59,624 nucleotides of DNA from contig NZ_RQYL01000017.1 of the NCBI RefSeq assembly GCF_003860125.1, forward strand, positions 1 through 59,624, in the 5' to 3' direction. Made by a program: the position numbers and the translations under genes. Origin of the DNA: Fretibacterium sp. OH1220_COT-178. GTDB taxonomy: Bacteria > Synergistota > Synergistia > Synergistales > Aminobacteriaceae. Under the pieces are notes generated by a model. The model did no database searches. It had not been told where the DNA came from and was given only the letters and a program-made list of their open reading frames with translations. Below are positions 1 through 59,624 of the stretch, piece by piece (within the stretch, counting starts at the first letter, position 1; each line of letters begins with the position of its first letter).

Positions 1-218
1 GACCGGATGACCACCGGCCTGCCCTCCAGCCGTATCTCTCCGCCGTCGGGCCGGTAGATGCCGAACAGACACTTCATCAGCGTCGACTTACCGGCCCCGT
101 TCTCGCCCATCAGGGCGTGCACGGTCCCCGGACGCACCTTCAGAGAGACCTTGTCCAGTGCGACCACCCCGGGGAACACCTTTGTGATGTCCTTCATCTC
201 GAGAACGTATTCGCTCAT
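1..218 (-). CDS. mglA: Sugar ABC transporter ATP-binding protein MglA, N-terminal part (runs off the window)
   Basis: This is the start of a galactose/methyl-galactoside-type ABC ATPase that powers sugar uptake at the inner membrane. The visible 72 residues begin [17 protein letters not shown] and contain a clean Walker A motif (GENGAGKST) near residue 40. The start ATG at 218 follows a GGGAGA ribosome site. It lies downstream of mglB on the same strand, separated by a gap of about 435 bases with repeats and a terminator. Family assignment rests on the N-terminal sequence and the neighbouring binding protein. The rest of the gene, normally about 500 residues with two ATPase domains, is outside the window. 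Confidence 0.88.
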
Positions 219-255
219 TGCCCCATCTCCCTTTTCCGGTTCGACGGCAAATTCG

Positions 256-284
256 AAAAAACCCGCCGGGATTCGTCCGGCGGG
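256..284 (-). terminator. Rho-independent terminator between mglB and mglA
   Basis: On the minus strand an 8-bp stem (CCGCCGG-type arms at 62-69 and 77-84 of the 200s block) with a 7-base loop is followed by six T residues at 256-261. It sits downstream of mglB and 38 bases before the mglA start, so it should cut mglA expression relative to the binding protein. Confidence 0.8.
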
Positions 285-418
285 CGCGTTCGGTTGAACG
301 AAGAAGTGCGCAAAAGGACCAGCTTATTCCTTTCCCACAACGGCATTCCGCAGAGTCGCTGCCGGCCGCTTGGCCAAAAGCGAGCGACTTGGCGCATGAT
401 GTTCGCCCGCCACCTGCT

Positions 419-454
419 TCGCTTCGGCATAAGCGCTCGACGCGCCATTCAAGA
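419..454. repeat. 36-bp direct repeat, copy 1
   Basis: The 36 bases here are identical to 563-598. The shared core includes CTTCGGCATAAGCGCTCGAC. Both copies lie in the mglB-mglA gap. Only two copies with unequal context are seen, so this is not a CRISPR array. Confidence 0.9.
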
Positions 455-512
455 CCTGACGGTCTTGAAGAGGCGGCCGCCTGAGTCGATATGCGGCAAC
501 TGATAAAACCTC

Positions 513-556
513 TAAGCTACCGACACAGCGCACCGCGTTTGGCGGTCGTCTGCTTA
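513..556. repeat. Small inverted-repeat element, copy A1
   Basis: It begins TAAGC-ACCGACAC and ends GGTCGTCTGCTTA, so its ends are imperfect inverted repeats. The same end sequences with different middles recur at 598-656 and 31186-31244. The family looks like REP or miniature palindromic elements found near the 3' ends of genes. Confidence 0.6.
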
Positions 557-562
557 TGGGCC

Positions 563-598
563 TCGCTTCGGCATAAGCGCTCGACGCGCCATTCAAGA
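563..598. repeat. 36-bp direct repeat, copy 2
   Basis: Identical to 419-454, starting 144 bases after the first copy. Inverted-repeat element A1 lies between the copies, and A2 begins at the end of this copy. Confidence 0.9.
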
Positions 599-656
599 AG
601 CGACCGACACAGCATCTGCGGGCTTTCAAGCCCGCAGAGAGCTGGTCGTCTGCTTA
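598..656. repeat. Small inverted-repeat element, copy A2, with strong internal hairpin
   Basis: It has the same AAGCGACCGACAC and GGTCGTCTGCTTA ends as A1. Its middle carries an 11-bp hairpin with a 2-base loop (615-638, arms TCTGCGGGCTT and AAGCCCGCAGA). The right end supplies the TAA stop codon of mglB (654-656), so the element abuts that gene's 3' end exactly. It may stabilise the mglB mRNA or weaken read-through. Confidence 0.65.
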
Positions 657-1667
657 CATAAACTCCTTATAATTCTCGGCCGTCACCTTGACGTAGGGGA
701 TCCAGACGTACTTGCCGTCGGTGACCTCGTAGCCGATGGCCTCCTTGTCGATGGCCTTGCCCTGAGCGGCGGCAAAGGCGATCCGCACGGCCGCCCAGCC
801 CTGGTTCTTCGCATCGTTCAGGACCGTGCCCAGCATGGTCCCCTTGCTCATGGCCTCGAGCGCCGGGGCCGTGGCGTCCACCCCCACGACGGGGATGTAC
901 TTCTTGGGGTCGCCCATGTTGTACCCCTCGGCCTTCAGGGCCTCGATGGCGCCCAGGGCCATGTCGTCGTTGTTGCCCAGGACCGCCTCGATCTTGTCCA
1001 GCCCCACCGCCGCGATGAAGCCCTTCATCTTGTCGGTGCCCTGGACCTTGTCCCAGTTGGCCGTATCGCTGCCCAGCTCCTCGACGTCGAAACCGCCGTC
1101 CTTCATGGCCTTGATGGAGTACTCCGTGCGCAGCGTGGCGTCCTGGTGCCCCTGCTCGCCGCGCAGCATGATGTACTGGATCTTGCCGTCCTTGTTCTTG
1201 TCCGCATCCGGATTCTTCTTGAAGTAGTCCACAATCAGCTCGCCCGACTGCGTGCCGGACTCCTCCGCCCGCGCACCGACGTACCAGATCTTGTCGTAGG
1301 CCTTCATGACCTCCGCGTCCGGCTCGCGGTTGATGAAGACGATCGGCAGCCCCTCGGCCCTGGCCTTCTCCATCAGGGGGCCGGCGGCCGTCCGGTCCAC
1401 CGGGTTGACGACCAGAGCGGTGACGCCCTTGGTGACGTAGGTGTCCACCTGGTCGTTCTGGACCGGCTGCTTGTTCTGGGAATCCACGATCTCCAGCTCG
1501 CCCCCCAGCTTCTCCATCTCCGCCTTCATGTTGTTGCGCACCCCCGTCATGAAGGTGTCGTCGAACTTGTAGATGCAGGCGCCGACCAGAACATCGGAGG
1601 CGAAAACAGCCCCCGCGACGCAGAGGATGGACAGGACCGCAACCGAAAACAACAACCCTTTCCTCAT
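654..1667 (-). CDS. mglB: Periplasmic galactose/glucose-binding protein MglB
   Basis: This is a 337-residue solute-binding protein for sugar uptake, secreted to the periplasm to feed the Mgl ABC transporter. The signal peptide (MRKGLLFSVAVLSILC...VFA) covers about residues 1-23. The type I periplasmic-binding fold follows. A calcium-loop-like segment (DADKNKDGKIQ) at about 180-190 is typical of MglB. I chose the ATG at 1667 because GGGAGGGG lies 6 bases before it; an upstream in-frame extension lacks a ribosome site and would hide the signal peptide. The gene precedes mglA in the same direction. The exact sugar is inferred from family resemblance. Confidence 0.9.
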   Translation of the reverse strand: MRKGLLFSVAVLSILCVAGAVFASDVLVGACIYKFDDTFMTGVRNNMKAEMEKLGGELEIVDSQNKQPVQNDQVDTYVTKGVTALVVNPVDRTAAGPLMEKARAEGLPIVFINREPDAEVMKAYDKIWYVGARAEESGTQSGELIVDYFKKNPDADKNKDGKIQYIMLRGEQGHQDATLRTEYSIKAMKDGGFDVEELGSDTANWDKVQGTDKMKGFIAAVGLDKIEAVLGNNDDMALGAIEALKAEGYNMGDPKKYIPVVGVDATAPALEAMSKGTMLGTVLNDAKNQGWAAVRIAFAAAQGKAIDKEAIGYEVTDGKYVWIPYVKVTAENYKEFM

Positions 1668-1849
1668 GAAATACCCCTCCCTATTCGTTTTTGTCTCGAC
1701 CCGTAACAACACCCACAAAATTTCCGCCGAAAAACTTCAGCCCGACCGTCCAAACGAGAAAAACGGAATTCGCCGGAACGCTTTATCCCTACCCTCGGCC
1801 GGCGACGCCCGCAGACGCGCCAGCCCCCTCCGGAGGCCTAGGCGCCCGA

Positions 1850-2608
1850 TCAATTGCTGCGCGGCCGCGGGATGGGATTGAGGATCACGTCGCCCATCTC
1901 CATGGAAGGGCCGGGCTCCCGGTCGGCGCTGACACCGAACTCCTCCGGCAGGCCCACGGGCGATGCCTTGAAGGTCTCGCGCTCCTCCGCCTGCGCCCGG
2001 GGGATCCTGAGCTCGGGCGCACTGGCACGACCCCAGCGTTTGAGGGCCGTACTCCGGGCCGAATCCGAAAGGAGCAGAGGGCTCCACCAGAACCGATCCG
2101 TGCTCGGCGTGCCGAAGAAGAGCGCGCTCTTGTCCTCGTCCCACCCCTCCGCGATCCTCACACCGAAGGGCCGGGCCCCTTTCCCGGAGGGATCCGGACG
2201 CACCGCCGCGAGCCAAGCCAGGGAACCGCCCATCCAGGGAATGCCGCCGGCCCCGTCGTGGACTCCGAGCTCCGAGGCGTTGGCCCTCAGATACTTGCGT
2301 GCCGTCGAGTAGGCGGGTACGGGAATGCCCACCCACCAGCTTCCCGAGGACTCGGCGATCCGGACGGAGTCCGGCCAGCCCTCGGGAAGGCTGTCCGCCC
2401 GGAGGTAACGCTCCAGGTGGACCGGCTCGGGGAGCCCTTCCGACACGGACCGATGCAGGTTGATCGCCGTCGCGAGCGCGTAGAGCGTTCCCAGCACCCG
2501 GTGCACCTCAGGATCGGGCTCGACGCGAACGGCGTGAGCCGGCGCGGCGAGGGAACACAGAAGCAACGCCGCCAATATGCACAAAGCCACAGAGCAGGAG
2601 TGTCGCAT
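1850..2608 (-). CDS. Exported protein of unknown function
   Basis: This encodes 252 residues that I do not recognise. The start at 2608 opens with a good Sec signal peptide (MRHSCSVALCILAALLLCSLAAPAHA), and AAAGGGG lies upstream. The mature part is rich in Trp, Pro and Ser, with segments such as SGSWWVGIPVPAY and RFWWSPLLLSDS. No catalytic motif or membrane segment is visible after the signal, so a periplasmic location is likely. It stands alone between mglB and the glycerate kinase. A longer upstream reading frame (to 2758) has no ribosome site and would bury the signal peptide. Confidence 0.65.
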   Translation of the reverse strand: MRHSCSVALCILAALLLCSLAAPAHAVRVEPDPEVHRVLGTLYALATAINLHRSVSEGLPEPVHLERYLRADSLPEGWPDSVRIAESSGSWWVGIPVPAYSTARKYLRANASELGVHDGAGGIPWMGGSLAWLAAVRPDPSGKGARPFGVRIAEGWDEDKSALFFGTPSTDRFWWSPLLLSDSARSTALKRWGRASAPELRIPRAQAEERETFKASPVGLPEEFGVSADREPGPSMEMGDVILNPIPRPRSN

Positions 2609-2754
2609 GGCCGAAGTTCCCCTTTCACAAAACTCGGACGGCCCGGCCGGGTTGCCGGGAAACGGCGCGGAAGACCGCATACGCTTCTTCCGCTCCTCGG
2701 CATTCGCCGCAAATCCGTACCGTATTGTTATTTTATCAGTCTTTACATTTTTCC

Positions 2755-2788
2755 ACAAAAAAACCGCGGAACCTGGGGGTTCCGCGGT
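2755..2788 (-). terminator. Terminator after glycerate kinase
   Basis: An 11-bp perfect stem (ACCGCGGAACC and GGTTCCGCGGT) with a 4-base loop at 2763-2788 is followed on the minus strand by a T-rich run at 2755-2762. It lies just after the glycerate kinase stop codon. Confidence 0.88.
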
Positions 2789-2815
2789 CCTCGACGGCAG
2801 GGAGTCAAAAAACCG

Positions 2816-4090
2816 TCATCCTTTTCCTTGCCCGCAGAGCACCAGGGTCAGATCGTTGACGTTCGTCCCGGTCGGCCCCGTGACGACCAGTCCGCCCACG
2901 GCCTCCAGTGCCGTGTAGGAGTCGTTGTCCGCCAAGGCCCTCTCGATGTCGAACCCCCGCCCCCTCAGCAGTTCGGCCGTGTTCCCGTCCACGATCCCGC
3001 CCGCCGCTTCGGTGGGCCCGTCCGTCCCATCGGAGCCGACGGACGCGACGACCGTCCCGGCCAGCCCCGCGATGCCGCGCGCGGCCGAAAGGGCCAGTTC
3101 CTGATTGCGCCCGCCCTTGCCCTTTCCGGTCAGACGAACCACCGTCTCCCCGCCCAGAATCAGGGCGCAGGGCGCTGCCGCGGGACGACCCGTCCCATGC
3201 ACCTCCCGGGCCAGCGAGGCCAGGAACGCTCCGGCCTCCCGGGCCTCGCAGTTCAGGGTCGTGGTGAGGACAAGGGGCGCGTAGCCCCGCTCCTCCGCGG
3301 ATCTCTCCGCAGCCGCACAGAGGGCGCTCACGCTGCCCGTGACCACGGCCGTGACGTTGTCCAGACGCTTGGGCGTCTCCTGCTCCAGAAGCCCGATCAG
3401 ACGGGGACGCAGCGAGAGGCCGTACTTGCGCACGATCGCCAGGGTCTCCTCCGCCGTGGAGGCATCCGGCCAGGCGGGCCCGGAGGCGATGCTGTCCAGC
3501 CGGTCGCCCAGGACGTCGGAGAGCACCACCGCATGGACGTGTGCGGGGGCGGCCAGATGTGCGAACCGGCCGGCCTTCACGGAGGAGAGACGTTTGCGGA
3601 CCCGGTTGATCTCCACGATGTCGGCCCCGCAGGCAAGCAGCTGCTCCGTCACGTCGACGAGATCGTCGAGCGACACCCCGTCCAGCGGACGTTCGAAGAG
3701 CGCGGACCCGCCGCCCGAGACGAGAAACAGCACGGTATCGTCGGGCCCGAGCTCCCGCACGTGGGCGAGGAGGGCCTCCGTGCCCCTCAGGGTGTTCTCG
3801 TCCGGAAGAGGATGCCCGGCCTCGAAGATATCGAGCCCGGCGATGGGCCCCATCGAGTGCCCGTACTTGGTGACGACCGCGCCGCCGGCGAGCTCCGGCC
3901 CCAAAAAATCGGCGGCGGCCCTTGCCATCCGCCACGCCGCCTTGCCGATGGCCGCGACGACGATACGGCCCCGGCCCCGTCGCGTCGAGAATTCCCGAGA
4001 CGCCAGGGCCTCCCTCACGGCGTTCTCGGGCAGCACCCTCCCGATGGCCTCCCGGACGATGTGCATCGCATCCCGACGCAGGGAATCCAC
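2816..4090 (-). CDS. gckA: Glycerate 2-kinase, MOFRL/GckA family
   Basis: This 424-residue enzyme is predicted to phosphorylate D-glycerate with ATP, giving 2-phosphoglycerate for glycolysis or gluconeogenesis in the cytoplasm. The N-terminal DUF4147 domain shows [13 protein letters not shown] (about 44-56) and the Gly-rich [15 protein letters not shown] (about 121-135). The C-terminal MOFRL domain has [19 protein letters not shown] (about 309-327) and [11 protein letters not shown]. The length fits the family. The start is GTG at 4090, chosen because the frame is closed further upstream; an AGGA lies about 9 bases before it. The upstream fragment at 4102-4196 looks like the tail of a former operon partner. 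Confidence 0.9.
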
Positions 4091-4101
4091 GTTTTGCCGT
4101 C

Positions 4102-4196
4102 CTATCTCGTCCCCCTCCTCTCGAAGGCCCCGAGCACACGGGCCATGACCTCCTCCGAGCCGAAGCTCCCCGCCTTGGCCGGGCCAGACCCCGGGT
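4102..4196 (-). pseudogene. 3' remnant resembling a four-carbon acid sugar kinase (DUF1537)
   Basis: The minus-strand frame here ends [18 protein letters not shown] plus a few residues, with its stop at 4102-4104, 11 bases before the glycerate kinase start. That ending resembles the C terminus of DUF1537 sugar-acid kinases (lysine-[ST]-G-[NS]-F-G...), which often neighbour glycerate kinases. The frame continues into the 50-bp repeat and then stops resembling a gene, so the upstream part of the gene was lost at the island junction. Assignment is by a short motif only. Confidence 0.4.
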
Positions 4197-4246
4197 CTAT
4201 TGGTGCTCGCCCTTCAGGTAGCGATGAAAAGCCTCGTTGCACCACA
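4197..4246. repeat. Left 50-bp direct repeat bounding the island (attL-like)
   Basis: These 50 bases match 12774-12823 exactly. The right copy forms the last 15 codons plus the stop codon of the exported protein at 12774-14006; this left copy stands alone. A foreign-looking segment lies between them. Confidence 0.9.
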
Positions 4247-4278
4247 CCCGGTTTGTATGTAAGCAACCCCAAATTATT

Positions 4279-4401
4279 CTACAGTTTAACAGTAATGTTT
4301 TCGACAACCTTATCCTCCGCTACCAGAGTTGGAATGGCCAACATTGTTGCATGAACTGACACAACCGGCACATCTCCTGCATGTAAAATATTCTCGCTAG
4401 A
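4279..4401 (-). pseudogene. Short coding remnant, possibly a TAXI-type TRAP binding protein
   Basis: On the minus strand about 40 codons read ENILHAGDVPVVSVHATM and continue to LVAEDKVVENITVKL before a stop at 4279. The pattern resembles the region near the end of TAXI-TRAP solute-binding proteins (D-V-P-T-V...L-x-E-D-x-V-Y-x-I-T-K). There is no start codon and a stop lies directly upstream, so it cannot be a working gene. The rest of 4247-4486 holds no gene that I can see. Confidence 0.28.
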
Positions 4402-4486
4402 TTATAAATTCAAGACCATTTTTGTGACCCCAAGCGGCCGCACCCTTTACCGAGTTAATGTGTAAGTTTAAAATGGGTTCCTCGCC

Positions 4487-5671
4487 TCAATTTTGGTGTC
4501 CGTCGAGAAGTTCCTGCACTTCTGCAACTGTACAGCAATTTGCGTGTGCCAGAGTATTGCGACAGCAACGTAAGAAATCGATGCGTTTTCTAAGGCTTTC
4601 ATCCGGGAGATACAGCATATACATTCGATCTGCTTTTCTTTGGTGAAGCATATAATGCAGCCCACCGAGGTCAAGATCCTCCGGGGTTTCGACTTCTTTC
4701 TCGTATTGCTTCATAGGGCACCCCCCGGAGGATAATTCCTTTAAAGCAACATCGATTTCATCGCGTAGCTGCTGGATAACCCCCATGCGTTCAATCTCAA
4801 TAAGCGGGAAAAGTACCTGCACTTGTGCCGTCCATAGCCTTTTCTTCAGTTCGGCGACATTTCCCTGCCGTGAGCAGGCAAGAATATGAGTGCTCGCAAC
4901 GTTACTACCTCTGCGCTCAAACTCTGGCATATCCGCGACACACCGTACCCTCTCCAACGGTTCTTCGTGTTTGAAATCCGTGGTGCCGATCAACCTTTCA
5001 GAAACTTCGGCATCCATTCCGCACAGGAGGGCGGCAACATTTGCAATATACTTTTTCCAGTTGTCGCCATAAGGAAATCGTCCGTCCGGATCATCCAGGA
5101 CAAAACTGTTAAAAAGCTGCAAATCGTAGCCGCCAACGTAATCGCTGAATTTAATACTTTTCAATTGTTTTCTGTTGGGAACAAAAACGTTATCCTTTAC
5201 CTCCAGCACAAAAAGACCATCTTCAACGGAATGTACTGTATATTTGCTACAGAACTCTATCCACTTTGAAGCACGGTTACCATCAAGCCCCTTAACCCAC
5301 ACGACACAATTTTGAAGGGCCCTATTCTGGACAAGGTAATCCTGGATTGTGACTCCGGCACTCTCACGATACCCGTTTCGTACGGTAGGGTCACGAACAA
5401 TATTCTCCAGAAGGTACCTGCCGGGTTCCCTATCTCTGGAACATTCTTCGTCATCGTCCAGAAACTGAATGAGTGTATTTGTTGAATTGGCGTGTTGTTT
5501 AAATTCCGATTCAGAAATTTGACGCATGGAGTGGCGCCACGGCAAATCTTCCGGAACCGTCAGCACGACCGTGTTTTTATCAAGCAATGCATCTACTGTC
5601 TTCAATATGACCGTATGGGGTCCCGTAATACTGTTCCACCAGAAATTTGCCCACTGATCACTTGTCATCAT
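4487..5671 (-). CDS. HEPN-motif protein, likely RNase effector paired with the STAND-like ATPase
   Basis: This encodes 394 residues that I cannot name. The C-terminal 60 residues are helical and contain RNTLAH (about 371-376), a perfect R-x4-H HEPN ribonuclease signature. The first 200 residues look like an alpha/beta domain (VILKTVDALLDKNTVVLTVP, about 20-40) without a Walker A motif, perhaps an inactive P-loop domain. The ATG at 5671 follows AGAGG and overlaps the end of the 1799-residue ATPase gene by 14 bases, so the two are translationally coupled. By analogy with HEPN toxins it may cleave RNA when the partner senses infection. The HEPN motif is seen; the activity is inferred. Confidence 0.75.
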   Translation of the reverse strand: MMTSDQWANFWWNSITGPHTVILKTVDALLDKNTVVLTVPEDLPWRHSMRQISESEFKQHANSTNTLIQFLDDDEECSRDREPGRYLLENIVRDPTVRNGYRESAGVTIQDYLVQNRALQNCVVWVKGLDGNRASKWIEFCSKYTVHSVEDGLFVLEVKDNVFVPNRKQLKSIKFSDYVGGYDLQLFNSFVLDDPDGRFPYGDNWKKYIANVAALLCGMDAEVSERLIGTTDFKHEEPLERVRCVADMPEFERRGSNVASTHILACSRQGNVAELKKRLWTAQVQVLFPLIEIERMGVIQQLRDEIDVALKELSSGGCPMKQYEKEVETPEDLDLGGLHYMLHQRKADRMYMLYLPDESLRKRIDFLRCCRNTLAHANCCTVAEVQELLDGHQN

Positions 5672-8600
5672 GAGAGACCTCTGCTTTGTTGTTGTCACGA
5701 ATGTCCTTCTCAATGCTTTCTATGCTGGCTCCTACATAATCGATGAAAGCATGACGCCGCATACGATACGCGACAGACGGGTTGGAATCTTGCCTGGGTT
5801 TACTTAAAATCCCCATATCAACCATTTCGTCCAGAAGTACTGTCTGCTCTGAAGAACTTTTTTCCTTCAGGCAATGGATATCATAGGAAGTCACGACCTG
5901 TTTGATGTCATCAACCGTAAACCCAAGGCGGCGTTCGCCAGCATAATAGTAATGCAATAAAACGATGCAACGGGCAAGCATGGAATAATGTTCGTCGAGG
6001 TCAAGTGACCACTGAAACTTATCACGGATGCTCCTGTTTAAATCCGCAGAGTTCATAATGGAGCCAAGTTGAGCCTCCTTGAGAGGGAATGGCGGGTTGT
6101 TGTTGACGTTATAATATTTTTCGTAGTCATCCATGAATGTCTGTACAAGGGTATAGCCGAAGAACTGGAGAATTCCTGGATAGTAATTTGTGTTTGTAAG
6201 GATGGTTTCCAGGTGCGGATTTTCAATCTGGAACCCGAGATAGCGCAGCGGCCTTGACAGCAGTTGTATGGCATCGATTGGAGAAAGCGGCTTGATGCAA
6301 AGCGAACTCCCTAACTGCCCAAATATACCATTGAGCGCCGTGGCATTTTTAGCGCGACAAACATTATGGAGCCCGGCCAGCACGAATTTGAAGTTATTTT
6401 TTGTAACACGTTTTAATTCAATCAATGGCTGCAGAGGGGCATATTTAACCTTACTGATGGCCTCCAGAAAGTTGTCAGCCTCATCTATAAGGAGCAGCAT
6501 TGATGCAATCTTGTGTTTACGGAACATCGCGCCAATCTGGTCGCATAACCCCTTCAATGTATTGCACGAGGTGAAAGACAACCCCGTTTTTCCCGTAATG
6601 TCGCCACAGAGTTTTTCCACAAGCGGTCCTTCCTGCTTGTAATCCTTGATATCGCTGAACACCGCATAAGCCTGATTTTCAGGGGCATGGAAACGGCTTT
6701 CAGCACGCTGGAGCAGGGCTGTCTTGCCAAGCTGGCGACCGCCATAAACCACGCAAGCCCCTGTTGGCTGCAGGATTGAGGCAAGTTCACTGCGGCGTCC
6801 AAAGAACATCTCCTCTGCCACTGCCCCACCGTCACGCAAAAACGGCTGGTATGTTGTGTATGGCAACGTACACTTAAGCATGGAAGGAAGGCGTTCGGCA
6901 GACTGGTGCATAGCAAGATACAGTACAAGCACCCGGTCAATCAACAAAAACGGGCGCTGCCACGATGTCTGTGTATGGAACGTCTCAGCCACCTGTCTGC
7001 GCTCCGCCTTATCGAGGAAATGGTCGATAAGGACGATAACAGGCCCACTGGGGTTCTTCATAGAAGCTAGAATCTCTATGATCTCCCTGGCAGGATGCTT
7101 CCCGTACAATACGAGAACAGAAAGCGGCGACTTCATCTGTGTTCCGAAAGCAGCAATAGGATGGTTATAATCCGTCCGATTTGCGTCTACCTTTGTTACA
7201 AGAAGGCTATATTGCTCTTCCTTCGTACCTGATATTTTTTTGATTCCATTCACTGTAAAACCTAGAGATGAAAAGAATGCCCTGAGCTGACTGTCCGTAC
7301 CCGCAATATCCTTGCTTACAGGCCAGTTCTCAAGAAAGGTCTGACTGTCATCCCTCAACCTGCTGGTCCAATCGCCGGATGTTGTTTTCGCCTTCATGGC
7401 CTGAATAACATAGTCTACTCCAAATTTTTTCAGCGGTTTCCCCGTGTTGCGACGACATGTGTTATAAATAGGCTCGAAGCTTTCATCGGAAAGGAATTCA
7501 GACAATCCCTCGCCGCTATCCTGCGTTGCCGTCAATTCATCCTCCGAAAACTGCGTCTCACCGTTATCAAAGCGATTGATATACTCCTCAGCAACAGTAA
7601 AGTTTTTGTCCTGCTCCAGCAGCCTTTCAGCCTCTTCCAGAAGCAATGATGTTCCATCTGCATGCAATCTGGCCCTGCGTTCCGACAGATCTTTACGCAG
7701 CTCGGACTGCCGTTGCGCAGTAAAATCCTCAATTTGCTGTCCCAGGGCATGCAGAAACTGCCCCCAGCAGCCAAAATCTCTGGGCTCGTCCACATCCTGC
7801 TCAGGGGTTGGGAAGAAGTTCTCTCTGTACATTTCCAGGATGTCAAACAGGTTTTCCTTGGAGTCCTCATCAATGCGATAAAAGGTGTAATCCAGTTCAA
7901 GGCGATCCTTGAATTCTTTTGTCCTGATTTCCGCCGTTTTTCGGGCACTGATTATGTCCTGTCTGGAGACAGTATGTCCCGGACCGCTCAGATAGTTTTC
8001 AATCATCAACAGTTGATGCAGATTATCCTGCATGGAAGAGCCCCGTCTGAACACCTCATCCCTTGCTTCTTTCAGGCTGAGGACCGGCGCGGTGATATGG
8101 CGCAACACATTGCGCCAAGGTTCATAGTATTTAACATCGCACAACGACTCGTCCATGACGGGAATACCATCATCGTCCAGAGAAATGATCCCTGTGGACA
8201 ATAAATCCGCAAAGGGCAAGGTCTCCTCACGATCACCCTGCAGGCGCCGCCGCATAAGATCAAGCATACGGAGCAGAATACACGGTTCGTCTGATCTATA
8301 CATTGGCGTGAGGTCAGCAGTTAGCTCATTGAGGACACTCAGAATCTCCGTCCTCAGGTTGTAGATTCTGCCGGTATTGTAATGACGGTTCTCTACATCT
8401 TCGATTTCGCACCATGTTTTCATAAGTCTCAGACGCCTGTAAAAGGCGTTCAAGATTTGCTGCTTTGCAACGTATTGTAAAGATGTAAGCCTGATCATAT
8501 TGTTTCCCAGTCTGGTCCTGGCCCATTCCTGATCAAGTTTTTGATCAATTTTTTGTTCTGACAGCTCAAGCGAAGAATCCTCACCCTCATCGCAATACTC

Positions 8601-11057
8601 AGCAAGGACACTTTTAACAAGCTCTTTTTCGCTTCTGCGGTTTTCGTGTATGATCTCTAAGCAGGTATAAAGATCGCTGCTGTGGCCAAAACAGGCGCTG
8701 CACATTTCGGGCAGGCCATTGATTTTAATTCCAACAGCCGTTTTTCTGTGATGCATCAGTGTCTCTGCCTCGGATTGCAGCCTCTCCACAAATGCAGTGC
8801 TCTCTGCCTTGTCCCCCAAAAGGCTTAGTACAGTATCTGTAAAACCATCCGCAACTGTATCTTTGACATTACAAAGTGTGTTGAAAAGAGACTTAAGCGC
8901 TGGGTAGGACGGGAAAACAGAGTCATAATCTGACAGCAATTGATCCGCCTGGGACCATAACGTGTAATCACGCGTCTGATTGGGGAACAAAAGTCCATAC
9001 AGATAAGCAGAAAGCATCATACTTTCTGTCTTATTCATGGGGGTGGGGAATGCGTTAAGCAAGTTTATCCCCGTATAATCGACATTGTCCAACGGCAGAT
9101 TTGTCGCCAGCAAAAGCTGCTGGTAAAGTTTTTTGCTCTTGGGGTAGTTTTTCTCAAACGAAGCCGCCTTGGCGAGAAGGATTGCCCTGGTTATTCCACG
9201 ATAGTTGACCTCGGATTCAGGTTCATTCCCCGCGCTTTTTAGCAGTGCGAAGATTAACTCCTCCATAAGATCATCGTCAGGAAGAACTTGGGCATCCAGG
9301 ATAATCTGTGATGCCTTTACTACATCACCATTTCCCAGGGCATCATAGATCGTCTCAAGAGTTGTTGCCTCCCCTTCTGGGGCCTCCTGCCTTTTTTCCG
9401 GACTTTCCAGAGCAGCAGGTTCTCCGGTCGAACTAACGTCGGTAGCAGGTTCTTCTGCCTTTTTTGTTTGTCCAGGCATTTTGTTGACAGCGTCAGTAAT
9501 GTTATCGGGTTCAACCGCATTTGCGACATCAGAAACTGTATCACAGCATCGGGTCAATTTACCATGATTGAAGATGAAGCATTCACGGTTTTTGTAGAAG
9601 CTGTCGTTTACTTCCTCCAGAGTATCCGCTATGATCAGGATATTCTCCGCACTGTCTTTAGCATCGCAGACAGACTCAATTATCTGACAGCTGAAGTTTT
9701 CCCCTTCCCAGGGGACAACGACGGAGAAATGATTCTCTTTCCATGATATTGAAGCAGTAATCTTGTTGTATTCCTCCCTGGACAGCTGTTCCTTCATCCC
9801 ATGCAAGTAATTTAACAGCAAATTGTTCTGGCTGACAGCAGAATTTAAGGTATTCTTTTCGATGGTATCACCGCCATGCAGTGGATGATGGCCTAAAGGC
9901 AGTGCCCAAAAACTCCTCCCAGACTTACTCAACTTAAGGTTGACGATTGTACTTTTTGCCAGACATCTATGTCCATAGTGTGTCAGACAATAAACGTCCC
10001 GCTCCGGTTGCTGAGCATCCGTTTCATAAGCAACAAGGCAGTTCTTTGCGATTAACTCGTCCAATGTGTTTTTGATCGAAATTTTAATTTTAGTCGCGCT
10101 AATATCAGGCTTATCTGCTGGATCATCCAGAAAGTCGAGTGCAATTCCAACTTCATAAATCTGATCGACGGTTAATGCACCAAGGTGTGTAAAAAACGGT
10201 AGGATAAAGTGAGCCTTATGGTATATTCGCGCTACATTAGAAACATCACCTGTAAAGGATTTCGCGCTGAGGGTCAGTCCATCTTTTACTTTTGTTTTGG
10301 CGTGAAACAGTTCCTTCGAAGAGTTCTCATCCGTAATTGCGATTTCAGGTTCTTTTTCCAGAGTCTTAGGATGAAGCCTGCCTTCGTTTGGAGTGGAGTT
10401 TCTACCCACATTTTCGTTTATAGTCTGAGAACTGACCGGTTCTGCTGACGTTCCATCAGGAATATAATATTGCCCCATGGCAAGGCCAATTTGCACAACT
10501 TGAGGGTAAATGCTCCCGGCCTTCTCAAGAAGCCTAAATTTTTCTTCGGACTGAAGGTTTTTCTCATCAAGGATTTTAAGGAAAATCCTGTGGCCATCTG
10601 ACGTTTCAACAACTTCTGGGGAAATGGCAGAATAATTGTTTTTGAGCTGTTGAAGCATTTGGGAGGCTTTTTCCTGATAGGGAGCAAGTGCTTGTGAACA
10701 CTCAGCCATCAATGATCTGACATCAACGAAGCGTTGAAGAACGGTTTCTATCTCCCGCAGCTGTGCTTTGATCTGCTGAAGTTTGCTTGCATCGACGGCC
10801 TGTACGCACTCACTGATGGAGCACCCCTCAGTTGGAAGTTCCCCATCAGCGACCATAGATTGTGTCAATGAATAGACGGCGTCATATTGCTCTTGCAGCC
10901 TCTCCATTGCTGCATCAAATTCCGAGATGCTCTTCTGATCAGGGACACGTCCATCCTCCAGCAGGTTGAGTATATTGGATAACTGTTCCTTCACTCCATC
11001 TGCCATTCTATAAAACTCAGCTACAACATGGCCAAATTCTGCAGATTGCATCACCAT
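5658..11057 (-). CDS. Giant STAND-like ATPase, probable sensor of a two-gene conflict system
   Basis: This encodes a 1799-residue cytoplasmic protein. Residues 10-140 are coiled-coil-like. A winged-helix-like stretch may lie at about 265-350, followed by roughly 900 residues of helices. The P-loop ATPase begins at about 1415 with FFGRRSEL, then Walker A GGRQLGKT (1439-1446), Walker B LLLIDEAD (1521-1528) and a sensor-like FKFVLAGLHNV. A winged helix seems to end the protein. An unassigned alpha/beta domain (LGFTVNGIKKISG) precedes the ATPase. The ATG at 11057 has GGTGGG close by; GTG at 11063 and ATG at 11051 are alternatives. The layout suits a ligand-sensing STAND switch controlling the HEPN protein encoded next. 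Confidence 0.8.
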   Translation of the reverse strand: MVMQSAEFGHVVAEFYRMADGVKEQLSNILNLLEDGRVPDQKSISEFDAAMERLQEQYDAVYSLTQSMVADGELPTEGCSISECVQAVDASKLQQIKAQLREIETVLQRFVDVRSLMAECSQALAPYQEKASQMLQQLKNNYSAISPEVVETSDGHRIFLKILDEKNLQSEEKFRLLEKAGSIYPQVVQIGLAMGQYYIPDGTSAEPVSSQTINENVGRNSTPNEGRLHPKTLEKEPEIAITDENSSKELFHAKTKVKDGLTLSAKSFTGDVSNVARIYHKAHFILPFFTHLGALTVDQIYEVGIALDFLDDPADKPDISATKIKISIKNTLDELIAKNCLVAYETDAQQPERDVYCLTHYGHRCLAKSTIVNLKLSKSGRSFWALPLGHHPLHGGDTIEKNTLNSAVSQNNLLLNYLHGMKEQLSREEYNKITASISWKENHFSVVVPWEGENFSCQIIESVCDAKDSAENILIIADTLEEVNDSFYKNRECFIFNHGKLTRCCDTVSDVANAVEPDNITDAVNKMPGQTKKAEEPATDVSSTGEPAALESPEKRQEAPEGEATTLETIYDALGNGDVVKASQIILDAQVLPDDDLMEELIFALLKSAGNEPESEVNYRGITRAILLAKAASFEKNYPKSKKLYQQLLLATNLPLDNVDYTGINLLNAFPTPMNKTESMMLSAYLYGLLFPNQTRDYTLWSQADQLLSDYDSVFPSYPALKSLFNTLCNVKDTVADGFTDTVLSLLGDKAESTAFVERLQSEAETLMHHRKTAVGIKINGLPEMCSACFGHSSDLYTCLEIIHENRRSEKELVKSVLAEYCDEGEDSSLELSEQKIDQKLDQEWARTRLGNNMIRLTSLQYVAKQQILNAFYRRLRLMKTWCEIEDVENRHYNTGRIYNLRTEILSVLNELTADLTPMYRSDEPCILLRMLDLMRRRLQGDREETLPFADLLSTGIISLDDDGIPVMDESLCDVKYYEPWRNVLRHITAPVLSLKEARDEVFRRGSSMQDNLHQLLMIENYLSGPGHTVSRQDIISARKTAEIRTKEFKDRLELDYTFYRIDEDSKENLFDILEMYRENFFPTPEQDVDEPRDFGCWGQFLHALGQQIEDFTAQRQSELRKDLSERRARLHADGTSLLLEEAERLLEQDKNFTVAEEYINRFDNGETQFSEDELTATQDSGEGLSEFLSDESFEPIYNTCRRNTGKPLKKFGVDYVIQAMKAKTTSGDWTSRLRDDSQTFLENWPVSKDIAGTDSQLRAFFSSLGFTVNGIKKISGTKEEQYSLLVTKVDANRTDYNHPIAAFGTQMKSPLSVLVLYGKHPAREIIEILASMKNPSGPVIVLIDHFLDKAERRQVAETFHTQTSWQRPFLLIDRVLVLYLAMHQSAERLPSMLKCTLPYTTYQPFLRDGGAVAEEMFFGRRSELASILQPTGACVVYGGRQLGKTALLQRAESRFHAPENQAYAVFSDIKDYKQEGPLVEKLCGDITGKTGLSFTSCNTLKGLCDQIGAMFRKHKIASMLLLIDEADNFLEAISKVKYAPLQPLIELKRVTKNNFKFVLAGLHNVCRAKNATALNGIFGQLGSSLCIKPLSPIDAIQLLSRPLRYLGFQIENPHLETILTNTNYYPGILQFFGYTLVQTFMDDYEKYYNVNNNPPFPLKEAQLGSIMNSADLNRSIRDKFQWSLDLDEHYSMLARCIVLLHYYYAGERRLGFTVDDIKQVVTSYDIHCLKEKSSSEQTVLLDEMVDMGILSKPRQDSNPSVAYRMRRHAFIDYVGASIESIEKDIRDNNKAEVSHDDK

Positions 11058-11107
11058 TCCCACCTTTCCTGAATATCACGCCGCATTCTATGTAAGAAAG
11101 TCAAGGG

Positions 11108-12442
11108 TTATTTACAAATTCTGTCAATAGCCAGAGAAAAAGTCACCTTTGGTTCCCCCAGTTCCGAGATAGGGAGAGAGTTTTTCCTGAAAGAGCGCTT
11201 CCAGGGGTGGTCGGGGGCAGGTTTGTGAGCGTTCACAAGCCTCGCCCCTTTGTCCTTCGCGGTTTTGTTCGAGGCGGCGGGCTTCGGCCTTTCGACCTCC
11301 TTCATCTCGATGCGCCGGCCCTTGCAAACGGCCCATATCCTTCCCGAGAGAGTCTCCCTGACCTCCACGGAAGCGTGGGCCATAGAGCCCTTCTCAGGGG
11401 TACTGGGGGCATAGGTTCGTCCCCTGTAGGAAAAGCTTCCGCCCCCATCTGTTTTACGCGTTTGGCGTCGAGCGAAGAGGAAATCGGCATCGACCCTCTC
11501 CACAGGCTTCACGTAGGCGGTCTCCTGTTCTGCGGGCAGAACGGCAAACTTCCTGTTGTGTTTTGCGATGAGCTTGGGCAGGACCTTGTTGGCTTCATCT
11601 ATGTCTTTGATGCCAAGGAGTCTCAGTTCCCCGGTCAGCCTGTCCTGCAAGGTGTTCCACAGGCGCTCGATGCGCCCCTTTGCCTCCGGGGTGAGTGCAA
11701 AGATCTGATCTATGCCAAGGTCCTTCAACCCCTGTGCGAAGTTGCTCAAGGAGCGTTCTTCGCCCTCTTCTTCGGAGGATTTCTGAGGGGAACGGAAGAT
11801 CGTGTGCCTGTCGCTGTAAATCTCCATGGGCAGACCATACCGTTCCCGTCCGATGCTCAGAGCGGCGACATATCCTGCGGTGCTCTCGTTCTTGGTGAAC
11901 CAGGCGCCAACGACCCGTCCTGTGGCGTCATCGATGTAGGCGTGGAGGGCAGCATAGCCCTTCCCCTTGCCGAACCACTCGAACCTGGAAGCGTCGGTCT
12001 GCCAGAGCATGCCTGCAGCCTGTTTTCGTGGCCGAGGTCGATGAAGTTTTGCTTTGCGCCTGACGCTTTTCTTGCTTGTGAATCCCTCGGCGCTCAGAAT
12101 GCGCACGACGCTCGAACGGCTTAAGTCTATCCCTTCGACCTCCTTCAGGCTGTCGGTGAAATGGGAGAAATTGAAGTCATGATACTTTTCCCGGTATAGA
12201 CCGAGCACTTTGAGTCGGATGTGCTCTCCAATCCTGTGCAGGGGATGTCTGCCTCTGTTCCCGTGAATGATGCCCGCTTCCCCCTGGTCCAGGTACTTTT
12301 TCCTAAGTCTGATGATCTGCCTCCGACAGAGCTTTAAGGCCTCCGCCGCCTCCTGGTTGGTCATCATCCCGTTGACCACCATCTCCAAGACCTTGATGCG
12401 CTTGATATCTTTTTGTGACAAAGTCACTCTCTCCTGCTCCAT
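11108..12442 (-). CDS. DDE transposase, IS1202/ISNCY-like
   Basis: This 444-residue transposase looks intact. A helix-turn-helix region (NQEAAEALKLCRRQIIRLRKK, split over about 30-50) precedes an RNase H-fold integrase core. The catalytic acids are in WQTDAS (first D), YSDRHTIF (second D) and KGRIERLWN (E). The C-terminal domain has GGSFSYRGRTYAPSTP. The length and layout fit the IS1202 group of ISNCY, with IS481 as the nearest alternative. The start is uncertain: ATG at 12442 gives MEQERVTLSQKD, and TTG at 12457 adds five residues. I could not define terminal inverted repeats. The stop lies only 50 bases before the STAND-like ATPase gene. Confidence 0.85.
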   Translation of the reverse strand: MEQERVTLSQKDIKRIKVLEMVVNGMMTNQEAAEALKLCRRQIIRLRKKYLDQGEAGIIHGNRGRHPLHRIGEHIRLKVLGLYREKYHDFNFSHFTDSLKEVEGIDLSRSSVVRILSAEGFTSKKSVRRKAKLHRPRPRKQAAGMLWQTDASRFEWFGKGKGYAALHAYIDDATGRVVGAWFTKNESTAGYVAALSIGRERYGLPMEIYSDRHTIFRSPQKSSEEEGEERSLSNFAQGLKDLGIDQIFALTPEAKGRIERLWNTLQDRLTGELRLLGIKDIDEANKVLPKLIAKHNRKFAVLPAEQETAYVKPVERVDADFLFARRQTRKTDGGGSFSYRGRTYAPSTPEKGSMAHASVEVRETLSGRIWAVCKGRRIEMKEVERPKPAASNKTAKDKGARLVNAHKPAPDHPWKRSFRKNSLPISELGEPKVTFSLAIDRICK

Positions 12443-12514
12443 GCCGATATTATCCAAAAGACCTACCGCGGCAGAGGGGGGGCCTTTTCACTGAACACTT
12501 ATAGGTTGACATCA

Positions 12515-12770
12515 TTGAACAACGACGGGACAATGCCTGATTCAGGCCGCGTATCACAAAGCTCTTATCCAAGCTCTCACTGACCTCGTAATCCACTATA
12601 CAGCGACTGTACCATACGGGCAAACGTACTCCGCATGAAGCCTCTTACTCAAGTTGGGCTTGGGATAAAGCGCAGCAATACTCATCATTCGCAGCAGGCG
12701 ACGGACTCGTTTGCCATTAAGCCTCGGCACACCGCTGTTCCGGGGGTACTCCGTCAGCTTGCGATACCAA
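12515..12770 (-). pseudogene. Decayed IS3-family transposase (OrfB) fragment
   Basis: Reading leftward from 12769, one frame gives WYRKLTEYP then KRVRRLLRMMSIAALYPKPN and KRLHAEYVCPY, the region ahead of the catalytic core in IS3 OrfB proteins. The frame then jumps to WYSRCIVDYEVSESLDKS and RGLNQAL, the segment around the second conserved acid. The intervening 30 or so residues, including the first catalytic Asp, are deleted, so it is dead. The DDE transposase gene lies just beyond its 3' side. Confidence 0.75.
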
Positions 12771-12773
12771 GAC

Positions 12774-12823
12774 CTATTGGTGCTCGCCCTTCAGGTAGCG
12801 ATGAAAAGCCTCGTTGCACCACA
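12774..12823. repeat. Right 50-bp direct repeat bounding the island (attR-like)
   Basis: Exact copy of 4197-4246. It begins at the stop codon of the exported-protein gene and covers its final 15 codons ([15 protein letters not shown]). Confidence 0.9.
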
Positions 12824-14006
12824 GGGGCCGCACCGCAATCTCCAGGGAGGGGTCGAGCGCCAAAAAGGCCTTGCGGAAGCGCCGTTCCTCCTCTTTGAGG
12901 ACGAAGGCATGAATGCGATAGCCGCCCCCCGCCTGGGAGCGCACGACGTTCTCCACCACCTCGCGGTAGCCGTCGCCCATGGGCGTGCGCGACGTGTAGA
13001 GCGGCTGCCACCAGGCGCCGTGGAGCAGCCCCTTGCCGTCGGGGTTCGCATCGCTCTTCTTGGCGTAGGTCCGGACGAGGGCGTCGAACGCGTCCTTCTC
13101 CTTAACGGACCGGAACTCCAGCTTCAGGTCGTACTCCAGGGCGCTGGCGAGGTAGAGGTCCTCCCGCACCTTGTCGACCCTGTAGTAGCGCGAGGGCTCC
13201 GGCACGGGGCCCCACTCCAGAAGGTAGCGATAGGACGACGTCTTGGGCTCCAGCGCCACCTTCGCGACAAGGCCCTTTCCGTTCAGGAGGGCGATGAGCT
13301 GTTTGGCGTGCCGGATGTCGCTGTGCCCGTACTGCAGGGTGTAGGGGGAGGCGAAACGGACGTCGTAGACATCCGATTTGATGTTGTAGCCGGTCGAGGC
13401 CCCCTCGGCGATGGCCCGCACCCCCAGGGTGAAGAGCCCCCCTCCGTCGAAGAGCCGGAAGGAGTCCCAGGCCGACTGGATCCGGCCGTAGATGTCGGGG
13501 TCGTCCGACCGGCCCAGGGCACGGGCCCCTCCGTCCGCAAGCTCGATCACGCGATAGAGCAGACGCGCCGCCTCGCGGGAGCTGACGGCCGTCCCGGACG
13601 TCCAGGCCTTCTCGTCCCCGACCCAACCGAGGTTTTTCGCCACGACGAGATTTCGGGCGTCCGGCTCCTCCAGCCGGCCCGAAAGCCGTTTGACCTCCTG
13701 GGGGGTGACCGTATGGACGAGTTCCGCCACACCGCCCGCCTTCAGGGCGAGGTCCAACAGGGTCAGGTTCCGCGTCGGGCGCTTCGCCCCCTCGGCCCCA
13801 AGGTCCTTGGCCATCCGGGCCAGATGCTCCTCGACCGACGCAAGGCCAAGGGCCTCCGCTTTCAGATCGGTGTATTCCGACAGGTAGGCCCTCTCGGGGC
13901 CCCAGTCGCCCTTCGCGGCAGCGGTCCCCGACCCCACGAACGACACCGCCAGCACAAGCAGGGCCAGTCTCAAGACTTCCAGTCGCCTTCCGAATCCACT
14001 CCTCAT
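12774..14006 (-). CDS. Exported protein of unknown function with duplicated 3' end
   Basis: This encodes 410 residues that I do not recognise. A signal peptide (MRSGFGRRLEVLRLALLVLA...GTAAA) covers about residues 1-32. The mature part has no membrane segment. It contains GRIQSAWDSFRLFDGGGLFTL-like and YGHSDIRHAKQLIALLNGKG segments, the latter reminiscent of SPOR-like or sugar-binding folds but not diagnostic. The ATG at 14006 is preceded by AAAGGAGG. Its last 15 codons and stop are the right 50-bp repeat of the island. A longer frame to 14084 lacks a ribosome site. Confidence 0.7.
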   Translation of the reverse strand: MRSGFGRRLEVLRLALLVLAVSFVGSGTAAAKGDWGPERAYLSEYTDLKAEALGLASVEEHLARMAKDLGAEGAKRPTRNLTLLDLALKAGGVAELVHTVTPQEVKRLSGRLEEPDARNLVVAKNLGWVGDEKAWTSGTAVSSREAARLLYRVIELADGGARALGRSDDPDIYGRIQSAWDSFRLFDGGGLFTLGVRAIAEGASTGYNIKSDVYDVRFASPYTLQYGHSDIRHAKQLIALLNGKGLVAKVALEPKTSSYRYLLEWGPVPEPSRYYRVDKVREDLYLASALEYDLKLEFRSVKEKDAFDALVRTYAKKSDANPDGKGLLHGAWWQPLYTSRTPMGDGYREVVENVVRSQAGGGYRIHAFVLKEEERRFRKAFLALDPSLEIAVRPLWCNEAFHRYLKGEHQ

Positions 14007-14197
14007 TCTGGAACATCCTCCTTTTGATTTACGAGTCCCGAGCCTTAAGGGCTTCACACCCCAACAGCTTCGTGTTTCAATCATGATTATAAAACGTCGG
14101 GCGTTTCCTGCAACGGATCATGGAGGTTGGGAAAACGTTCGGGACACCCAAGAGGTTCGGCCAGGGGCCCTGCCCCGGAAGAGGAGGCACGCCGTTC

Positions 14198-14644
14198 ATG
14201 AAGGCACTTTCTGTGAAACAGCCCTTTGCGGAGTTCATCGCGACGGGCGAGAAGATTCTGGAGTTGTGGACATGGAAGACCGACTATCGCGGTCCACTTT
14301 TGATCTGTGCGAGTTCACAGGGTAATTTGTCGTTGGGACGCGGCGCGACCAAAGAGGAGCGCGAGGAGTTCGAACGCGAGTTTCCCAACGGCGTGGCCGT
14401 ATGCGTGGTGGACCTGACCGAAATTGAACCGTACCCCTCCAGAACGGAGGCTCCGGAGGAGGCGCTCAAATTCGCGGAATGCGTCGGGGAGAGACAATTC
14501 TGCGCAATTCTGGGAGAGGACTTCGATCTGGCCTCGTTTGAGTACGAGGGGTATGCGTGGCTCCTGACCAACCCGCGGCGCGTGCCGAAACCCTTCCCCG
14601 TGAAGGGAAAACTGCACCTCTTCAACGTGGAGTACGAGGAATAG
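14198..14644 (+). CDS. ASCH-domain protein
   Basis: This 148-residue cytoplasmic protein begins MKALSVKQPFAEFIATGEK, the classic opening of an ASCH domain (a PUA-like RNA-binding fold). The family signature continues with an E-x-W-T-W turn at about 23-27 and RGPLLICAS at about 31-39. The C-terminal YEGYAWLLTNPRRVPKPFPVKG also fits. ASCH proteins are thought to bind RNA or act as small nucleases or amidohydrolases. The exact role here is unknown. The ATG at 14198 follows GAGGAGG. It is divergent from the exported-protein gene at 14006, with 191 bases between them. Confidence 0.85.
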   Translation: MKALSVKQPFAEFIATGEKILELWTWKTDYRGPLLICASSQGNLSLGRGATKEEREEFEREFPNGVAVCVVDLTEIEPYPSRTEAPEEALKFAECVGERQFCAILGEDFDLASFEYEGYAWLLTNPRRVPKPFPVKGKLHLFNVEYEE

Positions 14645-14719
14645 ACGCGCTGGGCCCCCAACCGGGAAGGGCTCCATGCCCGCTAAAAGCCCACGGCCCA
14701 GGGAAGCATATCTCCCCCC

Positions 14720-15214
14720 CTACAGCACGACCCCCCGGCTCAGCCACGCCCCCAGCGCCGACAGGGTCACGAAGGCGACGAAGAACCACTCGCCCCGGCT
14801 CATCTCCCCGCGGCGTGGGGACATCTCGAAGAGCCGAAGGCCGAACTTTTTTCTCCAGGGGACGAACAGCGGCACCTTGCCGCAGCAGGCATCGCCCAGC
14901 ACATGCAGGAGGCAGCCCAGGAACCAGAAGGCGGCGCAGCCCCAGACCGCCTCCGCTCTCGCGCCGACGAGCCCGGAAAGGGTGGGCACCCTCCCCCCGG
15001 CCCCCACGAAAAAACAGAACAGAAAGCCCGCCAGCCAGGGGACGAACCAGTGCGAGCTCCTGCGGTGGTGCCGGTTGCGCCCGCTCCCCCAGATCAGGTA
15101 CTCGACCGTATCCGGAAAGGCCCCGCCCAGCAGGCCGAAGAGGGCGGCGGGCACCGAACGCGTCAGGGCCCCCAGGACCATGAAGTTCAGAACGCGGTGG
15201 CCGGGGCCCGTCAT
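14720..15214 (-). CDS. YdjM/DUF457-like membrane-bound metal-dependent hydrolase
   Basis: This 164-residue inner-membrane protein opens MTGPGHRVLNFMVLGALTRS and has three or four hydrophobic segments. Conserved His and Asp residues (GHRVLN, DTVEYLIWG, HHRRSSHWF, HVLGDACCG) match the YdjM/DUF457 family of putative metal-dependent hydrolases. The start ATG overlaps the stop codon of the upstream zinc-operon gene by one base, so it is the last gene of that operon. Its biological role is not established. Confidence 0.75.
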   Translation of the reverse strand: MTGPGHRVLNFMVLGALTRSVPAALFGLLGGAFPDTVEYLIWGSGRNRHHRRSSHWFVPWLAGFLFCFFVGAGGRVPTLSGLVGARAEAVWGCAAFWFLGCLLHVLGDACCGKVPLFVPWRKKFGLRLFEMSPRRGEMSRGEWFFVAFVTLSALGAWLSRGVVL

Positions 15215-15657
15215 CACATGGCGACCTTCTGCTTGCCGCGCTTCGCCGGCTTTTCGAGCTCCCGAACCTCCAGATAGGGGTACTCCTCCCCGCTCTCGAG
15301 CTTGCGGTTCCGCAGCACTCCGGTCACGCGCACCCAGGTGTCCTCGGGCGGAATCTCGTTCCAGATGCAGGCGAAGCCGATGGGCACGTCGTCCGGCCCG
15401 CAGCAGGTGGCGATGCGCACGACGGCGAACTTCTCGGGCCCCTCGCCGAAGTCCTCCTCCGAGATGGGCAGGACGAATCCCTCGTACCGGAGCGTCTTGC
15501 CCTCGTAGTCGCTCATGTTCATGAAGATGTCCGTGATCATCCCCACGAAGAAGTTTTCGCGGATCACGTAATCCGGCTTGCCGTCCGCAGCTGCGGACGC
15601 GGTTGCGGCGACGAAGAAAAGGGACAGGGACCAAAGCGCGGCGCACATCCGCTTCAT
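15214..15657 (-). CDS. Periplasmic DUF1980/YcgQ-like protein of the zinc operon
   Basis: This 147-residue protein has a signal peptide (MKRMCAALWSLSLFFVAATASAAA). The mature part has the OB-like DUF1980 pattern RIATCCGPDDVPIGF at about 80-94 and VRVTGVLRNR at about 108-117. The same domain forms the C-terminal part of YcgQ/TIGR03943 proteins, which neighbour metal permeases in other bacteria. The placement directly after znuB suggests a zinc-handling accessory in the periplasm. The ATG at 15657 has an AAAGGGGG ribosome site about 14 bases upstream. The function is inferred from context. Confidence 0.72.
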   Translation of the reverse strand: MKRMCAALWSLSLFFVAATASAAADGKPDYVIRENFFVGMITDIFMNMSDYEGKTLRYEGFVLPISEEDFGEGPEKFAVVRIATCCGPDDVPIGFACIWNEIPPEDTWVRVTGVLRNRKLESGEEYPYLEVRELEKPAKRGKQKVAM

Positions 15658-15686
15658 GGTTGCAGTCGACACCCCCTTTCCGGGAC

Positions 15687-16514
15687 CTAGGCCGTGCGTC
15701 CCATCAGGCGCGAAACGAGCACGGCCCCCATCAACGCCGCCACGTTGACGAACACGATGCTGGCACCTGTGGGCAGGTTCCAGATGAAGGACAGCGTCAG
15801 GCCGGCGGCGAAGCAGACCAGAGAGATGCAGGCGGACAGGACGACGAGCGCCCGGAAGCTGCTGACCAGCCGGCGCGCCGTCACCGCGGGCAGGATGATC
15901 AGGCTCGAGATCAGCAGCGTGCCCATCATCCTCATGCCCAGCACCACCGTAAGAGCCGTGAGGAACGAGATCAGAAACTGGTAGAGCGTGACGTTGATCC
16001 CCAGCGAGCGCGCGTAGTCCTCGTTGTACGTGATCAGGAAGAGCCGGTTGTAGAAGAGGACGAACAGGCCCGTGACGAACAGGGAGAGGGCGACGGAGAG
16101 CATCACGTCCTCGTTCGTCATCGCCAGGATGCTGCCGAACATGTAGCCGCAGACGTCCAGGTTCATCCCGCGCGTCAACGCGGTGACGAGGACCCCGAAG
16201 GCCAGGGCCGCCGAGGCCGCGATGCCGATGGCCACGTCGCCGCCGACCTTCTTGCGCTGGCTCACGAACATGATGACGAACGAGGCCGCGATGACCAGCG
16301 GCGTCGAGACGTAGAGCGGCGGCAGATTGAAGGCCAGGGCCACGGAGAGCGCCGCGAATCCCACCTCGGAAAGCCCGTGCCCGATCAGGGAGTAGCGTTT
16401 CAGCACGAGGATCACGCCCAGGATGGAGGCGCAGAGCGACACCATCACGCCGACGATCAGAGCCCGCGTGACGAACGGATAGGAAAGGATCTCCAGGACC
16501 TCCTGAAACGTCAT
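15687..16514 (-). CDS. znuB: Zinc/manganese ABC transporter permease ZnuB
   Basis: This 275-residue integral membrane protein of the ABC-3 family forms the zinc channel. It shows about eight hydrophobic helices and family segments such as LVLKRYSLIGHGLSEVGFA (about 36-54) and MRMMGTLLISSLIILPA. The ATG at 16514 has GGAGGTG upstream and overlaps the znuC stop by 4 bases, indicating coupling. Zinc rather than manganese is inferred from the His-rich binding protein and the Fur-family regulator in the operon. Confidence 0.92.
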   Translation of the reverse strand: MTFQEVLEILSYPFVTRALIVGVMVSLCASILGVILVLKRYSLIGHGLSEVGFAALSVALAFNLPPLYVSTPLVIAASFVIMFVSQRKKVGGDVAIGIAASAALAFGVLVTALTRGMNLDVCGYMFGSILAMTNEDVMLSVALSLFVTGLFVLFYNRLFLITYNEDYARSLGINVTLYQFLISFLTALTVVLGMRMMGTLLISSLIILPAVTARRLVSSFRALVVLSACISLVCFAAGLTLSFIWNLPTGASIVFVNVAALMGAVLVSRLMGRTA

Positions 16515-17257
16515 GCCGGCACCTCCGCAAACGTCCGTCCGGAGGGCCCGGCCCCAAGGAGGGGGTCCCTCCACTCGCCGCTCCGCCACGCCTCCGGAGA
16601 GCCCACGAAGAGCAGGCGGCGGGCCATCACCGCCACCCGCGTCGCGCGCTCCCCCACCTCGTCGAGGTCGTGGGAGACCATCACGATCGTGGTCCTCCGC
16701 TCCCGGTGAAGCCGGGCGAGGAGGTCGTAGAAGCTGCGCTTGCTGTCGGTGTCCAGACCGGAGCAGGGCTCGTCCAGGAACAGCAGCTCGGGCTGCCGGC
16801 ACATCGCCCGCGCCAGAAGGACGCGCTGCATCTGACCGCCCGACAGCTTGCCGATGCGCCGATCCGCCAGATCCGCGATCTCGAAGGCCGACAGGGCCGC
16901 CGCCGCGGCCGTCTTGTCGGCGTGGGTGTAGAAGGGCGCGCGCCGGCCCCGGCGTTGAGTTCCGGTCATCACGATCTCACGCACCGTCGCGGGGAAATCG
17001 CGGTCCGCCCTCTCGATCTGGGGCACATAGGCCGTGCCCTCCAACCCGGACCTCAGCTCGATACGGCCTCCCGCCAGAGGCGTCAGGCCCAGGATGCCGC
17101 GAATCAGGGTGCTCTTCCCCGAGCCGTTGGCCCCGACGAGGCACAGGAAGTCCCCCTCGGAGACGTCGAGGGAGACCCTCTCCACCGCGAGGAGGGAACC
17201 GTACGCGATGGAGACGTCCGAGAGCGCCAAAAGTGTCCTGTTTTCCGGGCAACTCAC
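16511..17257 (-). CDS. znuC: Zinc ABC transporter ATP-binding protein ZnuC
   Basis: This 248-residue ATPase drives zinc import. Walker A is GANGSGKST (about 41-49), the ABC signature LSGGQMQRVLLARA lies at about 147-160, and Walker B with catalytic Glu is LLFLDEP. The switch His is in VSHDLDEVG. I chose GTG at 17257 because GAGGTG is correctly spaced and the next upstream gene stops at 17272. The open frame runs further upstream but over the znuA gene in another frame. It lies between znuA and znuB. Confidence 0.93.
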   Translation of the reverse strand: MSCPENRTLLALSDVSIAYGSLLAVERVSLDVSEGDFLCLVGANGSGKSTLIRGILGLTPLAGGRIELRSGLEGTAYVPQIERADRDFPATVREIVMTGTQRRGRRAPFYTHADKTAAAAALSAFEIADLADRRIGKLSGGQMQRVLLARAMCRQPELLFLDEPCSGLDTDSKRSFYDLLARLHRERRTTIVMVSHDLDEVGERATRVAVMARRLLFVGSPEAWRSGEWRDPLLGAGPSGRTFAEVPA

Positions 17258-17271
17258 ATCGGCACCTCGCC

Positions 17272-18264
17272 TCAACGGGTCAGGGCCTTCTCGACGTTGT
17301 CCCGATTGGCCCTCATGATGTCCAGGAAGGTCACGCCCTTCTCGAACTCCTCCCGGGTCAGGTTGTGGGCCGTACTGAACAGCAGCAGCTCGGCCCCCGC
17401 CTGCTCGGCGATCGACTGCGCGACCTTGGGGATCACGAACTCCTCGTGGAAGAGGCTCCGGATCTCCTTCTTCTTCATGTACCGGATCACCTGGGCGATG
17501 CGCTGCACCCCCGGCTCGCCCTCCGAGGAGCACGTGTCGTAGGCCGTCACGTAGTTCAGCCCGTAGTGCTTGAGGAAATAGAGGTAGGCGAAACGCCCGC
17601 CGAACACCAGGGTCCGATGCCTGCCCTTCTTCACGATGGCGGCGAACTCCCCGTCCAGCTCGGCCAGCCGGGCCTTGTACGCCTCGGCGTTCTTCGTGTA
17701 GACTTCCGCGTGCTTCGGGTCGGCCTCGATCAGGCCGGCCAGGATCGTGTCCACCATCGTCTGGGCATGGCAGAGATCCAGCCAGATGTGGGGATCGTAC
17801 TCGTGATGATGGTGATGCGCCTCCTCCGCGTGCTCGTCCCGGCTCCGGACCGCATCCTTTTCGGCAGGGGCGTGATGGTGCTCGTGCTCATGCTCCTTCC
17901 GGAGCTCCACGCCCTGCGACGCGTCCACCACGATCAGCCTCTTGTTGTCCAGGCTCCGCACGATGCGCTCCGCCCAAGGCTCCATGTACTTGCCCGTGAA
18001 CACGAACACGTCCGCGTCGTTCAGCATCTTGATGTCGGACGGACGGGGTTCGAAGGTATGGCTCTCCACCCCGGGGGGCAGAAGCATCCGCACGACCGCC
18101 AGGTCCCCCGCGATCTGCCGCACGAAGTCGTACTGGGGAAAGAGGCTGCACACCACCGACAGCTTTTCCCCGGCCTCCGCCGCCCCCGCGGCGCCTCCAG
18201 TCCCCAAAGCCAGAGCAAGGGCCAAGGACAAAAACCCCGCCGCAAACGTTCTCGAAATCCTCAA
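17272..18264 (-). CDS. znuA: Zinc-binding periplasmic lipid-free protein ZnuA
   Basis: This 330-residue cluster A-I metal-binding protein captures zinc in the periplasm. The signal peptide is RISRTFAAGFLSLALALAL at the N terminus. A charged His-rich loop (HEHEHHH and HHHHHEYDPHIW, about 126-158) is typical of zinc-specific members. The likely start is TTG at 18264, 9 bases after GGGAGG, and this puts the signal peptide at the very N terminus. An ATG at 18294 is possible but would place the ribosome site inside the gene. Metal ligands include the His in ESHTFEPRPSD and the later DPHIW. Confidence 0.92.
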   Translation of the reverse strand: MRISRTFAAGFLSLALALALGTGGAAGAAEAGEKLSVVCSLFPQYDFVRQIAGDLAVVRMLLPPGVESHTFEPRPSDIKMLNDADVFVFTGKYMEPWAERIVRSLDNKRLIVVDASQGVELRKEHEHEHHHAPAEKDAVRSRDEHAEEAHHHHHEYDPHIWLDLCHAQTMVDTILAGLIEADPKHAEVYTKNAEAYKARLAELDGEFAAIVKKGRHRTLVFGGRFAYLYFLKHYGLNYVTAYDTCSSEGEPGVQRIAQVIRYMKKKEIRSLFHEEFVIPKVAQSIAEQAGAELLLFSTAHNLTREEFEKGVTFLDIMRANRDNVEKALTR

Positions 18265-18295
18265 AATCGGTAACCTCCCAAAACGAAATGACATC

Positions 18296-18315
18296 GGCGT
18301 TTCCGTAAAAACGCC
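18296..18315 (-). other. Inverted repeat in the zur-znuA gap
   Basis: GGCGTTT and AAACGCC form 7-bp arms around 6 bases in the short gap ahead of znuA. It may be an mRNA hairpin or a secondary operator. The evidence is symmetry only. Confidence 0.35.
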
Positions 18316-18338
18316 CGTACACACGGCCCGGAGACGGT

Positions 18339-18770
18339 TCACGGACGACGACGCCTGACGCACCCCGGACACGTCCCGTAAAGGATGAGCTTGCTCTCGT
18401 CGATCGAGAGGGCATTCTGGTCCGCAAACCGGTGAAAGGCCTCCCGGAGAGGCTCGCCGTCGAAGTGAAGCATCGTCCCGCACGACTCGCAGAGGAGGTG
18501 GCAATCCCCCTCCGCCGGCTCGGCCAGGTACTCGAAACGGGCCGGCCCGCCCTCGGGCCCCCGGTAGCGCCGCACGCGCCCCGCGTCCTCGAGCTCGGAC
18601 AAATAGCGGTAGACCGTCGCCTTGCTGACGGGGGTGCCCGAACCCTTCAGCCGGTCCACGAGCGCCTCCGCGGTCAGGTGAACCCCCTTCATGCCGTCCA
18701 GACACCGCAGGATCAAGTTTTTTTGTCTCGTGCACCTTCGGGAATCATGGGGGCCTTTCCCTTCCACCAC
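18339..18770 (-). CDS. zur: Fur-family zinc regulator Zur
   Basis: This 143-residue DNA-binding repressor starts with GTG at 18770, 9 bases after GGAGG. The winged helix includes GTPVSKATVYRYLSELEDAG (about 48-67). The C-terminal metal domain has CHLLCESCGTMLHFDG and ends LYGTCPGC, giving the two Cys pairs of a structural zinc site. It is first in an operon with znuACB, which argues for Zur rather than Fur or PerR. A palindrome overlaps its own promoter (18818-18845), so it probably represses itself and the transporter when zinc is plentiful. Confidence 0.88.
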   Translation of the reverse strand: MVEGKGPHDSRRCTRQKNLILRCLDGMKGVHLTAEALVDRLKGSGTPVSKATVYRYLSELEDAGRVRRYRGPEGGPARFEYLAEPAEGDCHLLCESCGTMLHFDGEPLREAFHRFADQNALSIDESKLILYGTCPGCVRRRRP

Positions 18771-18817
18771 CGTCCGTGTCCTCCTTCCTGCAATTGAGAC
18801 GCAGAATCAACAAGACA

Positions 18818-18845
18818 ACAAAATATCTCCATGGAGGCATTTTGT
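18818..18845 (-). promoter_or_regulatory. Palindromic operator candidate (Zur box) over the zur-znu promoter
   Basis: The 28 bases read ACAAAAT, two bases, CTCCATGGAG, two bases, ATTTTGT, which is symmetric except for the two-base gaps. It covers nearly the whole core promoter. The AT-rich arms and position fit a Fur-family repressor site, but the sequence has not been matched to a known Zur consensus. Confidence 0.65.
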
Positions 18846-18848
18846 CAA
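18820..18848 (-). promoter_or_regulatory. Promoter of the zur-znuACB operon
   Basis: On the minus strand a perfect -35 TTGACA (18843-18848) is followed after 17 bases by -10 TATTTT (18820-18825). It overlaps the 28-bp palindrome. Confidence 0.75.
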
Positions 18849-18961
18849 GAAAAAGATCGCCTTGCCATCGAGGAGAATGGAGCGCGAGGGGAGGAAGCCG
18901 TCCCCGAACCGAGCGCCCCCGAAAGGGCGCGCCCCCGCCGGTATCGGCGAGGGCGCAGCGG

Positions 18962-20080
18962 CTAAGGCAGGACCTCGAACAGCTCCGGCTCGCTCAGGGC
19001 AAGCTGCGCGAACTCGAGCTGAAGCCGCCGGCGCTCCGGCTCCTCGCCAAACGCACCCGGGGCACCGGCCTTGCGCTCGCAGAGCGCAAAATACCCGTGC
19101 GGGACGTACCGGTCCTTCAGGACAAAGGTCATCGGCTCGCGGCCGGGCAGCGCGAACCGGAAGGCGAAGGCCCCGCTTCCCATCGGGGCCCTAGGGGCGC
19201 CGAGCCCCTCGGCCCACCCGAAGTCGAAGGCCGCCCGCCCCTCGCCGAAGCCGCGGAACAGATACTCCAGGCCATCCAGAATCCCCGGGCCGCGGGCCCC
19301 GGCCGTCACCCCGACCGAGCGGCGCTCGAACGCATCGACGCCCGCGTGCCTTCCGAGCTGGCGCACCAGCGACCAGACCAGACAGAGGCCGCACAGGGCC
19401 GCATTTCCGTGATGGCGGCGGAGGCTCTCCACCGTCACCGCATACGTCCCGCGATCGATCAGGCTCAGGGAGCCCGCATCCCCCAGCAGGGGCGGCTCGG
19501 CCCCCTCCGGCAGGACCTCGGCCGCCCTGGCGCCGTGGACGACGAAGAGCTCCGAGGGGTCGAGGACCAGGACCGCGGAAGCGATGGCGCGCCGCAGCTC
19601 CAGGGCGCGCGCCTCCACGGCCTCCGGGTCCCCACGGCCGTGGTGCAGGTCCTCGGTGACGGCATAGAACTCCTCAGGGACCAGCCCCGGCCGAAGCGAG
19701 AACTCCGCGCATCCGCCATCCTGCAGGAACCGGAAGAAGAAGTGTCCCTCCACGGGGGCGGGCACGGTCCCCTGGGGGACCGGAAGGCCCAGATCCAGCC
19801 GGTAGCGGTCCCGCGACACGCTCCTCAGGACCATCTCCGCCGCGTCCCGAAACCCGCCGCCCGGAAAGGGGGTCTCGACCGTGCAGCGCTCGCGAACGAA
19901 GTTCCCGCCCCCGGGAAAGAGCAGCTGCTGGGCCAGGGTCAGGGCCTTGAACCCCAGAGCGACGCCGGCGGGATACCGCCCCCCGTGAAAGGCGGCGACA
20001 TCCCCGTACTCGGCAAGCAGCCGAACGGAATCCGACTCGAAGGGGATGGAGAGCCCTTCCGGGGCCAGACAGCCTTCCAT
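18962..20080 (-). CDS. Tandem FmdE-like domain protein in an ABC transporter operon
   Basis: This encodes 372 residues. The first half has AAFHGGRYPAGVALGFKAL (about 29-47), related to the F-H-G-H-x-C-P-G motif that opens FmdE domains, but the second His and the Cys are replaced. The second half repeats the pattern with RRHHGNAALCGLCLVWSL and TAGARGPGILDGLEYLF. FmdE-like proteins bind metals or small molecules; none has a settled general role. The start ATG overlaps the stop of the binding-protein gene, so it is the last gene of the transporter operon and may act on the imported compound. The second-domain call is weaker than the first. Confidence 0.65.
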   Translation of the reverse strand: MEGCLAPEGLSIPFESDSVRLLAEYGDVAAFHGGRYPAGVALGFKALTLAQQLLFPGGGNFVRERCTVETPFPGGGFRDAAEMVLRSVSRDRYRLDLGLPVPQGTVPAPVEGHFFFRFLQDGGCAEFSLRPGLVPEEFYAVTEDLHHGRGDPEAVEARALELRRAIASAVLVLDPSELFVVHGARAAEVLPEGAEPPLLGDAGSLSLIDRGTYAVTVESLRRHHGNAALCGLCLVWSLVRQLGRHAGVDAFERRSVGVTAGARGPGILDGLEYLFRGFGEGRAAFDFGWAEGLGAPRAPMGSGAFAFRFALPGREPMTFVLKDRYVPHGYFALCERKAGAPGAFGEEPERRRLQLEFAQLALSEPELFEVLP

Positions 20081-21015
20081 CAGCGGACCACCAGAGAGGC
20101 GGGGTCCACGAATCGGGTGGCCAGCCCCTCGTCCACGAGGAAGCGCATGGTCCTCTCCAGCTCGGCGAGGTCCTCCGGCCGCACCGTGGGGTCGAAGTCG
20201 TAGAGCTTCGCCATTTCCCGCACCTGCTCGGGCGAGAGCCCCGTCTCCTCGCTCGCGATCTTCACGGTCTCCTCCGGGTGCTCCTCGGCATAGGCCAGGG
20301 CCCTTCGGTGGACGTCGACCATCCGCTTCGCCAGGTCGCCCTGCTCCTTCAGCGCCTCACCGCTCACCCCGACGACGATGGTGCCCTCGACCAGCCCCTC
20401 GCCGTTGAAGAGCACGCGCGCGCCGCCCTCCAGGGCCTTCAGGGCCAGGGGCCCCGCGGCCAGCGCCCCGTCGATCGAGCCGCTCATCAGGGCCGCGACG
20501 GCGGCGGGGATCCCCATCTCGATGTGCTCCACCCGAGAGGCCTCCACCCCCTCCCGCTTCAGGCCCGCCAGGAGCAGCTGGTGCAGCACCGTCCCCTTGG
20601 GGCCGGCGACCTTTTTGCCCTCGAGGTCGGCGGCGCTGCGGATCGCGGGGTCCTTGACCACCAGACAGAAGCTCTTGGGGGAGCGGGAGTAGATCCCCGC
20701 GATGCGGATGTCCAGCCCCTGTGCGGCGGCGATCAGAAGGGACGTCCCGCCGATGCAGTTGGCGACCTGGACCGACCCTGCGGCCATCGCCTGGGACTGC
20801 TGCGCACCGGACGTGATCTCCGGGTGGGAGACCGAGTAGCCCAAGGGGCCGAACTCCGCCTCCAGCAGCCCCAGGCGTTTCTCCAGAATGGAGGGGATGT
20901 TGAGCGGCGACTTCACGTAGGTGATCGCCAGCGACTTCTCCGCCGCCCCGGCTCCGGCCGAGAGCAGACACAGGGACATGAGAACACCGAGCCCAAGAGC
21001 AAAAACCTTCTTCAT
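20080..21015 (-). CDS. ABC transporter substrate-binding protein, NMT1/SsuA type
   Basis: This 311-residue periplasmic binding protein has a signal peptide (MKKVFALGLGVLMSLCLLS...AGA). The mature part follows the NMT1/SsuA/TauA fold with YVKSPLNIPSILEKRLGLL and LEGKKVAGPKGTVLHQLLL. This family binds sulfonates, nitrate, thiamine precursors and other small anions, so the substrate is open. The ATG at 21015 has AAGGAGG and overlaps the stop of the ATPase gene by 4 bases. It sits between the ATPase and the FmdE-like protein, which is an unusual order for the family. Confidence 0.87.
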   Translation of the reverse strand: MKKVFALGLGVLMSLCLLSAGAGAAEKSLAITYVKSPLNIPSILEKRLGLLEAEFGPLGYSVSHPEITSGAQQSQAMAAGSVQVANCIGGTSLLIAAAQGLDIRIAGIYSRSPKSFCLVVKDPAIRSAADLEGKKVAGPKGTVLHQLLLAGLKREGVEASRVEHIEMGIPAAVAALMSGSIDGALAAGPLALKALEGGARVLFNGEGLVEGTIVVGVSGEALKEQGDLAKRMVDVHRRALAYAEEHPEETVKIASEETGLSPEQVREMAKLYDFDPTVRPEDLAELERTMRFLVDEGLATRFVDPASLVVR

Positions 21016-21785
21016 GATCGTCCTCCTTCATGTCGGGGCCGAGAGGCCCCCTCAAAAAACGGAAGCGCGACGCCGGACCCAGCGTCGCCCAGCTCTATGG
21101 CGGCCAGTATCCGCTCGCGCAGCTCCATGCGCGCCTCCGCGGAAAGCTCCCCGTCGACGCCGAACGTCCCCGCGAAGCGCCCCTCCCTCAGCACCACGAC
21201 ACGCTCGGCGAGCGTCAGAGCCTCGTCGATGTCGTGGGTCACGAACACGATCGTCCGGCCCCCCTCCCGCCACAGGCGCAGCAGGTCGGCCTGAAGCGTC
21301 CTGCGCGTGAACCAGTCCAGGGCTCCGAAGGGCTCGTCCATCAGGATCAGCCTGGGCCGGCAGAAGAGCGTCCGCCCCAGCGCAACCCTTTGGGCCATGC
21401 CCCCGGAGAGCTCGTGGGGCAGACAGCGGGCGAAATCCGCCAGCCCCAGGGTGCGCAGGATCCCGTCCGCGTCCCCGAAGTCCCCGGCCGGCCCGCCGGC
21501 CCGGGCGGCAAAGCGGACGTTCTCGGCGACCGAGAGCCAGGGCATGAGGCGCGGCTCCTGAAAGACGTACCCCACCTGCCGCCGCGGAACGGAACGGACG
21601 ATCCGGCCCCCGGACTCCCGCTCCAGCCCGGCGATCAAACGCAGAAGCGTGGTCTTGCCGCAGCCGCTCCTGCCCACCAGCGCGGTGAAGGACCCCTCCG
21701 AAAACTCCAGGCTGACCCCGCGCAGGGCCTCCACCGCTCCGCCCCGGCCGCGGTAGACCTTCGAGACCTCCTCGACGCGCACCAC
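21012..21785 (-). CDS. ABC transporter ATP-binding protein, SsuB/TauB type
   Basis: This 257-residue ATPase of the NMT1-type importer has Walker A GRSGCGKTT (about 38-46), signature LSGGMAQRVALGR and Walker B LILMDEPFGALD. The Q-loop is YVFQEPRLMPW. The start is a pair of GTG codons at 21785, with GGAGGGG upstream. It follows the permease gene by one base and overlaps the binding-protein gene, so all four genes are one transcript. Confidence 0.93.
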   Translation of the reverse strand: MVRVEEVSKVYRGRGGAVEALRGVSLEFSEGSFTALVGRSGCGKTTLLRLIAGLERESGGRIVRSVPRRQVGYVFQEPRLMPWLSVAENVRFAARAGGPAGDFGDADGILRTLGLADFARCLPHELSGGMAQRVALGRTLFCRPRLILMDEPFGALDWFTRRTLQADLLRLWREGGRTIVFVTHDIDEALTLAERVVVLREGRFAGTFGVDGELSAEARMELRERILAAIELGDAGSGVALPFFEGASRPRHEGGRS

Positions 21786-21786
21786 C

Positions 21787-22560
21787 TCAGGCCCCTCCTT
21801 CCGGGGCGCTCCAGGGGAACAGGCGCCCGGACAGGGCCCCGAGGGCCCGGTCCGAGAGGGCGCCGACGCAGCCCAGGACGATGACGCCGCAAAGGATGGT
21901 GTCCGACCGGGAGAGGGTCTCGGCCTCGCGGATCATGTAGCCGATGCCCGAGGCGGCGGCCACGATCTCCGCGCCGATCAGCGACCTCCAGCTGTAGGAG
22001 AGCGCCAGGCGCACGCCGACGAGGAAATAGGGGAAGAACGCGGGGAACGCGACGTGACGGAAAAGGGCGGGCGGCGTGAACGAGAGCACGCGCCCCACCT
22101 CCAGAAGGCGGCGGTCGACCTGGCGGATGCCGCTCTCCACGTTCAGGAGCACGGGAAAGAAGCTGGCCATGACGACGACGGCGATCCGGGACGCCTCGCC
22201 GATCCCGAAGCCCAGGATCAGGAGCGGCACGACGGCCAGGGGCGGGATCTGCCGCAGGAAGTTCAGCGGCGGGCGGACGAGGGCGGAGAAAAGGGGCAGC
22301 AGCGCAAGCGCGACCCCCGTGGGAAAGGCGATGAGGACGGCGATCCCGAAGCCGCAGAGCACCCGGAACAGGCTGGCCCCCAGGTGGCGGAGCAAAACCC
22401 CGTTCTCCAGCAGCTGCACCATGCGCGCCGCGACCACGGCGGGCGAGGGGAACAGAAAATGGTTCCACCCGGGCGCCGTGCTCGCCGCGTACCAGAGGCC
22501 GATGATGCCGACGAAGCCCAGAATGGGCAGGATGCGCTTGCAGGGACGGTGTTCGTTCAT
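21787..22560 (-). CDS. ABC transporter permease, SsuC/TauC type
   Basis: This 257-residue membrane protein has six hydrophobic segments and the coupling-loop region VESGIRQVDRRLLEVGRVLS (about 141-160). The residues LIGAEIVAAASGIGYMI are typical of SsuC-like permeases. The ATG at 22560 is the first gene of the operon. A promoter candidate lies just upstream at 22646-22693. Confidence 0.92.
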   Translation of the reverse strand: MNEHRPCKRILPILGFVGIIGLWYAASTAPGWNHFLFPSPAVVAARMVQLLENGVLLRHLGASLFRVLCGFGIAVLIAFPTGVALALLPLFSALVRPPLNFLRQIPPLAVVPLLILGFGIGEASRIAVVVMASFFPVLLNVESGIRQVDRRLLEVGRVLSFTPPALFRHVAFPAFFPYFLVGVRLALSYSWRSLIGAEIVAAASGIGYMIREAETLSRSDTILCGVIVLGCVGALSDRALGALSGRLFPWSAPEGGA

Positions 22561-22645
22561 GATTCCGAATCGTTTCTCCAGCCGGGGGCCGCCGGACCTC
22601 CCCTAGACGACGGATCTCCCGGAGGGGTCGGGGCTGCGGCGACGG

Positions 22646-22693
22646 CGTATTTTGTTTAACAAGACAAACATACTACCACGGAGAAACCCCCTG
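22646..22693 (-). promoter_or_regulatory. Promoter region of the NMT1-type ABC operon
   Basis: On the minus strand TTGACA (about 22687-22692) is followed by a TATGTT-like -10 after a long spacer of about 19 bases. An inverted repeat TTTGT-7-ACAAA lies just downstream and may be an operator. The spacing is not ideal. Confidence 0.45.
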
Positions 22694-22801
22694 TCAAGGG
22701 AGCGGGGGCAAAGGTGCGCGGGAGATCGGCATGAGAGCGCTCGCGGAGGCCGCACAGACCACGGGCCCGCGCGTTCTCCGCGAACATTCGATTCAGGAAG
22801 T

Positions 22802-22846
22802 CCCGGGCGGTCCCCCGGGAGCACGCCTCCGGGGGGACCGCCCGGG
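22802..22846 (-). terminator. GC-rich hairpin after pckA
   Basis: Arms CCCGGGCGGTCCCCC and GGGGGACCGCCCGGG form a very strong hairpin directly after the pckA stop codon. There is no clear T run, so termination efficiency is uncertain. Confidence 0.6.
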
Positions 22847-22848
22847 CC

Positions 22849-24501
22849 TCAGCGCATCTCGTCGACGAGCTGCTGCAGGACCTCCCGAGCGTCGTCCGGA
22901 AGCGCGTCTATGCCGCCGCGCTCCTCCGCTCGGGACGAGACGAAGTCCAGGCGGTCCTGGAACCGGGCCCGGAGCTGGCCGCGATAGGCCTCATCCTTCG
23001 GATCGATATCGAAGTCCGGGAGCTCGAGCGTCCTCATTCCCGTGAAGCCCCCGAAGGGCACCCACTGCGCCCGCCCCTCGACGATCGCCTCGAGGATGGA
23101 GAGGGTGTGGGCGGGCCGGACCTTGGTCCCCATGAAGTCCCCCGTGTTGAGGACGTAGCAGTCCACGCCGTCGGCGATCAGGCTTTTGAAGCGCTCGTAG
23201 TCCATCCCCAGGGGATAGGTGCGGAAGGGGTTGGCGTAGGGCTCGCAGACCAAAGCGTTGGGGTCGACCCCGGGCGCCAGGCGTTCCGCGCTGGTGCGCT
23301 TGGTGGCGAGGGTCGCCCCCATCACCGCCCCCAGGGAGGACCCCTCCAGCTTCAGGACCGGCGGGATCGTCGGGTCGCGCATCAGCCAGAAGATGGCGTT
23401 CAGAGGCTCGTCGATGCGGTCGATGCGGTTGGGGGTCCACAGGCGGGACTTCACGGCCCGGCCGTTCCCGTTGCGCAGGTCCTCCGTGACGGCGATCCTC
23501 CTTCCGTCCGGCGTCACGGTGGCCCCGCAGTTCTGCATCGTCACGAGGTACCTGTTGGCCTCGCAGCCGATGGGATAGTCCTGCACCTTGTCGAAGTAGG
23601 ACGGCTCGAGCGCGATGGCGTACTTGTCCCGGACGTTGACGACCAGGGCGTCGTCGTGCAGGACCGTGATGTCGTACTTGCCGCCGTGGGCCGCGTGGGT
23701 GAGGGTGGACTTGCCGGAGCCGGACAGGCCGAAGACGGCCATGACGAACTTCCTTCCCGACCGCGTGGTGTAGCGCTTCAGCCCGCCGTGGCAGGCGGCG
23801 TAGCCGTTGCGGGCGGCGATCCCCCAGGCCAGGGTCAGGGTCCCCTTCTTCAGCTCCCCGAAGTAGCGCAGGCCCAGGACGGCCGCGCAGTTCTCCTCCG
23901 GCGAGAAGAACGCCAGCCCCAGCGGGAAGTCCGGGTGCGTCCAGTCGGGGTCCGCAAAGATGAAGATGTCGCCGTCGACATCCGAGACCGGCCGGGAACG
24001 GGCGTACATCCCGCGGTATCGCTCGTTGTCGTGCTGGAAGTTGAGCATCCAGCTGTAGAGGTTGTTCTCGAAACCCCTCGGCAGGGCCAGGTGCGCCTTC
24101 ACCATGAAGTCCTCATCCAGCCCGACGTAGGCGTCCGCCGTGTAGAGCGTCCGGCCGCGCAGCCCGTAGACCGCCTCGCGCAGGAGCCCCGCCATCCTGC
24201 CGACGTCCACGCCGGGATGCCCCACGATGCGGCGGGCGGCGGCGGTCCGGCCGAAGATCGTGCCGTCGTTGAAGAGCAGGACGTTGGCCCCCGGCGGGAG
24301 CTCCAGCTCCTCGGGACGGTAGACGGACATGCCCGTCAGCTCCACCGTTCCGGGACTGGCCTTCGCCAGGGCATAGGCCTCCTTCAGGGCCCTCACCTTC
24401 TCGACGTTGTTGCCGTAGAACAGCGTCTCCACCGTGGTCCGGACGGGCGTTTTGTGGACCCTCCCGAAGCTCTCCGCATCGTAAGCGCCAATCGTAGCCA
24501 T
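22849..24501 (-). CDS. pckA: Phosphoenolpyruvate carboxykinase (ATP)
   Basis: This 550-residue cytoplasmic enzyme interconverts oxaloacetate and phosphoenolpyruvate with ATP/ADP. The P-loop GLSGSGKST lies at about 258-266 and the metal-binding HDDALV at about 281-286. The segment YGGEMKK of textbook enzymes is replaced here by RYFGELKKG at about 215-223, still carrying the metal-binding Lys. The substrate-site Arg region FGRTAAARRIVG is near 83-94. The length fits ATP-type PckA. The ATG at 24501 follows GGGGG. In an amino-acid-using anaerobe it likely serves gluconeogenesis or ATP formation. Confidence 0.93.
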   Translation of the reverse strand: MATIGAYDAESFGRVHKTPVRTTVETLFYGNNVEKVRALKEAYALAKASPGTVELTGMSVYRPEELELPPGANVLLFNDGTIFGRTAAARRIVGHPGVDVGRMAGLLREAVYGLRGRTLYTADAYVGLDEDFMVKAHLALPRGFENNLYSWMLNFQHDNERYRGMYARSRPVSDVDGDIFIFADPDWTHPDFPLGLAFFSPEENCAAVLGLRYFGELKKGTLTLAWGIAARNGYAACHGGLKRYTTRSGRKFVMAVFGLSGSGKSTLTHAAHGGKYDITVLHDDALVVNVRDKYAIALEPSYFDKVQDYPIGCEANRYLVTMQNCGATVTPDGRRIAVTEDLRNGNGRAVKSRLWTPNRIDRIDEPLNAIFWLMRDPTIPPVLKLEGSSLGAVMGATLATKRTSAERLAPGVDPNALVCEPYANPFRTYPLGMDYERFKSLIADGVDCYVLNTGDFMGTKVRPAHTLSILEAIVEGRAQWVPFGGFTGMRTLELPDFDIDPKDEAYRGQLRARFQDRLDFVSSRAEERGGIDALPDDAREVLQQLVDEMR

Positions 24502-24686
24502 CTCCGCAATCCCCCTTCGTCACAGAGCGTCGCCGGCCCCCCTGCAGCAGGCCCGCGCGTCCGGAGCCCTCCGCCGCAAAACGGAAGAGCCCGGGCAGGC
24601 GCAGCCAAAAACTGCCGCGCTTTTCAGGAATATGATACATCTTATCCCTCCAAAATACGCGGTCCCGTTTCGATCGGCGGACTCCG

Positions 24687-24715
24687 TTGACATCCCCCCC
24701 TTTCCTCTCTATAAT
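24687..24715 (+). promoter_or_regulatory. Near-perfect sigma-70 promoter for the DUF3798 leader
   Basis: TTGACA (24687-24692) and TATAAT (24710-24715) match the consensus exactly with a 17-base spacer. The start of transcription should be near 24722, giving a leader of about 195 bases. Confidence 0.88.
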
Positions 24716-24721
24716 GGCGGG

Positions 24722-24889
24722 ACAATTTACGAAGGCTGCAAACAGAGTAGGCCATGCGCGTCAAGTGTCCGCAGATGGGATGTCGCTGCGGAACGAAACG
24801 AGGGATCGTACGATGCGTGGCTGCGTCCGCTGTTGAGGTTCAAGCTACACTCATCGCGGAGCGCTGTCGAGGACAGTGCTCTTTTTGTT
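24722..24889 (+). ncRNA. Structured leader ending in a terminator: attenuator, riboswitch or small RNA
   Basis: The leader contains a 7-bp hairpin (TCCGCAG and CTGCGGA) and a palindrome ATCGTACGAT. It ends in a 10-bp terminator stem (24859-24868 with 24872-24881, 3-base loop) followed by TTTTTG. The next gene starts 28 bases later. I do not recognise a known riboswitch class. It could equally be a free small RNA with its own promoter. Confidence 0.55.
24859..24887 (+). terminator. Intrinsic terminator inside the DUF3798 leader
   Basis: A 10-bp stem (GAGCGCTGTC and GACAGTGCTC, one G-T pair) with loop GAG is followed by five T residues. Its place between a strong promoter and the ribosome site suggests conditional read-through. 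Confidence 0.8.
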
Positions 24890-24916
24890 CGCCTCCATCA
24901 AGATGAGGTGATCGTC

Positions 24917-26140
24917 ATGCAATACGTCCGTCCCCGCATTCCCCTCCCCCGCCCCGGCGGGGCGCTCCTTCTCCTGGCCGCGCTCCTGCTCTCGGCCGTC
25001 CTCTCCGGCCCCGCCCTGGCCCAGGCCGATTTCCACATCGGCATCATGACCGGCACCGTCTCGGCGACCGAGGACGCCAGCCGCGGCGCCGAGAGCCTGA
25101 TCAACCGATACGGCAGCACCAAGCATGGGGGCATGATCGTCCACGTCACGTACCCCGACCGGTTCGTCTCGGAGATGGAGACCACCATCGGCCAGCTGGT
25201 GGGGCTCGCCGACGACCCCAAGATGAAGGTGATCGTCATCAGCCAGGGCGTTCCGGGCACAACCGAAGGGCTCCGCCGCGTCCGGGAACGGCGCCCCGAC
25301 ATCCTGCTGCTCGTGGGCGAGGCCCACGAGGACCTGAACATCGCCGGCACGGCCGCGGACCTGGTGGTGAACGCGGACAGCTTCAGCCGCGGCTACCTGA
25401 TCCCCCTGGCCGCCAAGCGCGTCGGGGCCAAGAAGTTCGTCCACATCTCCTTCCCGCGCCACATGAGCTTCGAGACCCTGGGGCGCAGGCGCGTCATCAT
25501 GGAGGAGGCCTGCAAGGACCTGGGGCTCGAGTTCTTCTTCGAGACGGCACCCGACCCCCTCAGCGACGTCGGCATGGCGGGCGCCCAGCAGTTCATCCTG
25601 GAGAAGATGCCCACCTGGCTGAACAAGTACGGCAAGGACACGGCCTTCCTGTGCACCAACTACACGCACATCGAGCCCATGCTGATGCGGATCGTCTCCC
25701 TGGGCGGCTACGTGGTGGACCTCTTCTCCCCCGTCATGGGGCTGCCCGGGGCGCTGGGGATCGACCTCTCGAAGGAGAAGGGGAACTGGCCCGCCATCCT
25801 CAAAAAGGTGGAGCGCTCCGTGGTGGAGGCCGGCGCCGGGAGCCGCATCGGGACGGGGACGTTCTCCTACGACTTCACGAACATCGTGGCCCTGGCGGAG
25901 TTCGGCAAGCGATGCGTCGAGGGAAAGGCCCGCCTGGAGAGCCTGGACGACCTGAAGGCCTGCTACGAAGCGCACACGCCGGGCGCCCGGTGGAGCGCCG
26001 TGCGCTACGTGGACCCGGGGACCGGCACCCGCCTCAGGAACGTGGTGCTGGTGAACCAGGACATCTACATCCTCGGCCGGGGGTACCTGGGGATCACGGA
26101 GGTCGAGGTCCCGGAAAAATACCTTCGCATCGGGCGATGA
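24917..26140 (+). CDS. Periplasmic DUF3798 protein
   Basis: This 407-residue secreted protein has a long signal peptide (about residues 1-36, ending GPALAQA). The mature part starts FHIGIMTGTVSATEDASRGAE and has a type I periplasmic-binding fold similar to BMP lipoproteins. Segments such as VIVISQGVPGTTEGL and DILLLVGEAHEDLN are characteristic of DUF3798, a family common in Synergistota and some Clostridia. The ligand is unknown, and no permease or ATPase lies next to it. The ATG at 24917 follows GAGGTG. A longer frame runs upstream through the leader and is not used. Confidence 0.8.
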   Translation: MQYVRPRIPLPRPGGALLLLAALLLSAVLSGPALAQADFHIGIMTGTVSATEDASRGAESLINRYGSTKHGGMIVHVTYPDRFVSEMETTIGQLVGLADDPKMKVIVISQGVPGTTEGLRRVRERRPDILLLVGEAHEDLNIAGTAADLVVNADSFSRGYLIPLAAKRVGAKKFVHISFPRHMSFETLGRRRVIMEEACKDLGLEFFFETAPDPLSDVGMAGAQQFILEKMPTWLNKYGKDTAFLCTNYTHIEPMLMRIVSLGGYVVDLFSPVMGLPGALGIDLSKEKGNWPAILKKVERSVVEAGAGSRIGTGTFSYDFTNIVALAEFGKRCVEGKARLESLDDLKACYEAHTPGARWSAVRYVDPGTGTRLRNVVLVNQDIYILGRGYLGITEVEVPEKYLRIGR

Positions 26141-26246
26141 ACGCCCCCGGCAGGGGGGCGCAGGAAAAAACAGGGGCCGGCCCAAAGGCCGCCCCCCTTA
26201 CACCGTCCCCCCGCGCCCGGTCGTACCGGGGCCGCGTCGGACGAGT

Positions 26247-26774
26247 TCAGTCCTTTCGGAAGCGGCAGTTGAGCTTGTAGCTCTCGCCGGCGTCCCTCAC
26301 CTCCAGGGTCAGGTGCACCTCGGTCTCGGATTGCAGGACCAGCGTCATCCCCCCCTCAGGATCGGGCGGCGACCGCCATTTGTTCCTTCCGGCGCGACGA
26401 AGTTCGATCCGGCCCGGCCCGATCGGCATCGTTTCCGTCCCGATATAGGTTCCCGCGTGGTACAGATCCACGGTGAACGAGGCCGATGCGACCATCGTCG
26501 CCGTATCGCCCGTACGGGTCACGTCCTCGAACTGTGCGCTGGCGGAATCCAGCTTCAAATCGCCCCTGCCCTCGGGGAGCGTCGCCGTTCCGCTGCCGCC
26601 GACGGCGGTCCAGCGCCCCTCCAGGACCTCGATGGAGATCTCCTCCCCGGACCCCGGCAGAGGCAGATCCCCGGAGTCGGAGCCGCCCTTCCCCCCTCCG
26701 CCGCCGCAGCCGCCCAGCAGGATCAACGAGGACGCCAAGAGACACCACACCCAACCCAGTCTGCTCCCGTTCAC
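26247..26774 (-). CDS. Lipoprotein of unknown function
   Basis: This 175-residue protein starts with GTG at 26774, 7 bases after AAGGAGG. A lipoprotein signal (VWCLLASSLILLGGC) gives lipid attachment at Cys 23 or so, followed by a Gly-rich tether. The rest looks like a small beta-sandwich, ending in YKLNCRFRKD, with a region (LEGRWTAVGGSGTATLPEG) reminiscent of lipocalin-like or META-type domains but not assignable. It is transcribed alone. Confidence 0.65.
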   Translation of the reverse strand: MNGSRLGWVWCLLASSLILLGGCGGGGGKGGSDSGDLPLPGSGEEISIEVLEGRWTAVGGSGTATLPEGRGDLKLDSASAQFEDVTRTGDTATMVASASFTVDLYHAGTYIGTETMPIGPGRIELRRAGRNKWRSPPDPEGGMTLVLQSETEVHLTLEVRDAGESYKLNCRFRKD

Positions 26775-27204
26775 ACCCTTCGACCTCCTTCTCGAATTCG
26801 ACCTCGGATCTTCCGAAGAGGCACTTCGTGCCTCCAACAAAAAAGTGTCGACCACGAAACGGACGGGCTCCGTACTCCGCCTCGTATCGGGGCGGAAAAC
26901 AGGCCGCGGAACCGTCCCCATATGCTGCACGGGCATGCTTCGAAGGAACTCCCCCTACCGGGGAGCGCGCTGGAGGTGTTGGAGGAAAAGTCTTTCAGGC
27001 TTCAATCTTACCCTTTCGGGCACGGCTTGTAAACCATCCCCCCGCAAACGTCGGGACCACCGATCCGGCAGGGCGTCGCCTGTGCGGGCCGGGACCGGAA
27101 AAGGGCAGAAGACGGCTGAGCGCTTCGCCCGCAAAGGTCATCCCCAGGACGACTCCGAATTGTCCAGGATGGTGCGTTGCGCCCCGACGCCTCTCGTTTC
27201 AGGA
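26775..27204. other. Intergenic stretch without a recognisable gene
   Basis: About 430 bases between the lipoprotein start and the PadR terminator. Open frames here are short and lack ribosome sites. A small perfect hairpin (GAGGCAC and GTGCCTC, near 26817-26833) is the only structure I noticed. Confidence 0.5.
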
Positions 27205-27205
27205 T

Positions 27206-27234
27206 AAAAATGCGGAGGGGGACCGCCCCCCTCC
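27206..27234 (-). terminator. Terminator after the PadR-family regulator
   Basis: An 8-bp GC stem (GGAGGGGG and CCCCCTCC) at 27214-27234 is followed on the minus strand by a five-T run (27206-27210). Confidence 0.8.
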
Positions 27235-27235
27235 T

Positions 27236-27598
27236 TCACGTCCGCTCGCAGCCCTCCGCGATGGCCCGAGTGAGGCGGTCGATGTTGCCGCGGTAGCGCA
27301 ACAGGGTCGTCCGCCAGTTCGCCAGGCACTCGCGCCCCTCGCCCGTGAGGACGTATACGCGCTTGGGCGGCGAGGCGGTGTGGTCCCATCGCGACGTCAG
27401 CAGGCCGTCCTTCTCCATCTTCCGCAGCGTCCTGTAGAGCCCCGTGGGGTCCACGCCCTCGCGGTCCATAAAATCGCTCTCCGCCAGCTTCTTCAAAAGG
27501 GAAAAGCCATGGAGGTCCTCACGGCTCAAAAACAGCAGGACCGCGGGCTGAATCAGCCGATCCAGAAAAAAACCCTTGCACGCGCACTTCTGCCTCAT
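27236..27598 (-). CDS. PadR-family transcriptional regulator
   Basis: This 120-residue winged-helix regulator has the PadR core LIQPAVLLFLSREDLHGFSL then GLYRTLRKMEKDGLL (about 53-67) and RVYVLTGEGRECL. The N terminus carries a CACKGF cluster that may bind a metal or thiol ligand. The ATG at 27598 follows AAAGGAG. It is divergent from the NMT1-type ABC operon that starts at 27774, which is therefore its most likely target. Confidence 0.85.
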   Translation of the reverse strand: MRQKCACKGFFLDRLIQPAVLLFLSREDLHGFSLLKKLAESDFMDREGVDPTGLYRTLRKMEKDGLLTSRWDHTASPPKRVYVLTGEGRECLANWRTTLLRYRGNIDRLTRAIAEGCERT

Positions 27599-27669
27599 CC
27601 GACGTCGAACTCCTTTCGGCCTCCATCCTCCTCATCGCCATGAATTATAGCACCGGCAAGGCTTCGCGC

Positions 27670-27698
27670 TTGACTCCGCTCCGGTCCCCGCCTATAAT
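27670..27698 (+). promoter_or_regulatory. Promoter of the second NMT1-type ABC operon
   Basis: TTGACT (27670-27675) and a perfect TATAAT (27693-27698) are separated by 17 bases, 76 bases before the start codon of the binding-protein gene. Confidence 0.82.
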
Positions 27699-27773
27699 CA
27701 CGCCATAACAGACATGGTCCAATATTGGCGATGGGCTTTTATCGACGGCATCCGAAAGCGGGGGAAGATCGAG

Positions 27774-28814
27774 ATGAGGAAGACGGCAATGCGGCGCGCT
27801 CTCTGGGCTTTTATGGCGGTCATGACGGTCTGCGCGGCGGCCTGTGCCGCGCCGGCCACCCTGACGGTCGGCAACACGGGCAGCAGCATCAAGCCGGCGA
27901 TGGTGGTCCTGGCCCACGAAAAGGGCTTTTACCGGGACGAGGGCCTGGACGTGACGATCGTCCCCATCGCCAACCTGAACGACGGCATCACGGCCGTGCA
28001 GCTCGGCAAGCTGGACATCCTTCCGCTGGGGATCATCCCGTCCGTGACCTTCATCTCCAAGGGCGCGGACCTCGTGATCTACGGCGGGACCATCGCCGAG
28101 GGGTCCCAGGGCGTGACGCTGCCGGAGAACGCGGCGCAGTACCGGGACCTGACGGCGTTTCGGGGCAAGAGGATCGCGGTCGTGCTCCCCGAGACGGGGA
28201 AGATGATCATGAAGGACCTGATCCGCAAGGCCGGCGTCGACGTGGAGCGCGAGGTGCAGTTCGTGGTGCTGAACGGATTTCAGTCCGTCATCGAGACGGT
28301 CCTGAAGGGGGCGGCGGACATCGGGTTCGTCAACAGCGGGTTCGACATCATCGCCAGAAGGCGGGGGCTCGCGGTAGCCGTGGACCTGAAGGACTGGGCG
28401 CCGAACTCCGTGTGCTGCCGGCAGACCACGTCGCGCAAGACGTTCGAGGCGAAGCGGGACGCGCTGGTGAAGTTCCAGACCGCGAACCTCGAGGCGTACA
28501 AGTTTTACAAGGAGCGCCCGGACGAGACCGTCGGGCTGCTGACGGCCTACTCCGGCCAGCCGGAGGACTACGTGCGCCACTGCCTGTACGACGACGTGAT
28601 GGTCGTGACGCTCGACCCGGCCAGCAGGCGCATCAAGGACTTCTACGAGGTCATGAAGGCCAACGGCGACATCGACCCGAACACGCCCCACGGCATCGAC
28701 AAGGCCATCGACACGTCGATCTACGCCGAGGCGCTGGACGCGATGCAGGCCCGGTACCCGGACAGCCCGATCTTCAAGGACCTGAGAAAAAGATTCGAGC
28801 TGGAGAACGACTGA
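27774..28814 (+). CDS. ABC transporter substrate-binding protein, NMT1/SsuA type (second system)
   Basis: This 346-residue protein has a signal peptide (MRRALWAFMAVMTVCAAACA), and its Cys could allow lipid attachment. The NMT1/ThiY-like fold shows VVLAHEKGFYRDEGLDVTIVP (about 43-62) and DLTAFRGKRIAVVLPETG. The ligand is not clear; the family covers nitrate, sulfonates, pyrimidine precursors and thiamine precursors. The ATG at 27774 follows GGGGGAAG. It is first in a three-gene operon with an ATPase and a permease, behind a strong promoter and divergent from a PadR regulator. Confidence 0.86.
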   Translation: MRKTAMRRALWAFMAVMTVCAAACAAPATLTVGNTGSSIKPAMVVLAHEKGFYRDEGLDVTIVPIANLNDGITAVQLGKLDILPLGIIPSVTFISKGADLVIYGGTIAEGSQGVTLPENAAQYRDLTAFRGKRIAVVLPETGKMIMKDLIRKAGVDVEREVQFVVLNGFQSVIETVLKGAADIGFVNSGFDIIARRRGLAVAVDLKDWAPNSVCCRQTTSRKTFEAKRDALVKFQTANLEAYKFYKERPDETVGLLTAYSGQPEDYVRHCLYDDVMVVTLDPASRRIKDFYEVMKANGDIDPNTPHGIDKAIDTSIYAEALDAMQARYPDSPIFKDLRKRFELEND

Positions 28815-28820
28815 TCCCCC

Positions 28821-29581
<761 letters not shown>

Positions 29582-29585
<4 letters not shown>

Positions 29586-30478
29586 AGGGCCTGGCCGCGA
29601 ACCACGTCCTGCTGGCGCTCCTCGCCGCGCTCGTCCTGAGGCCGGGCGGGTTCGCCTCGGCGCCCCCTACAGCGTTCCTGACGGCCGCCGCACTGATCGA
29701 GGGCCTCTACCTCCTCCGATGGGCCCGGAGCCCGAACCGGGCGGCGTGCTCCGGGGTGGCCGCCCTGATATGGGGGCTGCTCATCGTCTGGGAGATCGCC
29801 ACGACGCGGACCGGCAGCGCCAACCCGATCCTGGTCCCCGCGCCCGAGGACGTCTTTCATGTCTTCTGGACGGCGAGGGCGCTGATGCTGCGCGGCGTGG
29901 TCTCGTCGCTGGGGCTGCTGGCCGTGGGGTTCGCCGTATCCCTCACGCTGGGCGTCACCCTGGGGCTGGCGGCCGGGTGGTTCCGGACGCCGGGGGACAT
30001 CCTGATGCCCATAGCGCGCGTGCTCAGCCCGATCCCCCCGGTCATCTACAGCCCCTACATCGTGGCGCTCATGCCGACCTTCCGCAGCGCGGCGGCGGCG
30101 ATCCTGATCCTCGGCATCTTCTGGCCGACCTTCATGAACATGGCCGGACGCGTGAAGGCGATCGACCGGCGCATCCTCGACACGGCCCGCACCATGAACG
30201 TGAGCGGCCCCACAATGATCTTCCGCGTGCTCCTGCCCTACGTGACGCCGGGCATCTTCGCGGGGCTGCGCGTGTCCCTGTCCACGTCGTTCCTCCTGCT
30301 GACCGTCGCGGAGATGAGCGGCGCGGCCAGCGGCATGGGGTACTTCATCAAGAACTACTCCGACTACGCGAACTACACGAACGTCGCGGCGGGGATCATC
30401 CTGGTCGGCGTCGTCGTCACCCTGCTGAACCGTCTGCTGACCGCCCTGGAACGCCGCTGCGTCCGCTGGAGGGAGTGA
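29582..30478 (+). CDS. ABC transporter permease, SsuC type (second system)
   Basis: This 298-residue membrane protein has two extra N-terminal hydrophobic segments and then the usual six-helix permease core. The coupling region RVKAIDRRILDTARTMNVSG lies at about 195-214. The start is GTG at 29582, overlapping the ATPase stop. It closes the three-gene operon. Confidence 0.9.
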
Positions 30479-30530
30479 GACGGCCCCGCAGCACAACACG
30501 GCGGCCGTGGCGAGGCCCGCCGTCCCGCTC

Positions 30531-30559
30531 TTGAATATCTCCTACAATTATTGTACATT
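30531..30559 (+). promoter_or_regulatory. Promoter and palindromic operator of the antitoxin gene
   Basis: TTGAAT (30531-30536), 17 bases, then TACATT (30554-30559). A 13-base perfect palindrome TACAATTATTGTA (30543-30555) overlaps the end of the spacer and the -10. Antitoxins of the RelB/DinJ group usually bind such palindromes and repress their own operon. Confidence 0.65.
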
Positions 30560-30600
30560 TGAATTACGATCAAATGCGAACGAAGAAAGGGGGCGCAATC

Positions 30601-30897
30601 ATGGCAAACGGATTGCTTCAGCTGCGCATCGATGACAATCTGAGGCGGGAGGCGGCCGCAATCTATTCCCAGCTCGGGCTCGATCTCCCTACGGCGATCC
30701 GCATGTTTCTGACCCGTTCGGTGCAGGTCCGGGGCATTCCTTTCAGTGTGCAGCTGCCCGATGAGGACTATAAAGCGACTGCGGCGCTTGCGGCGATGAA
30801 GCGCGTGAGCCGGATGGCGGAAGAAAACGGCATCTCCGACATGACCCCGGACGAGATCGACGCGGAGATCGCCGCGGTGAGGAGCACAAAGCCATAA
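30601..30897 (+). CDS. RelB/DinJ-family antitoxin
   Basis: This 98-residue protein has a ribbon-helix-helix N terminus (LQLRIDDNLRREAAAIYSQL) followed by GLDLPTAIRMFLTRSV, the standard RelB/DinJ signature. It would neutralise a partner toxin by direct binding and repress the operon. The ATG at 30601 follows AAAGGGGG. The next gene, which should encode the toxin, is only a stub of 13 residues, so this antitoxin appears to be an orphan. Confidence 0.87.
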   Translation: MANGLLQLRIDDNLRREAAAIYSQLGLDLPTAIRMFLTRSVQVRGIPFSVQLPDEDYKATAALAAMKRVSRMAEENGISDMTPDEIDAEIAAVRSTKP

Positions 30898-30939
30898 ATG
30901 AAGTTGTATGCGGTGATCGACACCTCGGAAATCAGGTGA
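30898..30939 (+). pseudogene. Truncated PIN-like toxin stub
   Basis: Directly after the antitoxin stop an ATG opens MKLYAVIDTSEIR and then stops. MKLYAVIDT is the start of PIN-family toxins of the COG1569 type, where the Asp is a catalytic metal ligand. The remainder is missing, and the break coincides with a long palindrome at 30937-30988. Confidence 0.6.
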
Positions 30940-30988
30940 GTGAAATAACGGACGGCCCCCAAGGCGGGGCCGTCCGTTATCTCACTCA
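30937..30988. repeat. Long perfect hairpin at the toxin truncation point
   Basis: A 15-bp perfect stem (arms at 30945-30959 and 30966-30980, loop of 6) is extended by a further 7 bp after one mismatch. There is no T run on either side, so it may be a palindromic repeat element rather than a terminator. Confidence 0.65.
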
Positions 30989-31275
30989 TCCCGCCCATCG
31001 ATGCAAGCGGGCCGCAGCGTCGCCATCCCCCGCCGCATCGACACGCCTCATTCCAATTCTAAATCATTTGTAGGCGATAAGTAGTGAGCCAGCGAGGCGT
31101 AGCGAGCTGTGCGAATCTCTTAGAGGCTTCATCAGGCGGCTGGTTGTGAGCGTCGAAGACGAAGCCACTAGGCTTCGCTTCGACGTAAGCGACCGACACG
31201 ACATTTTAGGTCTTAACAGCCCAAAAGTGTCGGTCATCTGCTTAAACGAAGCATACGAATGATTGGGAAATGGAA
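30989..31275. other. Intergenic repeat-rich stretch downstream of pyrE
   Basis: About 290 bases without a gene. It holds inverted-repeat element B (31186-31244) and sequence resembling that flanking elements A1 and A2 near mglB, including a CTTCGCTTCG-type motif at 31173-31182. Confidence 0.5.
31186..31244. repeat. Small inverted-repeat element, copy B
   Basis: It begins TAAGCGACCGACAC and ends GTGTCGGTCATCTGCTTA. The ACCGACAC and GTGTCGGT arms are perfectly complementary over 8 bp. The ends match elements A1 and A2 near mglB. It lies 31 bases past the pyrE stop, again at a gene 3' end. Confidence 0.65.
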
Positions 31276-31854
31276 TCACACCTGGCGGCTGCCGGGCTTG
31301 ACCACCGCCACCCCATCCCTGCACAAGGGGCAGTCGGCCTCCTCCCACCGCTGCGCCTCCATGGCCATCAGGGGCCTGAAGGGCACGCCGAAGTCCGCGG
31401 TCCCGCCCGAACGGTCGACCACCGATCCCACGCCGACCACCACGGCGCCGGCCGCCCTCAGGAGCTCCACGACCTCCTTCACCGAGCCCCCGGTGGTCAC
31501 CACGTCCTCGACCACCAGCACCCGCTCGCCCGGTTTCACGTGAAAGCCGCGCCGAAGCGTCATCCTTCCGTTCTCCCGCTCGGCGAAGACGTTGCGCACC
31601 CCGAGGGCGCGCGCCACCTCGTAGGCCATGATGACGCCGCCCAGGGCCGGTCCGGCCACGACGTCGATGCGCTCGTCCCCAAACAGGCGCGCCAGCGCCC
31701 CGCAGAGCTCCGCGCTCTCCTCGGGGTGCTCGAACAGGGCGGCGCACTGCATGTAGCGGTCGCTGTGCTGGCCCGACGTCAGCCTGAAATGCCCGGTCCT
31801 GAGGGCGCCCAGACGGGTCAGGACCGCCTCGGTTCTCTCCTGCGTGCCGTTCAT
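31276..31854 (-). CDS. pyrE: Orotate phosphoribosyltransferase
   Basis: This 192-residue enzyme joins orotate to PRPP to make orotidine monophosphate in pyrimidine synthesis. The PRPP-binding motif VLVVEDVVTTGGSVKEV lies at about 112-128, and FHVKPGE precedes it. LTSGQHSDRY near residue 25 is the orotate-side loop. A Cys pair near the C terminus (CPLCRDG) is typical of the archaeal-like short PyrE forms. The ATG at 31854 follows GAGGAGG. It is the last gene of the pyr operon. Confidence 0.93.
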   Translation of the reverse strand: MNGTQERTEAVLTRLGALRTGHFRLTSGQHSDRYMQCAALFEHPEESAELCGALARLFGDERIDVVAGPALGGVIMAYEVARALGVRNVFAERENGRMTLRRGFHVKPGERVLVVEDVVTTGGSVKEVVELLRAAGAVVVGVGSVVDRSGGTADFGVPFRPLMAMEAQRWEEADCPLCRDGVAVVKPGSRQV

Positions 31855-31870
31855 GTCTCGTCCTCCTCGC

Positions 31871-32757
31871 TCACGAAAGTCTTCCGGGCCCGGCCAGGGC
31901 CCTCTTCAGCTCGTCCCTCATCCGCAGCGCCTCGTCCCGCGCCGCGGAGACGAAGTCGTCGGTGCCGGCCTTTTTGTGCGCGCAGATCAGGCTGCGGGAC
32001 GCCGCGACAACCGCGCCGCCCCCGAAGGCGTCGAAGCAGCCGGCCAGCCCCTCCGCCGAAGCCCCCTGCGCCCCGTAGCCCGGGAGCAGGAAGAACGTGT
32101 GCGGCATCCGCCGGCGCAGCAGCGCGCCCTGCTCCGGGTAGGTGGCCCCGACGACCGCGCCGACGGAGCTGTAGCCCTCCGTTCCGACGAGGAACGCGCC
32201 CCACTCCGCGGCCTTCGCCCCCACGCGCTGGTAAAGGGGCTCGCCGCCCTCGGTGACGAGGTCCTGGAACTCGCCGGACGAGGGGTTCGACGTCTTGACC
32301 AGCACGAAGATCCCCCGGCCCGTCGTCCGGCAGTCGTCCACGAAGGGCACCACGCCGTCGCTGCCCAGGTAGGGGTTCACCGTCAGGAAGTCCGCCGCGA
32401 GGGGCGCGTCCGAGGCCAGGTACGCCCCGGAGTAGGCGGAGGCCGTCGCTCCGATGTCCCCGCGCTTGGCGTCGAGGATCACCACGTAGTCCAGCCGGCG
32501 CGCCTCCTCCACCGTGTCGCGCATGCAGGCCAGGCCGGGGAGCCCCATCAGCTCGTAGTACGCCGCCTGGACCTTCACGCAGGGGATCAGGTCCTTCAGG
32601 CCGTCCAGCAGCGCGAAGTTGAAGGCGCGGACCGCCTCGGCCGGCCCGCCCGCCTCGAGATGGGGCCGGGCGAACGATTCGGGGACAAACTCCAGACGGG
32701 TGTCGAGCCCCAGGGCCGAGGGGTTGCCGCACGCGCCGATCGACCGGATCAGGCGGT

Positions 32758-32767
<10 letters not shown>
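31871..32767 (-). CDS. pyrF: Orotidine 5'-phosphate decarboxylase, subfamily 2
   Basis: This 298-residue enzyme decarboxylates OMP to UMP. The active-site motif VILDAKRGDIGATA (about 95-108) carries the D-K-x-x-D catalytic set. The N-terminal LGLDTRLE and the long insert are typical of the larger group 2 enzymes. The ATG at 32767 overlaps the end of pyrC by 10 bases. It precedes pyrE by 16 bases. Confidence 0.93.
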
Positions 32768-34050
<1,283 letters not shown>

Positions 34051-34067
34051 GCCGTTTTGTCCCTCCC

Positions 34068-35003
34068 TCATGCCCTGGCCTCCTCGGCCCGGAAGCGCGT
34101 CAGCAGATACAGCAGCGCCATCCGCACCGCAACCCCGTTGGTGACCTGCCCGTCGATGATCGACTGCGGCCCGTCCGCGACGTCCGACGCGATCTCGACG
34201 CCCCGGTTGATGGGGCCGGGGTGCATGACCAGCGCGTCCTTGCGCGCCAGGGCGATGCGTTCCTCCGTCAGGCCGAAGAACTTGTGGTACTCGCGGACCG
34301 AGGGGAAGAGCCCCTTCTTCTGCCGCTCCAGCTGGATGCGCAGCCCCATCACCACGTCCGCGCCCTTGACGGCGTCGTCCACGCGGCAGGTGGCCTCGCA
34401 GCCCAGGGACTCGATCTCCACCGGCATCAGGGTGGCCGGCCCCGCAACCACAACCCTGGCCCCCATCTTGCCGAGCCCGTAGATGTTTGAGCGCGCCACG
34501 CGGCTGTGGGTGACGTCACCCACGATGGCGACCCGAAGGCCCTCGAGCGACCCGAACCGCTCCTCCATCGAGAACATGTCCAGCAGGGCCTGGGTGGGGT
34601 GCTCGTTCGTCCCGTCCCCGGCGTTGATGACGGAGGCCCTGACGTGCTTGGCCATCAGGTGCGGCGCGCCCGTCATGGGGTGCCGCAGGATCATGACGTC
34701 GGTCCCCATGACGTCGAGCGTCCGCGCCGTGTCGACGAGCGTCTCGCCCTTGGCCACGCTGGAGGCCGAGGCGGTCATCCCCGAGGCCGTGCCCGACAGG
34801 TACTTGCAGGCCAGCTCGAAGGACAGGCGCGTGCGCGTGCTGTTCTCGTAGAAGACGGTGATGACCGATTTGCCCTGAAGGTGCGGGGTCTTCTTGTTGT
34901 TGGAGGTGATGACCTGCTTCATCACCTTGGCGGTGTCCAGAATCTCGCGAATTTCGTCGGCACCGGTGTTGCGCAGGCCCAAAAGATCCTTGGAACGCAG
35001 CAT
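34068..35003 (-). CDS. pyrB: Aspartate carbamoyltransferase catalytic subunit
   Basis: This 311-residue enzyme makes carbamoyl aspartate, the first committed pyrimidine step. The carbamoyl-phosphate site motif [11 protein letters not shown] lies at about 53-63, and [11 protein letters not shown] at about 134-144. [14 protein letters not shown] near 265-278 is the aspartate-side motif. The length suits the catalytic chain; no regulatory PyrI gene is seen. The ATG at 35003 begins one base after the pyrR stop. Confidence 0.95.
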
Positions 35004-35004
35004 G

Positions 35005-35721
<717 letters not shown>

Positions 35722-35754
35722 TTAAAGGACGCTTGTGTTCAAAACTCTTTGGGG

Positions 35755-35783
35755 ACTTTACCACGAAAATAAATGTTTGTCCA
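35755..35783 (-). promoter_or_regulatory. Promoter candidate for the pyr operon
   Basis: TGGACA (35778-35783) is followed on the minus strand after 17 bases by TAAAGT (35755-35760), giving a start near 35748 and a leader of about 168 bases that includes the PyrR hairpin. Confidence 0.55.
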
Positions 35784-35963
35784 TTAAAAATTGGCCTCAA
35801 AACGTCAATATTTATGTGCTATGATATCGAATTCGGAACTCGTGTTGCATCAAAAAACAGAGTCCCCAAGGTCTTCATCATGGAGCTGCCGTTTCATGCT
35901 GCGGCGCGAGCAAGGCAAGGAAGTTTTCCGAGCAACGGGGAGGAGAAGGGAGATCGGTTGTTA

Positions 35964-38177
35964 ATGTCAAGGCAATTCTGGAAAAGGGGCCTTCGGGCAC
36001 TCGCCGCTCTGGTGCTGGCGGCGATGTTTTTCGTGCCCGTCGGCGCGGAGGCGATGCAGTATCATGTGACGCAGGCAGGCGCAGGGATGAAGAACGGTGA
36101 CGGCTGGGGCAACGCCCTCGGCGAGGCGGAGTTTATCGGGGCACTTCAGGCCTCCCGAGCCGGCGACGTCTTCTGGGTGGCCGAGGGTTCGTACCGGCCC
36201 TCCACGACGGGCGACGTAGGCGCTTTCTTCGTCTTGAAGGACGGCGTGAAGTTCTACGGCGGATTTGACGGAACGGAGACGCAACTGTCCCAGCGAGACT
36301 GGAAGACCCACGTCACCGTCCTGACCGGCGATTTGGGAGGCGGAAGTCACAGCAAGCGTTCCGTCGTGCGGGCCGAAGGCTGCAGCCCATCCACGGTTCT
36401 GGATGGCTTCTCCATCGACGAGGGGCAGTCCGACTCAGATGTGAGCGGCGGAGGGATGATCATCTCGGGCGGAGCTCCGACCCTGGAGAATTGCACGTTC
36501 AGGAACAACAAGGCCAAAAATGGGGCGGGGCTGTATGTCCGCAACGCCAGCCCGTCCGTGGCGACCTGTGAGTTTCTGTCCAATACAAGTTACGGTCTCC
36601 CCTCGGACACATTCCGTGGCGGAGGGCTCTGCATTGAAGGCGGCAATCCGGTAGTGACAAACTGCCTTTTCCAAGGAAACACACTCAACGGCGACAAGAG
36701 CTACGGCGGCGGCCTCTGCAGCCTCGGCGGCAGCCCCGTGATCGTCGGCTGCACGTTTATCGGCAATCAGGTGGTCGGAATAAACGATGTCCCCAAGGGA
36801 GGCGGATTGTACGTTGAAGACGGCGACCCCATCGTGGCCAACTGCACGTTCAAGGACAACAGGACCGAAGGAGGCCATGGCGGGGGGGCAAGTTTCGCGG
36901 GCAGCGGCCGTCCCATTGCAGTCAACTGCACCTTCAATGGCAACAGCACACAGGGTGCCTCCGACAAGGCCGGAGGTATCGATGCCGTACCCGGAACGCA
37001 GGTCGCCAACTGCATCCTTTGGGGTAACGGCGACAAAGAGCTCTCCGACTCCGTTACCCCACGACACTGCGTCATCCAGAACTGGACGGGCGGCGGAACG
37101 GGCAACACCGCCAACGATCCCAAGCTGGCCGCCGGCCTCGCCGACAACGGCGGGCCGACCCAGACCCTCAAGATCGAGGTCGGCAGCTCCGCCAAGGACG
37201 CGGGGACTCTGGAGGGGCTGAGCGAAAGGGTCAAATTCCTGATCCGTATCGACCAGAGGGGGCATAAGCGCGACGCAACCCCGGACATCGGGGCCTACGA
37301 GGCAGACAGCTCCGGCCTTCCGACCCGGCACTTCATCTCCGTGCAGCCCGGCCAGGGCGGCTCCGTGCGTCCCGTACCTCCGGCCCAGCTCGGATCCTAC
37401 GGCGGCGTGGAGGTGGACCCCAGCGGCAGCGTGAGCTTTACGATATCCGCCAACACGGGCTACGTCATAAGAGACGTGACGGTGGACGGCACGTCGGTGG
37501 GCGCCGTTTCCACCTACACCTTCAGCAACGTTACGGAAGACCACGCTCTGACAGCGGCGTTCCAGCACGTCGCATCTCCCGGTCCCAATCCTCCGGCCCC
37601 GGGACCCAACCTTCCGCAGCCGCCCGCATCCCCAGATGTCCCGCCGGTTTCCCCGGACATCCCTCCGGCATCGTCCGACGTGACGCCGGCTCCGGACATC
37701 CCCACCTCCCCGAGGGCCTGGACGGTGACGCTTGTTGAAACGGAGAGCCGGGACATCCTGCGGTCGGTCTTGACCGTCCCGTTCCGGTCGCCCCGGCGCA
37801 TCGAAGCCGTCAGTGCAGACGTTCGTGGCTTCGAGCCTGGGTCCACGAGGACGGAGCTCGTTCTGAAGGCGAAGCCGGCCGCGGCCGCCTTGGGCGCGAC
37901 GACGGTCAACGCCTGGTCTTATCTGTTGCGCGTGACGGGCAGCGTACCCCGAGCCGCCCTGAAGGACGCGGCGGTGACGGCGCTCCGCTATCGCTTCGAG
38001 AGCGAGACGAAAGTACGTACCCTTTCCTTCCCGAACGGCGGCATTTCCATAAGCGATATGGCTCCCGGGAAGGACGACAGCCCCAAATCCGGCAAGAGCG
38101 GCGGCGGATGCAGTGCGGGCTGGGGCGGCATGGCCCTGCTGGCGCTCGCGACTCTGGGCATCCGGCGCAGGCAGTAG
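35964..38177 (+). CDS. Synergist-CTERM surface protein with parallel beta-helix
   Basis: This 737-residue exported protein has a signal peptide (about 1-30). A right-handed beta-helix follows (about 40-370), with repeated A-N-C-T-F-x-x-N and G-G-G-L-Y turns. A choice-of-anchor-Q-like unit (DNGGPTQTLKIEVGSSAKD and TPDIGAYEAD) comes next, then a bacterial repeat domain (about 450-530) and a Pro-rich linker. The end is GGGCSAGWGGMALLALATLG then IRRRQ, a Synergist-CTERM sorting tail. It should be processed and anchored at the cell surface, possibly as an adhesin or glycan-binding protein. The ATG at 35964 has GGGAGA upstream. Confidence 0.85.
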   Translation: MSRQFWKRGLRALAALVLAAMFFVPVGAEAMQYHVTQAGAGMKNGDGWGNALGEAEFIGALQASRAGDVFWVAEGSYRPSTTGDVGAFFVLKDGVKFYGGFDGTETQLSQRDWKTHVTVLTGDLGGGSHSKRSVVRAEGCSPSTVLDGFSIDEGQSDSDVSGGGMIISGGAPTLENCTFRNNKAKNGAGLYVRNASPSVATCEFLSNTSYGLPSDTFRGGGLCIEGGNPVVTNCLFQGNTLNGDKSYGGGLCSLGGSPVIVGCTFIGNQVVGINDVPKGGGLYVEDGDPIVANCTFKDNRTEGGHGGGASFAGSGRPIAVNCTFNGNSTQGASDKAGGIDAVPGTQVANCILWGNGDKELSDSVTPRHCVIQNWTGGGTGNTANDPKLAAGLADNGGPTQTLKIEVGSSAKDAGTLEGLSERVKFLIRIDQRGHKRDATPDIGAYEADSSGLPTRHFISVQPGQGGSVRPVPPAQLGSYGGVEVDPSGSVSFTISANTGYVIRDVTVDGTSVGAVSTYTFSNVTEDHALTAAFQHVASPGPNPPAPGPNLPQPPASPDVPPVSPDIPPASSDVTPAPDIPTSPRAWTVTLVETESRDILRSVLTVPFRSPRRIEAVSADVRGFEPGSTRTELVLKAKPAAAALGATTVNAWSYLLRVTGSVPRAALKDAAVTALRYRFESETKVRTLSFPNGGISISDMAPGKDDSPKSGKSGGGCSAGWGGMALLALATLGIRRRQ

Positions 38178-38197
38178 GCCGGTTTCCCAGACAACCC

Positions 38198-38239
38198 TAC
38201 GAAACGAGGCGACTCCTGGGCCGCCTCGTTTCGTATTTG
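38198..38239 (+). terminator. Terminator after the Synergist-CTERM gene
   Basis: A 14-bp perfect stem (TACGAAACGAGGCG and CGCCTCGTTTCGTA) with a 10-base loop is followed by TTTGT. It sits 20 bases after the stop codon and also lies beyond the convergent oppF-like gene. Confidence 0.85.
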
Positions 38240-38270
38240 TGAAAAACAGTGAAAGCCGAGAACCGCCACA

Positions 38271-39257
38271 TCAGTCTCTCCGGACGCGATGGCACGCCAC
38301 GAAATGACCGGGTGACACCTCCGTCAGCTCGGGGCGGAACTGGCGGCAGTGCTCGTCGGCCAGCGGACAGCGCGGGGCGAAGCGGCAGCCGCCCTGAAGG
38401 CCGATGGGGCTGCCCACCTCCCCGCTCAGGCGCACCCTCCGCGCGCTCATGGGGTTGTCCGGATCCACGTCCGGGATCGACGACAGAAGCGCCCGCGTGT
38501 AGGGGTGGAGCGGCCTCTCGTAGAGGGGAGTCGTGGCGGCCAGCTCCACCAGGGCCCCCAGGTACAGGACGCCCACTCGATCGGAGATGTGGCGCACCAC
38601 GGCCAGGTCGTGCGCGATGAAGAGCGAGGTCAGCCCCAGGTCCTTCCGCAGCTCCACCAGAAGGTTGACGATCTGCGCCTGGATCGAGACGTCCAGGGCC
38701 GAGATGGGCTCGTCGCAGACCAGAAACTCCGGCTCCACGGCCAGCGCCCGCGCGATCCCGATCCGCTGGCACTGCCCTCCGGAGAACTCGTGCGGGTAGC
38801 GGGAGCGGAACTCCGGCCTCAGGCCCATCCGCTCCAGAAGGCGGCAGACCCGCTCCTCGCGCTCCCGCTCGTCCCTGTACAGGCGGTGGGCGTCCAGCCC
38901 CTCGGCCACGATGTCGCCAACGGTCATCCGCGGGTTCAGGGAGGCGTAGGGATTCTGCAGCACGATCTGCGCCCGCCTCTTGAAACGGAGACGCTCCGCG
39001 CCCCTGGCGGCGTGGACGTCGAGCCCGTCGAAGAGCACCCGCCCGGACGTCGCGGAATGGAGCCCCAGGATCGTCCGCCCCAGCGTGCTCTTGCCGCACC
39101 CGGACTCCCCCACGATCCCCAGGGTCTCCCCTCGGGCGACCGTAAAGCTGACGTCGTCCACGGCCCTCAGGGTGCGCCCCCCGGGGAGCCGGAAATGCCG
39201 GCAGAGCCGCTCTACGCGCAGCAAGGACGGGGCCGTCCGCGTTTCCGTCCGGCTCAC
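38271..39257 (-). CDS. dppF: Peptide ABC transporter ATP-binding protein DppF/OppF
   Basis: This 328-residue ATPase powers peptide uptake. Walker A is GESGCGKST (about 49-57), the signature FSGGQCQRIGIARAL follows at about 155-169, and Walker B is FLVCDEPISALD. The C-terminal oligopeptide-transporter domain has CRFAPRCPLADEHC, a Cys cluster shared by the Dpp/Opp family. GTG at 39257 is favoured since GGAGGG lies before it and it overlaps the stop of dppD by 4 bases. Confidence 0.92.
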   Translation of the reverse strand: MSRTETRTAPSLLRVERLCRHFRLPGGRTLRAVDDVSFTVARGETLGIVGESGCGKSTLGRTILGLHSATSGRVLFDGLDVHAARGAERLRFKRRAQIVLQNPYASLNPRMTVGDIVAEGLDAHRLYRDEREREERVCRLLERMGLRPEFRSRYPHEFSGGQCQRIGIARALAVEPEFLVCDEPISALDVSIQAQIVNLLVELRKDLGLTSLFIAHDLAVVRHISDRVGVLYLGALVELAATTPLYERPLHPYTRALLSSIPDVDPDNPMSARRVRLSGEVGSPIGLQGGCRFAPRCPLADEHCRQFRPELTEVSPGHFVACHRVRRD

Positions 39258-40312
39258 GCCGCTCCCTCCTTCCGTGCGTCCCTTTTGGGGCACATTATCC
39301 CCTCCGGCACCGCGACGTGCGGCGCCAGGGGATGGCGCAGCCAGCAGCGCACCCGGTGCTCCCCGGACACCGAAAACTCCGGCGGCGCGGCCCGAGTACA
39401 GATCTCCATGCAGGTGTCGCAGCGCGGAGCGAAGGGACAGGCGGGCGGGGCGTCCGGGGCCTCGATCAGGTCGGGAGGCGTCCCGGAGAGGGAGTAGAGG
39501 TTCGGACGGCCCGATCCCCCCGGACAGGGCACCGAGCGCAGGAGCGCCCAGGTGTAGGGATGGGCGGGCCTGAGGAGCAGCTCCCGCTTGGGGGCGGTCT
39601 CGACGATCCGTCCCGCGTACATCACCTGAATGCGGTCCCCCACCTCCGACGCGACGCCCAGGTCGTGCGTCACCAGCAGCACCGAGAGCTCGAAGCGCCG
39701 CTGCAGCTCCCGGATCAGGTCCAGGATGTCGGCCTGGGTGGTGACATCGAGGGCCGTCGTGGGCTCGTCCGCGATCAGGACGCGGGGCGTCCCGATCAGG
39801 GCCGACGCGATCATGACGCGCTGGCGCATCCCCCCGGAGAGCTCGTGCGGGTACTGCCTCATCCGCGTCTCCGGGCTGGATATCCCCACGGTGTGGAGCA
39901 TCTCGAGCACCCGAAGGCGCCGCTCGCGGGCCTTCAGCCGCGTGTGGAGCAGCAGGGTCTCCTCCACCTGTTCCCCGATCGTCAGGGTCGGGTCCAGACA
40001 GGTCGAGGGGTCCTGGAAGATCATCGCCAGGTTCCGGCCCCGGACGCGCTGCATCTCCCGCTCCGTCCTCCCCAGGAGGTCCTCGCCCCGAAACAGAATT
40101 CTCGAGCCCGCGGAGATCTCGGCCGTCTCCTCCGGAAGCAGGCGCATCAGGGCCCGGGCCGTCATGGACTTCCCGCAGCCGGACTCCCCGACCGTCACGA
40201 GCGTCTCTCCGGCACCCAGTCCGAAGGAGACGTCCCGGACGGCATGGAGGCGCCCGTCCCGGGTGTTCAGAAAGACGTTCAGGTCCCGGACCTCGAGGAT
40301 TTTTTCGTCCAC
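39254..40312 (-). CDS. dppD: Peptide ABC transporter ATP-binding protein DppD/OppD
   Basis: This 352-residue ATPase is the partner of DppF. Walker A is GESGCGKSM (about 40-48), the signature LSGGMRQRVMIASAL lies at about 159-173, and Walker B is VLIADEPTTALD. The C-terminal domain has CPFAPRCDTCMEIC, the usual Cys cluster. The start is GTG at 40312 with GAGGGA upstream. It follows dppC by 3 bases. Confidence 0.92.
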   Translation of the reverse strand: MDEKILEVRDLNVFLNTRDGRLHAVRDVSFGLGAGETLVTVGESGCGKSMTARALMRLLPEETAEISAGSRILFRGEDLLGRTEREMQRVRGRNLAMIFQDPSTCLDPTLTIGEQVEETLLLHTRLKARERRLRVLEMLHTVGISSPETRMRQYPHELSGGMRQRVMIASALIGTPRVLIADEPTTALDVTTQADILDLIRELQRRFELSVLLVTHDLGVASEVGDRIQVMYAGRIVETAPKRELLLRPAHPYTWALLRSVPCPGGSGRPNLYSLSGTPPDLIEAPDAPPACPFAPRCDTCMEICTRAAPPEFSVSGEHRVRCWLRHPLAPHVAVPEGIMCPKRDARKEGAA

Positions 40313-40315
40313 GGC

Positions 40316-41305
40316 TCAGTCCCTCGTTCGGGGGTCCAGCGCGTCGCGAAGCCCGTCGCCCAGCATCTGGAAGGAGAGCATGGTCAGGCTGATGAAGAGC
40401 GTGGGGAAGAACAGCTGCCAGGGATGGAAGAGCATCTGCTGCTGCGCGCCCGACGCCAGCGCGCCCCAGCTGGTCATGGGCGGCTGGATGCCCAGCCCGA
40501 TGTAGGACAGGAAGGCCTCACCGAAGATGAAGAGCGGGATGTCGAAGGTGACCGCCACGATCATCACGCCCATGATGTTGGGGATCAGGTGCTTCCACAG
40601 AATTTTCCACGTCGAGGTCCCCAGCGCCCGGGCCGCCAGGACGAACTCCTGCTCCTTGATCTGGAGGATCTGGCCCCGGACCAGGTAGGCCATGTTGCAC
40701 CAGCCCGTGAGGGTCATCGCGATCAGCAGGCTCGCCATCCCGCGCCCCAGGATAAGCGACACCAGGACCGCCAGGACCAGGTAGGGGATGCTGGAGAGCA
40801 CGTCCGCCACGCGCATCATCAGGTTGTCGACGGAGCCGCCGAAGCCCGCGGCGACCCCGCCGTAGAGGAGCCCCAGCAGGATGTCGATCAGCGCGCCGGC
40901 GACGGCCACGATCAGGGACACCCGGCCCCCCACCCCAACCCGGGTGAAGAGGTCGCGCCCCATCCTGTCCGTCCCGAACCAGTGGGCCCGGGACGGACCC
41001 TGATTCTTCTCGGCCATGTTCAGCTCCTCGTGTCCGTAGGGCGTCAGCGCCGGGCCCGCGACGCAGAGCGCCACGATGAGCGCCAACAGCACCGCGGACA
41101 CGAGGGCCGCCCGGTTCCGCCTCAGGCGGCGCCAGGCGTCCTGCCAGTAGCTCACGGACGGCCTAAAGGCGAAGGCGGCCTCGTCGGGCCGAGGGGCGAA
41201 CCGAAAATCCTCCGGGCTCAGGGACTCGGCCGTCCCGACCGTTCCCGCGGGGCGGGACGGATCGCCCTCCCTCGCCGCTTCCGGGGCGGAGCGCATCACA
41301 TTCAT
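40316..41305 (-). CDS. dppC: Peptide ABC transporter permease DppC/OppC
   Basis: This 329-residue inner-membrane protein has an N-terminal OppC-type segment (WRRLRRNRAALVSAVLLALI) and five further helices. The loop HWFGTDRMGRDLFTRV and the coupling motif VLAARALGTSTWKILWKHLI are family signatures. The ATG at 41305 overlaps the dppB stop. Confidence 0.92.
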   Translation of the reverse strand: MNVMRSAPEAAREGDPSRPAGTVGTAESLSPEDFRFAPRPDEAAFAFRPSVSYWQDAWRRLRRNRAALVSAVLLALIVALCVAGPALTPYGHEELNMAEKNQGPSRAHWFGTDRMGRDLFTRVGVGGRVSLIVAVAGALIDILLGLLYGGVAAGFGGSVDNLMMRVADVLSSIPYLVLAVLVSLILGRGMASLLIAMTLTGWCNMAYLVRGQILQIKEQEFVLAARALGTSTWKILWKHLIPNIMGVMIVAVTFDIPLFIFGEAFLSYIGLGIQPPMTSWGALASGAQQQMLFHPWQLFFPTLFISLTMLSFQMLGDGLRDALDPRTRD

Positions 41306-42246
41306 GCCGCACCTCCGCCGTCGCGGGCGAAGCGGATTCTGGGATCGAGGAGACCGTAAAGAACGTCCACGGCCAGCATCGACAGAATGTAGACCGCCGA
41401 AAGGAAGACCGTCTGGCCCATGATCAGGGTGTAGTCCCGGTCCCCGACCGAGGAGACGAAGTAAAATCCCAGCCCGGGCACGGAGAACAGGCGCTCCACC
41501 ACGAAGGCCCCGCCGAACATCAGGGCGATCTGGGGCCCCAGCAGGGTCACGATGGGCAGAAGGGCGTTGCGCAGCACGTGGCGCCGGACCAGGCGAAAGC
41601 GGCTCATCCCCTTGGCCCGCGCGGCCAGGATGTAGTCCTGGCTCAGGACGTCCAGGCAGCTGGCGCGCATGAAGCGGGCGTACTGCGCCGTGGAGTAGAA
41701 GGACAGGGCCAGGGCGGGAAGCACGACGTGCGCGACGCTCCCCCAGCCCGTGACGGGAAACCAGCCCAGCCGCACGGCCAGGAAATACTGGAACAGCGAG
41801 GCCAGCACGAAGTTGGGGATCGACACGCCGAGGATCGCCAGGAGCATGACCGCGTAGTCCAGCCCCTTCCCGCGATGGAGCGCCGCCACGACGCCCAGCG
41901 CGATCCCGAGGCCAGCCCCCCAGAGGATGGACGTCAGCCCCAGCACCCCCGAGACGGGGGCGTAGCGGGCGAGAATGTCCCCGACGCTCCGTCCCCGGTA
42001 GCGCAGCGACTCTCCCAGGTCCCCCTCCGTCAGCAACCGCTTCCAGAAGAGCCCGTACTGCTCCAGCAGGGGCCTGTCAAAACCGTAGCGCTCGAAGGTC
42101 TGCCGGCGCAGGGCCTCGGGTAGCTTCTCCGTCATGGCCTCGATGGGGTTGCCCGGCACGGAGTGGATGATGAAGAAGGTCGCGCTCGACGCCACGAACA
42201 GGGCGACGAGCGCATAGACCAGCCTTTTGAGAACGAAGCGCGACAT
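41302..42246 (-). CDS. dppB: Peptide ABC transporter permease DppB/OppB
   Basis: This 314-residue inner-membrane protein opens MSRFVLKRLVYALVALFVAS, as DppB proteins do, and has six helices. PGNPIEAM and ILAARAKGMSRFRLVRRHVL are family signatures. The gene is second in the operon after the binding protein. Confidence 0.93.
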   Translation of the reverse strand: MSRFVLKRLVYALVALFVASSATFFIIHSVPGNPIEAMTEKLPEALRRQTFERYGFDRPLLEQYGLFWKRLLTEGDLGESLRYRGRSVGDILARYAPVSGVLGLTSILWGAGLGIALGVVAALHRGKGLDYAVMLLAILGVSIPNFVLASLFQYFLAVRLGWFPVTGWGSVAHVVLPALALSFYSTAQYARFMRASCLDVLSQDYILAARAKGMSRFRLVRRHVLRNALLPIVTLLGPQIALMFGGAFVVERLFSVPGLGFYFVSSVGDRDYTLIMGQTVFLSAVYILSMLAVDVLYGLLDPRIRFARDGGGAA

Positions 42247-42282
42247 CGAAGCGTTTCCCCTGGCCTCTGCTCTGAAAGGACG

Positions 42283-43917
42283 CTACTTTTCGATGGAGAC
42301 GGTCTTGTAGAGCATGGCGGTGAAGAGGGGCGCTTCGAATCCCTTGACGTAGGGATGGAGGTAGTTGAACCCGGTGGAGTAGGCGTAGGGGGCGATGGTG
42401 CCCTCGTCCAGCAAGAGGCGCTCCGCCTCGGCGTAGTTCTTCGCCCGCAGGGCCTTGTCGGCGCTTTGCCCCGCCTCCCGGACCAGGGCGTCGTACGTCC
42501 CGTTCGACCAGCCCGTGGGGATGGTCCGGGTGCCCGTGATCCACAGGTCCATCATGGCCGAGGGGTCGTTGAAGTCCGCGTAGTAGGATTTGTAGCCCAT
42601 CTGGTAGTCCAGGTTGCGGTTGCGCTCCTGGAACACGGGCCACTCGACGGGGTCGAGCTCCAGGGTGACGCCCAGGCGCGTCTTGTAGGCCTGCTGGAGG
42701 TACTCCGCGAAGTCCCGGGTGGCGTTGTAGCACATCAGGGTGACCTTCAGCTCCTCGGGGGCCCCGCTCATCCCCAGCTCCTCGAGCCCCTCGGACAGGA
42801 GCGCCCTGGGGTCGGGATGGGCCTCGGCCATCGCCTTGACGGGCTCCCCGGCCAGCTTGCGGAAATTCTCGCCGTCCAGACCCATCGCCGGCGGCAGCCA
42901 GCCCCAGGCGGCCGGCTCCAGCCCCTGGGTGAAGTCCCTGTGGATCTCCTCCCGGTCGAGCGCGAGGCTGAACGCCTGGCGCACCTTCCTGTTGGAGAAC
43001 GGCGGGACCTGCTGGTTGAAGAAGACGTACTTGGTCTCGGGCATGTAGACGACCTCCTTGACGTAGCCCCCCTTCCGAAGGGGCTTCTCGTCCAGCTTCT
43101 TCGCCCATTCCACGGAGTAGACGGAGGTGATGTCCAGCCCTCCGTTCTCGAAATCGCCGATCTTGGCCGCCTCCTCGGCGACGATCTTCATCACGAGCCG
43201 GTCCAGCTTCACGCTCTCCGCGTCCCAGTACAGGGGGTTCTTCACGAAGGTCAGGGAGCTGTTGTGAACCCACTCCTCGAGGTTGAAGGGCCCGCAGCCC
43301 ACGATCTTGTCCGCGTCCGTCCCGTAGGCGTCCCCGTGCTTCTCCACGACGTCGCGCCGCGCGGGGAACATAGCCGTGCCCGCCGCGCTCTGGAGCAGAT
43401 ACGGGACCGGGTGCTCCAGGCGGATCACGAGCGTCCGGTCGTCGGGGGCCTCGACCCCGGCCTCGGAGAGGGGCTTCTTCCCCAGCAGGACGTCGCCCGC
43501 GTTTCGGATGAAGCGGATCTTGCCCGAGATGGGGGACGCGGTCGCGGGGTCCAGCACGCGGGAGATGCCGTAGACGAAGTCCGCGGCCCGCAACGGCTCG
43601 CCGTCGGCCCACTTCATCTCCCTCAGGCGGAACGTCCAGGTCAGGCCGTCCTCGCTGGTCTCCCAGGACTCCGCACAGGCGGGGGCGACGACCTCGCGGC
43701 CGTCGCGGACGACGACGGCGGTCAGCCCCTCGATGACCTGGGAGCCCACCAGCGCGGAGTAGTAGTCGGAGACCCGGGCCAGGTTGAAGGAGTCCGGCTC
43801 CCCGTCGATGGGCACGCGGAGCTCGCGGGACGCATCCCCGGCAAGGGCCGCTCCGGCAAACGCCATCGAAACGATCAGGCAAAACGACAACAGAGAAACT
43901 CTCCATCTTCCAGTCAT
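42283..43917 (-). CDS. oppA: Peptide ABC transporter substrate-binding protein, OppA/DppA type
   Basis: This 544-residue family 5 binding protein captures peptides in the periplasm. The signal peptide runs to about residue 26 (MAFAGAALAGDA). The mature start RELRVPIDGEPDSFNLARVS and the segments WTFRLREMKWADGEPLRAAD and NRKVRQAFSLALDREEI are typical of OppA-like proteins. The ATG at 43917 follows AAAGGAG. It is the first gene of the five-gene operon. Long peptide binding (OppA) versus dipeptide (DppA) cannot be settled from sequence alone. Confidence 0.9.
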   Translation of the reverse strand: MTGRWRVSLLSFCLIVSMAFAGAALAGDASRELRVPIDGEPDSFNLARVSDYYSALVGSQVIEGLTAVVVRDGREVVAPACAESWETSEDGLTWTFRLREMKWADGEPLRAADFVYGISRVLDPATASPISGKIRFIRNAGDVLLGKKPLSEAGVEAPDDRTLVIRLEHPVPYLLQSAAGTAMFPARRDVVEKHGDAYGTDADKIVGCGPFNLEEWVHNSSLTFVKNPLYWDAESVKLDRLVMKIVAEEAAKIGDFENGGLDITSVYSVEWAKKLDEKPLRKGGYVKEVVYMPETKYVFFNQQVPPFSNRKVRQAFSLALDREEIHRDFTQGLEPAAWGWLPPAMGLDGENFRKLAGEPVKAMAEAHPDPRALLSEGLEELGMSGAPEELKVTLMCYNATRDFAEYLQQAYKTRLGVTLELDPVEWPVFQERNRNLDYQMGYKSYYADFNDPSAMMDLWITGTRTIPTGWSNGTYDALVREAGQSADKALRAKNYAEAERLLLDEGTIAPYAYSTGFNYLHPYVKGFEAPLFTAMLYKTVSIEK

Positions 43918-44046
43918 GGTCGATAACTCCTTTCGGTCCTCGGCCGCCCTCCGCGAAAGGACGGGGAACGGCCCACCGGACGGGACGAACGCAGAAACCC
44001 AACGGGCAGGAGCAACGGTGCTCATGTTTTTCCGGAATCCATTATA

Positions 44047-44895
44047 TCAGCGCGCCTCGGGCGCCGATCGCCCCCGACGCGCCTGCTTTTGCGCCAGAAG
44101 CGCCGCGCCCAGCGCCCCGGCGAACTGCGAGTCCGGGCTGACCCGCACGGCGCAGCCCAGCCGCCTCTCCAGGAGGCCGACCAGATTCCGGCTCCTGGAC
44201 ACCCCTCCGGTGAAGGCCACGGGCTCGTGCAGCCCCACGCGCCGCAGCATCCCCTCCGCGCGGGAGGCGACGGAGTCCAGCAGCCCCAGCGAGAGGGCCC
44301 GCTTGTCGACCCCCCGGGCCAGGAGCCCCACCACCTCGGACTCCGCGAACACCGTACACATGCTGGAGACGGCGTGGGGCTCGATATCCGGCAGCGCGCT
44401 GAAGTCCTCGAGCGTGCAGCCCAGCATCATGGCCATGTTCTGCAGGAAGCGCCCCGTCCCCGCGGCGCACTTGTCGTTCATCAGGAAGTTGACGACGTTC
44501 CCGTCCCGGTCCAGGGCGATGGCCTTGCTGTCCTGACCGCCGATGTCCAGAATCGTGCGCACCCCGCAGCGCTCGTCCCCGTCCCGAAACAGGTAGCGGG
44601 CCCCCATGGCGTGGCAGGAGATCTCCGTCACCCGGCCGTCGGCCTTCACCGCGTTGCGCCCGTAGCCGGTGGCCACCGTCCGCCCGAGCCCCTCCGGATC
44701 AAGGGCGTTCCGCCGGAGCAGCTCGGCACACGCCTCGTCCCCCGCCTCGCCGGGGTTCCATCCCGTGGGGGCGACGCGGCGGTCGATCCATTCCCCGTCG
44801 CGCATCAGAACGGCCTTGACGGCCACCGAACCGATGTCGACCCCGATCGTCCAGAGGGGCCGCGCCGGCGCGCCCCCCCGATCCCTCGCCTCCAT
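44047..44895 (-). CDS. 2-hydroxyacyl-CoA-dehydratase-type activator ATPase (BadF/HgdC family)
   Basis: This 282-residue ASKHA-fold ATPase should pass ATP-energised electrons from a [4Fe-4S] cluster to the partner reductase. TIGVDIGSVAVKAVLM (about 16-31) and ILDIGGQDSKAIALD (about 114-128) are the phosphate loops. The cluster Cys residues are in NDKCAAGTGRF (about 139-149) and the SMCTVFAESEV segment (about 177-187). The start at 44895 lies 7 bases after the stop of the reductase-like gene. It resembles E. coli YjiL and the activator of the double-cubane reductases. Confidence 0.9.
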   Translation of the reverse strand: MEARDRGGAPARPLWTIGVDIGSVAVKAVLMRDGEWIDRRVAPTGWNPGEAGDEACAELLRRNALDPEGLGRTVATGYGRNAVKADGRVTEISCHAMGARYLFRDGDERCGVRTILDIGGQDSKAIALDRDGNVVNFLMNDKCAAGTGRFLQNMAMMLGCTLEDFSALPDIEPHAVSSMCTVFAESEVVGLLARGVDKRALSLGLLDSVASRAEGMLRRVGLHEPVAFTGGVSRSRNLVGLLERRLGCAVRVSPDSQFAGALGAALLAQKQARRGRSAPEAR

Positions 44896-44902
44896 GCCCC
44901 GC

Positions 44903-46039
44903 CTACCCCATCATCTCGACGAAGGCGCCCATGCGCGTGGCGAGCTGCTCGACGTCGCCCTGATAGTAGTCCGTCTCCACGGTGATGCAGGGGACCCCGA
45001 CGCGCTCGTGCACCTGAAAGGTCTCGACGTTGTACGTGTGGCACGCCTGGAGGATGAGGTCCACCACCCCCTCGGCGGCGTAGTCGCCGACCAGGCCCTC
45101 CAGCAGGTCCAGGCGCTTGTCGTTCGGCGTCATGCAGGAGCAGGGGATGCCCAGGTACTTCCGGGCCAGGGCCTCGTAGGGCGGCAGCGACTCGTCCGTC
45201 AACTCGTAGGAGGGCTTGATGCCCCCGCAGTTCTCGAAGGCGACGATCACGCCCCCGTTCTCCTCGATGGCGTCGAACACCTTCTCCACGCTCTTTCCGG
45301 TGGGGCAGCCCGTGACGATGATGCGCCGCGCGTCCGGGGACACGCGACGTTCGCCCGCGTCGTAGTTCTCGCGCAGCCTGAGCGTCAGGGTGCGGATCAG
45401 CTCGAGCGCCTCGGGGTCGCCGAAGGAGAGCCGGAAGAACTCGTTCACCATATGGACGTCGCGCCCCGAGATCGGGGCCGGGTTCCGCCGGGAGAGCGCG
45501 TAAAACTCCGTCATCGTGCGGCGCTCCTCGTTGCGCCAGGCGATCTCGCGCCTCAGCGCCTCCTCGGTGATCGTGACGCCGAGGGCCTCCTCCAGCCTGC
45601 GGGCCAGGCGCTCGATCTCGACGCGCCACTGCTCCACGGCGTCCTCGGAGACGGTCTGGGGGAGCTGCATGACGTAGGTCGGCTTCAGCCGGTTCAGCAG
45701 CTCGTACATCTTCTTCTTGCCGTCGCAGGTCGTCTCCCCCACGACCAGGTCGCAGAAGTGGAAGTAGGGGCAGGTGTCGGTCAGGGCGAAGCCGTAGCTC
45801 GCCTTGATCAGCGGGCACAGGTTGCGCGGCAGATGCTCCTCCGCCGCCGCGATGGGTTTTTCGCTGGTGGCGCAGAGGACGGCCGGGATGGCTCCCGCGG
45901 CCCGGATCACCTCGTAGGGCGTGTAGGCGCAGTAGCAGCCCACCACCTTACGCCCCGCCTCCACGGCCTCCTTGATCCGCACCGGCCCGGCGGGGATCGC
46001 CTCCCTCATGGTCTCCAGGATGGTATCGATGTCGTGCAT
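44903..46039 (-). CDS. Double-cubane-cluster-containing anaerobic reductase (HgdB/YjiM family)
   Basis: This 378-residue protein has the HgdB/YjiM fold. KVVGCYCAYTPYEVIRAAGA lies at about 31-50, NLCPLIKASYGFAL at about 73-86 and the Cys-rich DTCPYFHFCD and VGETTCDGKKKMYELL follow. The later CGGIKPSYEL and QACHTYNVETF segments also fit. The single-chain size matches the double-cubane-cluster proteins rather than two-subunit dehydratases. These use ATP-driven electrons to reduce small, hard-to-reduce substrates; the natural substrate is unknown. The ATG at 46039 follows GGGGGG. A long frame upstream of it overlaps the permease and is not real. Confidence 0.87.
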   Translation of the reverse strand: MHDIDTILETMREAIPAGPVRIKEAVEAGRKVVGCYCAYTPYEVIRAAGAIPAVLCATSEKPIAAAEEHLPRNLCPLIKASYGFALTDTCPYFHFCDLVVGETTCDGKKKMYELLNRLKPTYVMQLPQTVSEDAVEQWRVEIERLARRLEEALGVTITEEALRREIAWRNEERRTMTEFYALSRRNPAPISGRDVHMVNEFFRLSFGDPEALELIRTLTLRLRENYDAGERRVSPDARRIIVTGCPTGKSVEKVFDAIEENGGVIVAFENCGGIKPSYELTDESLPPYEALARKYLGIPCSCMTPNDKRLDLLEGLVGDYAAEGVVDLILQACHTYNVETFQVHERVGVPCITVETDYYQGDVEQLATRMGAFVEMMG

Positions 46040-46053
46040 GGCACACAGCCCCC

Positions 46054-47040
46054 CTATCGAACGTCTACGCCGCGGGTCCTGCGCCGTCGCGCGGCCAGGG
46101 CGTAGAACGAAACGGAAAACACCAGCACGAGGCCGTGCACGAAGCGCGTCCAGAAGCCGGACCACCCCGCGCTGACGACCCCCGCCTCGATCATGCCGAT
46201 CACCGCGGTGCCGGCCATCGTCCCCCACACGCTTCCGCTTCCGCCGTACACGGAGGTCCCGCCGATGAAGACGGAGGCGAAGACCAGCAACAGGTACCCC
46301 TCCCCCTGGGTGGGCCACCAGTTGGCGAGCTCCAGGCACGCCAGAATGCCCGAGAACGCGGACATCAGCCCCAGCAAGGCGAACACCCCCACGCGGGCGC
46401 GTGCCACGGGAAGCCCCATCATCCGCGCAGCCTCCCGGTTGTCGCCGATGAAGCGCAGCGTGTCCCCCCAGGCGGTGCGGTGCAGGAACACGGCCGTCAC
46501 GACGGCGAGCCCCGCGGCCCAGAGAAACTGCGCCGGGACCGTGCCCCCCGCGCGCCCGACGAACAACGAGGCGGCGGGAAGCCCCCGGACGAAGGGGAGC
46601 GCCACCGCGAGCCCACCGGAGAGCAGCATCACGCAGCCCCTCCAGAGGAAGTCGAACCCGATCGTCACGACGATCGAGGGCACCCCCGTCCCGACGACGA
46701 CCAGCCCGTTGATCAGGCCGATGCCGGCGCCCACGGCCAGCCCGGCAGCGAGCCCCGCCAGCGGCGAACCCGTGGCACGGGTCACGACGGCGAACAGGAA
46801 GCCGGACATCGCCATGTTGGACGCGAAGGAGAGGTCCATCTCCCCCGCCACGACGACCAGCGTCATCCCCATCGCGACGATCGCCACGAAGGGGATGGTG
46901 GTCATGAACGAGACGTAGATGTAGCGCGAGAGAAACGTGGCGGGCGCCGTCAGGACGAAGAACCCCCAAAGCAGCAGGAGCACCGCCGTGATGGGGAGCT
47001 GGGGCGCGAGGCGCGAGCGGAGGCCCGGCGAGGCGGTCAT
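46054..47040 (-). CDS. Sugar-type ABC transporter permease (RbsC family)
   Basis: This 328-residue protein has about nine helices and the RbsC-family signatures VVVAGEMDLSFASNMAMSG (about 62-80) and GDNREAARMMGLPV. The ATG at 47040 overlaps the ATPase stop by 4 bases. It is followed after 14 bases by the double-cubane reductase gene. Confidence 0.9.
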   Translation of the reverse strand: MTASPGLRSRLAPQLPITAVLLLLWGFFVLTAPATFLSRYIYVSFMTTIPFVAIVAMGMTLVVVAGEMDLSFASNMAMSGFLFAVVTRATGSPLAGLAAGLAVGAGIGLINGLVVVGTGVPSIVVTIGFDFLWRGCVMLLSGGLAVALPFVRGLPAASLFVGRAGGTVPAQFLWAAGLAVVTAVFLHRTAWGDTLRFIGDNREAARMMGLPVARARVGVFALLGLMSAFSGILACLELANWWPTQGEGYLLLVFASVFIGGTSVYGGSGSVWGTMAGTAVIGMIEAGVVSAGWSGFWTRFVHGLVLVFSVSFYALAARRRRTRGVDVR

Positions 47041-47813
47041 CGTGCGGCCTCCCTGAGGCGGGCCACCAGTCCGTCCAGCGTCAGCCCGCCGCGCGTCCAG
47101 TCCCCGGCGTTGCGCCCGTGCGAGAGGACGACGAAGCGGTCCGCGACCGCCCAGACGTGATCGATGCTGTGGGTGATGAACACGACGGACTTGCCCTGCG
47201 CCCGCACCCCCCGGATGAAATCCAGCACCTTGTCCACCTCGCTCAGGGCCAGGGCCGTGGTCGGCTCGTCCAGGACCACGAGCTCCGCCTCGAAGAGCAT
47301 GGCGCGCCCGATCGCCAGCCCCTGCCGCTCCCCGCCCGAGAGCACGCCGGCCCTCGTGTCCGGGGTCAGCCGGGTCCCCCCGAGCCCCATCCGGGCCAGG
47401 AGCTCCGCGGTGATGCGGCGCTCCTCCTCCGCGTCGATCAGCCCCCAGCGGGTCCTCAGATGCCGCCCCATGAAGACGTTCCGCCAGAGGGACTGCTGCA
47501 GGCCCAGGGCCCGATCCTGATAGACGGTCTCGATCCCCATGACACGCGCTCCCGACACGTCGAACCGCGCCATATCGACGGCACGGCCCCCGAAGGAGAA
47601 GGTCCCGGAGTCCGCCCGGTGCAGGCCCGAAAGGACCTTGATCAGGGTGGACTTCCCGGCCCCGTTGTCGCCCAGGAGCCCCACGATCTCCCCCGGGTTC
47701 ACGCAAAAATCCACGCCCCGCAGGGCCTCGACGCTCCCGAAGGACTTACGGATGCCGCGCAACTCGACCAGCGCGGCACCCGAGCCCTCCTCCCGCTTTT
47801 CCTTTCGGTCCAA
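47037..47813 (-). CDS. Sugar-type ABC transporter ATPase, single domain
   Basis: This 258-residue ATPase has Walker A GDNGAGKST (about 48-56), signature LSGGERQGLAIGRAM and Walker B LVVLDEPTTAL. RbsA/MglA proteins usually have two ATPase domains in about 500 residues, so this is the single-domain form seen in FrcA-like systems. The start is unclear. TTG at 47813 is the furthest upstream start that is compatible with the neighbouring gene; a start further inside, after GGGAGGAGGG, is possible. It follows the binding-protein gene by 3 bases or overlaps its vicinity. Confidence 0.88.
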   Translation of the reverse strand: MDRKEKREEGSGAALVELRGIRKSFGSVEALRGVDFCVNPGEIVGLLGDNGAGKSTLIKVLSGLHRADSGTFSFGGRAVDMARFDVSGARVMGIETVYQDRALGLQQSLWRNVFMGRHLRTRWGLIDAEEERRITAELLARMGLGGTRLTPDTRAGVLSGGERQGLAIGRAMLFEAELVVLDEPTTALALSEVDKVLDFIRGVRAQGKSVVFITHSIDHVWAVADRFVVLSHGRNAGDWTRGGLTLDGLVARLREAAR

Positions 47814-47816
47814 TAT

Positions 47817-48800
47817 TCAGCGCACGCCCTTCTCCGCCAGAGGGGCGATCCTCTCGATGTTCTCCTTGTCCACGAATCCGCCCGCCGTGTCGATCACCAG
47901 GCCGCCGAAGCCGCAAAGGTGCGACTGGACGAGGTTCACCACGGCCAGGTACCCGATGAGATAGGGCTGCCCCTCGCCCACCAGGTCCAGGTAGCCCGAC
48001 CGCAGGGCCTCCGCCGTCGCGGGCGAGAGGCTGAACCCCGCGACCGCCACCCGATCGGGCTTCATCCCCGCGGCGCGAAGGGCGTTTCCGGACTGCGCGG
48101 TCAGGGCCCCGTGGTCGATGACGACGAGCCTGCAGTCCTCGTTCGAGGACAGGTATCCGGTCAGGACCGGTCCGCCGAGGGTCGCGTCCTTGTTGATCTC
48201 CGGGGAGATCTCGATGTAGTCCGCGGTCAGCCCCGCCCTCTCGAACACGTCCAGGATGGCCTGGGCGCGTCGGCCGCGGCCGGGAAGGCTCTTGAGCCCC
48301 CAGACGAGGACGCGGTCGCCCTTCTCGAGCCCGAACTGCGCGACGCAGCGCTCGGCCAGCATCTTGCCCTGGTTGTAGTTGTCGGGGCCGATGAGCCCGA
48401 ACCCGCGGGCCTGATACTTCCGGTGCAGGCGGGGCAGCGGCGTGTCGACGCAGGTGACGAGGGCCCCCTGGGCATAGGCCTGGTCGATCAGGGGCTCGTA
48501 GGCGTCGTCGCCGGGAACCCCGATGACGACCATGCCGTCCGGCTTCGAGGCCAGCCCCTGACGGAAATTCTCCAGCATCTTCTCGGCGCTCCAGTCGGAA
48601 TAGACGAACGTGATGTCGACGTCCAGGTCCTTGGCGGCCGCGGCCGCCCCGTTCTGGAGGACCGTTCCGTAGGACTCGCCCGGACCGCCGCCGGTGTCGA
48701 ACCAGATTTTCAGCCTCTTCTCGGCCTCCTTGGCCGGCGCACCGAGGGCCACGGACGGGAACAGAACGAACGCGAGCAAAAGCAGGGCGATCCTCTTCAC
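47817..48800 (-). CDS. Periplasmic binding protein, ribose/autoinducer-2 type
   Basis: This 327-residue protein has a signal peptide (VKRIALLLLAFVLFPSVALG) and a type I binding fold. DGMVVIGVPGDDAYEPLIDQ and LVTCVDTPLPRLHRK fit family 4 sugar-binding proteins. The start is GTG at 48800, 9 bases after GGGGAG. The ligand is not evident. It is first in an operon with an ATPase, a permease and the double-cubane reductase pair, so it may bind a compound processed by that reductase rather than a common sugar. Confidence 0.85.
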   Translation of the reverse strand: MKRIALLLLAFVLFPSVALGAPAKEAEKRLKIWFDTGGGPGESYGTVLQNGAAAAAKDLDVDITFVYSDWSAEKMLENFRQGLASKPDGMVVIGVPGDDAYEPLIDQAYAQGALVTCVDTPLPRLHRKYQARGFGLIGPDNYNQGKMLAERCVAQFGLEKGDRVLVWGLKSLPGRGRRAQAILDVFERAGLTADYIEISPEINKDATLGGPVLTGYLSSNEDCRLVVIDHGALTAQSGNALRAAGMKPDRVAVAGFSLSPATAEALRSGYLDLVGEGQPYLIGYLAVVNLVQSHLCGFGGLVIDTAGGFVDKENIERIAPLAEKGVR

Positions 48801-49230
48801 ACAAACGCACTCCCCTTCGAAAAAACAGGACGAAAGCGCATCCCTCCCGGCAGGAGAGCGCGCGACAAAACGCTCCGTACCCTGAAGGGCACGAGGCATC
48901 CACATTCAATACAGACAATACGAGCGTCGATGGGCAACCCCGCAGAGGGGTCAACGAACGGTACGGCGAAGGGCGAAGCTTATGACAGGCTCAGGCTCGA
49001 ACGAGGAGCGAACGGCCTTTCGAAGGACCGCACCGAACGATGCATCCCGTGCACCGCGATCCGGCACGTCAGGAATAACCGAGCATGGCGATCCTCCTCC
49101 TCCGAAAATCTCGGCGCCCGCACCCCCCGGGTACGAACGGCCGGCGGTTCCCCCAGGATGGAGGGAACCGCGCGTAAGTATGCGCCAAACGGGGCGGAAA
49201 AGTCAAGGGGAATTGCCGCGGTCGGCCCTT
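48801..49230. other. Intergenic region between hldE and the sugar-type ABC operon
   Basis: About 430 bases. It holds a hairpin at 49144-49171 (9-bp arms GCGGTTCCC and GGGAACCGC) downstream of hldE and no convincing open frame. A promoter for the ABC operon should lie here, but I see no consensus one. Confidence 0.5.
49144..49171 (-). terminator. Hairpin downstream of hldE
   Basis: A 9-bp perfect stem with a 10-base loop lies 60 bases past the hldE stop. There is no T run, so termination is only probable. Confidence 0.45.
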
Positions 49231-50700
49231 CTAGTCCCGGGCCGAGCGCCCGCGCTCCAGGATGCGCGTCGTGGAGAGCCCCTCCACCAGCGGCAGGATG
49301 ACCACCTCATCCGCGTACTCCCGGCCCGGCAGGTCCTCGGCCCTGTAGTCGCCGCCCTTGGCCAGCACGTGAGGGCGCAGCCGTTCGAGCAGCGCGGCGG
49401 GCGTGTCCTCGTCGAACACCACCACCAGGTCCACCGGCCGGAGCGCCGCCAGCAGCCGCGCCCGGTCCTCCTCCGCATTGACGGGCCTCGTCGGCCCCTT
49501 GAGCGCCCGCACGGACCGGTCGCTGTTCAGCCCCACCACCAGGCGGTCCCCCAGTGAGCGGGCCCGCCGGAGGCTGTCCAAATGCCCGGCGTGCAGCACG
49601 TCGAAGCAGCCGTTGGTGAAGACCACCCGCAGCCCCTCGTCCCGCCAGCCGCGCACCAGCCGGGCCGCCGTCGGCGCGTCCGCGACGGGGCTGAAGAGGT
49701 GCGCCGCCTCGCGCGAGCACTCGGCCAGCAGCTCCCGGTCCGAGACCGGACAGGTCCCCGAGCGGGTGACCACGAGCTGCGCCGCCTCGTTGGCCATGCG
49801 GGCGGCGGGCTCCAGGCCGAACCCCGCCGCGGAAAAGGCCGCCAGGACCGCGATGACGGTGTCCCCGGCGCCGCTGACGTCGAAGACCTCGACGGGCCGC
49901 GCCGGAATGTGGACCGCCCCCTCCCCGATCAGGCTCATTCCCTGCGAGGAGCGGGTCACCAGCAGGCGGTCGATCCCCGAACGGACACGAGCAGCCTCCC
50001 CGGCCGACTCCACGCCGACGTCCCGGTTGTCGACGGGGACGCCGCAGACCGCCGCCAGCTCGCCCAGATTGGGCGTGGCGACGGACGCGCCGCGGTACTT
50101 CGACCAATCCGAGCCCCGCGGGTCGACGAACACCGGCACGTCAAGGGAACGGGCCAGCGTCACGACCGCCGCACAGAGCTCGGGGGTGCAGAACCCCAGC
50201 CCGTAGTCGGAGAGCACCACGGCCCCCGCCCCCCCGGCGAGGGCTCGCTCCAGGAAGCGGAGCGCCGCCTCTGCCTGCTGCTCCTCCACGGGCTCGATCG
50301 TCTCCTGGTCGAACCGAGCCACCTGCTGGCCCCCGCAGATCAGGCGGCTCTTGGTCAGGGTCGGGGAGCGGCGGGGCAGGAGTTCCGCCTGGATGCCGAG
50401 CGCCTCGAGGTGCGAGCGGACGCGCTCCGCCGGAGGATCGGACCCGACGGCGCCCGCCAGCAGGACGCGGCAGCCCAGTCCTCGGAGGTTCGCGGCGACG
50501 TTGCCCGCACCGCCCAGGTTGTCGCTCTCCGAGCCGCAGACGACCACGGGGATGGGGGCCTCGCGCGACACGCGGGAGGTGGCGCCGGAGAGGTAGCGGT
50601 CCAGAACCACGTCGCCCAGAACCGCCACGGCGACGTCGGCCATGCGTCCCGAGCGGAGAAAGTCGATCAGGGGTCGGAGGGACGACAAGCGGTCCGGCAC
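49231..50700 (-). CDS. hldE: Bifunctional heptose kinase/adenylyltransferase HldE
   Basis: This 489-residue enzyme makes ADP-heptose for lipopolysaccharide inner core. The N-terminal ribokinase-like domain has SREAPIPVVVCGSE and the PfkB signature FDVSGAGDTVIAVLAAF (about 263-279). The C-terminal nucleotidyltransferase domain has VFTNGCFDVLHAGHLDSL (about 353-370) and the NSDRSVRALKGPTRPVN segment. The GTG start at 50700 follows a GGGGGGGA run and lies one base after the ugd stop. Its presence implies a heptose-containing outer membrane. Confidence 0.93.
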   Translation of the reverse strand: MPDRLSSLRPLIDFLRSGRMADVAVAVLGDVVLDRYLSGATSRVSREAPIPVVVCGSESDNLGGAGNVAANLRGLGCRVLLAGAVGSDPPAERVRSHLEALGIQAELLPRRSPTLTKSRLICGGQQVARFDQETIEPVEEQQAEAALRFLERALAGGAGAVVLSDYGLGFCTPELCAAVVTLARSLDVPVFVDPRGSDWSKYRGASVATPNLGELAAVCGVPVDNRDVGVESAGEAARVRSGIDRLLVTRSSQGMSLIGEGAVHIPARPVEVFDVSGAGDTVIAVLAAFSAAGFGLEPAARMANEAAQLVVTRSGTCPVSDRELLAECSREAAHLFSPVADAPTAARLVRGWRDEGLRVVFTNGCFDVLHAGHLDSLRRARSLGDRLVVGLNSDRSVRALKGPTRPVNAEEDRARLLAALRPVDLVVVFDEDTPAALLERLRPHVLAKGGDYRAEDLPGREYADEVVILPLVEGLSTTRILERGRSARD

Positions 50701-50701
50701 G

Positions 50702-52042
50702 TCAGTCCCCCCCGCGCTCCGCAAGCACCGCCGGGCGCCCGATGGAGAGGTAGTCGAACCCGCGGCGCCGCATTTCGGACCGGGAGTAGAGGTTGCGGCC
50801 GTCCACGACGACGGGCTGCCGGAGCAGCCGCTTGATCCGGTCGAAGTCCGGCTGACGGTAGATGTCCCACTCCGTCACCACCACGAGGGCGTCCGCGCCG
50901 TTCACCGCATCGTAAGGCTCGTGGACGTACACGAGCCCCCGTCGGTCGCCGAGGACCTCGCGGGTCTCCTCGATGGCCCGGGGATCGTGGGCCTGCACCC
51001 GGGCTCCGGCCTCCAGAAGGCTGCGGATCAGGGTCTGGGCCGGGGCCTCGCGGGTGTCGGAGGTCTTAGGCTTGAAGGCCAGCCCCCACAGGGCGACGGT
51101 CCTGCCGGAGAGGTCGCCCAGCCGGGCCGAGAGCTTCTCGAACAGCACCCCCTTCTGGCGCTCGTTCACCTCGTCGACCGCGGTGAGGATGCGGGGCTCG
51201 TAGCCCGCGTTCCGCGCGAAGTCGCGCAGCGCCCGGACGTCCTTGGGGAAGCACGAGCCGCCGTACCCGCAGCCCGCGTAGAGGAACTTGGAGCCGATGC
51301 GGCTGTCCGTCCCCATCGCGCGGCGCACGTCCTCCACGTCGGCGCCCACGCGGTCGCAGACGCCGGCCATCTCGTTCATGAAGGAGATGCGCGTCGCCAG
51401 CATGGCGTTTGCGGCGTACTTCGCCATCTCCGCCGACGCGATGTCCATGAAGAGGAGCCGGGACGGCTCCAGGAAGGAATAGAGGGCGCTCAGGCGCTCC
51501 CGGGCCTCAGGGCAGTCCGTGCCCAGCACGACCCGGTCCGGCTCCAGGAAGTCGCGCAGCGCGGCCCCCTCGCGCAGGAACTCCGGGTTCGAGGCCATCG
51601 ACAGGACGAACCCGGCCGAGCGCGCCCTCAGCTCCTCGCCGATCCACGCCTTGACCCTGGGGTTGGTGCCGACCGGGACGGTCGACTTGACGACCGCCAG
51701 CAGGTCGCCCGTCATCCCCCGGCCCACGCTCCGCGCGGCGCTCTCGACGTAGGAGAGGTCGGCGCTGCCGTCGGGGGCCGACGGGGTCCCCACGGTGATG
51801 AAACAGACGTCCGCGCCCCTCAGGGCCTCCCCGACGTCCGAGGTGAAGGAGAGCCGCCCCTCCGCAATGTTGCGGACCATCATCTCCGCCAGGCCCGGCT
51901 CGTAGAAGGGCACCTCGCCCCGCCTCAGGGCCTCCACCCGCTCCAGATTCGTGTCCACGCAGACCACGGTGTTGCCAAACTTGGCCAGGCACGTCCCCGT
52001 GACCAGCCCCACGTATCCCGTTCCGATCGCCACCAGCTTCAT
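50702..52042 (-). CDS. ugd: UDP-glucose 6-dehydrogenase
   Basis: This 446-residue enzyme oxidises UDP-glucose to UDP-glucuronate for surface polysaccharides. The NAD-binding GTGYVGLVTGTCLAKFG lies at about 8-24. The catalytic Cys is in GYGGSCFPKDVRAL (about 257-270). VALWGLAFKPKTSDTREAPA near 312-331 is the C-terminal signature. The ATG at 52042 follows GGCGGAG. It forms an operon with hldE. Confidence 0.94.
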   Translation of the reverse strand: MKLVAIGTGYVGLVTGTCLAKFGNTVVCVDTNLERVEALRRGEVPFYEPGLAEMMVRNIAEGRLSFTSDVGEALRGADVCFITVGTPSAPDGSADLSYVESAARSVGRGMTGDLLAVVKSTVPVGTNPRVKAWIGEELRARSAGFVLSMASNPEFLREGAALRDFLEPDRVVLGTDCPEARERLSALYSFLEPSRLLFMDIASAEMAKYAANAMLATRISFMNEMAGVCDRVGADVEDVRRAMGTDSRIGSKFLYAGCGYGGSCFPKDVRALRDFARNAGYEPRILTAVDEVNERQKGVLFEKLSARLGDLSGRTVALWGLAFKPKTSDTREAPAQTLIRSLLEAGARVQAHDPRAIEETREVLGDRRGLVYVHEPYDAVNGADALVVVTEWDIYRQPDFDRIKRLLRQPVVVDGRNLYSRSEMRRRGFDYLSIGRPAVLAERGGD

Positions 52043-52138
52043 CGATCACATCTCCGCCTTCGCAACAATCTACGGAGCACCGCCGCGGACCCCGAAAGGC
52101 CCGGGCATCCCCGCCCCCCGCCTCCGACGCCGAAAAAC

Positions 52139-52918
52139 TCAGTCCTCGATGACCCCCATCGCGTCCGAGGACTCGGGAAGGATCTGTCCGCCATCCACCA
52201 CGAGGGCCTGCCCCGTGATGAACCTGGCCTTGTCGGACCCCAAAAAGGCCATGGCGTAACCGATGTCCTCGGGAGTCCCCAGGCATCCCAGGGGGATCGA
52301 CTTCGTCATGGTCTCGAGGTATTCCTCGCCGAGCCCCTGAAGCCCCTCGGTAAGGACGTTTCCGGGCTGCACCGCATTGACCCGGATGCCGTAGGGCGCC
52401 AGCTCGATGGCGGCCGAGCGCATGAACCCCAGCTGGGCGGCCTTGGTGGCCCCATAATGGCTCCAGCCGGTGAAGCCCGTGATGGGCCCCGTGATGGAGG
52501 AGGTGATGAGGACGGCCCCGCCGCCCTGCGCCTTCATGATCGGGACGGCGGCACGCACGCAGAGGAAGAGCCCCTTGACGTTGACGGCGTTGATCTGGTC
52601 CCACTCCTCCTCGCTCATCTTGGCGATGGTGGACATGGGGAAGATCCCGGCGTTGCTGCACAGGACGTCCAGGCTCCCCATGCGCGAGGCCGCGTCCTTG
52701 ACGAGGCGCTCGGCGTCGTCCGCCCGGCTCACGTCCGCAGGGCAGGAGAACACCTCGCCATAGGCGGAGAGGTCCCGAACCGCATCGCGCAGCTGCTCCT
52801 CCCCGCGGCCCGCAATCATCACCCTGGCCCCCTCCGTCAGGAAGGTCTTGGCGATTCCCTTGCCGATCCCCTTGCTGGCGCCCGTCACCAGCGCCGTCTT
52901 TCCCTCGAGCAGTCCCAC
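52139..52918 (-). CDS. Short-chain dehydrogenase/reductase (SDR)
   Basis: This 259-residue NAD(P)-dependent oxidoreductase has TGASKGIGKGIA (about 12-23) for cofactor binding and the NNAG-like SNAG motif near 90. The catalytic triad appears as S (SSITG), Y (WSHYGATKAAQ, about 152-156) and K. The end has VDGGQILPES. The substrate is unknown. GTG at 52918 is favoured, with AAGGTG 6 bases before; an earlier GTG at 52927 adds three residues. It lies upstream of ugd in the same direction, with a 96-base gap. Confidence 0.88.
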   Translation of the reverse strand: MGLLEGKTALVTGASKGIGKGIAKTFLTEGARVMIAGRGEEQLRDAVRDLSAYGEVFSCPADVSRADDAERLVKDAASRMGSLDVLCSNAGIFPMSTIAKMSEEEWDQINAVNVKGLFLCVRAAVPIMKAQGGGAVLITSSITGPITGFTGWSHYGATKAAQLGFMRSAAIELAPYGIRVNAVQPGNVLTEGLQGLGEEYLETMTKSIPLGCLGTPEDIGYAMAFLGSDKARFITGQALVVDGGQILPESSDAMGVIED

Positions 52919-53194
52919 GACGATCACCTTGCCTTTCTCGCTTGATACAGGGTATTAAACCAACTCTCGCGAATTTAGACAACCGTTTTTCGGCCCGTTC
53001 CGCGCAGGGAGAGGCGTATCTCAAAACAAGGACAACCGCAGACGGTGCTGTTTCATTCCGACCGAGGGAACCCATGTACCTCGGAGCACTTTTGATGCTT
53101 TTGGGATGAGCGTAACGCCGTGCAGTCTTTCTCTGCACCTGGCTGTCCGTACAAATATATACGGCGGTGGGGTCCTTCTTCAAATTTTTCACGA

Positions 53195-53345
53195 AAGGAG
53201 GAGTCGAACCGAAGGCATTTTCGTAACCAAAAGGGAACTCAAGCCTTCCTCATTTGTGTACATCAAGGGCTTTTACAACTCCAAATAGCCTACATTGTCC
53301 CCGATGGTACTCTGTAGCAGGACGAAAAAGAAGCTATGTTTACCT
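53195..53345 (+). pseudogene. Probable IS3-type transposase C-terminal remnant
   Basis: In the plus strand one frame reads FVYIKGFYNSK, then a stop, then a TLSPM-like segment, as in the C-terminal part of IS3 OrfB (I-x-F-Y-N-x-x-R...L-S-P). There is an in-frame stop and no upstream core. The rest of 52919-53400 holds no gene that I can see. Confidence 0.35.
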
Positions 53346-53413
53346 CATATCATGATTTCTTCGCTTATCGTGTCTTTTTTCTTGACTAGAGCCCACAAAA
53401 AAACGTCAAAATG

Positions 53414-53441
53414 TTGCTTTTAATTCGACGAGAAGTATAAT
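53414..53441 (+). promoter_or_regulatory. Promoter of the sugar-acid TRAP locus
   Basis: TTGCTT (53414-53419), a 16-base spacer and a perfect TATAAT (53436-53441). The predicted start falls inside the palindrome at 53450. Confidence 0.65.
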
Positions 53442-53449
53442 GTAATCAT

Positions 53450-53462
53450 CTTGTATTACAAG
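53450..53462 (+). promoter_or_regulatory. GntR/FCD operator candidate
   Basis: A perfect 13-base palindrome CTTGTATTACAAG matches the FadR-subfamily pattern T-N-G-T-N3-A-C-N-A. It lies 8 bases after the -10 element, where a bound repressor would block RNA polymerase. The GntR/FCD regulator at 56573 is the likely binder. Confidence 0.65.
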
Positions 53463-53613
53463 TTGGACTTGCTTGTGAGCTGTTTTTGTCTTGGATTGCT
53501 GTTTGTTGACGGCAATAGAAGCTCGTATTTCTAGGCGTCTGGAACTTTATCAGCGTTTCTCTGGCTCTCGGAATTTAAGCAGAACACAATAAAATCTTGA
53601 GGAGGAGCGGATC

Positions 53614-54609
53614 ATGAGGAAAGCAGTGGCAGTCTTTGGCGTTGTCGCGTTATCGATAATGTTTGTGGCCTCCGGATGCCTCCGTGCAGGAGCGAACGAG
53701 CTGGTGTTTCAATTAGCCATGGTGGATCCTGAGACTTCTCCATACTACAAGGGAGCAGCAAAAGTTGCTGAAGAGGTTGCAGCGGCCACCGATGGAAGGA
53801 TCAAGATCAAAATAGCCGCCGGTGGTACGCTTGGAGGGGAGCGCGACACCGTTGAGCTTGCAATGACGGGTGATATTGACATTGCTACGGCAGCGAATTC
53901 AGTGATGACTAATTTCATCCCCGAGATGAGTATCTTGGATCAAGCCTTTTTATGGTCCAACGCAAAACAAGCACATGCGGCAGTGGATGGCCCCGTCGGA
54001 GTGCTCATTCAAGAAAAAGCAAAGAAACTCGGTCTGCATGTGATCGGCTATATGGAGTCCGGGTTCCGGAATGTCTTTTCGGTAAGGCCCATAGCAAAGA
54101 TTGAGGATTTTACCGGAATCAAGATTCGAACCATGCAGAATCAGTACCACATGACAGCGTTTAGCGCCTTCGGGGCAATGCCTGTCGCAATGGCGGCCGG
54201 GGAACAGTTTACGGCACTACAGCAGGGAACCATCGACGCAGCGGAAAACGCAATTGCAAACTGCTGGAACAATGGCTTCTATGAAGTTACGAAGAACATC
54301 ACATATTCCAATCACGCATTTGTCTACATCCTCCTCTGCATGTCAAACGAGGCGTGGAACAAAATCCCGGAAGATTTGCGTGAACCTTTCCTTTCAGCAG
54401 TTAAACGGGGTTGTGATGCCGAGCGCCAATATCTCGTCGAAGCCAACGAGGATGCCACAGAGAAACTCAAGGGAGCCGGCGTCGCCTTTCACAATATCGA
54501 CCACATGACATTGAAAACCGCCTACGAGAAGGCAGCCAAAGAAAAAGGGCTGAAGTTTGATCCTGCATGGGAAGCTGCCGTTACCGAAGTCCTCGCCTCA
54601 GTTAAATAA
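53614..54609 (+). CDS. dctP: TRAP transporter substrate-binding protein, DctP family
   Basis: This 331-residue periplasmic protein has a signal peptide with a lipobox-like VASGC (about 18-22). The DctP fold shows GGTLGGERDTVELAMTGDID (about 70-89) and the IKIRTMQNQYHMTAFSAFGA segment (about 169-188). The conserved Arg of the TRAP selectivity site is the R in IKIRTMQ, which usually pairs with a carboxylate. The ATG at 53614 follows GAGGAGG. The sugar-acid enzymes in the same locus suggest a uronate or aldonate ligand. Confidence 0.92.
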   Translation: MRKAVAVFGVVALSIMFVASGCLRAGANELVFQLAMVDPETSPYYKGAAKVAEEVAAATDGRIKIKIAAGGTLGGERDTVELAMTGDIDIATAANSVMTNFIPEMSILDQAFLWSNAKQAHAAVDGPVGVLIQEKAKKLGLHVIGYMESGFRNVFSVRPIAKIEDFTGIKIRTMQNQYHMTAFSAFGAMPVAMAAGEQFTALQQGTIDAAENAIANCWNNGFYEVTKNITYSNHAFVYILLCMSNEAWNKIPEDLREPFLSAVKRGCDAERQYLVEANEDATEKLKGAGVAFHNIDHMTLKTAYEKAAKEKGLKFDPAWEAAVTEVLASVK

Positions 54610-54637
54610 AGGCCTGTTCTGAGAACGACCGGTTTAA

Positions 54638-54680
54638 AAGGCAACGGAATCTCTATTAGACTGAGGGCCTCCGTTGCCTT
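54638..54680 (+). terminator. Hairpin between dctP and dctQ
   Basis: An 11-bp perfect stem (AAGGCAACGGA and TCCGTTGCCTT) with a 21-base loop is followed by AATTATT. It may be a partial terminator that gives more binding protein than membrane subunits. Confidence 0.6.
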
Positions 54681-54707
54681 AATTATTGATCGGCGACTGG
54701 GGGAATC

Positions 54708-55241
54708 ATGAAGCGTATTTTGAGTTTCTGCCAAAAGATGGAGAATGCGATCCTGGTTGTTACGTTTTCGTCCATGGTGTTGATGTTTTTTGTCCAGGTT
54801 CTTAACCGAAATATCTTCAAGTTACCCGGACTAGCTTGGCTTGAGGAGTTGGCGACGTATTGCCAGATCTACATGGTGCTGATCGGCACGGAAATCGGTC
54901 TTCGAGACGGTACTCAAGTATCCGTTACAGCTGTTATTGACTGTCTGAAAGGACGAGCCTACAAAATCGTCCGAATCCTGGCAAAGATCATCGTCATCGT
55001 GTTCTCCGGAACACTCGCATTCAGTACGATCCGGCTCCTTCGAGTGCAATTACTGAGCGGCCAGACATCCTCCGCAATGGGCATTCCCATGGTAATTCCC
55101 TATTTTGCACTGACTCTGAGTTTTACTGTCATTACGCTGGTACAGAGCGCAAGCCTGGTTGGAATGCTGAAGGATTGCAATCCTCACCTCATAGGCACAA
55201 AGGAGGAAAGCTCCGAGAAGGAGAGGGAGGAGAACATATGA
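54708..55241 (+). CDS. dctQ: TRAP transporter small permease, DctQ family
   Basis: This 177-residue protein has four hydrophobic helices. The segment WLEELATYCQIYMVLIGTEIG (split at about 45-65) is the DctQ signature. The ATG at 54708 has a GGGGGAA ribosome site. Its stop codon overlaps the dctM start. Confidence 0.9.
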   Translation: MKRILSFCQKMENAILVVTFSSMVLMFFVQVLNRNIFKLPGLAWLEELATYCQIYMVLIGTEIGLRDGTQVSVTAVIDCLKGRAYKIVRILAKIIVIVFSGTLAFSTIRLLRVQLLSGQTSSAMGIPMVIPYFALTLSFTVITLVQSASLVGMLKDCNPHLIGTKEESSEKEREENI

Positions 55242-56515
55242 CAGGCATCTTGTTGTTCGGCAGCTTCGCGTTGTTTCTAATTCTCGGGGTTCCCATCGCC
55301 CTGTCGCTGAGCGCAGCAACAATGTTCACGATCGTGGCGAGTTCAGACGTGTCGGCTTCAATCTCCACAGTTGCTCAAAGGATCTATGGAGGCTTGGAGT
55401 CCACATCTATCATGGCCATAGCTTTTTTCGTTCTGGCGGGCAATTTGATGACCAAAGGTGGAATTTCGCGTCGTATCGTGGATTTTGCGAATTCCATTAT
55501 TGGTGGAGTCCGTGGAGGCATGGCACTTGCCTTAGTTTTGGCATGCGCTTTCTTTGCAGCGCTCTCTGGCTCTGCCCCGGCAACAGTAGTAGCTATCGGA
55601 GTCATGCTTTACGACGATATGGTGCGTATCGGATATCCTCCCAAACGAGTGGCAGGACTTCTGGTTATTTCAGGAGGATTGGGCCCCATCATTCCCCCCA
55701 GCATCATCATGGTGATCTACGCAACGCTCACGGGAGCATCGGTTGGAAATATGTTCCGCTCCGGAATGCTGATTGGTATTATCATCATGCTGGCGCTAAT
55801 GGGCGTGGGGGCCTACTATGCCTATAAAGAATCCTGGCCCAAAGCGAGGAAGAAATATTCTATCGGCGAGTTCTGGGTCTCCGCTATTAAGGCAATCCCT
55901 GCCCTGATGCTGCCAATCATCATATTGGGCGGAATTTACAGCGGTTTTCTGACTCCCACGGAGTCAGCTGCAGTTGCGGTTGTCTGGGCATTGATCGCCG
56001 GAATGTTCATCTATGGAGAAATTCATGCATCAGATCTCGTGCCAATTCTTCTGCAATCGGCAAAGAGTTCTGCGATGATCCTTTTTATCATCGGAACCTC
56101 GACAGCCTTCTCCTGGCTTTTCACTTTTACCGGACTCTCCCGTTCGCTAGTCGCCTCCGTTTCTGCGATGAATCTCGGTCCTTCACTTTTTTGTGTCGTG
56201 GTCGCGGTTGTCTTGCTGGTGTTTGGAACCTTCATGGAGGGTATTGCCATAGCTGTGCTTCTGGTCCCCGTGCTCTGGCCAATAGCTCAGAACATGGGTA
56301 TTGATATCATCCACTTTGGCATGATCGTGTGCATCTCAAACGTTATTGGAACAATGACCCCTCCCGTAGCCGTAAACATCTTCGCAGCATCTTCCGTAAC
56401 GAAACTCAAGATGGGGGATATCTCCAAGGCAGGCATCCCTTTCTTTGTCGCTTACCTGATGGTTTTTGTGTCCGTGGTCTTGGTCCCCGCACTGAGCAAA
56501 ATAATGGTGCGATAA
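55238..56515 (+). CDS. dctM: TRAP transporter large permease, DctM family
   Basis: This 425-residue inner-membrane protein has about 12 helices and is the sodium-coupled transport subunit. The signatures ALSGSAPATVVAIGVMLYDDM (about 108-128, split) and GLGPIIPPSIIMVIYATLTG are clear. The late segment GTMTPPVAVNIFAASSV is also typical. The ATG at 55238 forms an ATGA overlap with the dctQ stop and follows AGGGAGGAG. Confidence 0.95.
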   Translation: MTGILLFGSFALFLILGVPIALSLSAATMFTIVASSDVSASISTVAQRIYGGLESTSIMAIAFFVLAGNLMTKGGISRRIVDFANSIIGGVRGGMALALVLACAFFAALSGSAPATVVAIGVMLYDDMVRIGYPPKRVAGLLVISGGLGPIIPPSIIMVIYATLTGASVGNMFRSGMLIGIIIMLALMGVGAYYAYKESWPKARKKYSIGEFWVSAIKAIPALMLPIIILGGIYSGFLTPTESAAVAVVWALIAGMFIYGEIHASDLVPILLQSAKSSAMILFIIGTSTAFSWLFTFTGLSRSLVASVSAMNLGPSLFCVVVAVVLLVFGTFMEGIAIAVLLVPVLWPIAQNMGIDIIHFGMIVCISNVIGTMTPPVAVNIFAASSVTKLKMGDISKAGIPFFVAYLMVFVSVVLVPALSKIMVR

Positions 56516-56572
56516 CACCCCACCTCGGACGATTTTAGACGCCCTCGGCAAAGAACACGCAGAGAGTCTATC

Positions 56573-57253
56573 ATGTCGCTTCAAGCAAAGTTAAGTGTCA
56601 TCCAACAGGTTTCAGAATATCTGAAGGCACATATTCAAGATGGAAGCTGGCCTGTCGGGAGTAAGATTCCGTCCGAGAATACCTTGGCCCATATCCTGGG
56701 GGCCAGTCGTGCAAGCATCCGGGTTGCCATACAGCAGTTTGTCGGCGTGGGGGTGCTTGAAAGCTGGCAGGGCAAGGGGACTTTCGTGAAGAGGGACATT
56801 TTGGATGTGTTTCCCAGCAAAGACTCTGTCCTGGCACAAAAGACCTACATGGATATCGAGAAGGTCTTAGAATTTCGCAGCTTTCTAGAACCCGAAGGAT
56901 GCCGTATCGCCGCTAGGAATCCGACACCTGAATTGATACAGGCGCTGGAACGGCATTTACGGAATATGATGGATAATATCGGTAACAGGAAGGTTTTTGT
57001 AGAACAGGATATCCTGTTTCACAAGTGCATTGCGCAAGGTTCAGGCAATATGCTTCTGGAAAAAAGCCTCTCAGAGGTGTTTAACGCAACCTTCTTGTTT
57101 CATCTTCAAATGAACGAAATATTTGGTTATCAGGATGGAATTTATTATCACTCTATCATTTTAAATGCGATTCGAAATAAAAAAACCAAATTAGCCCGAA
57201 AGTTGATGGATGAGCATATACAACAAGCCATTGCCCATTTGAAAGCTCAATAG
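56573..57253 (+). CDS. GntR-family regulator with FCD domain
   Basis: This 226-residue regulator has an N-terminal winged helix (SKIPSENTLAHILGASRASIR, about 29-49) and a C-terminal FCD ligand domain with E-x-R-x-x-x-E (VLEFRSFLEPEGCRIAA, about 96-112) and the usual late His residues that hold a metal. FadR-type regulators of this kind answer to sugar acids or organic acids. The ATG at 56573 lies 57 bases after dctM. Palindrome 53450-53462 is its likely operator. Confidence 0.9.
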   Translation: MSLQAKLSVIQQVSEYLKAHIQDGSWPVGSKIPSENTLAHILGASRASIRVAIQQFVGVGVLESWQGKGTFVKRDILDVFPSKDSVLAQKTYMDIEKVLEFRSFLEPEGCRIAARNPTPELIQALERHLRNMMDNIGNRKVFVEQDILFHKCIAQGSGNMLLEKSLSEVFNATFLFHLQMNEIFGYQDGIYYHSIILNAIRNKKTKLARKLMDEHIQQAIAHLKAQ

Positions 57254-57342
57254 CGACCGGTCTCTTAGGGCAAAAAGACAAAATTCCGTTGCGGTTCTTT
57301 GTAGAGTCGTTTGAGACGAATGTACAACAGGAGGACCTGGAG

Positions 57343-58137
57343 ATGAATCCAAACCGTTTGCGCATGGAACGTTGGAGAGTACAATCCCCCGAGGAGCCAG
57401 GGTTCCACCCTGTGATCATTCCCGATAAAAGCGAATGCCGTGTAGCACACGTATACCGACTAAACTTACAAAAAAACAAAGATTTTCTGATTGAATCCGG
57501 TAATTTGGAACTGCATCCCATCCTTATAGATGGCAACACATATTTGGGTGGACATCCCTCGCTCGATCAGGAAATGAATAAATTTGATTCTTTCTACATC
57601 CCGGCACAGACTTCCGTAACCTTAACAGCCTTGGAGGATAGTGTGTTCTACATTGCTGGAGCTCCCTATGAAGGGATCGGAGAGGCGGTTTTCCGTAAAT
57701 ACGATCCTGACCTGCCTATTGGAGAAATCCACCAGATCCATGGAGAGGGAGCGGGACGGCGTGAGGTGATGTTCACGCTAGCCACAGGAACACCGGCATC
57801 TCGGCTCATTTGTGGATTGACTTGGGGTGGCAATGGATCTTGGACCAGTTGGCCTCCACATCAGCACGAAAAGGATTTGGAGGAGGTTTATTGTTACCTC
57901 GACATGCCCGCGCCCGCCCTCGGTTTCCACATCAGTTATCTTGAAAGTGGCGGCATGGTGGACTCTGTTGTCCATCCAGTCCGCTCCGGAACAATGGTCG
58001 AGGTCCCCTGCGGATATCATCCTACAGTAGCCCCTCCTGGAATACGGAATACTTACTTTTGGGTGCTGGCCTCTTTTTCGGCTAAACAGCGCCGATACGA
58101 TCTGGCTATTCCAGATCCTGAATATCTGAAGTTTTGA
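57343..58137 (+). CDS. 5-deoxy-glucuronate isomerase family protein (IolB/KduI type)
   Basis: This 264-residue cupin-fold enzyme is predicted to isomerise a uronate-type sugar acid. The metal motif WPPHQHEKDLEEVYCYLDMP (about 170-189) and the late CGYHPTVAPPGIRNTYFWVL match IolB, including the His, Glu and His ligands. IolB acts on 5-deoxy-glucuronate in myo-inositol breakdown, but no other iol genes are here. A KduI-like or related uronate role is therefore possible. The ATG at 57343 follows AGGAGG. Confidence 0.85.
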   Translation: MNPNRLRMERWRVQSPEEPGFHPVIIPDKSECRVAHVYRLNLQKNKDFLIESGNLELHPILIDGNTYLGGHPSLDQEMNKFDSFYIPAQTSVTLTALEDSVFYIAGAPYEGIGEAVFRKYDPDLPIGEIHQIHGEGAGRREVMFTLATGTPASRLICGLTWGGNGSWTSWPPHQHEKDLEEVYCYLDMPAPALGFHISYLESGGMVDSVVHPVRSGTMVEVPCGYHPTVAPPGIRNTYFWVLASFSAKQRRYDLAIPDPEYLKF

Positions 58138-58158
58138 ATGCTTGAGGAAGAAATCATA

Positions 58159-59433
58159 ATGGAAATTTATAGAGAGTCGGAGCATCGCTCTCTGACGGAG
58201 ACCGAGATCCTCGAAGATCTCAAAACGCTGCTGGCCGGGTACCCTTCCCTCAAAAAGGTGCTGATTATTCCTCCGGACTTCACCCGCTTCCATTCTATGG
58301 CTGGAGAGATCACAGGGCTGCTTTGGCGGGAATTGAAAGGCCATGCGACCGTTCACGTAATGCCTGCCTTAGGCACACATATGGAGATGAGCGATGGGGA
58401 GCGGCTGAAGATGTTCGGCCCTCATATACCTAAAGCATGTTTTTTGACGCACCGCTGGCAGACCGATACTGTCTCGATCGGTCGTGTACCGGCGGACGTA
58501 ACCGAGGAGATCTCAGGTGGCCTTTTTGCCACAGATATCGAGGTGGAGGTCAACAAGCAGCTTCTCTCGGGAGGATACGACCTGATCTTGTCCGTGGGAC
58601 AAGTGGTTCCCCACGAGGTCGTTGGCATGGCAAACTACAGCAAGAACATCTTCGTCGGGATCGGCGGGCGGCAAATGATCAACAAAACCCACATGCTGGG
58701 CGCCTTGTGCGGCATTGAAGAGGCTCTCGGCAACGGGGACGCTCCGGTACGTCAAGTTTTCGATTACGCGCAGGAACACTTTCTCGGGGATTTTCCATTA
58801 GTCTATATCCTGACGGTCACAACTAGACATGGGAGGGACACCCATCTGAACGGCCTTTACATTGGCCCCTCCAGAAGGCCCTATGAAGAAGCCGTAAAGC
58901 TCTCGCAAAAACTGAACATCACCTACTTGGACCGCCCCGTCAAAAAGGTGGTTACCTATCTCGATCCTCACGAGTTTAAGACGACCTGGGTGGGAAACAA
59001 AGGGATTTACCGGACTCGCATGATCATCGCCGACGGCGGCGAGCTGCTGATCCTGGCCCCGGGAATCCGTGCCTGTGGGGAGAACCCTGAAATAGACGCC
59101 ATCATACGAGCCTATGGGTATAGGGGACGTAATACCACTTTGAAACTCTATAACGAAGGAGTATTCGAAAACCGGACCATGGTCGCCGCCCACCTTATTC
59201 ACGGCTCCACAGACGGACGTTTCCAAGTGATCTACGCAACGGACCCGGCCCTGTTCTCGGGCAAAGAAGTCGAGGCAATCGGCTATGAACATATGGAATT
59301 AGCAAAAGCTCTATCTATCTACGACCCAGACACCCTGGAGGACGGGTTCCATACATTGCCCGACGGCACGGATTTCTACTTTGTCAAAGCCCCCGCCATG
59401 GGGCTTTGGAAGCTCTCGACAGGAATTTCCTGA
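58159..59433 (+). CDS. LarA-family nickel-dependent 2-hydroxyacid racemase/epimerase
   Basis: This 424-residue protein has the LarA fold. The catalytic set of lactate racemase is conserved with the right spacing: His 74 in GTHMEMS, His 152 in PHEVVG, Lys 162 ten residues later (NYSKNI) and His 178 in NKTHML. LarA uses a nickel-pincer cofactor bound to that Lys to swap stereochemistry at a hydroxyacid carbon. Homologues include sugar-acid epimerases, and the locus suggests such a substrate. I chose ATG at 58159 since GAGGAA lies 10 bases before; ATG at 58138 adds seven residues. No LarBCE cofactor genes are in the window. Confidence 0.85.
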   Translation: MEIYRESEHRSLTETEILEDLKTLLAGYPSLKKVLIIPPDFTRFHSMAGEITGLLWRELKGHATVHVMPALGTHMEMSDGERLKMFGPHIPKACFLTHRWQTDTVSIGRVPADVTEEISGGLFATDIEVEVNKQLLSGGYDLILSVGQVVPHEVVGMANYSKNIFVGIGGRQMINKTHMLGALCGIEEALGNGDAPVRQVFDYAQEHFLGDFPLVYILTVTTRHGRDTHLNGLYIGPSRRPYEEAVKLSQKLNITYLDRPVKKVVTYLDPHEFKTTWVGNKGIYRTRMIIADGGELLILAPGIRACGENPEIDAIIRAYGYRGRNTTLKLYNEGVFENRTMVAAHLIHGSTDGRFQVIYATDPALFSGKEVEAIGYEHMELAKALSIYDPDTLEDGFHTLPDGTDFYFVKAPAMGLWKLSTGIS

Positions 59434-59463
59434 ACCCCTTGAACATTGTTCCCGACATTTTAT

Positions 59464-59624
59464 GGTTCCTCGTTATTCTGTGTGGGTAAGGATGAGTTCG
59501 AAATTGTCAGAAGTGGTATAATCGTAACATTATGAAAGACATTCAAGTGTTTGAAATCGCGCTTGGTCTGAAAAAGCCGTGGCATATCGAGTCCATAGAC
59601 CTCGATGCCGATAGAAACCGCCTT
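59464..59624 (+). mobile_element. Left end of an ISL3-family insertion sequence
   Basis: GGTTCCTCGTTATTC at 59464 onward resembles the terminal inverted repeat of ISL3 elements (GGTTCTTCGT-type, then GTGTGGGTAA). The transposase gene begins inside. The rest lies beyond the window. Confidence 0.7.
59532..59624 (+). CDS. ISL3-family transposase, N-terminal part
   Basis: The 31 visible residues read MKDIQVFEIALGLKKPW and continue HIESIDLDADRNRL. This matches the start of ISL3 transposases (L-G-L-x-x-P-W-x-V-x-S-x-x-x-D). A TATAAT lies 16 bases upstream. The gene is cut by the window end, so it cannot be judged intact. Confidence 0.75.
   Translation, partial: MKDIQVFEIALGLKKPWHIESIDLDADRNRL

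Follow-up and report, generated by a model that had tools for sequence, protein, structure and literature searches.

Among the described proteins close to the epimerase considered here are GntE1 and GntE2, D-gluconate (D-mannonate) 2-epimerases that belong to groups 19 and 20 of the LarA homologues (LarAH). Epimerisation of mannonate to gluconate was shown in vitro for both (PMC7583248); Rodionova et al. 2012 (cited in PMC6978723) had already put it forward for Thermotoga. Groups 18-20 have a common signature, Glu followed by Val or Ser past the catalytic His and a Trp in alpha-11 (PMC7583248). The substrate of group 18 is hypothesised, and no assay of a member was found in the LarAH literature (PMC7583248).

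KduI and IolB belong to the PF04962 superfamily and carry the metal-site motif H-x-H-x4-E...H. IolB converts 5-deoxyglucuronate from an aldose to a ketose. KduI of E. coli aids galacturonate and glucuronate breakdown (PMC3578941). Among the TRAP binding proteins, those for 6-carbon aldonic acids are on record (PMC5812351), and the hexuronate-binding ones, STM3169 and Bpro_3107 (PDB 4mhf), have an Arg/Arg/Asn trio.

A compact operon of atypical composition

Six intact genes are tightly packed on the plus strand at 53614-59433 of the window (the whole stretch of DNA analysed, 59,624 nucleotides; Table 1). As their Pfam E-values ranged from 3e-12 (Lar_N) to 7e-105 (DctM), chance is excluded for the gene identities; most of the six have clear ribosome-binding sites. 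These observations agree with the sequence-only reading, which had placed the TRAP, GntR/FCD, IolB/KduI-type and LarA genes on a single strand in a less GC-rich segment: the GC content of the operon is 50.1% (GC3 0.48-0.64) against 67.6% for 12500-52900, and the three adjoining genes have a GC3 of 0.91-0.96.

Table 1. Features of the locus and their positions in the window
Feature	Position	Strand	Evidence or remark
Putative promoter	53414..53441	+	TTGCTT (53414-53419), 16 nt, TATAAT (53436-53441); from sequence reading
Putative GntR operator CTTGTATTACAAG	53450..53462		13-bp palindrome, 8 nt past the -10
dctP, TRAP solute-binding protein, 331 aa	53614..54609	+	NF037995 275 bits (cut-off 50), PF03480 3e-70
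dctQ, TRAP small permease	54708..55241	+	PF04290 4e-23
dctM, TRAP large permease	55238..56515	+	PF06808 7e-105, TIGR00786 365 bits (cut-off 268)
GntR/FCD-family transcriptional regulator, 226 aa	56573..57253	+	PF00392 3e-15, PF07729 1e-20
KduI/IolB-family isomerase, 264 aa	57343..58137	+	PF04962 1e-25, 90.7 bits (gathering score 23.9)
larA homologue, LarAH group 18, 424 aa	58159..59433	+	NF052594 match and catalytic/cofactor residues
Start of ISL3-type transposase, MKDIQVFEIALGLKKPWHIESIDLDADRNRL	59533..59624	+	first 31 aa; truncated by contig end; outside the operon

The same reading had set the locus between IS remnants, of which only the right-hand one was observed. The transposase start there shares 48-52% identity with transposases of the ISL3 family (E 5e-4); on the left side (52928-53613), no IS was found by plasmid blastn or by six-frame reading by eye. 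Nor is the locus self-contained, as had been suggested. The operon encodes transport, regulation and two isomerisations only, with no reductase/oxidoreductase, dehydratase, kinase or aldolase gene, and as the contig ends at 59624, 191 bp past larA, the sequence does not show what follows in the locus. A FabG-like SDR gene (52139-52927, minus strand), considered as the pathway reductase, was rejected as part of the operon because of its opposite strand and its GC3 of 0.91.

The putative promoter has a perfect -10 and a weak -35 (3/6) and was missed by the consensus scan; consensus promoter and terminator scans gave results no better than those on shuffles. The window has no second site like the palindrome behind it. 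Genome G001 carries a homologous operon (locus L093) whose GntR is 52% identical to the regulator described here; in that operon, nearly the same palindrome is found upstream of both dctP (CTTGTATGACAAG) and gntR (CTTGTCTTACAAG). The GntR/FCD protein matched no NCBIfam equivalog at its cut-off and scored far below those of the ExuR/UxuR-type models (NF008571, 28.7 bits, cut-off 396; NF007588, 21.7 bits, cut-off 442); judged by these profiles, its membership is established at the superfamily level only.

The LarA homologue and its relatives in other genomes

Translation of larA could begin at ATG 58138, but GAGGAAG lies 8 nt ahead of ATG 58159. The protein matched NF052594 (LarAH group 18, "putative hexonate epimerase") with 578.9 bits over residues 16-425 (cut-off 500). 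The catalytic and cofactor residues D40, R43, H74, H152, K162, H178 and K281 were all present, so that the catalytic set is complete, as had been noticed from the sequence. They were invariant when 14 group-18 sequences were aligned with the host's own canonical LarA-type protein, an alignment through which they map to D72, R75, H108, H174, K184, H200 and K298 of LarA. The signature of groups 18-20 was also observed (H152-E153-V154 and W277). The closest solved structure is that of GntE2 from Thermotoga maritima (PDB 4nar), which matched residues 11-363 of the 431-aa frame with 129 bits. A supposed third LarA homologue, on contig C3, was rejected, being a DUF362 ferredoxin-type protein, and a search of phage records for group 18 gave no match.

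The sequence-only reading had named larBCE as genes to look for, and all three were located: larB on C15 (PF00731 62 bits; across 249 aa, 36% identical to an NCBIfam-called LarB), larC on C12 (438 bits) and larE on C25 (300 bits, cut-off 150). The objection that these genes might be missing thus fails, and the host is, by its gene content, equipped for synthesis of the nickel-pincer cofactor.

Sugar-acid enzymes (UxuA, IlvD/Edd-type dehydratase, GarL-type aldolase or gluconokinase) adjoin the group-18 gene in 13 of 15 further intact loci of this group that were read, with tblastn and codon-position GC used to place genes in high-GC DNA. Five of the 15 combine GntP and UxuA with an HpaI-like aldolase, and four of these five also have a UxuB-like reductase. 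Four loci have a GarL/HpaI-type aldolase, accompanied in two by GntP and an IlvD/Edd-type dehydratase. A GntK-type gluconokinase was found in four: three from Alteromonadaceae, two of which carry uxaC in the stretch as well, and one on a contig that bears the label Lentisphaera. GntK and LarAH18 of Saccharobesus litoralis are joined in frame in a single protein of 589 aa. This fusion and the sugar-acid neighbourhoods support the prediction that group-18 LarA is most likely a D-mannonate/D-gluconate C2-epimerase; the neighbourhoods, and above all the fusion, also offer a concrete and cheap substrate test for the group. Genomic context is no constant predictor of LarAH activity (PMC7583248), and this counts against our best explanation. 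The operon protein has the catalytic residues and the E-V/W signature in common with group 18, but its TRAP, GntR and KduI-like surroundings were not seen in the other group-18 loci examined. In no other genome did LarAH18 turn out to have a close KduI-like relative next to it, so the pairing of the two rests on one locus.

The TRAP transporter and the KduI/IolB-family protein

DctP, DctQ and DctM all exceeded curated cut-offs and constitute a TRAP transporter of the DctP type. DctP is 85% identical to its counterpart in G001 and 51% to that in G136. Its R152, R172 and N212 are spaced as Arg150, Arg170 and Asn210 of STM3169, a spacing it also has in common with Bpro_3107; this trio is not uronate-specific. 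The nearest solved binding proteins are 4pdd, 4nq8, 4pdh, 4ovs and 7bbr.

The ATG of the KduI/IolB-like gene is preceded by AGGAGG, which makes an upstream TTG start unnecessary. Scores far under both equivalog cut-offs rule out a canonical IolB (TIGR04378, 71.4 bits, cut-off 205) or KduI (NF002091, 22.8 bits, cut-off 250). The protein retains the metal-site motif of the superfamily as H173-x-H175-x4-E180...H226, invariant in six aligned sequences, and annotated IolB proteins are less than 33% identical to it. It differs from KduI and IolB in that its relatives adjoin ketouronate or altronate/mannonate enzymes. Orthologues stand beside the same TRAP genes in G136 (70%; DctPQM, KduI-like, UxaE) and in G001 (74%), in the order GntR, DctPQM, ManD-like dehydratase, KduD-like SDR, KduI-like, SDR, PfkB kinase and Gnd. 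In G085, a 31% relative follows UxuB/UxaB-like, UxaA, KDPG aldolase and PfkB kinase genes, with TRAP genes convergent alongside.

UxaC (PF02614) was not found in the host genome (G000, 99.96% complete) or in G136, G085, G176 and G177. That the relatives adjoin UxaE or UxaA-Eda-KdgK in genomes devoid of UxaC makes it probable that the protein is a hexuronate aldose-ketose isomerase replacing UxaC, and the aldose-ketose chemistry of IolB, the same reaction type as that of UxaC, supports this prediction, as does the part played by E. coli KduI in uronate breakdown. G001, which has both UxaC and the orthologue, counts against it. We compared 58 genomes of the phylum in which UxuA exceeded its cut-off: a KduI-like relative was present in 4 of the 11 without UxaC and in 1 of the 47 with it (Fisher p = 0.0035, in a test that ignores phylogeny and at a threshold, E <= 1e-15, picked after inspection of the data); the anticorrelation was gone when we did not condition on UxuA (p = 0.43). 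The use of a KduI/IolB-type protein in place of UxaC is possibly novel, and for members of the phylum devoid of UxaC the protein is a testable candidate for the uronate isomerase that they lack.

Competing explanations and known routes

On balance, we favour, with modest confidence, a horizontally acquired hexuronate/hexonate utilisation operon that combines TRAP import, a KduI-like isomerase and a LarAH18 epimerase. We infer its substrates and direction as follows. DctPQM would import a hexuronate, D-glucuronate and/or D-galacturonate, which the KduI/IolB-family metalloenzyme, filling in for UxaC, would convert to the ketouronate (fructuronate or tagaturonate). D-mannonate would come from a reductase whose gene was not found and would lie past the contig break or at another place in the genome. 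LarAH18, with cofactor supplied by larBCE, would then interconvert D-mannonate and D-gluconate by C2 inversion through proton-coupled hydride transfer. UxuA, encoded on another contig, could drain D-mannonate to KDG; for D-gluconate to leave, a gluconokinase or dehydratase would be required, and neither was identified in the host. The GntR/FCD protein may repress the operon at the palindrome until a pathway intermediate releases it. More tentatively, and with rather less confidence, we suggest that the KduI/IolB-family protein is a non-UxaC hexuronate isomerase dedicated to TRAP-imported uronates and coupled to the nickel-pincer epimerase, so that uronate carbon would pass through the mannonate/gluconate interconversion in a host devoid of UxaC and the usual fructuronate reductase.

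The full hexuronate isomerase pathway (UxaC, UxuB, UxuA) was not observed in the host: UxuA is present, and PF02614 and the mannitol-dehydrogenase-type UxuB (PF08125) are absent, in a genome search that covered, for the reductase, the mannitol-dehydrogenase type only. There is also no GntK-type gluconokinase, in a search for that kinase type only. The middle of the pathway and the gluconate exit are thus unfilled, which counts against the favoured explanation. The same inventory, UxuA with neither GntK-type kinase nor UxuB, is consistent with an aldonate route running in reverse, where D-gluconate or another hexonate is imported, LarAH18 forms D-mannonate, UxuA elsewhere yields KDG, and the KduI-like protein acts on another substrate imported alongside. 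Group-18 genes lie between GntP and UxuA in five genomes of the host's family, an arrangement well suited to a pathway from gluconate through mannonate to KDG, and the aldonate-binding TRAP proteins fit as well. We consider this route unlikely; it leaves the uronate-type isomerase in the operon unexplained, and the orthologous TRAP genes are accompanied by UxaE or by KduD-like and ManD-like genes.

Those KduD-like genes, two SDRs flanking the KduI orthologue in G001 (TIGR01832, 292 and 289 bits, cut-off 339), together with the PfkB KDG-kinase-like gene of that locus, would suit a 4-deoxy-5-hexulose-uronate (DKI) pathway, in which the classical KduI reaction acts on unsaturated uronates from pectin or glycosaminoglycans and LarAH18 on another aldonate. 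The KduI-like protein reached only 23 of the 250 bits on the KduI model, against 71 of 205 on IolB, and its neighbours in G136 and G085 (UxaE, or UxaA with a UxuB/UxaB-like reductase) point to tagaturonate/fructuronate and altronate rather than DKI, making this pathway improbable. Least probable of all is a stranded cassette, acquired with a partial pathway and of little or no growth benefit. The foreign GC3, the IS at the contig break and the missing reductase and gluconate exit speak for it; the intactness and ribosome-binding sites of the genes, the retention of strongly constrained residues and the cofactor genes in the host speak against it, and the missing steps may lie beyond the contig end.

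The favoured uptake and isomerisation operon, with its catalytically complete NPN-type epimerase, is in line with the likely sugar-acid epimerisation foreseen from the sequence, the substrate and direction being our deduction. The proposal of a new uronate or aldonate route was overstated, as the epimerisation had been published and the protein falls in the named family NF052594. GntE1 and GntE2 have the signature positions in common with the operon LarA, and share with it a hexuronate context and a regulator of the GntR-like kind (in Thermotoga, UxaR; PMC7953866). In the Thermotoga-type route from mannonate through gluconate to 6-phosphogluconate (PMC6978723), a predicted epimerase joins uronate catabolism to gluconate, as here. 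The host differs in that no UxaC, mannitol-dehydrogenase-type UxuB or GntK-type kinase was found, and the operon supplies a KduI/IolB-type isomerase instead. It is plausible that the operon is a variant of the known uronate-degradation theme, not a new kind of system.

Layout and composition of the operon

ORF reading and Pfam/NCBIfam profiles gave six genes in the locus, all intact and all on the + strand (table), which bears out the single-strand set of TRAP transporter, GntR/FCD regulator, KduI/IolB-type and LarA genes described in the sequence-only reading. With an overlap between dctQ and dctM and almost no gap between the KduI-like and larA frames, the locus reads as one operon. A TATAAT hexamer (53436-53441) is followed, 8 nt on, by the palindrome CTTGTATTACAAG (53450-53462), which is reasonably taken as a putative GntR operator because a copy differing by one base occurs upstream of both dctP and gntR in the homologous operon of G001, another genome of the phylum.

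The segment was also said to be less GC-rich, and it is: 50.1% GC, with GC3 of 0.48-0.64 vs 0.91-0.96 in the adjacent genes. The locus looks acquired. In G001 the homologous TRAP/KduI genes have GC3 of about 0.6-0.77, below most surrounding genes, as if the cassette were mobile. The window is the entire contig, and the beginning of an ISL3-type transposase occupies its final 92 bp, so the region downstream of larA lies off the contig. A second low-GC island (4487-12457, about 46-50% GC) gave no PADLOC match, and a tetrahydrofolate riboswitch aptamer is present at 24741-24834 (+; RF01831, 78 bits, gathering 36).

Genes of the operon and of the second low-GC island
Feature	Coordinates	Strand	Region
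dctP	53614-54609	+	operon
dctQ	54708-55241	+	operon
dctM	55238-56515	+	operon
GntR/FCD regulator	56573-57253	+	operon
KduI/IolB-family protein	57343-58137	+	operon
LarA homologue	58159-59433	+	operon
408-aa ORF, no Pfam match	4487-5713	-	second island
1801-aa protein, C-terminal AAA-type ATPase domain	5658-11063	-	second island
Transposase-like gene, HTH and weak rve matches	11108-12457	-	second island

The nickel enzyme and its relatives

The LarA homologue matched NF052594, the NCBIfam model for LarAH group 18 ('nickel-dependent putative hexonate epimerase'), at 579 bits (cut-off 500). Its catalytic and cofactor residues are all there, as had been claimed, together with the E-V / W signature of groups 18-20; judged by profile and residues, the enzyme is a further member of this named family. 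The larB, larC and larE genes, proposed as a search elsewhere in the genome, are all present (contigs C15, C12 and C25). One further true LarA-type gene lies on C4, its nearest solved structure being malate racemase Mar2; a third LarA hit is instead a DUF362 ferredoxin-type protein.

Enzymes of groups 19 and 20 convert D-mannonate and D-gluconate into each other (PMC7583248, PMC11770544); for group 18 a hexonate substrate is predicted, and the same papers report no activity. The neighbourhoods of another 15 intact group-18 loci were read. Five of them, all from same-family genomes (L048-L052), show the gene with UxuA, GntP, 2-hydroxyacid dehydrogenases and an HpaI-like aldolase, a UxuB-like reductase also being visible in four (a contig end cuts L052). 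A GarL/HpaI-type aldolase adjoins it in L053-L056, with GntP and an IlvD/Edd-type dehydratase in two of the four; the other two contigs start too near the gene for further neighbours to be seen. Three Alteromonadaceae (L016, L062, L063) have the order GntK-type gluconokinase, group-18 gene, larE and larB, with larC and a TRAP transporter in two and uxaC within the stretch in two. In Saccharobesus litoralis, GntK and LarAH18 are fused in one unbroken 589-aa frame (L063:9419-11188, plasmid NZ_CP026605.1), annotated as gluconokinase only. GntK and a sugar transporter precede the gene in L014 (contig labelled Lentisphaera); the Acidobacteria loci L015 and L017 showed no such sugar-acid partner among the genes tested. 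Between them, the neighbourhoods and the GntK fusion give D-mannonate/D-gluconate the best support as substrate pair of the group; the earlier suggestion of sugar-acid epimerisation is thus favoured, as a prediction. Separately, genome G059 holds a decayed group-18 locus (L057:240-918), where the aldolase and the LarA homologue (open frame of 136 aa) persist as remnants, which suggests that one member of the genus has lost it.

The KduI-like protein and a predicted uronate route

The KduI-like protein belongs to PF04962 and scores far under the cut-offs of the KduI (23/250 bits) and IolB (71/205) models, with the metal-site motif kept (H173, H175, E180, H226). Within the phylum it has two close orthologues, one in G001 (74% identical) and one in G136 (70%), and both accompany the same TRAP genes. 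The order is DctPQM - KduI-like - UxaE (tagaturonate epimerase, PF16257 2e-179) in G136 and DctPQM - ManD-like dehydratase - KduD-like SDR - KduI-like - SDR - PfkB kinase - Gnd in G001. In G085, a relative with 31% identity belongs to a cluster made up of UxuB/UxaB-like - UxaA - KDPG aldolase - PfkB kinase and adjoined by TRAP genes on the opposite strand.

A search for the usual hexuronate isomerase, UxaC, found none in the window genome (99.96% complete) or in G136, G085, G176 and G177; G001 does have it. Where UxuA exceeds its cut-off, a KduI-like relative is present in 4/11 genomes without UxaC vs 1/47 with it (p = 0.0035, genomes counted regardless of phylogeny and the threshold set afterwards); unconditioned on UxuA, the association gives p = 0.43. 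IolB isomerises a uronic aldose to the ketose, the same chemistry as UxaC. E. coli KduI aids hexuronate breakdown (PMC3578941). On these grounds, namely neighbours, UxaC absence pattern, IolB chemistry and the E. coli role, we predict with moderate confidence that the KduI-like protein stands in for UxaC.

A uronate would be imported by the TRAP transporter, isomerised to the ketouronate by the KduI-like enzyme and reduced to D-mannonate by a putative reductase; the nickel enzyme would epimerise D-mannonate at C2 to D-gluconate, though the opposite direction, gluconate to mannonate, is equally possible, and the exit to KDG would be through UxuA, found on C26. Neither a mannitol-dehydrogenase-type UxuB nor a GntK-type gluconokinase was found in the genome; the operon is therefore not self-contained, contrary to the sequence-only reading. 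UxuA-family matches in four other genomes (G019, G015, G018, G165) carry a single stop (TAA or TAG) inside the matched stretch, which may mark a gene end inside the profile alignment, or pseudogenes.

The proposal of a new uronate or aldonate route goes too far, as the mannonate-gluconate link is already published, for the Thermotoga-type uronate route (Rodionova 2012, cited through PMC6978723) and in PMC7583248. The combination of a KduI/IolB-type isomerase, nickel epimerase and TRAP import without UxaC had no report in our literature search, and none of the 15 group-18 loci has a close KduI-like relative. The nearest solved relatives of DctP are 4pdd, 4nq8, 4pdh, 4ovs and 7bbr. Its R152, R172 and N212 share the spacing of the Arg150/Arg170/Asn210 trio of the hexuronate-binding STM3169, which is compatible with a uronate ligand without singling it out.
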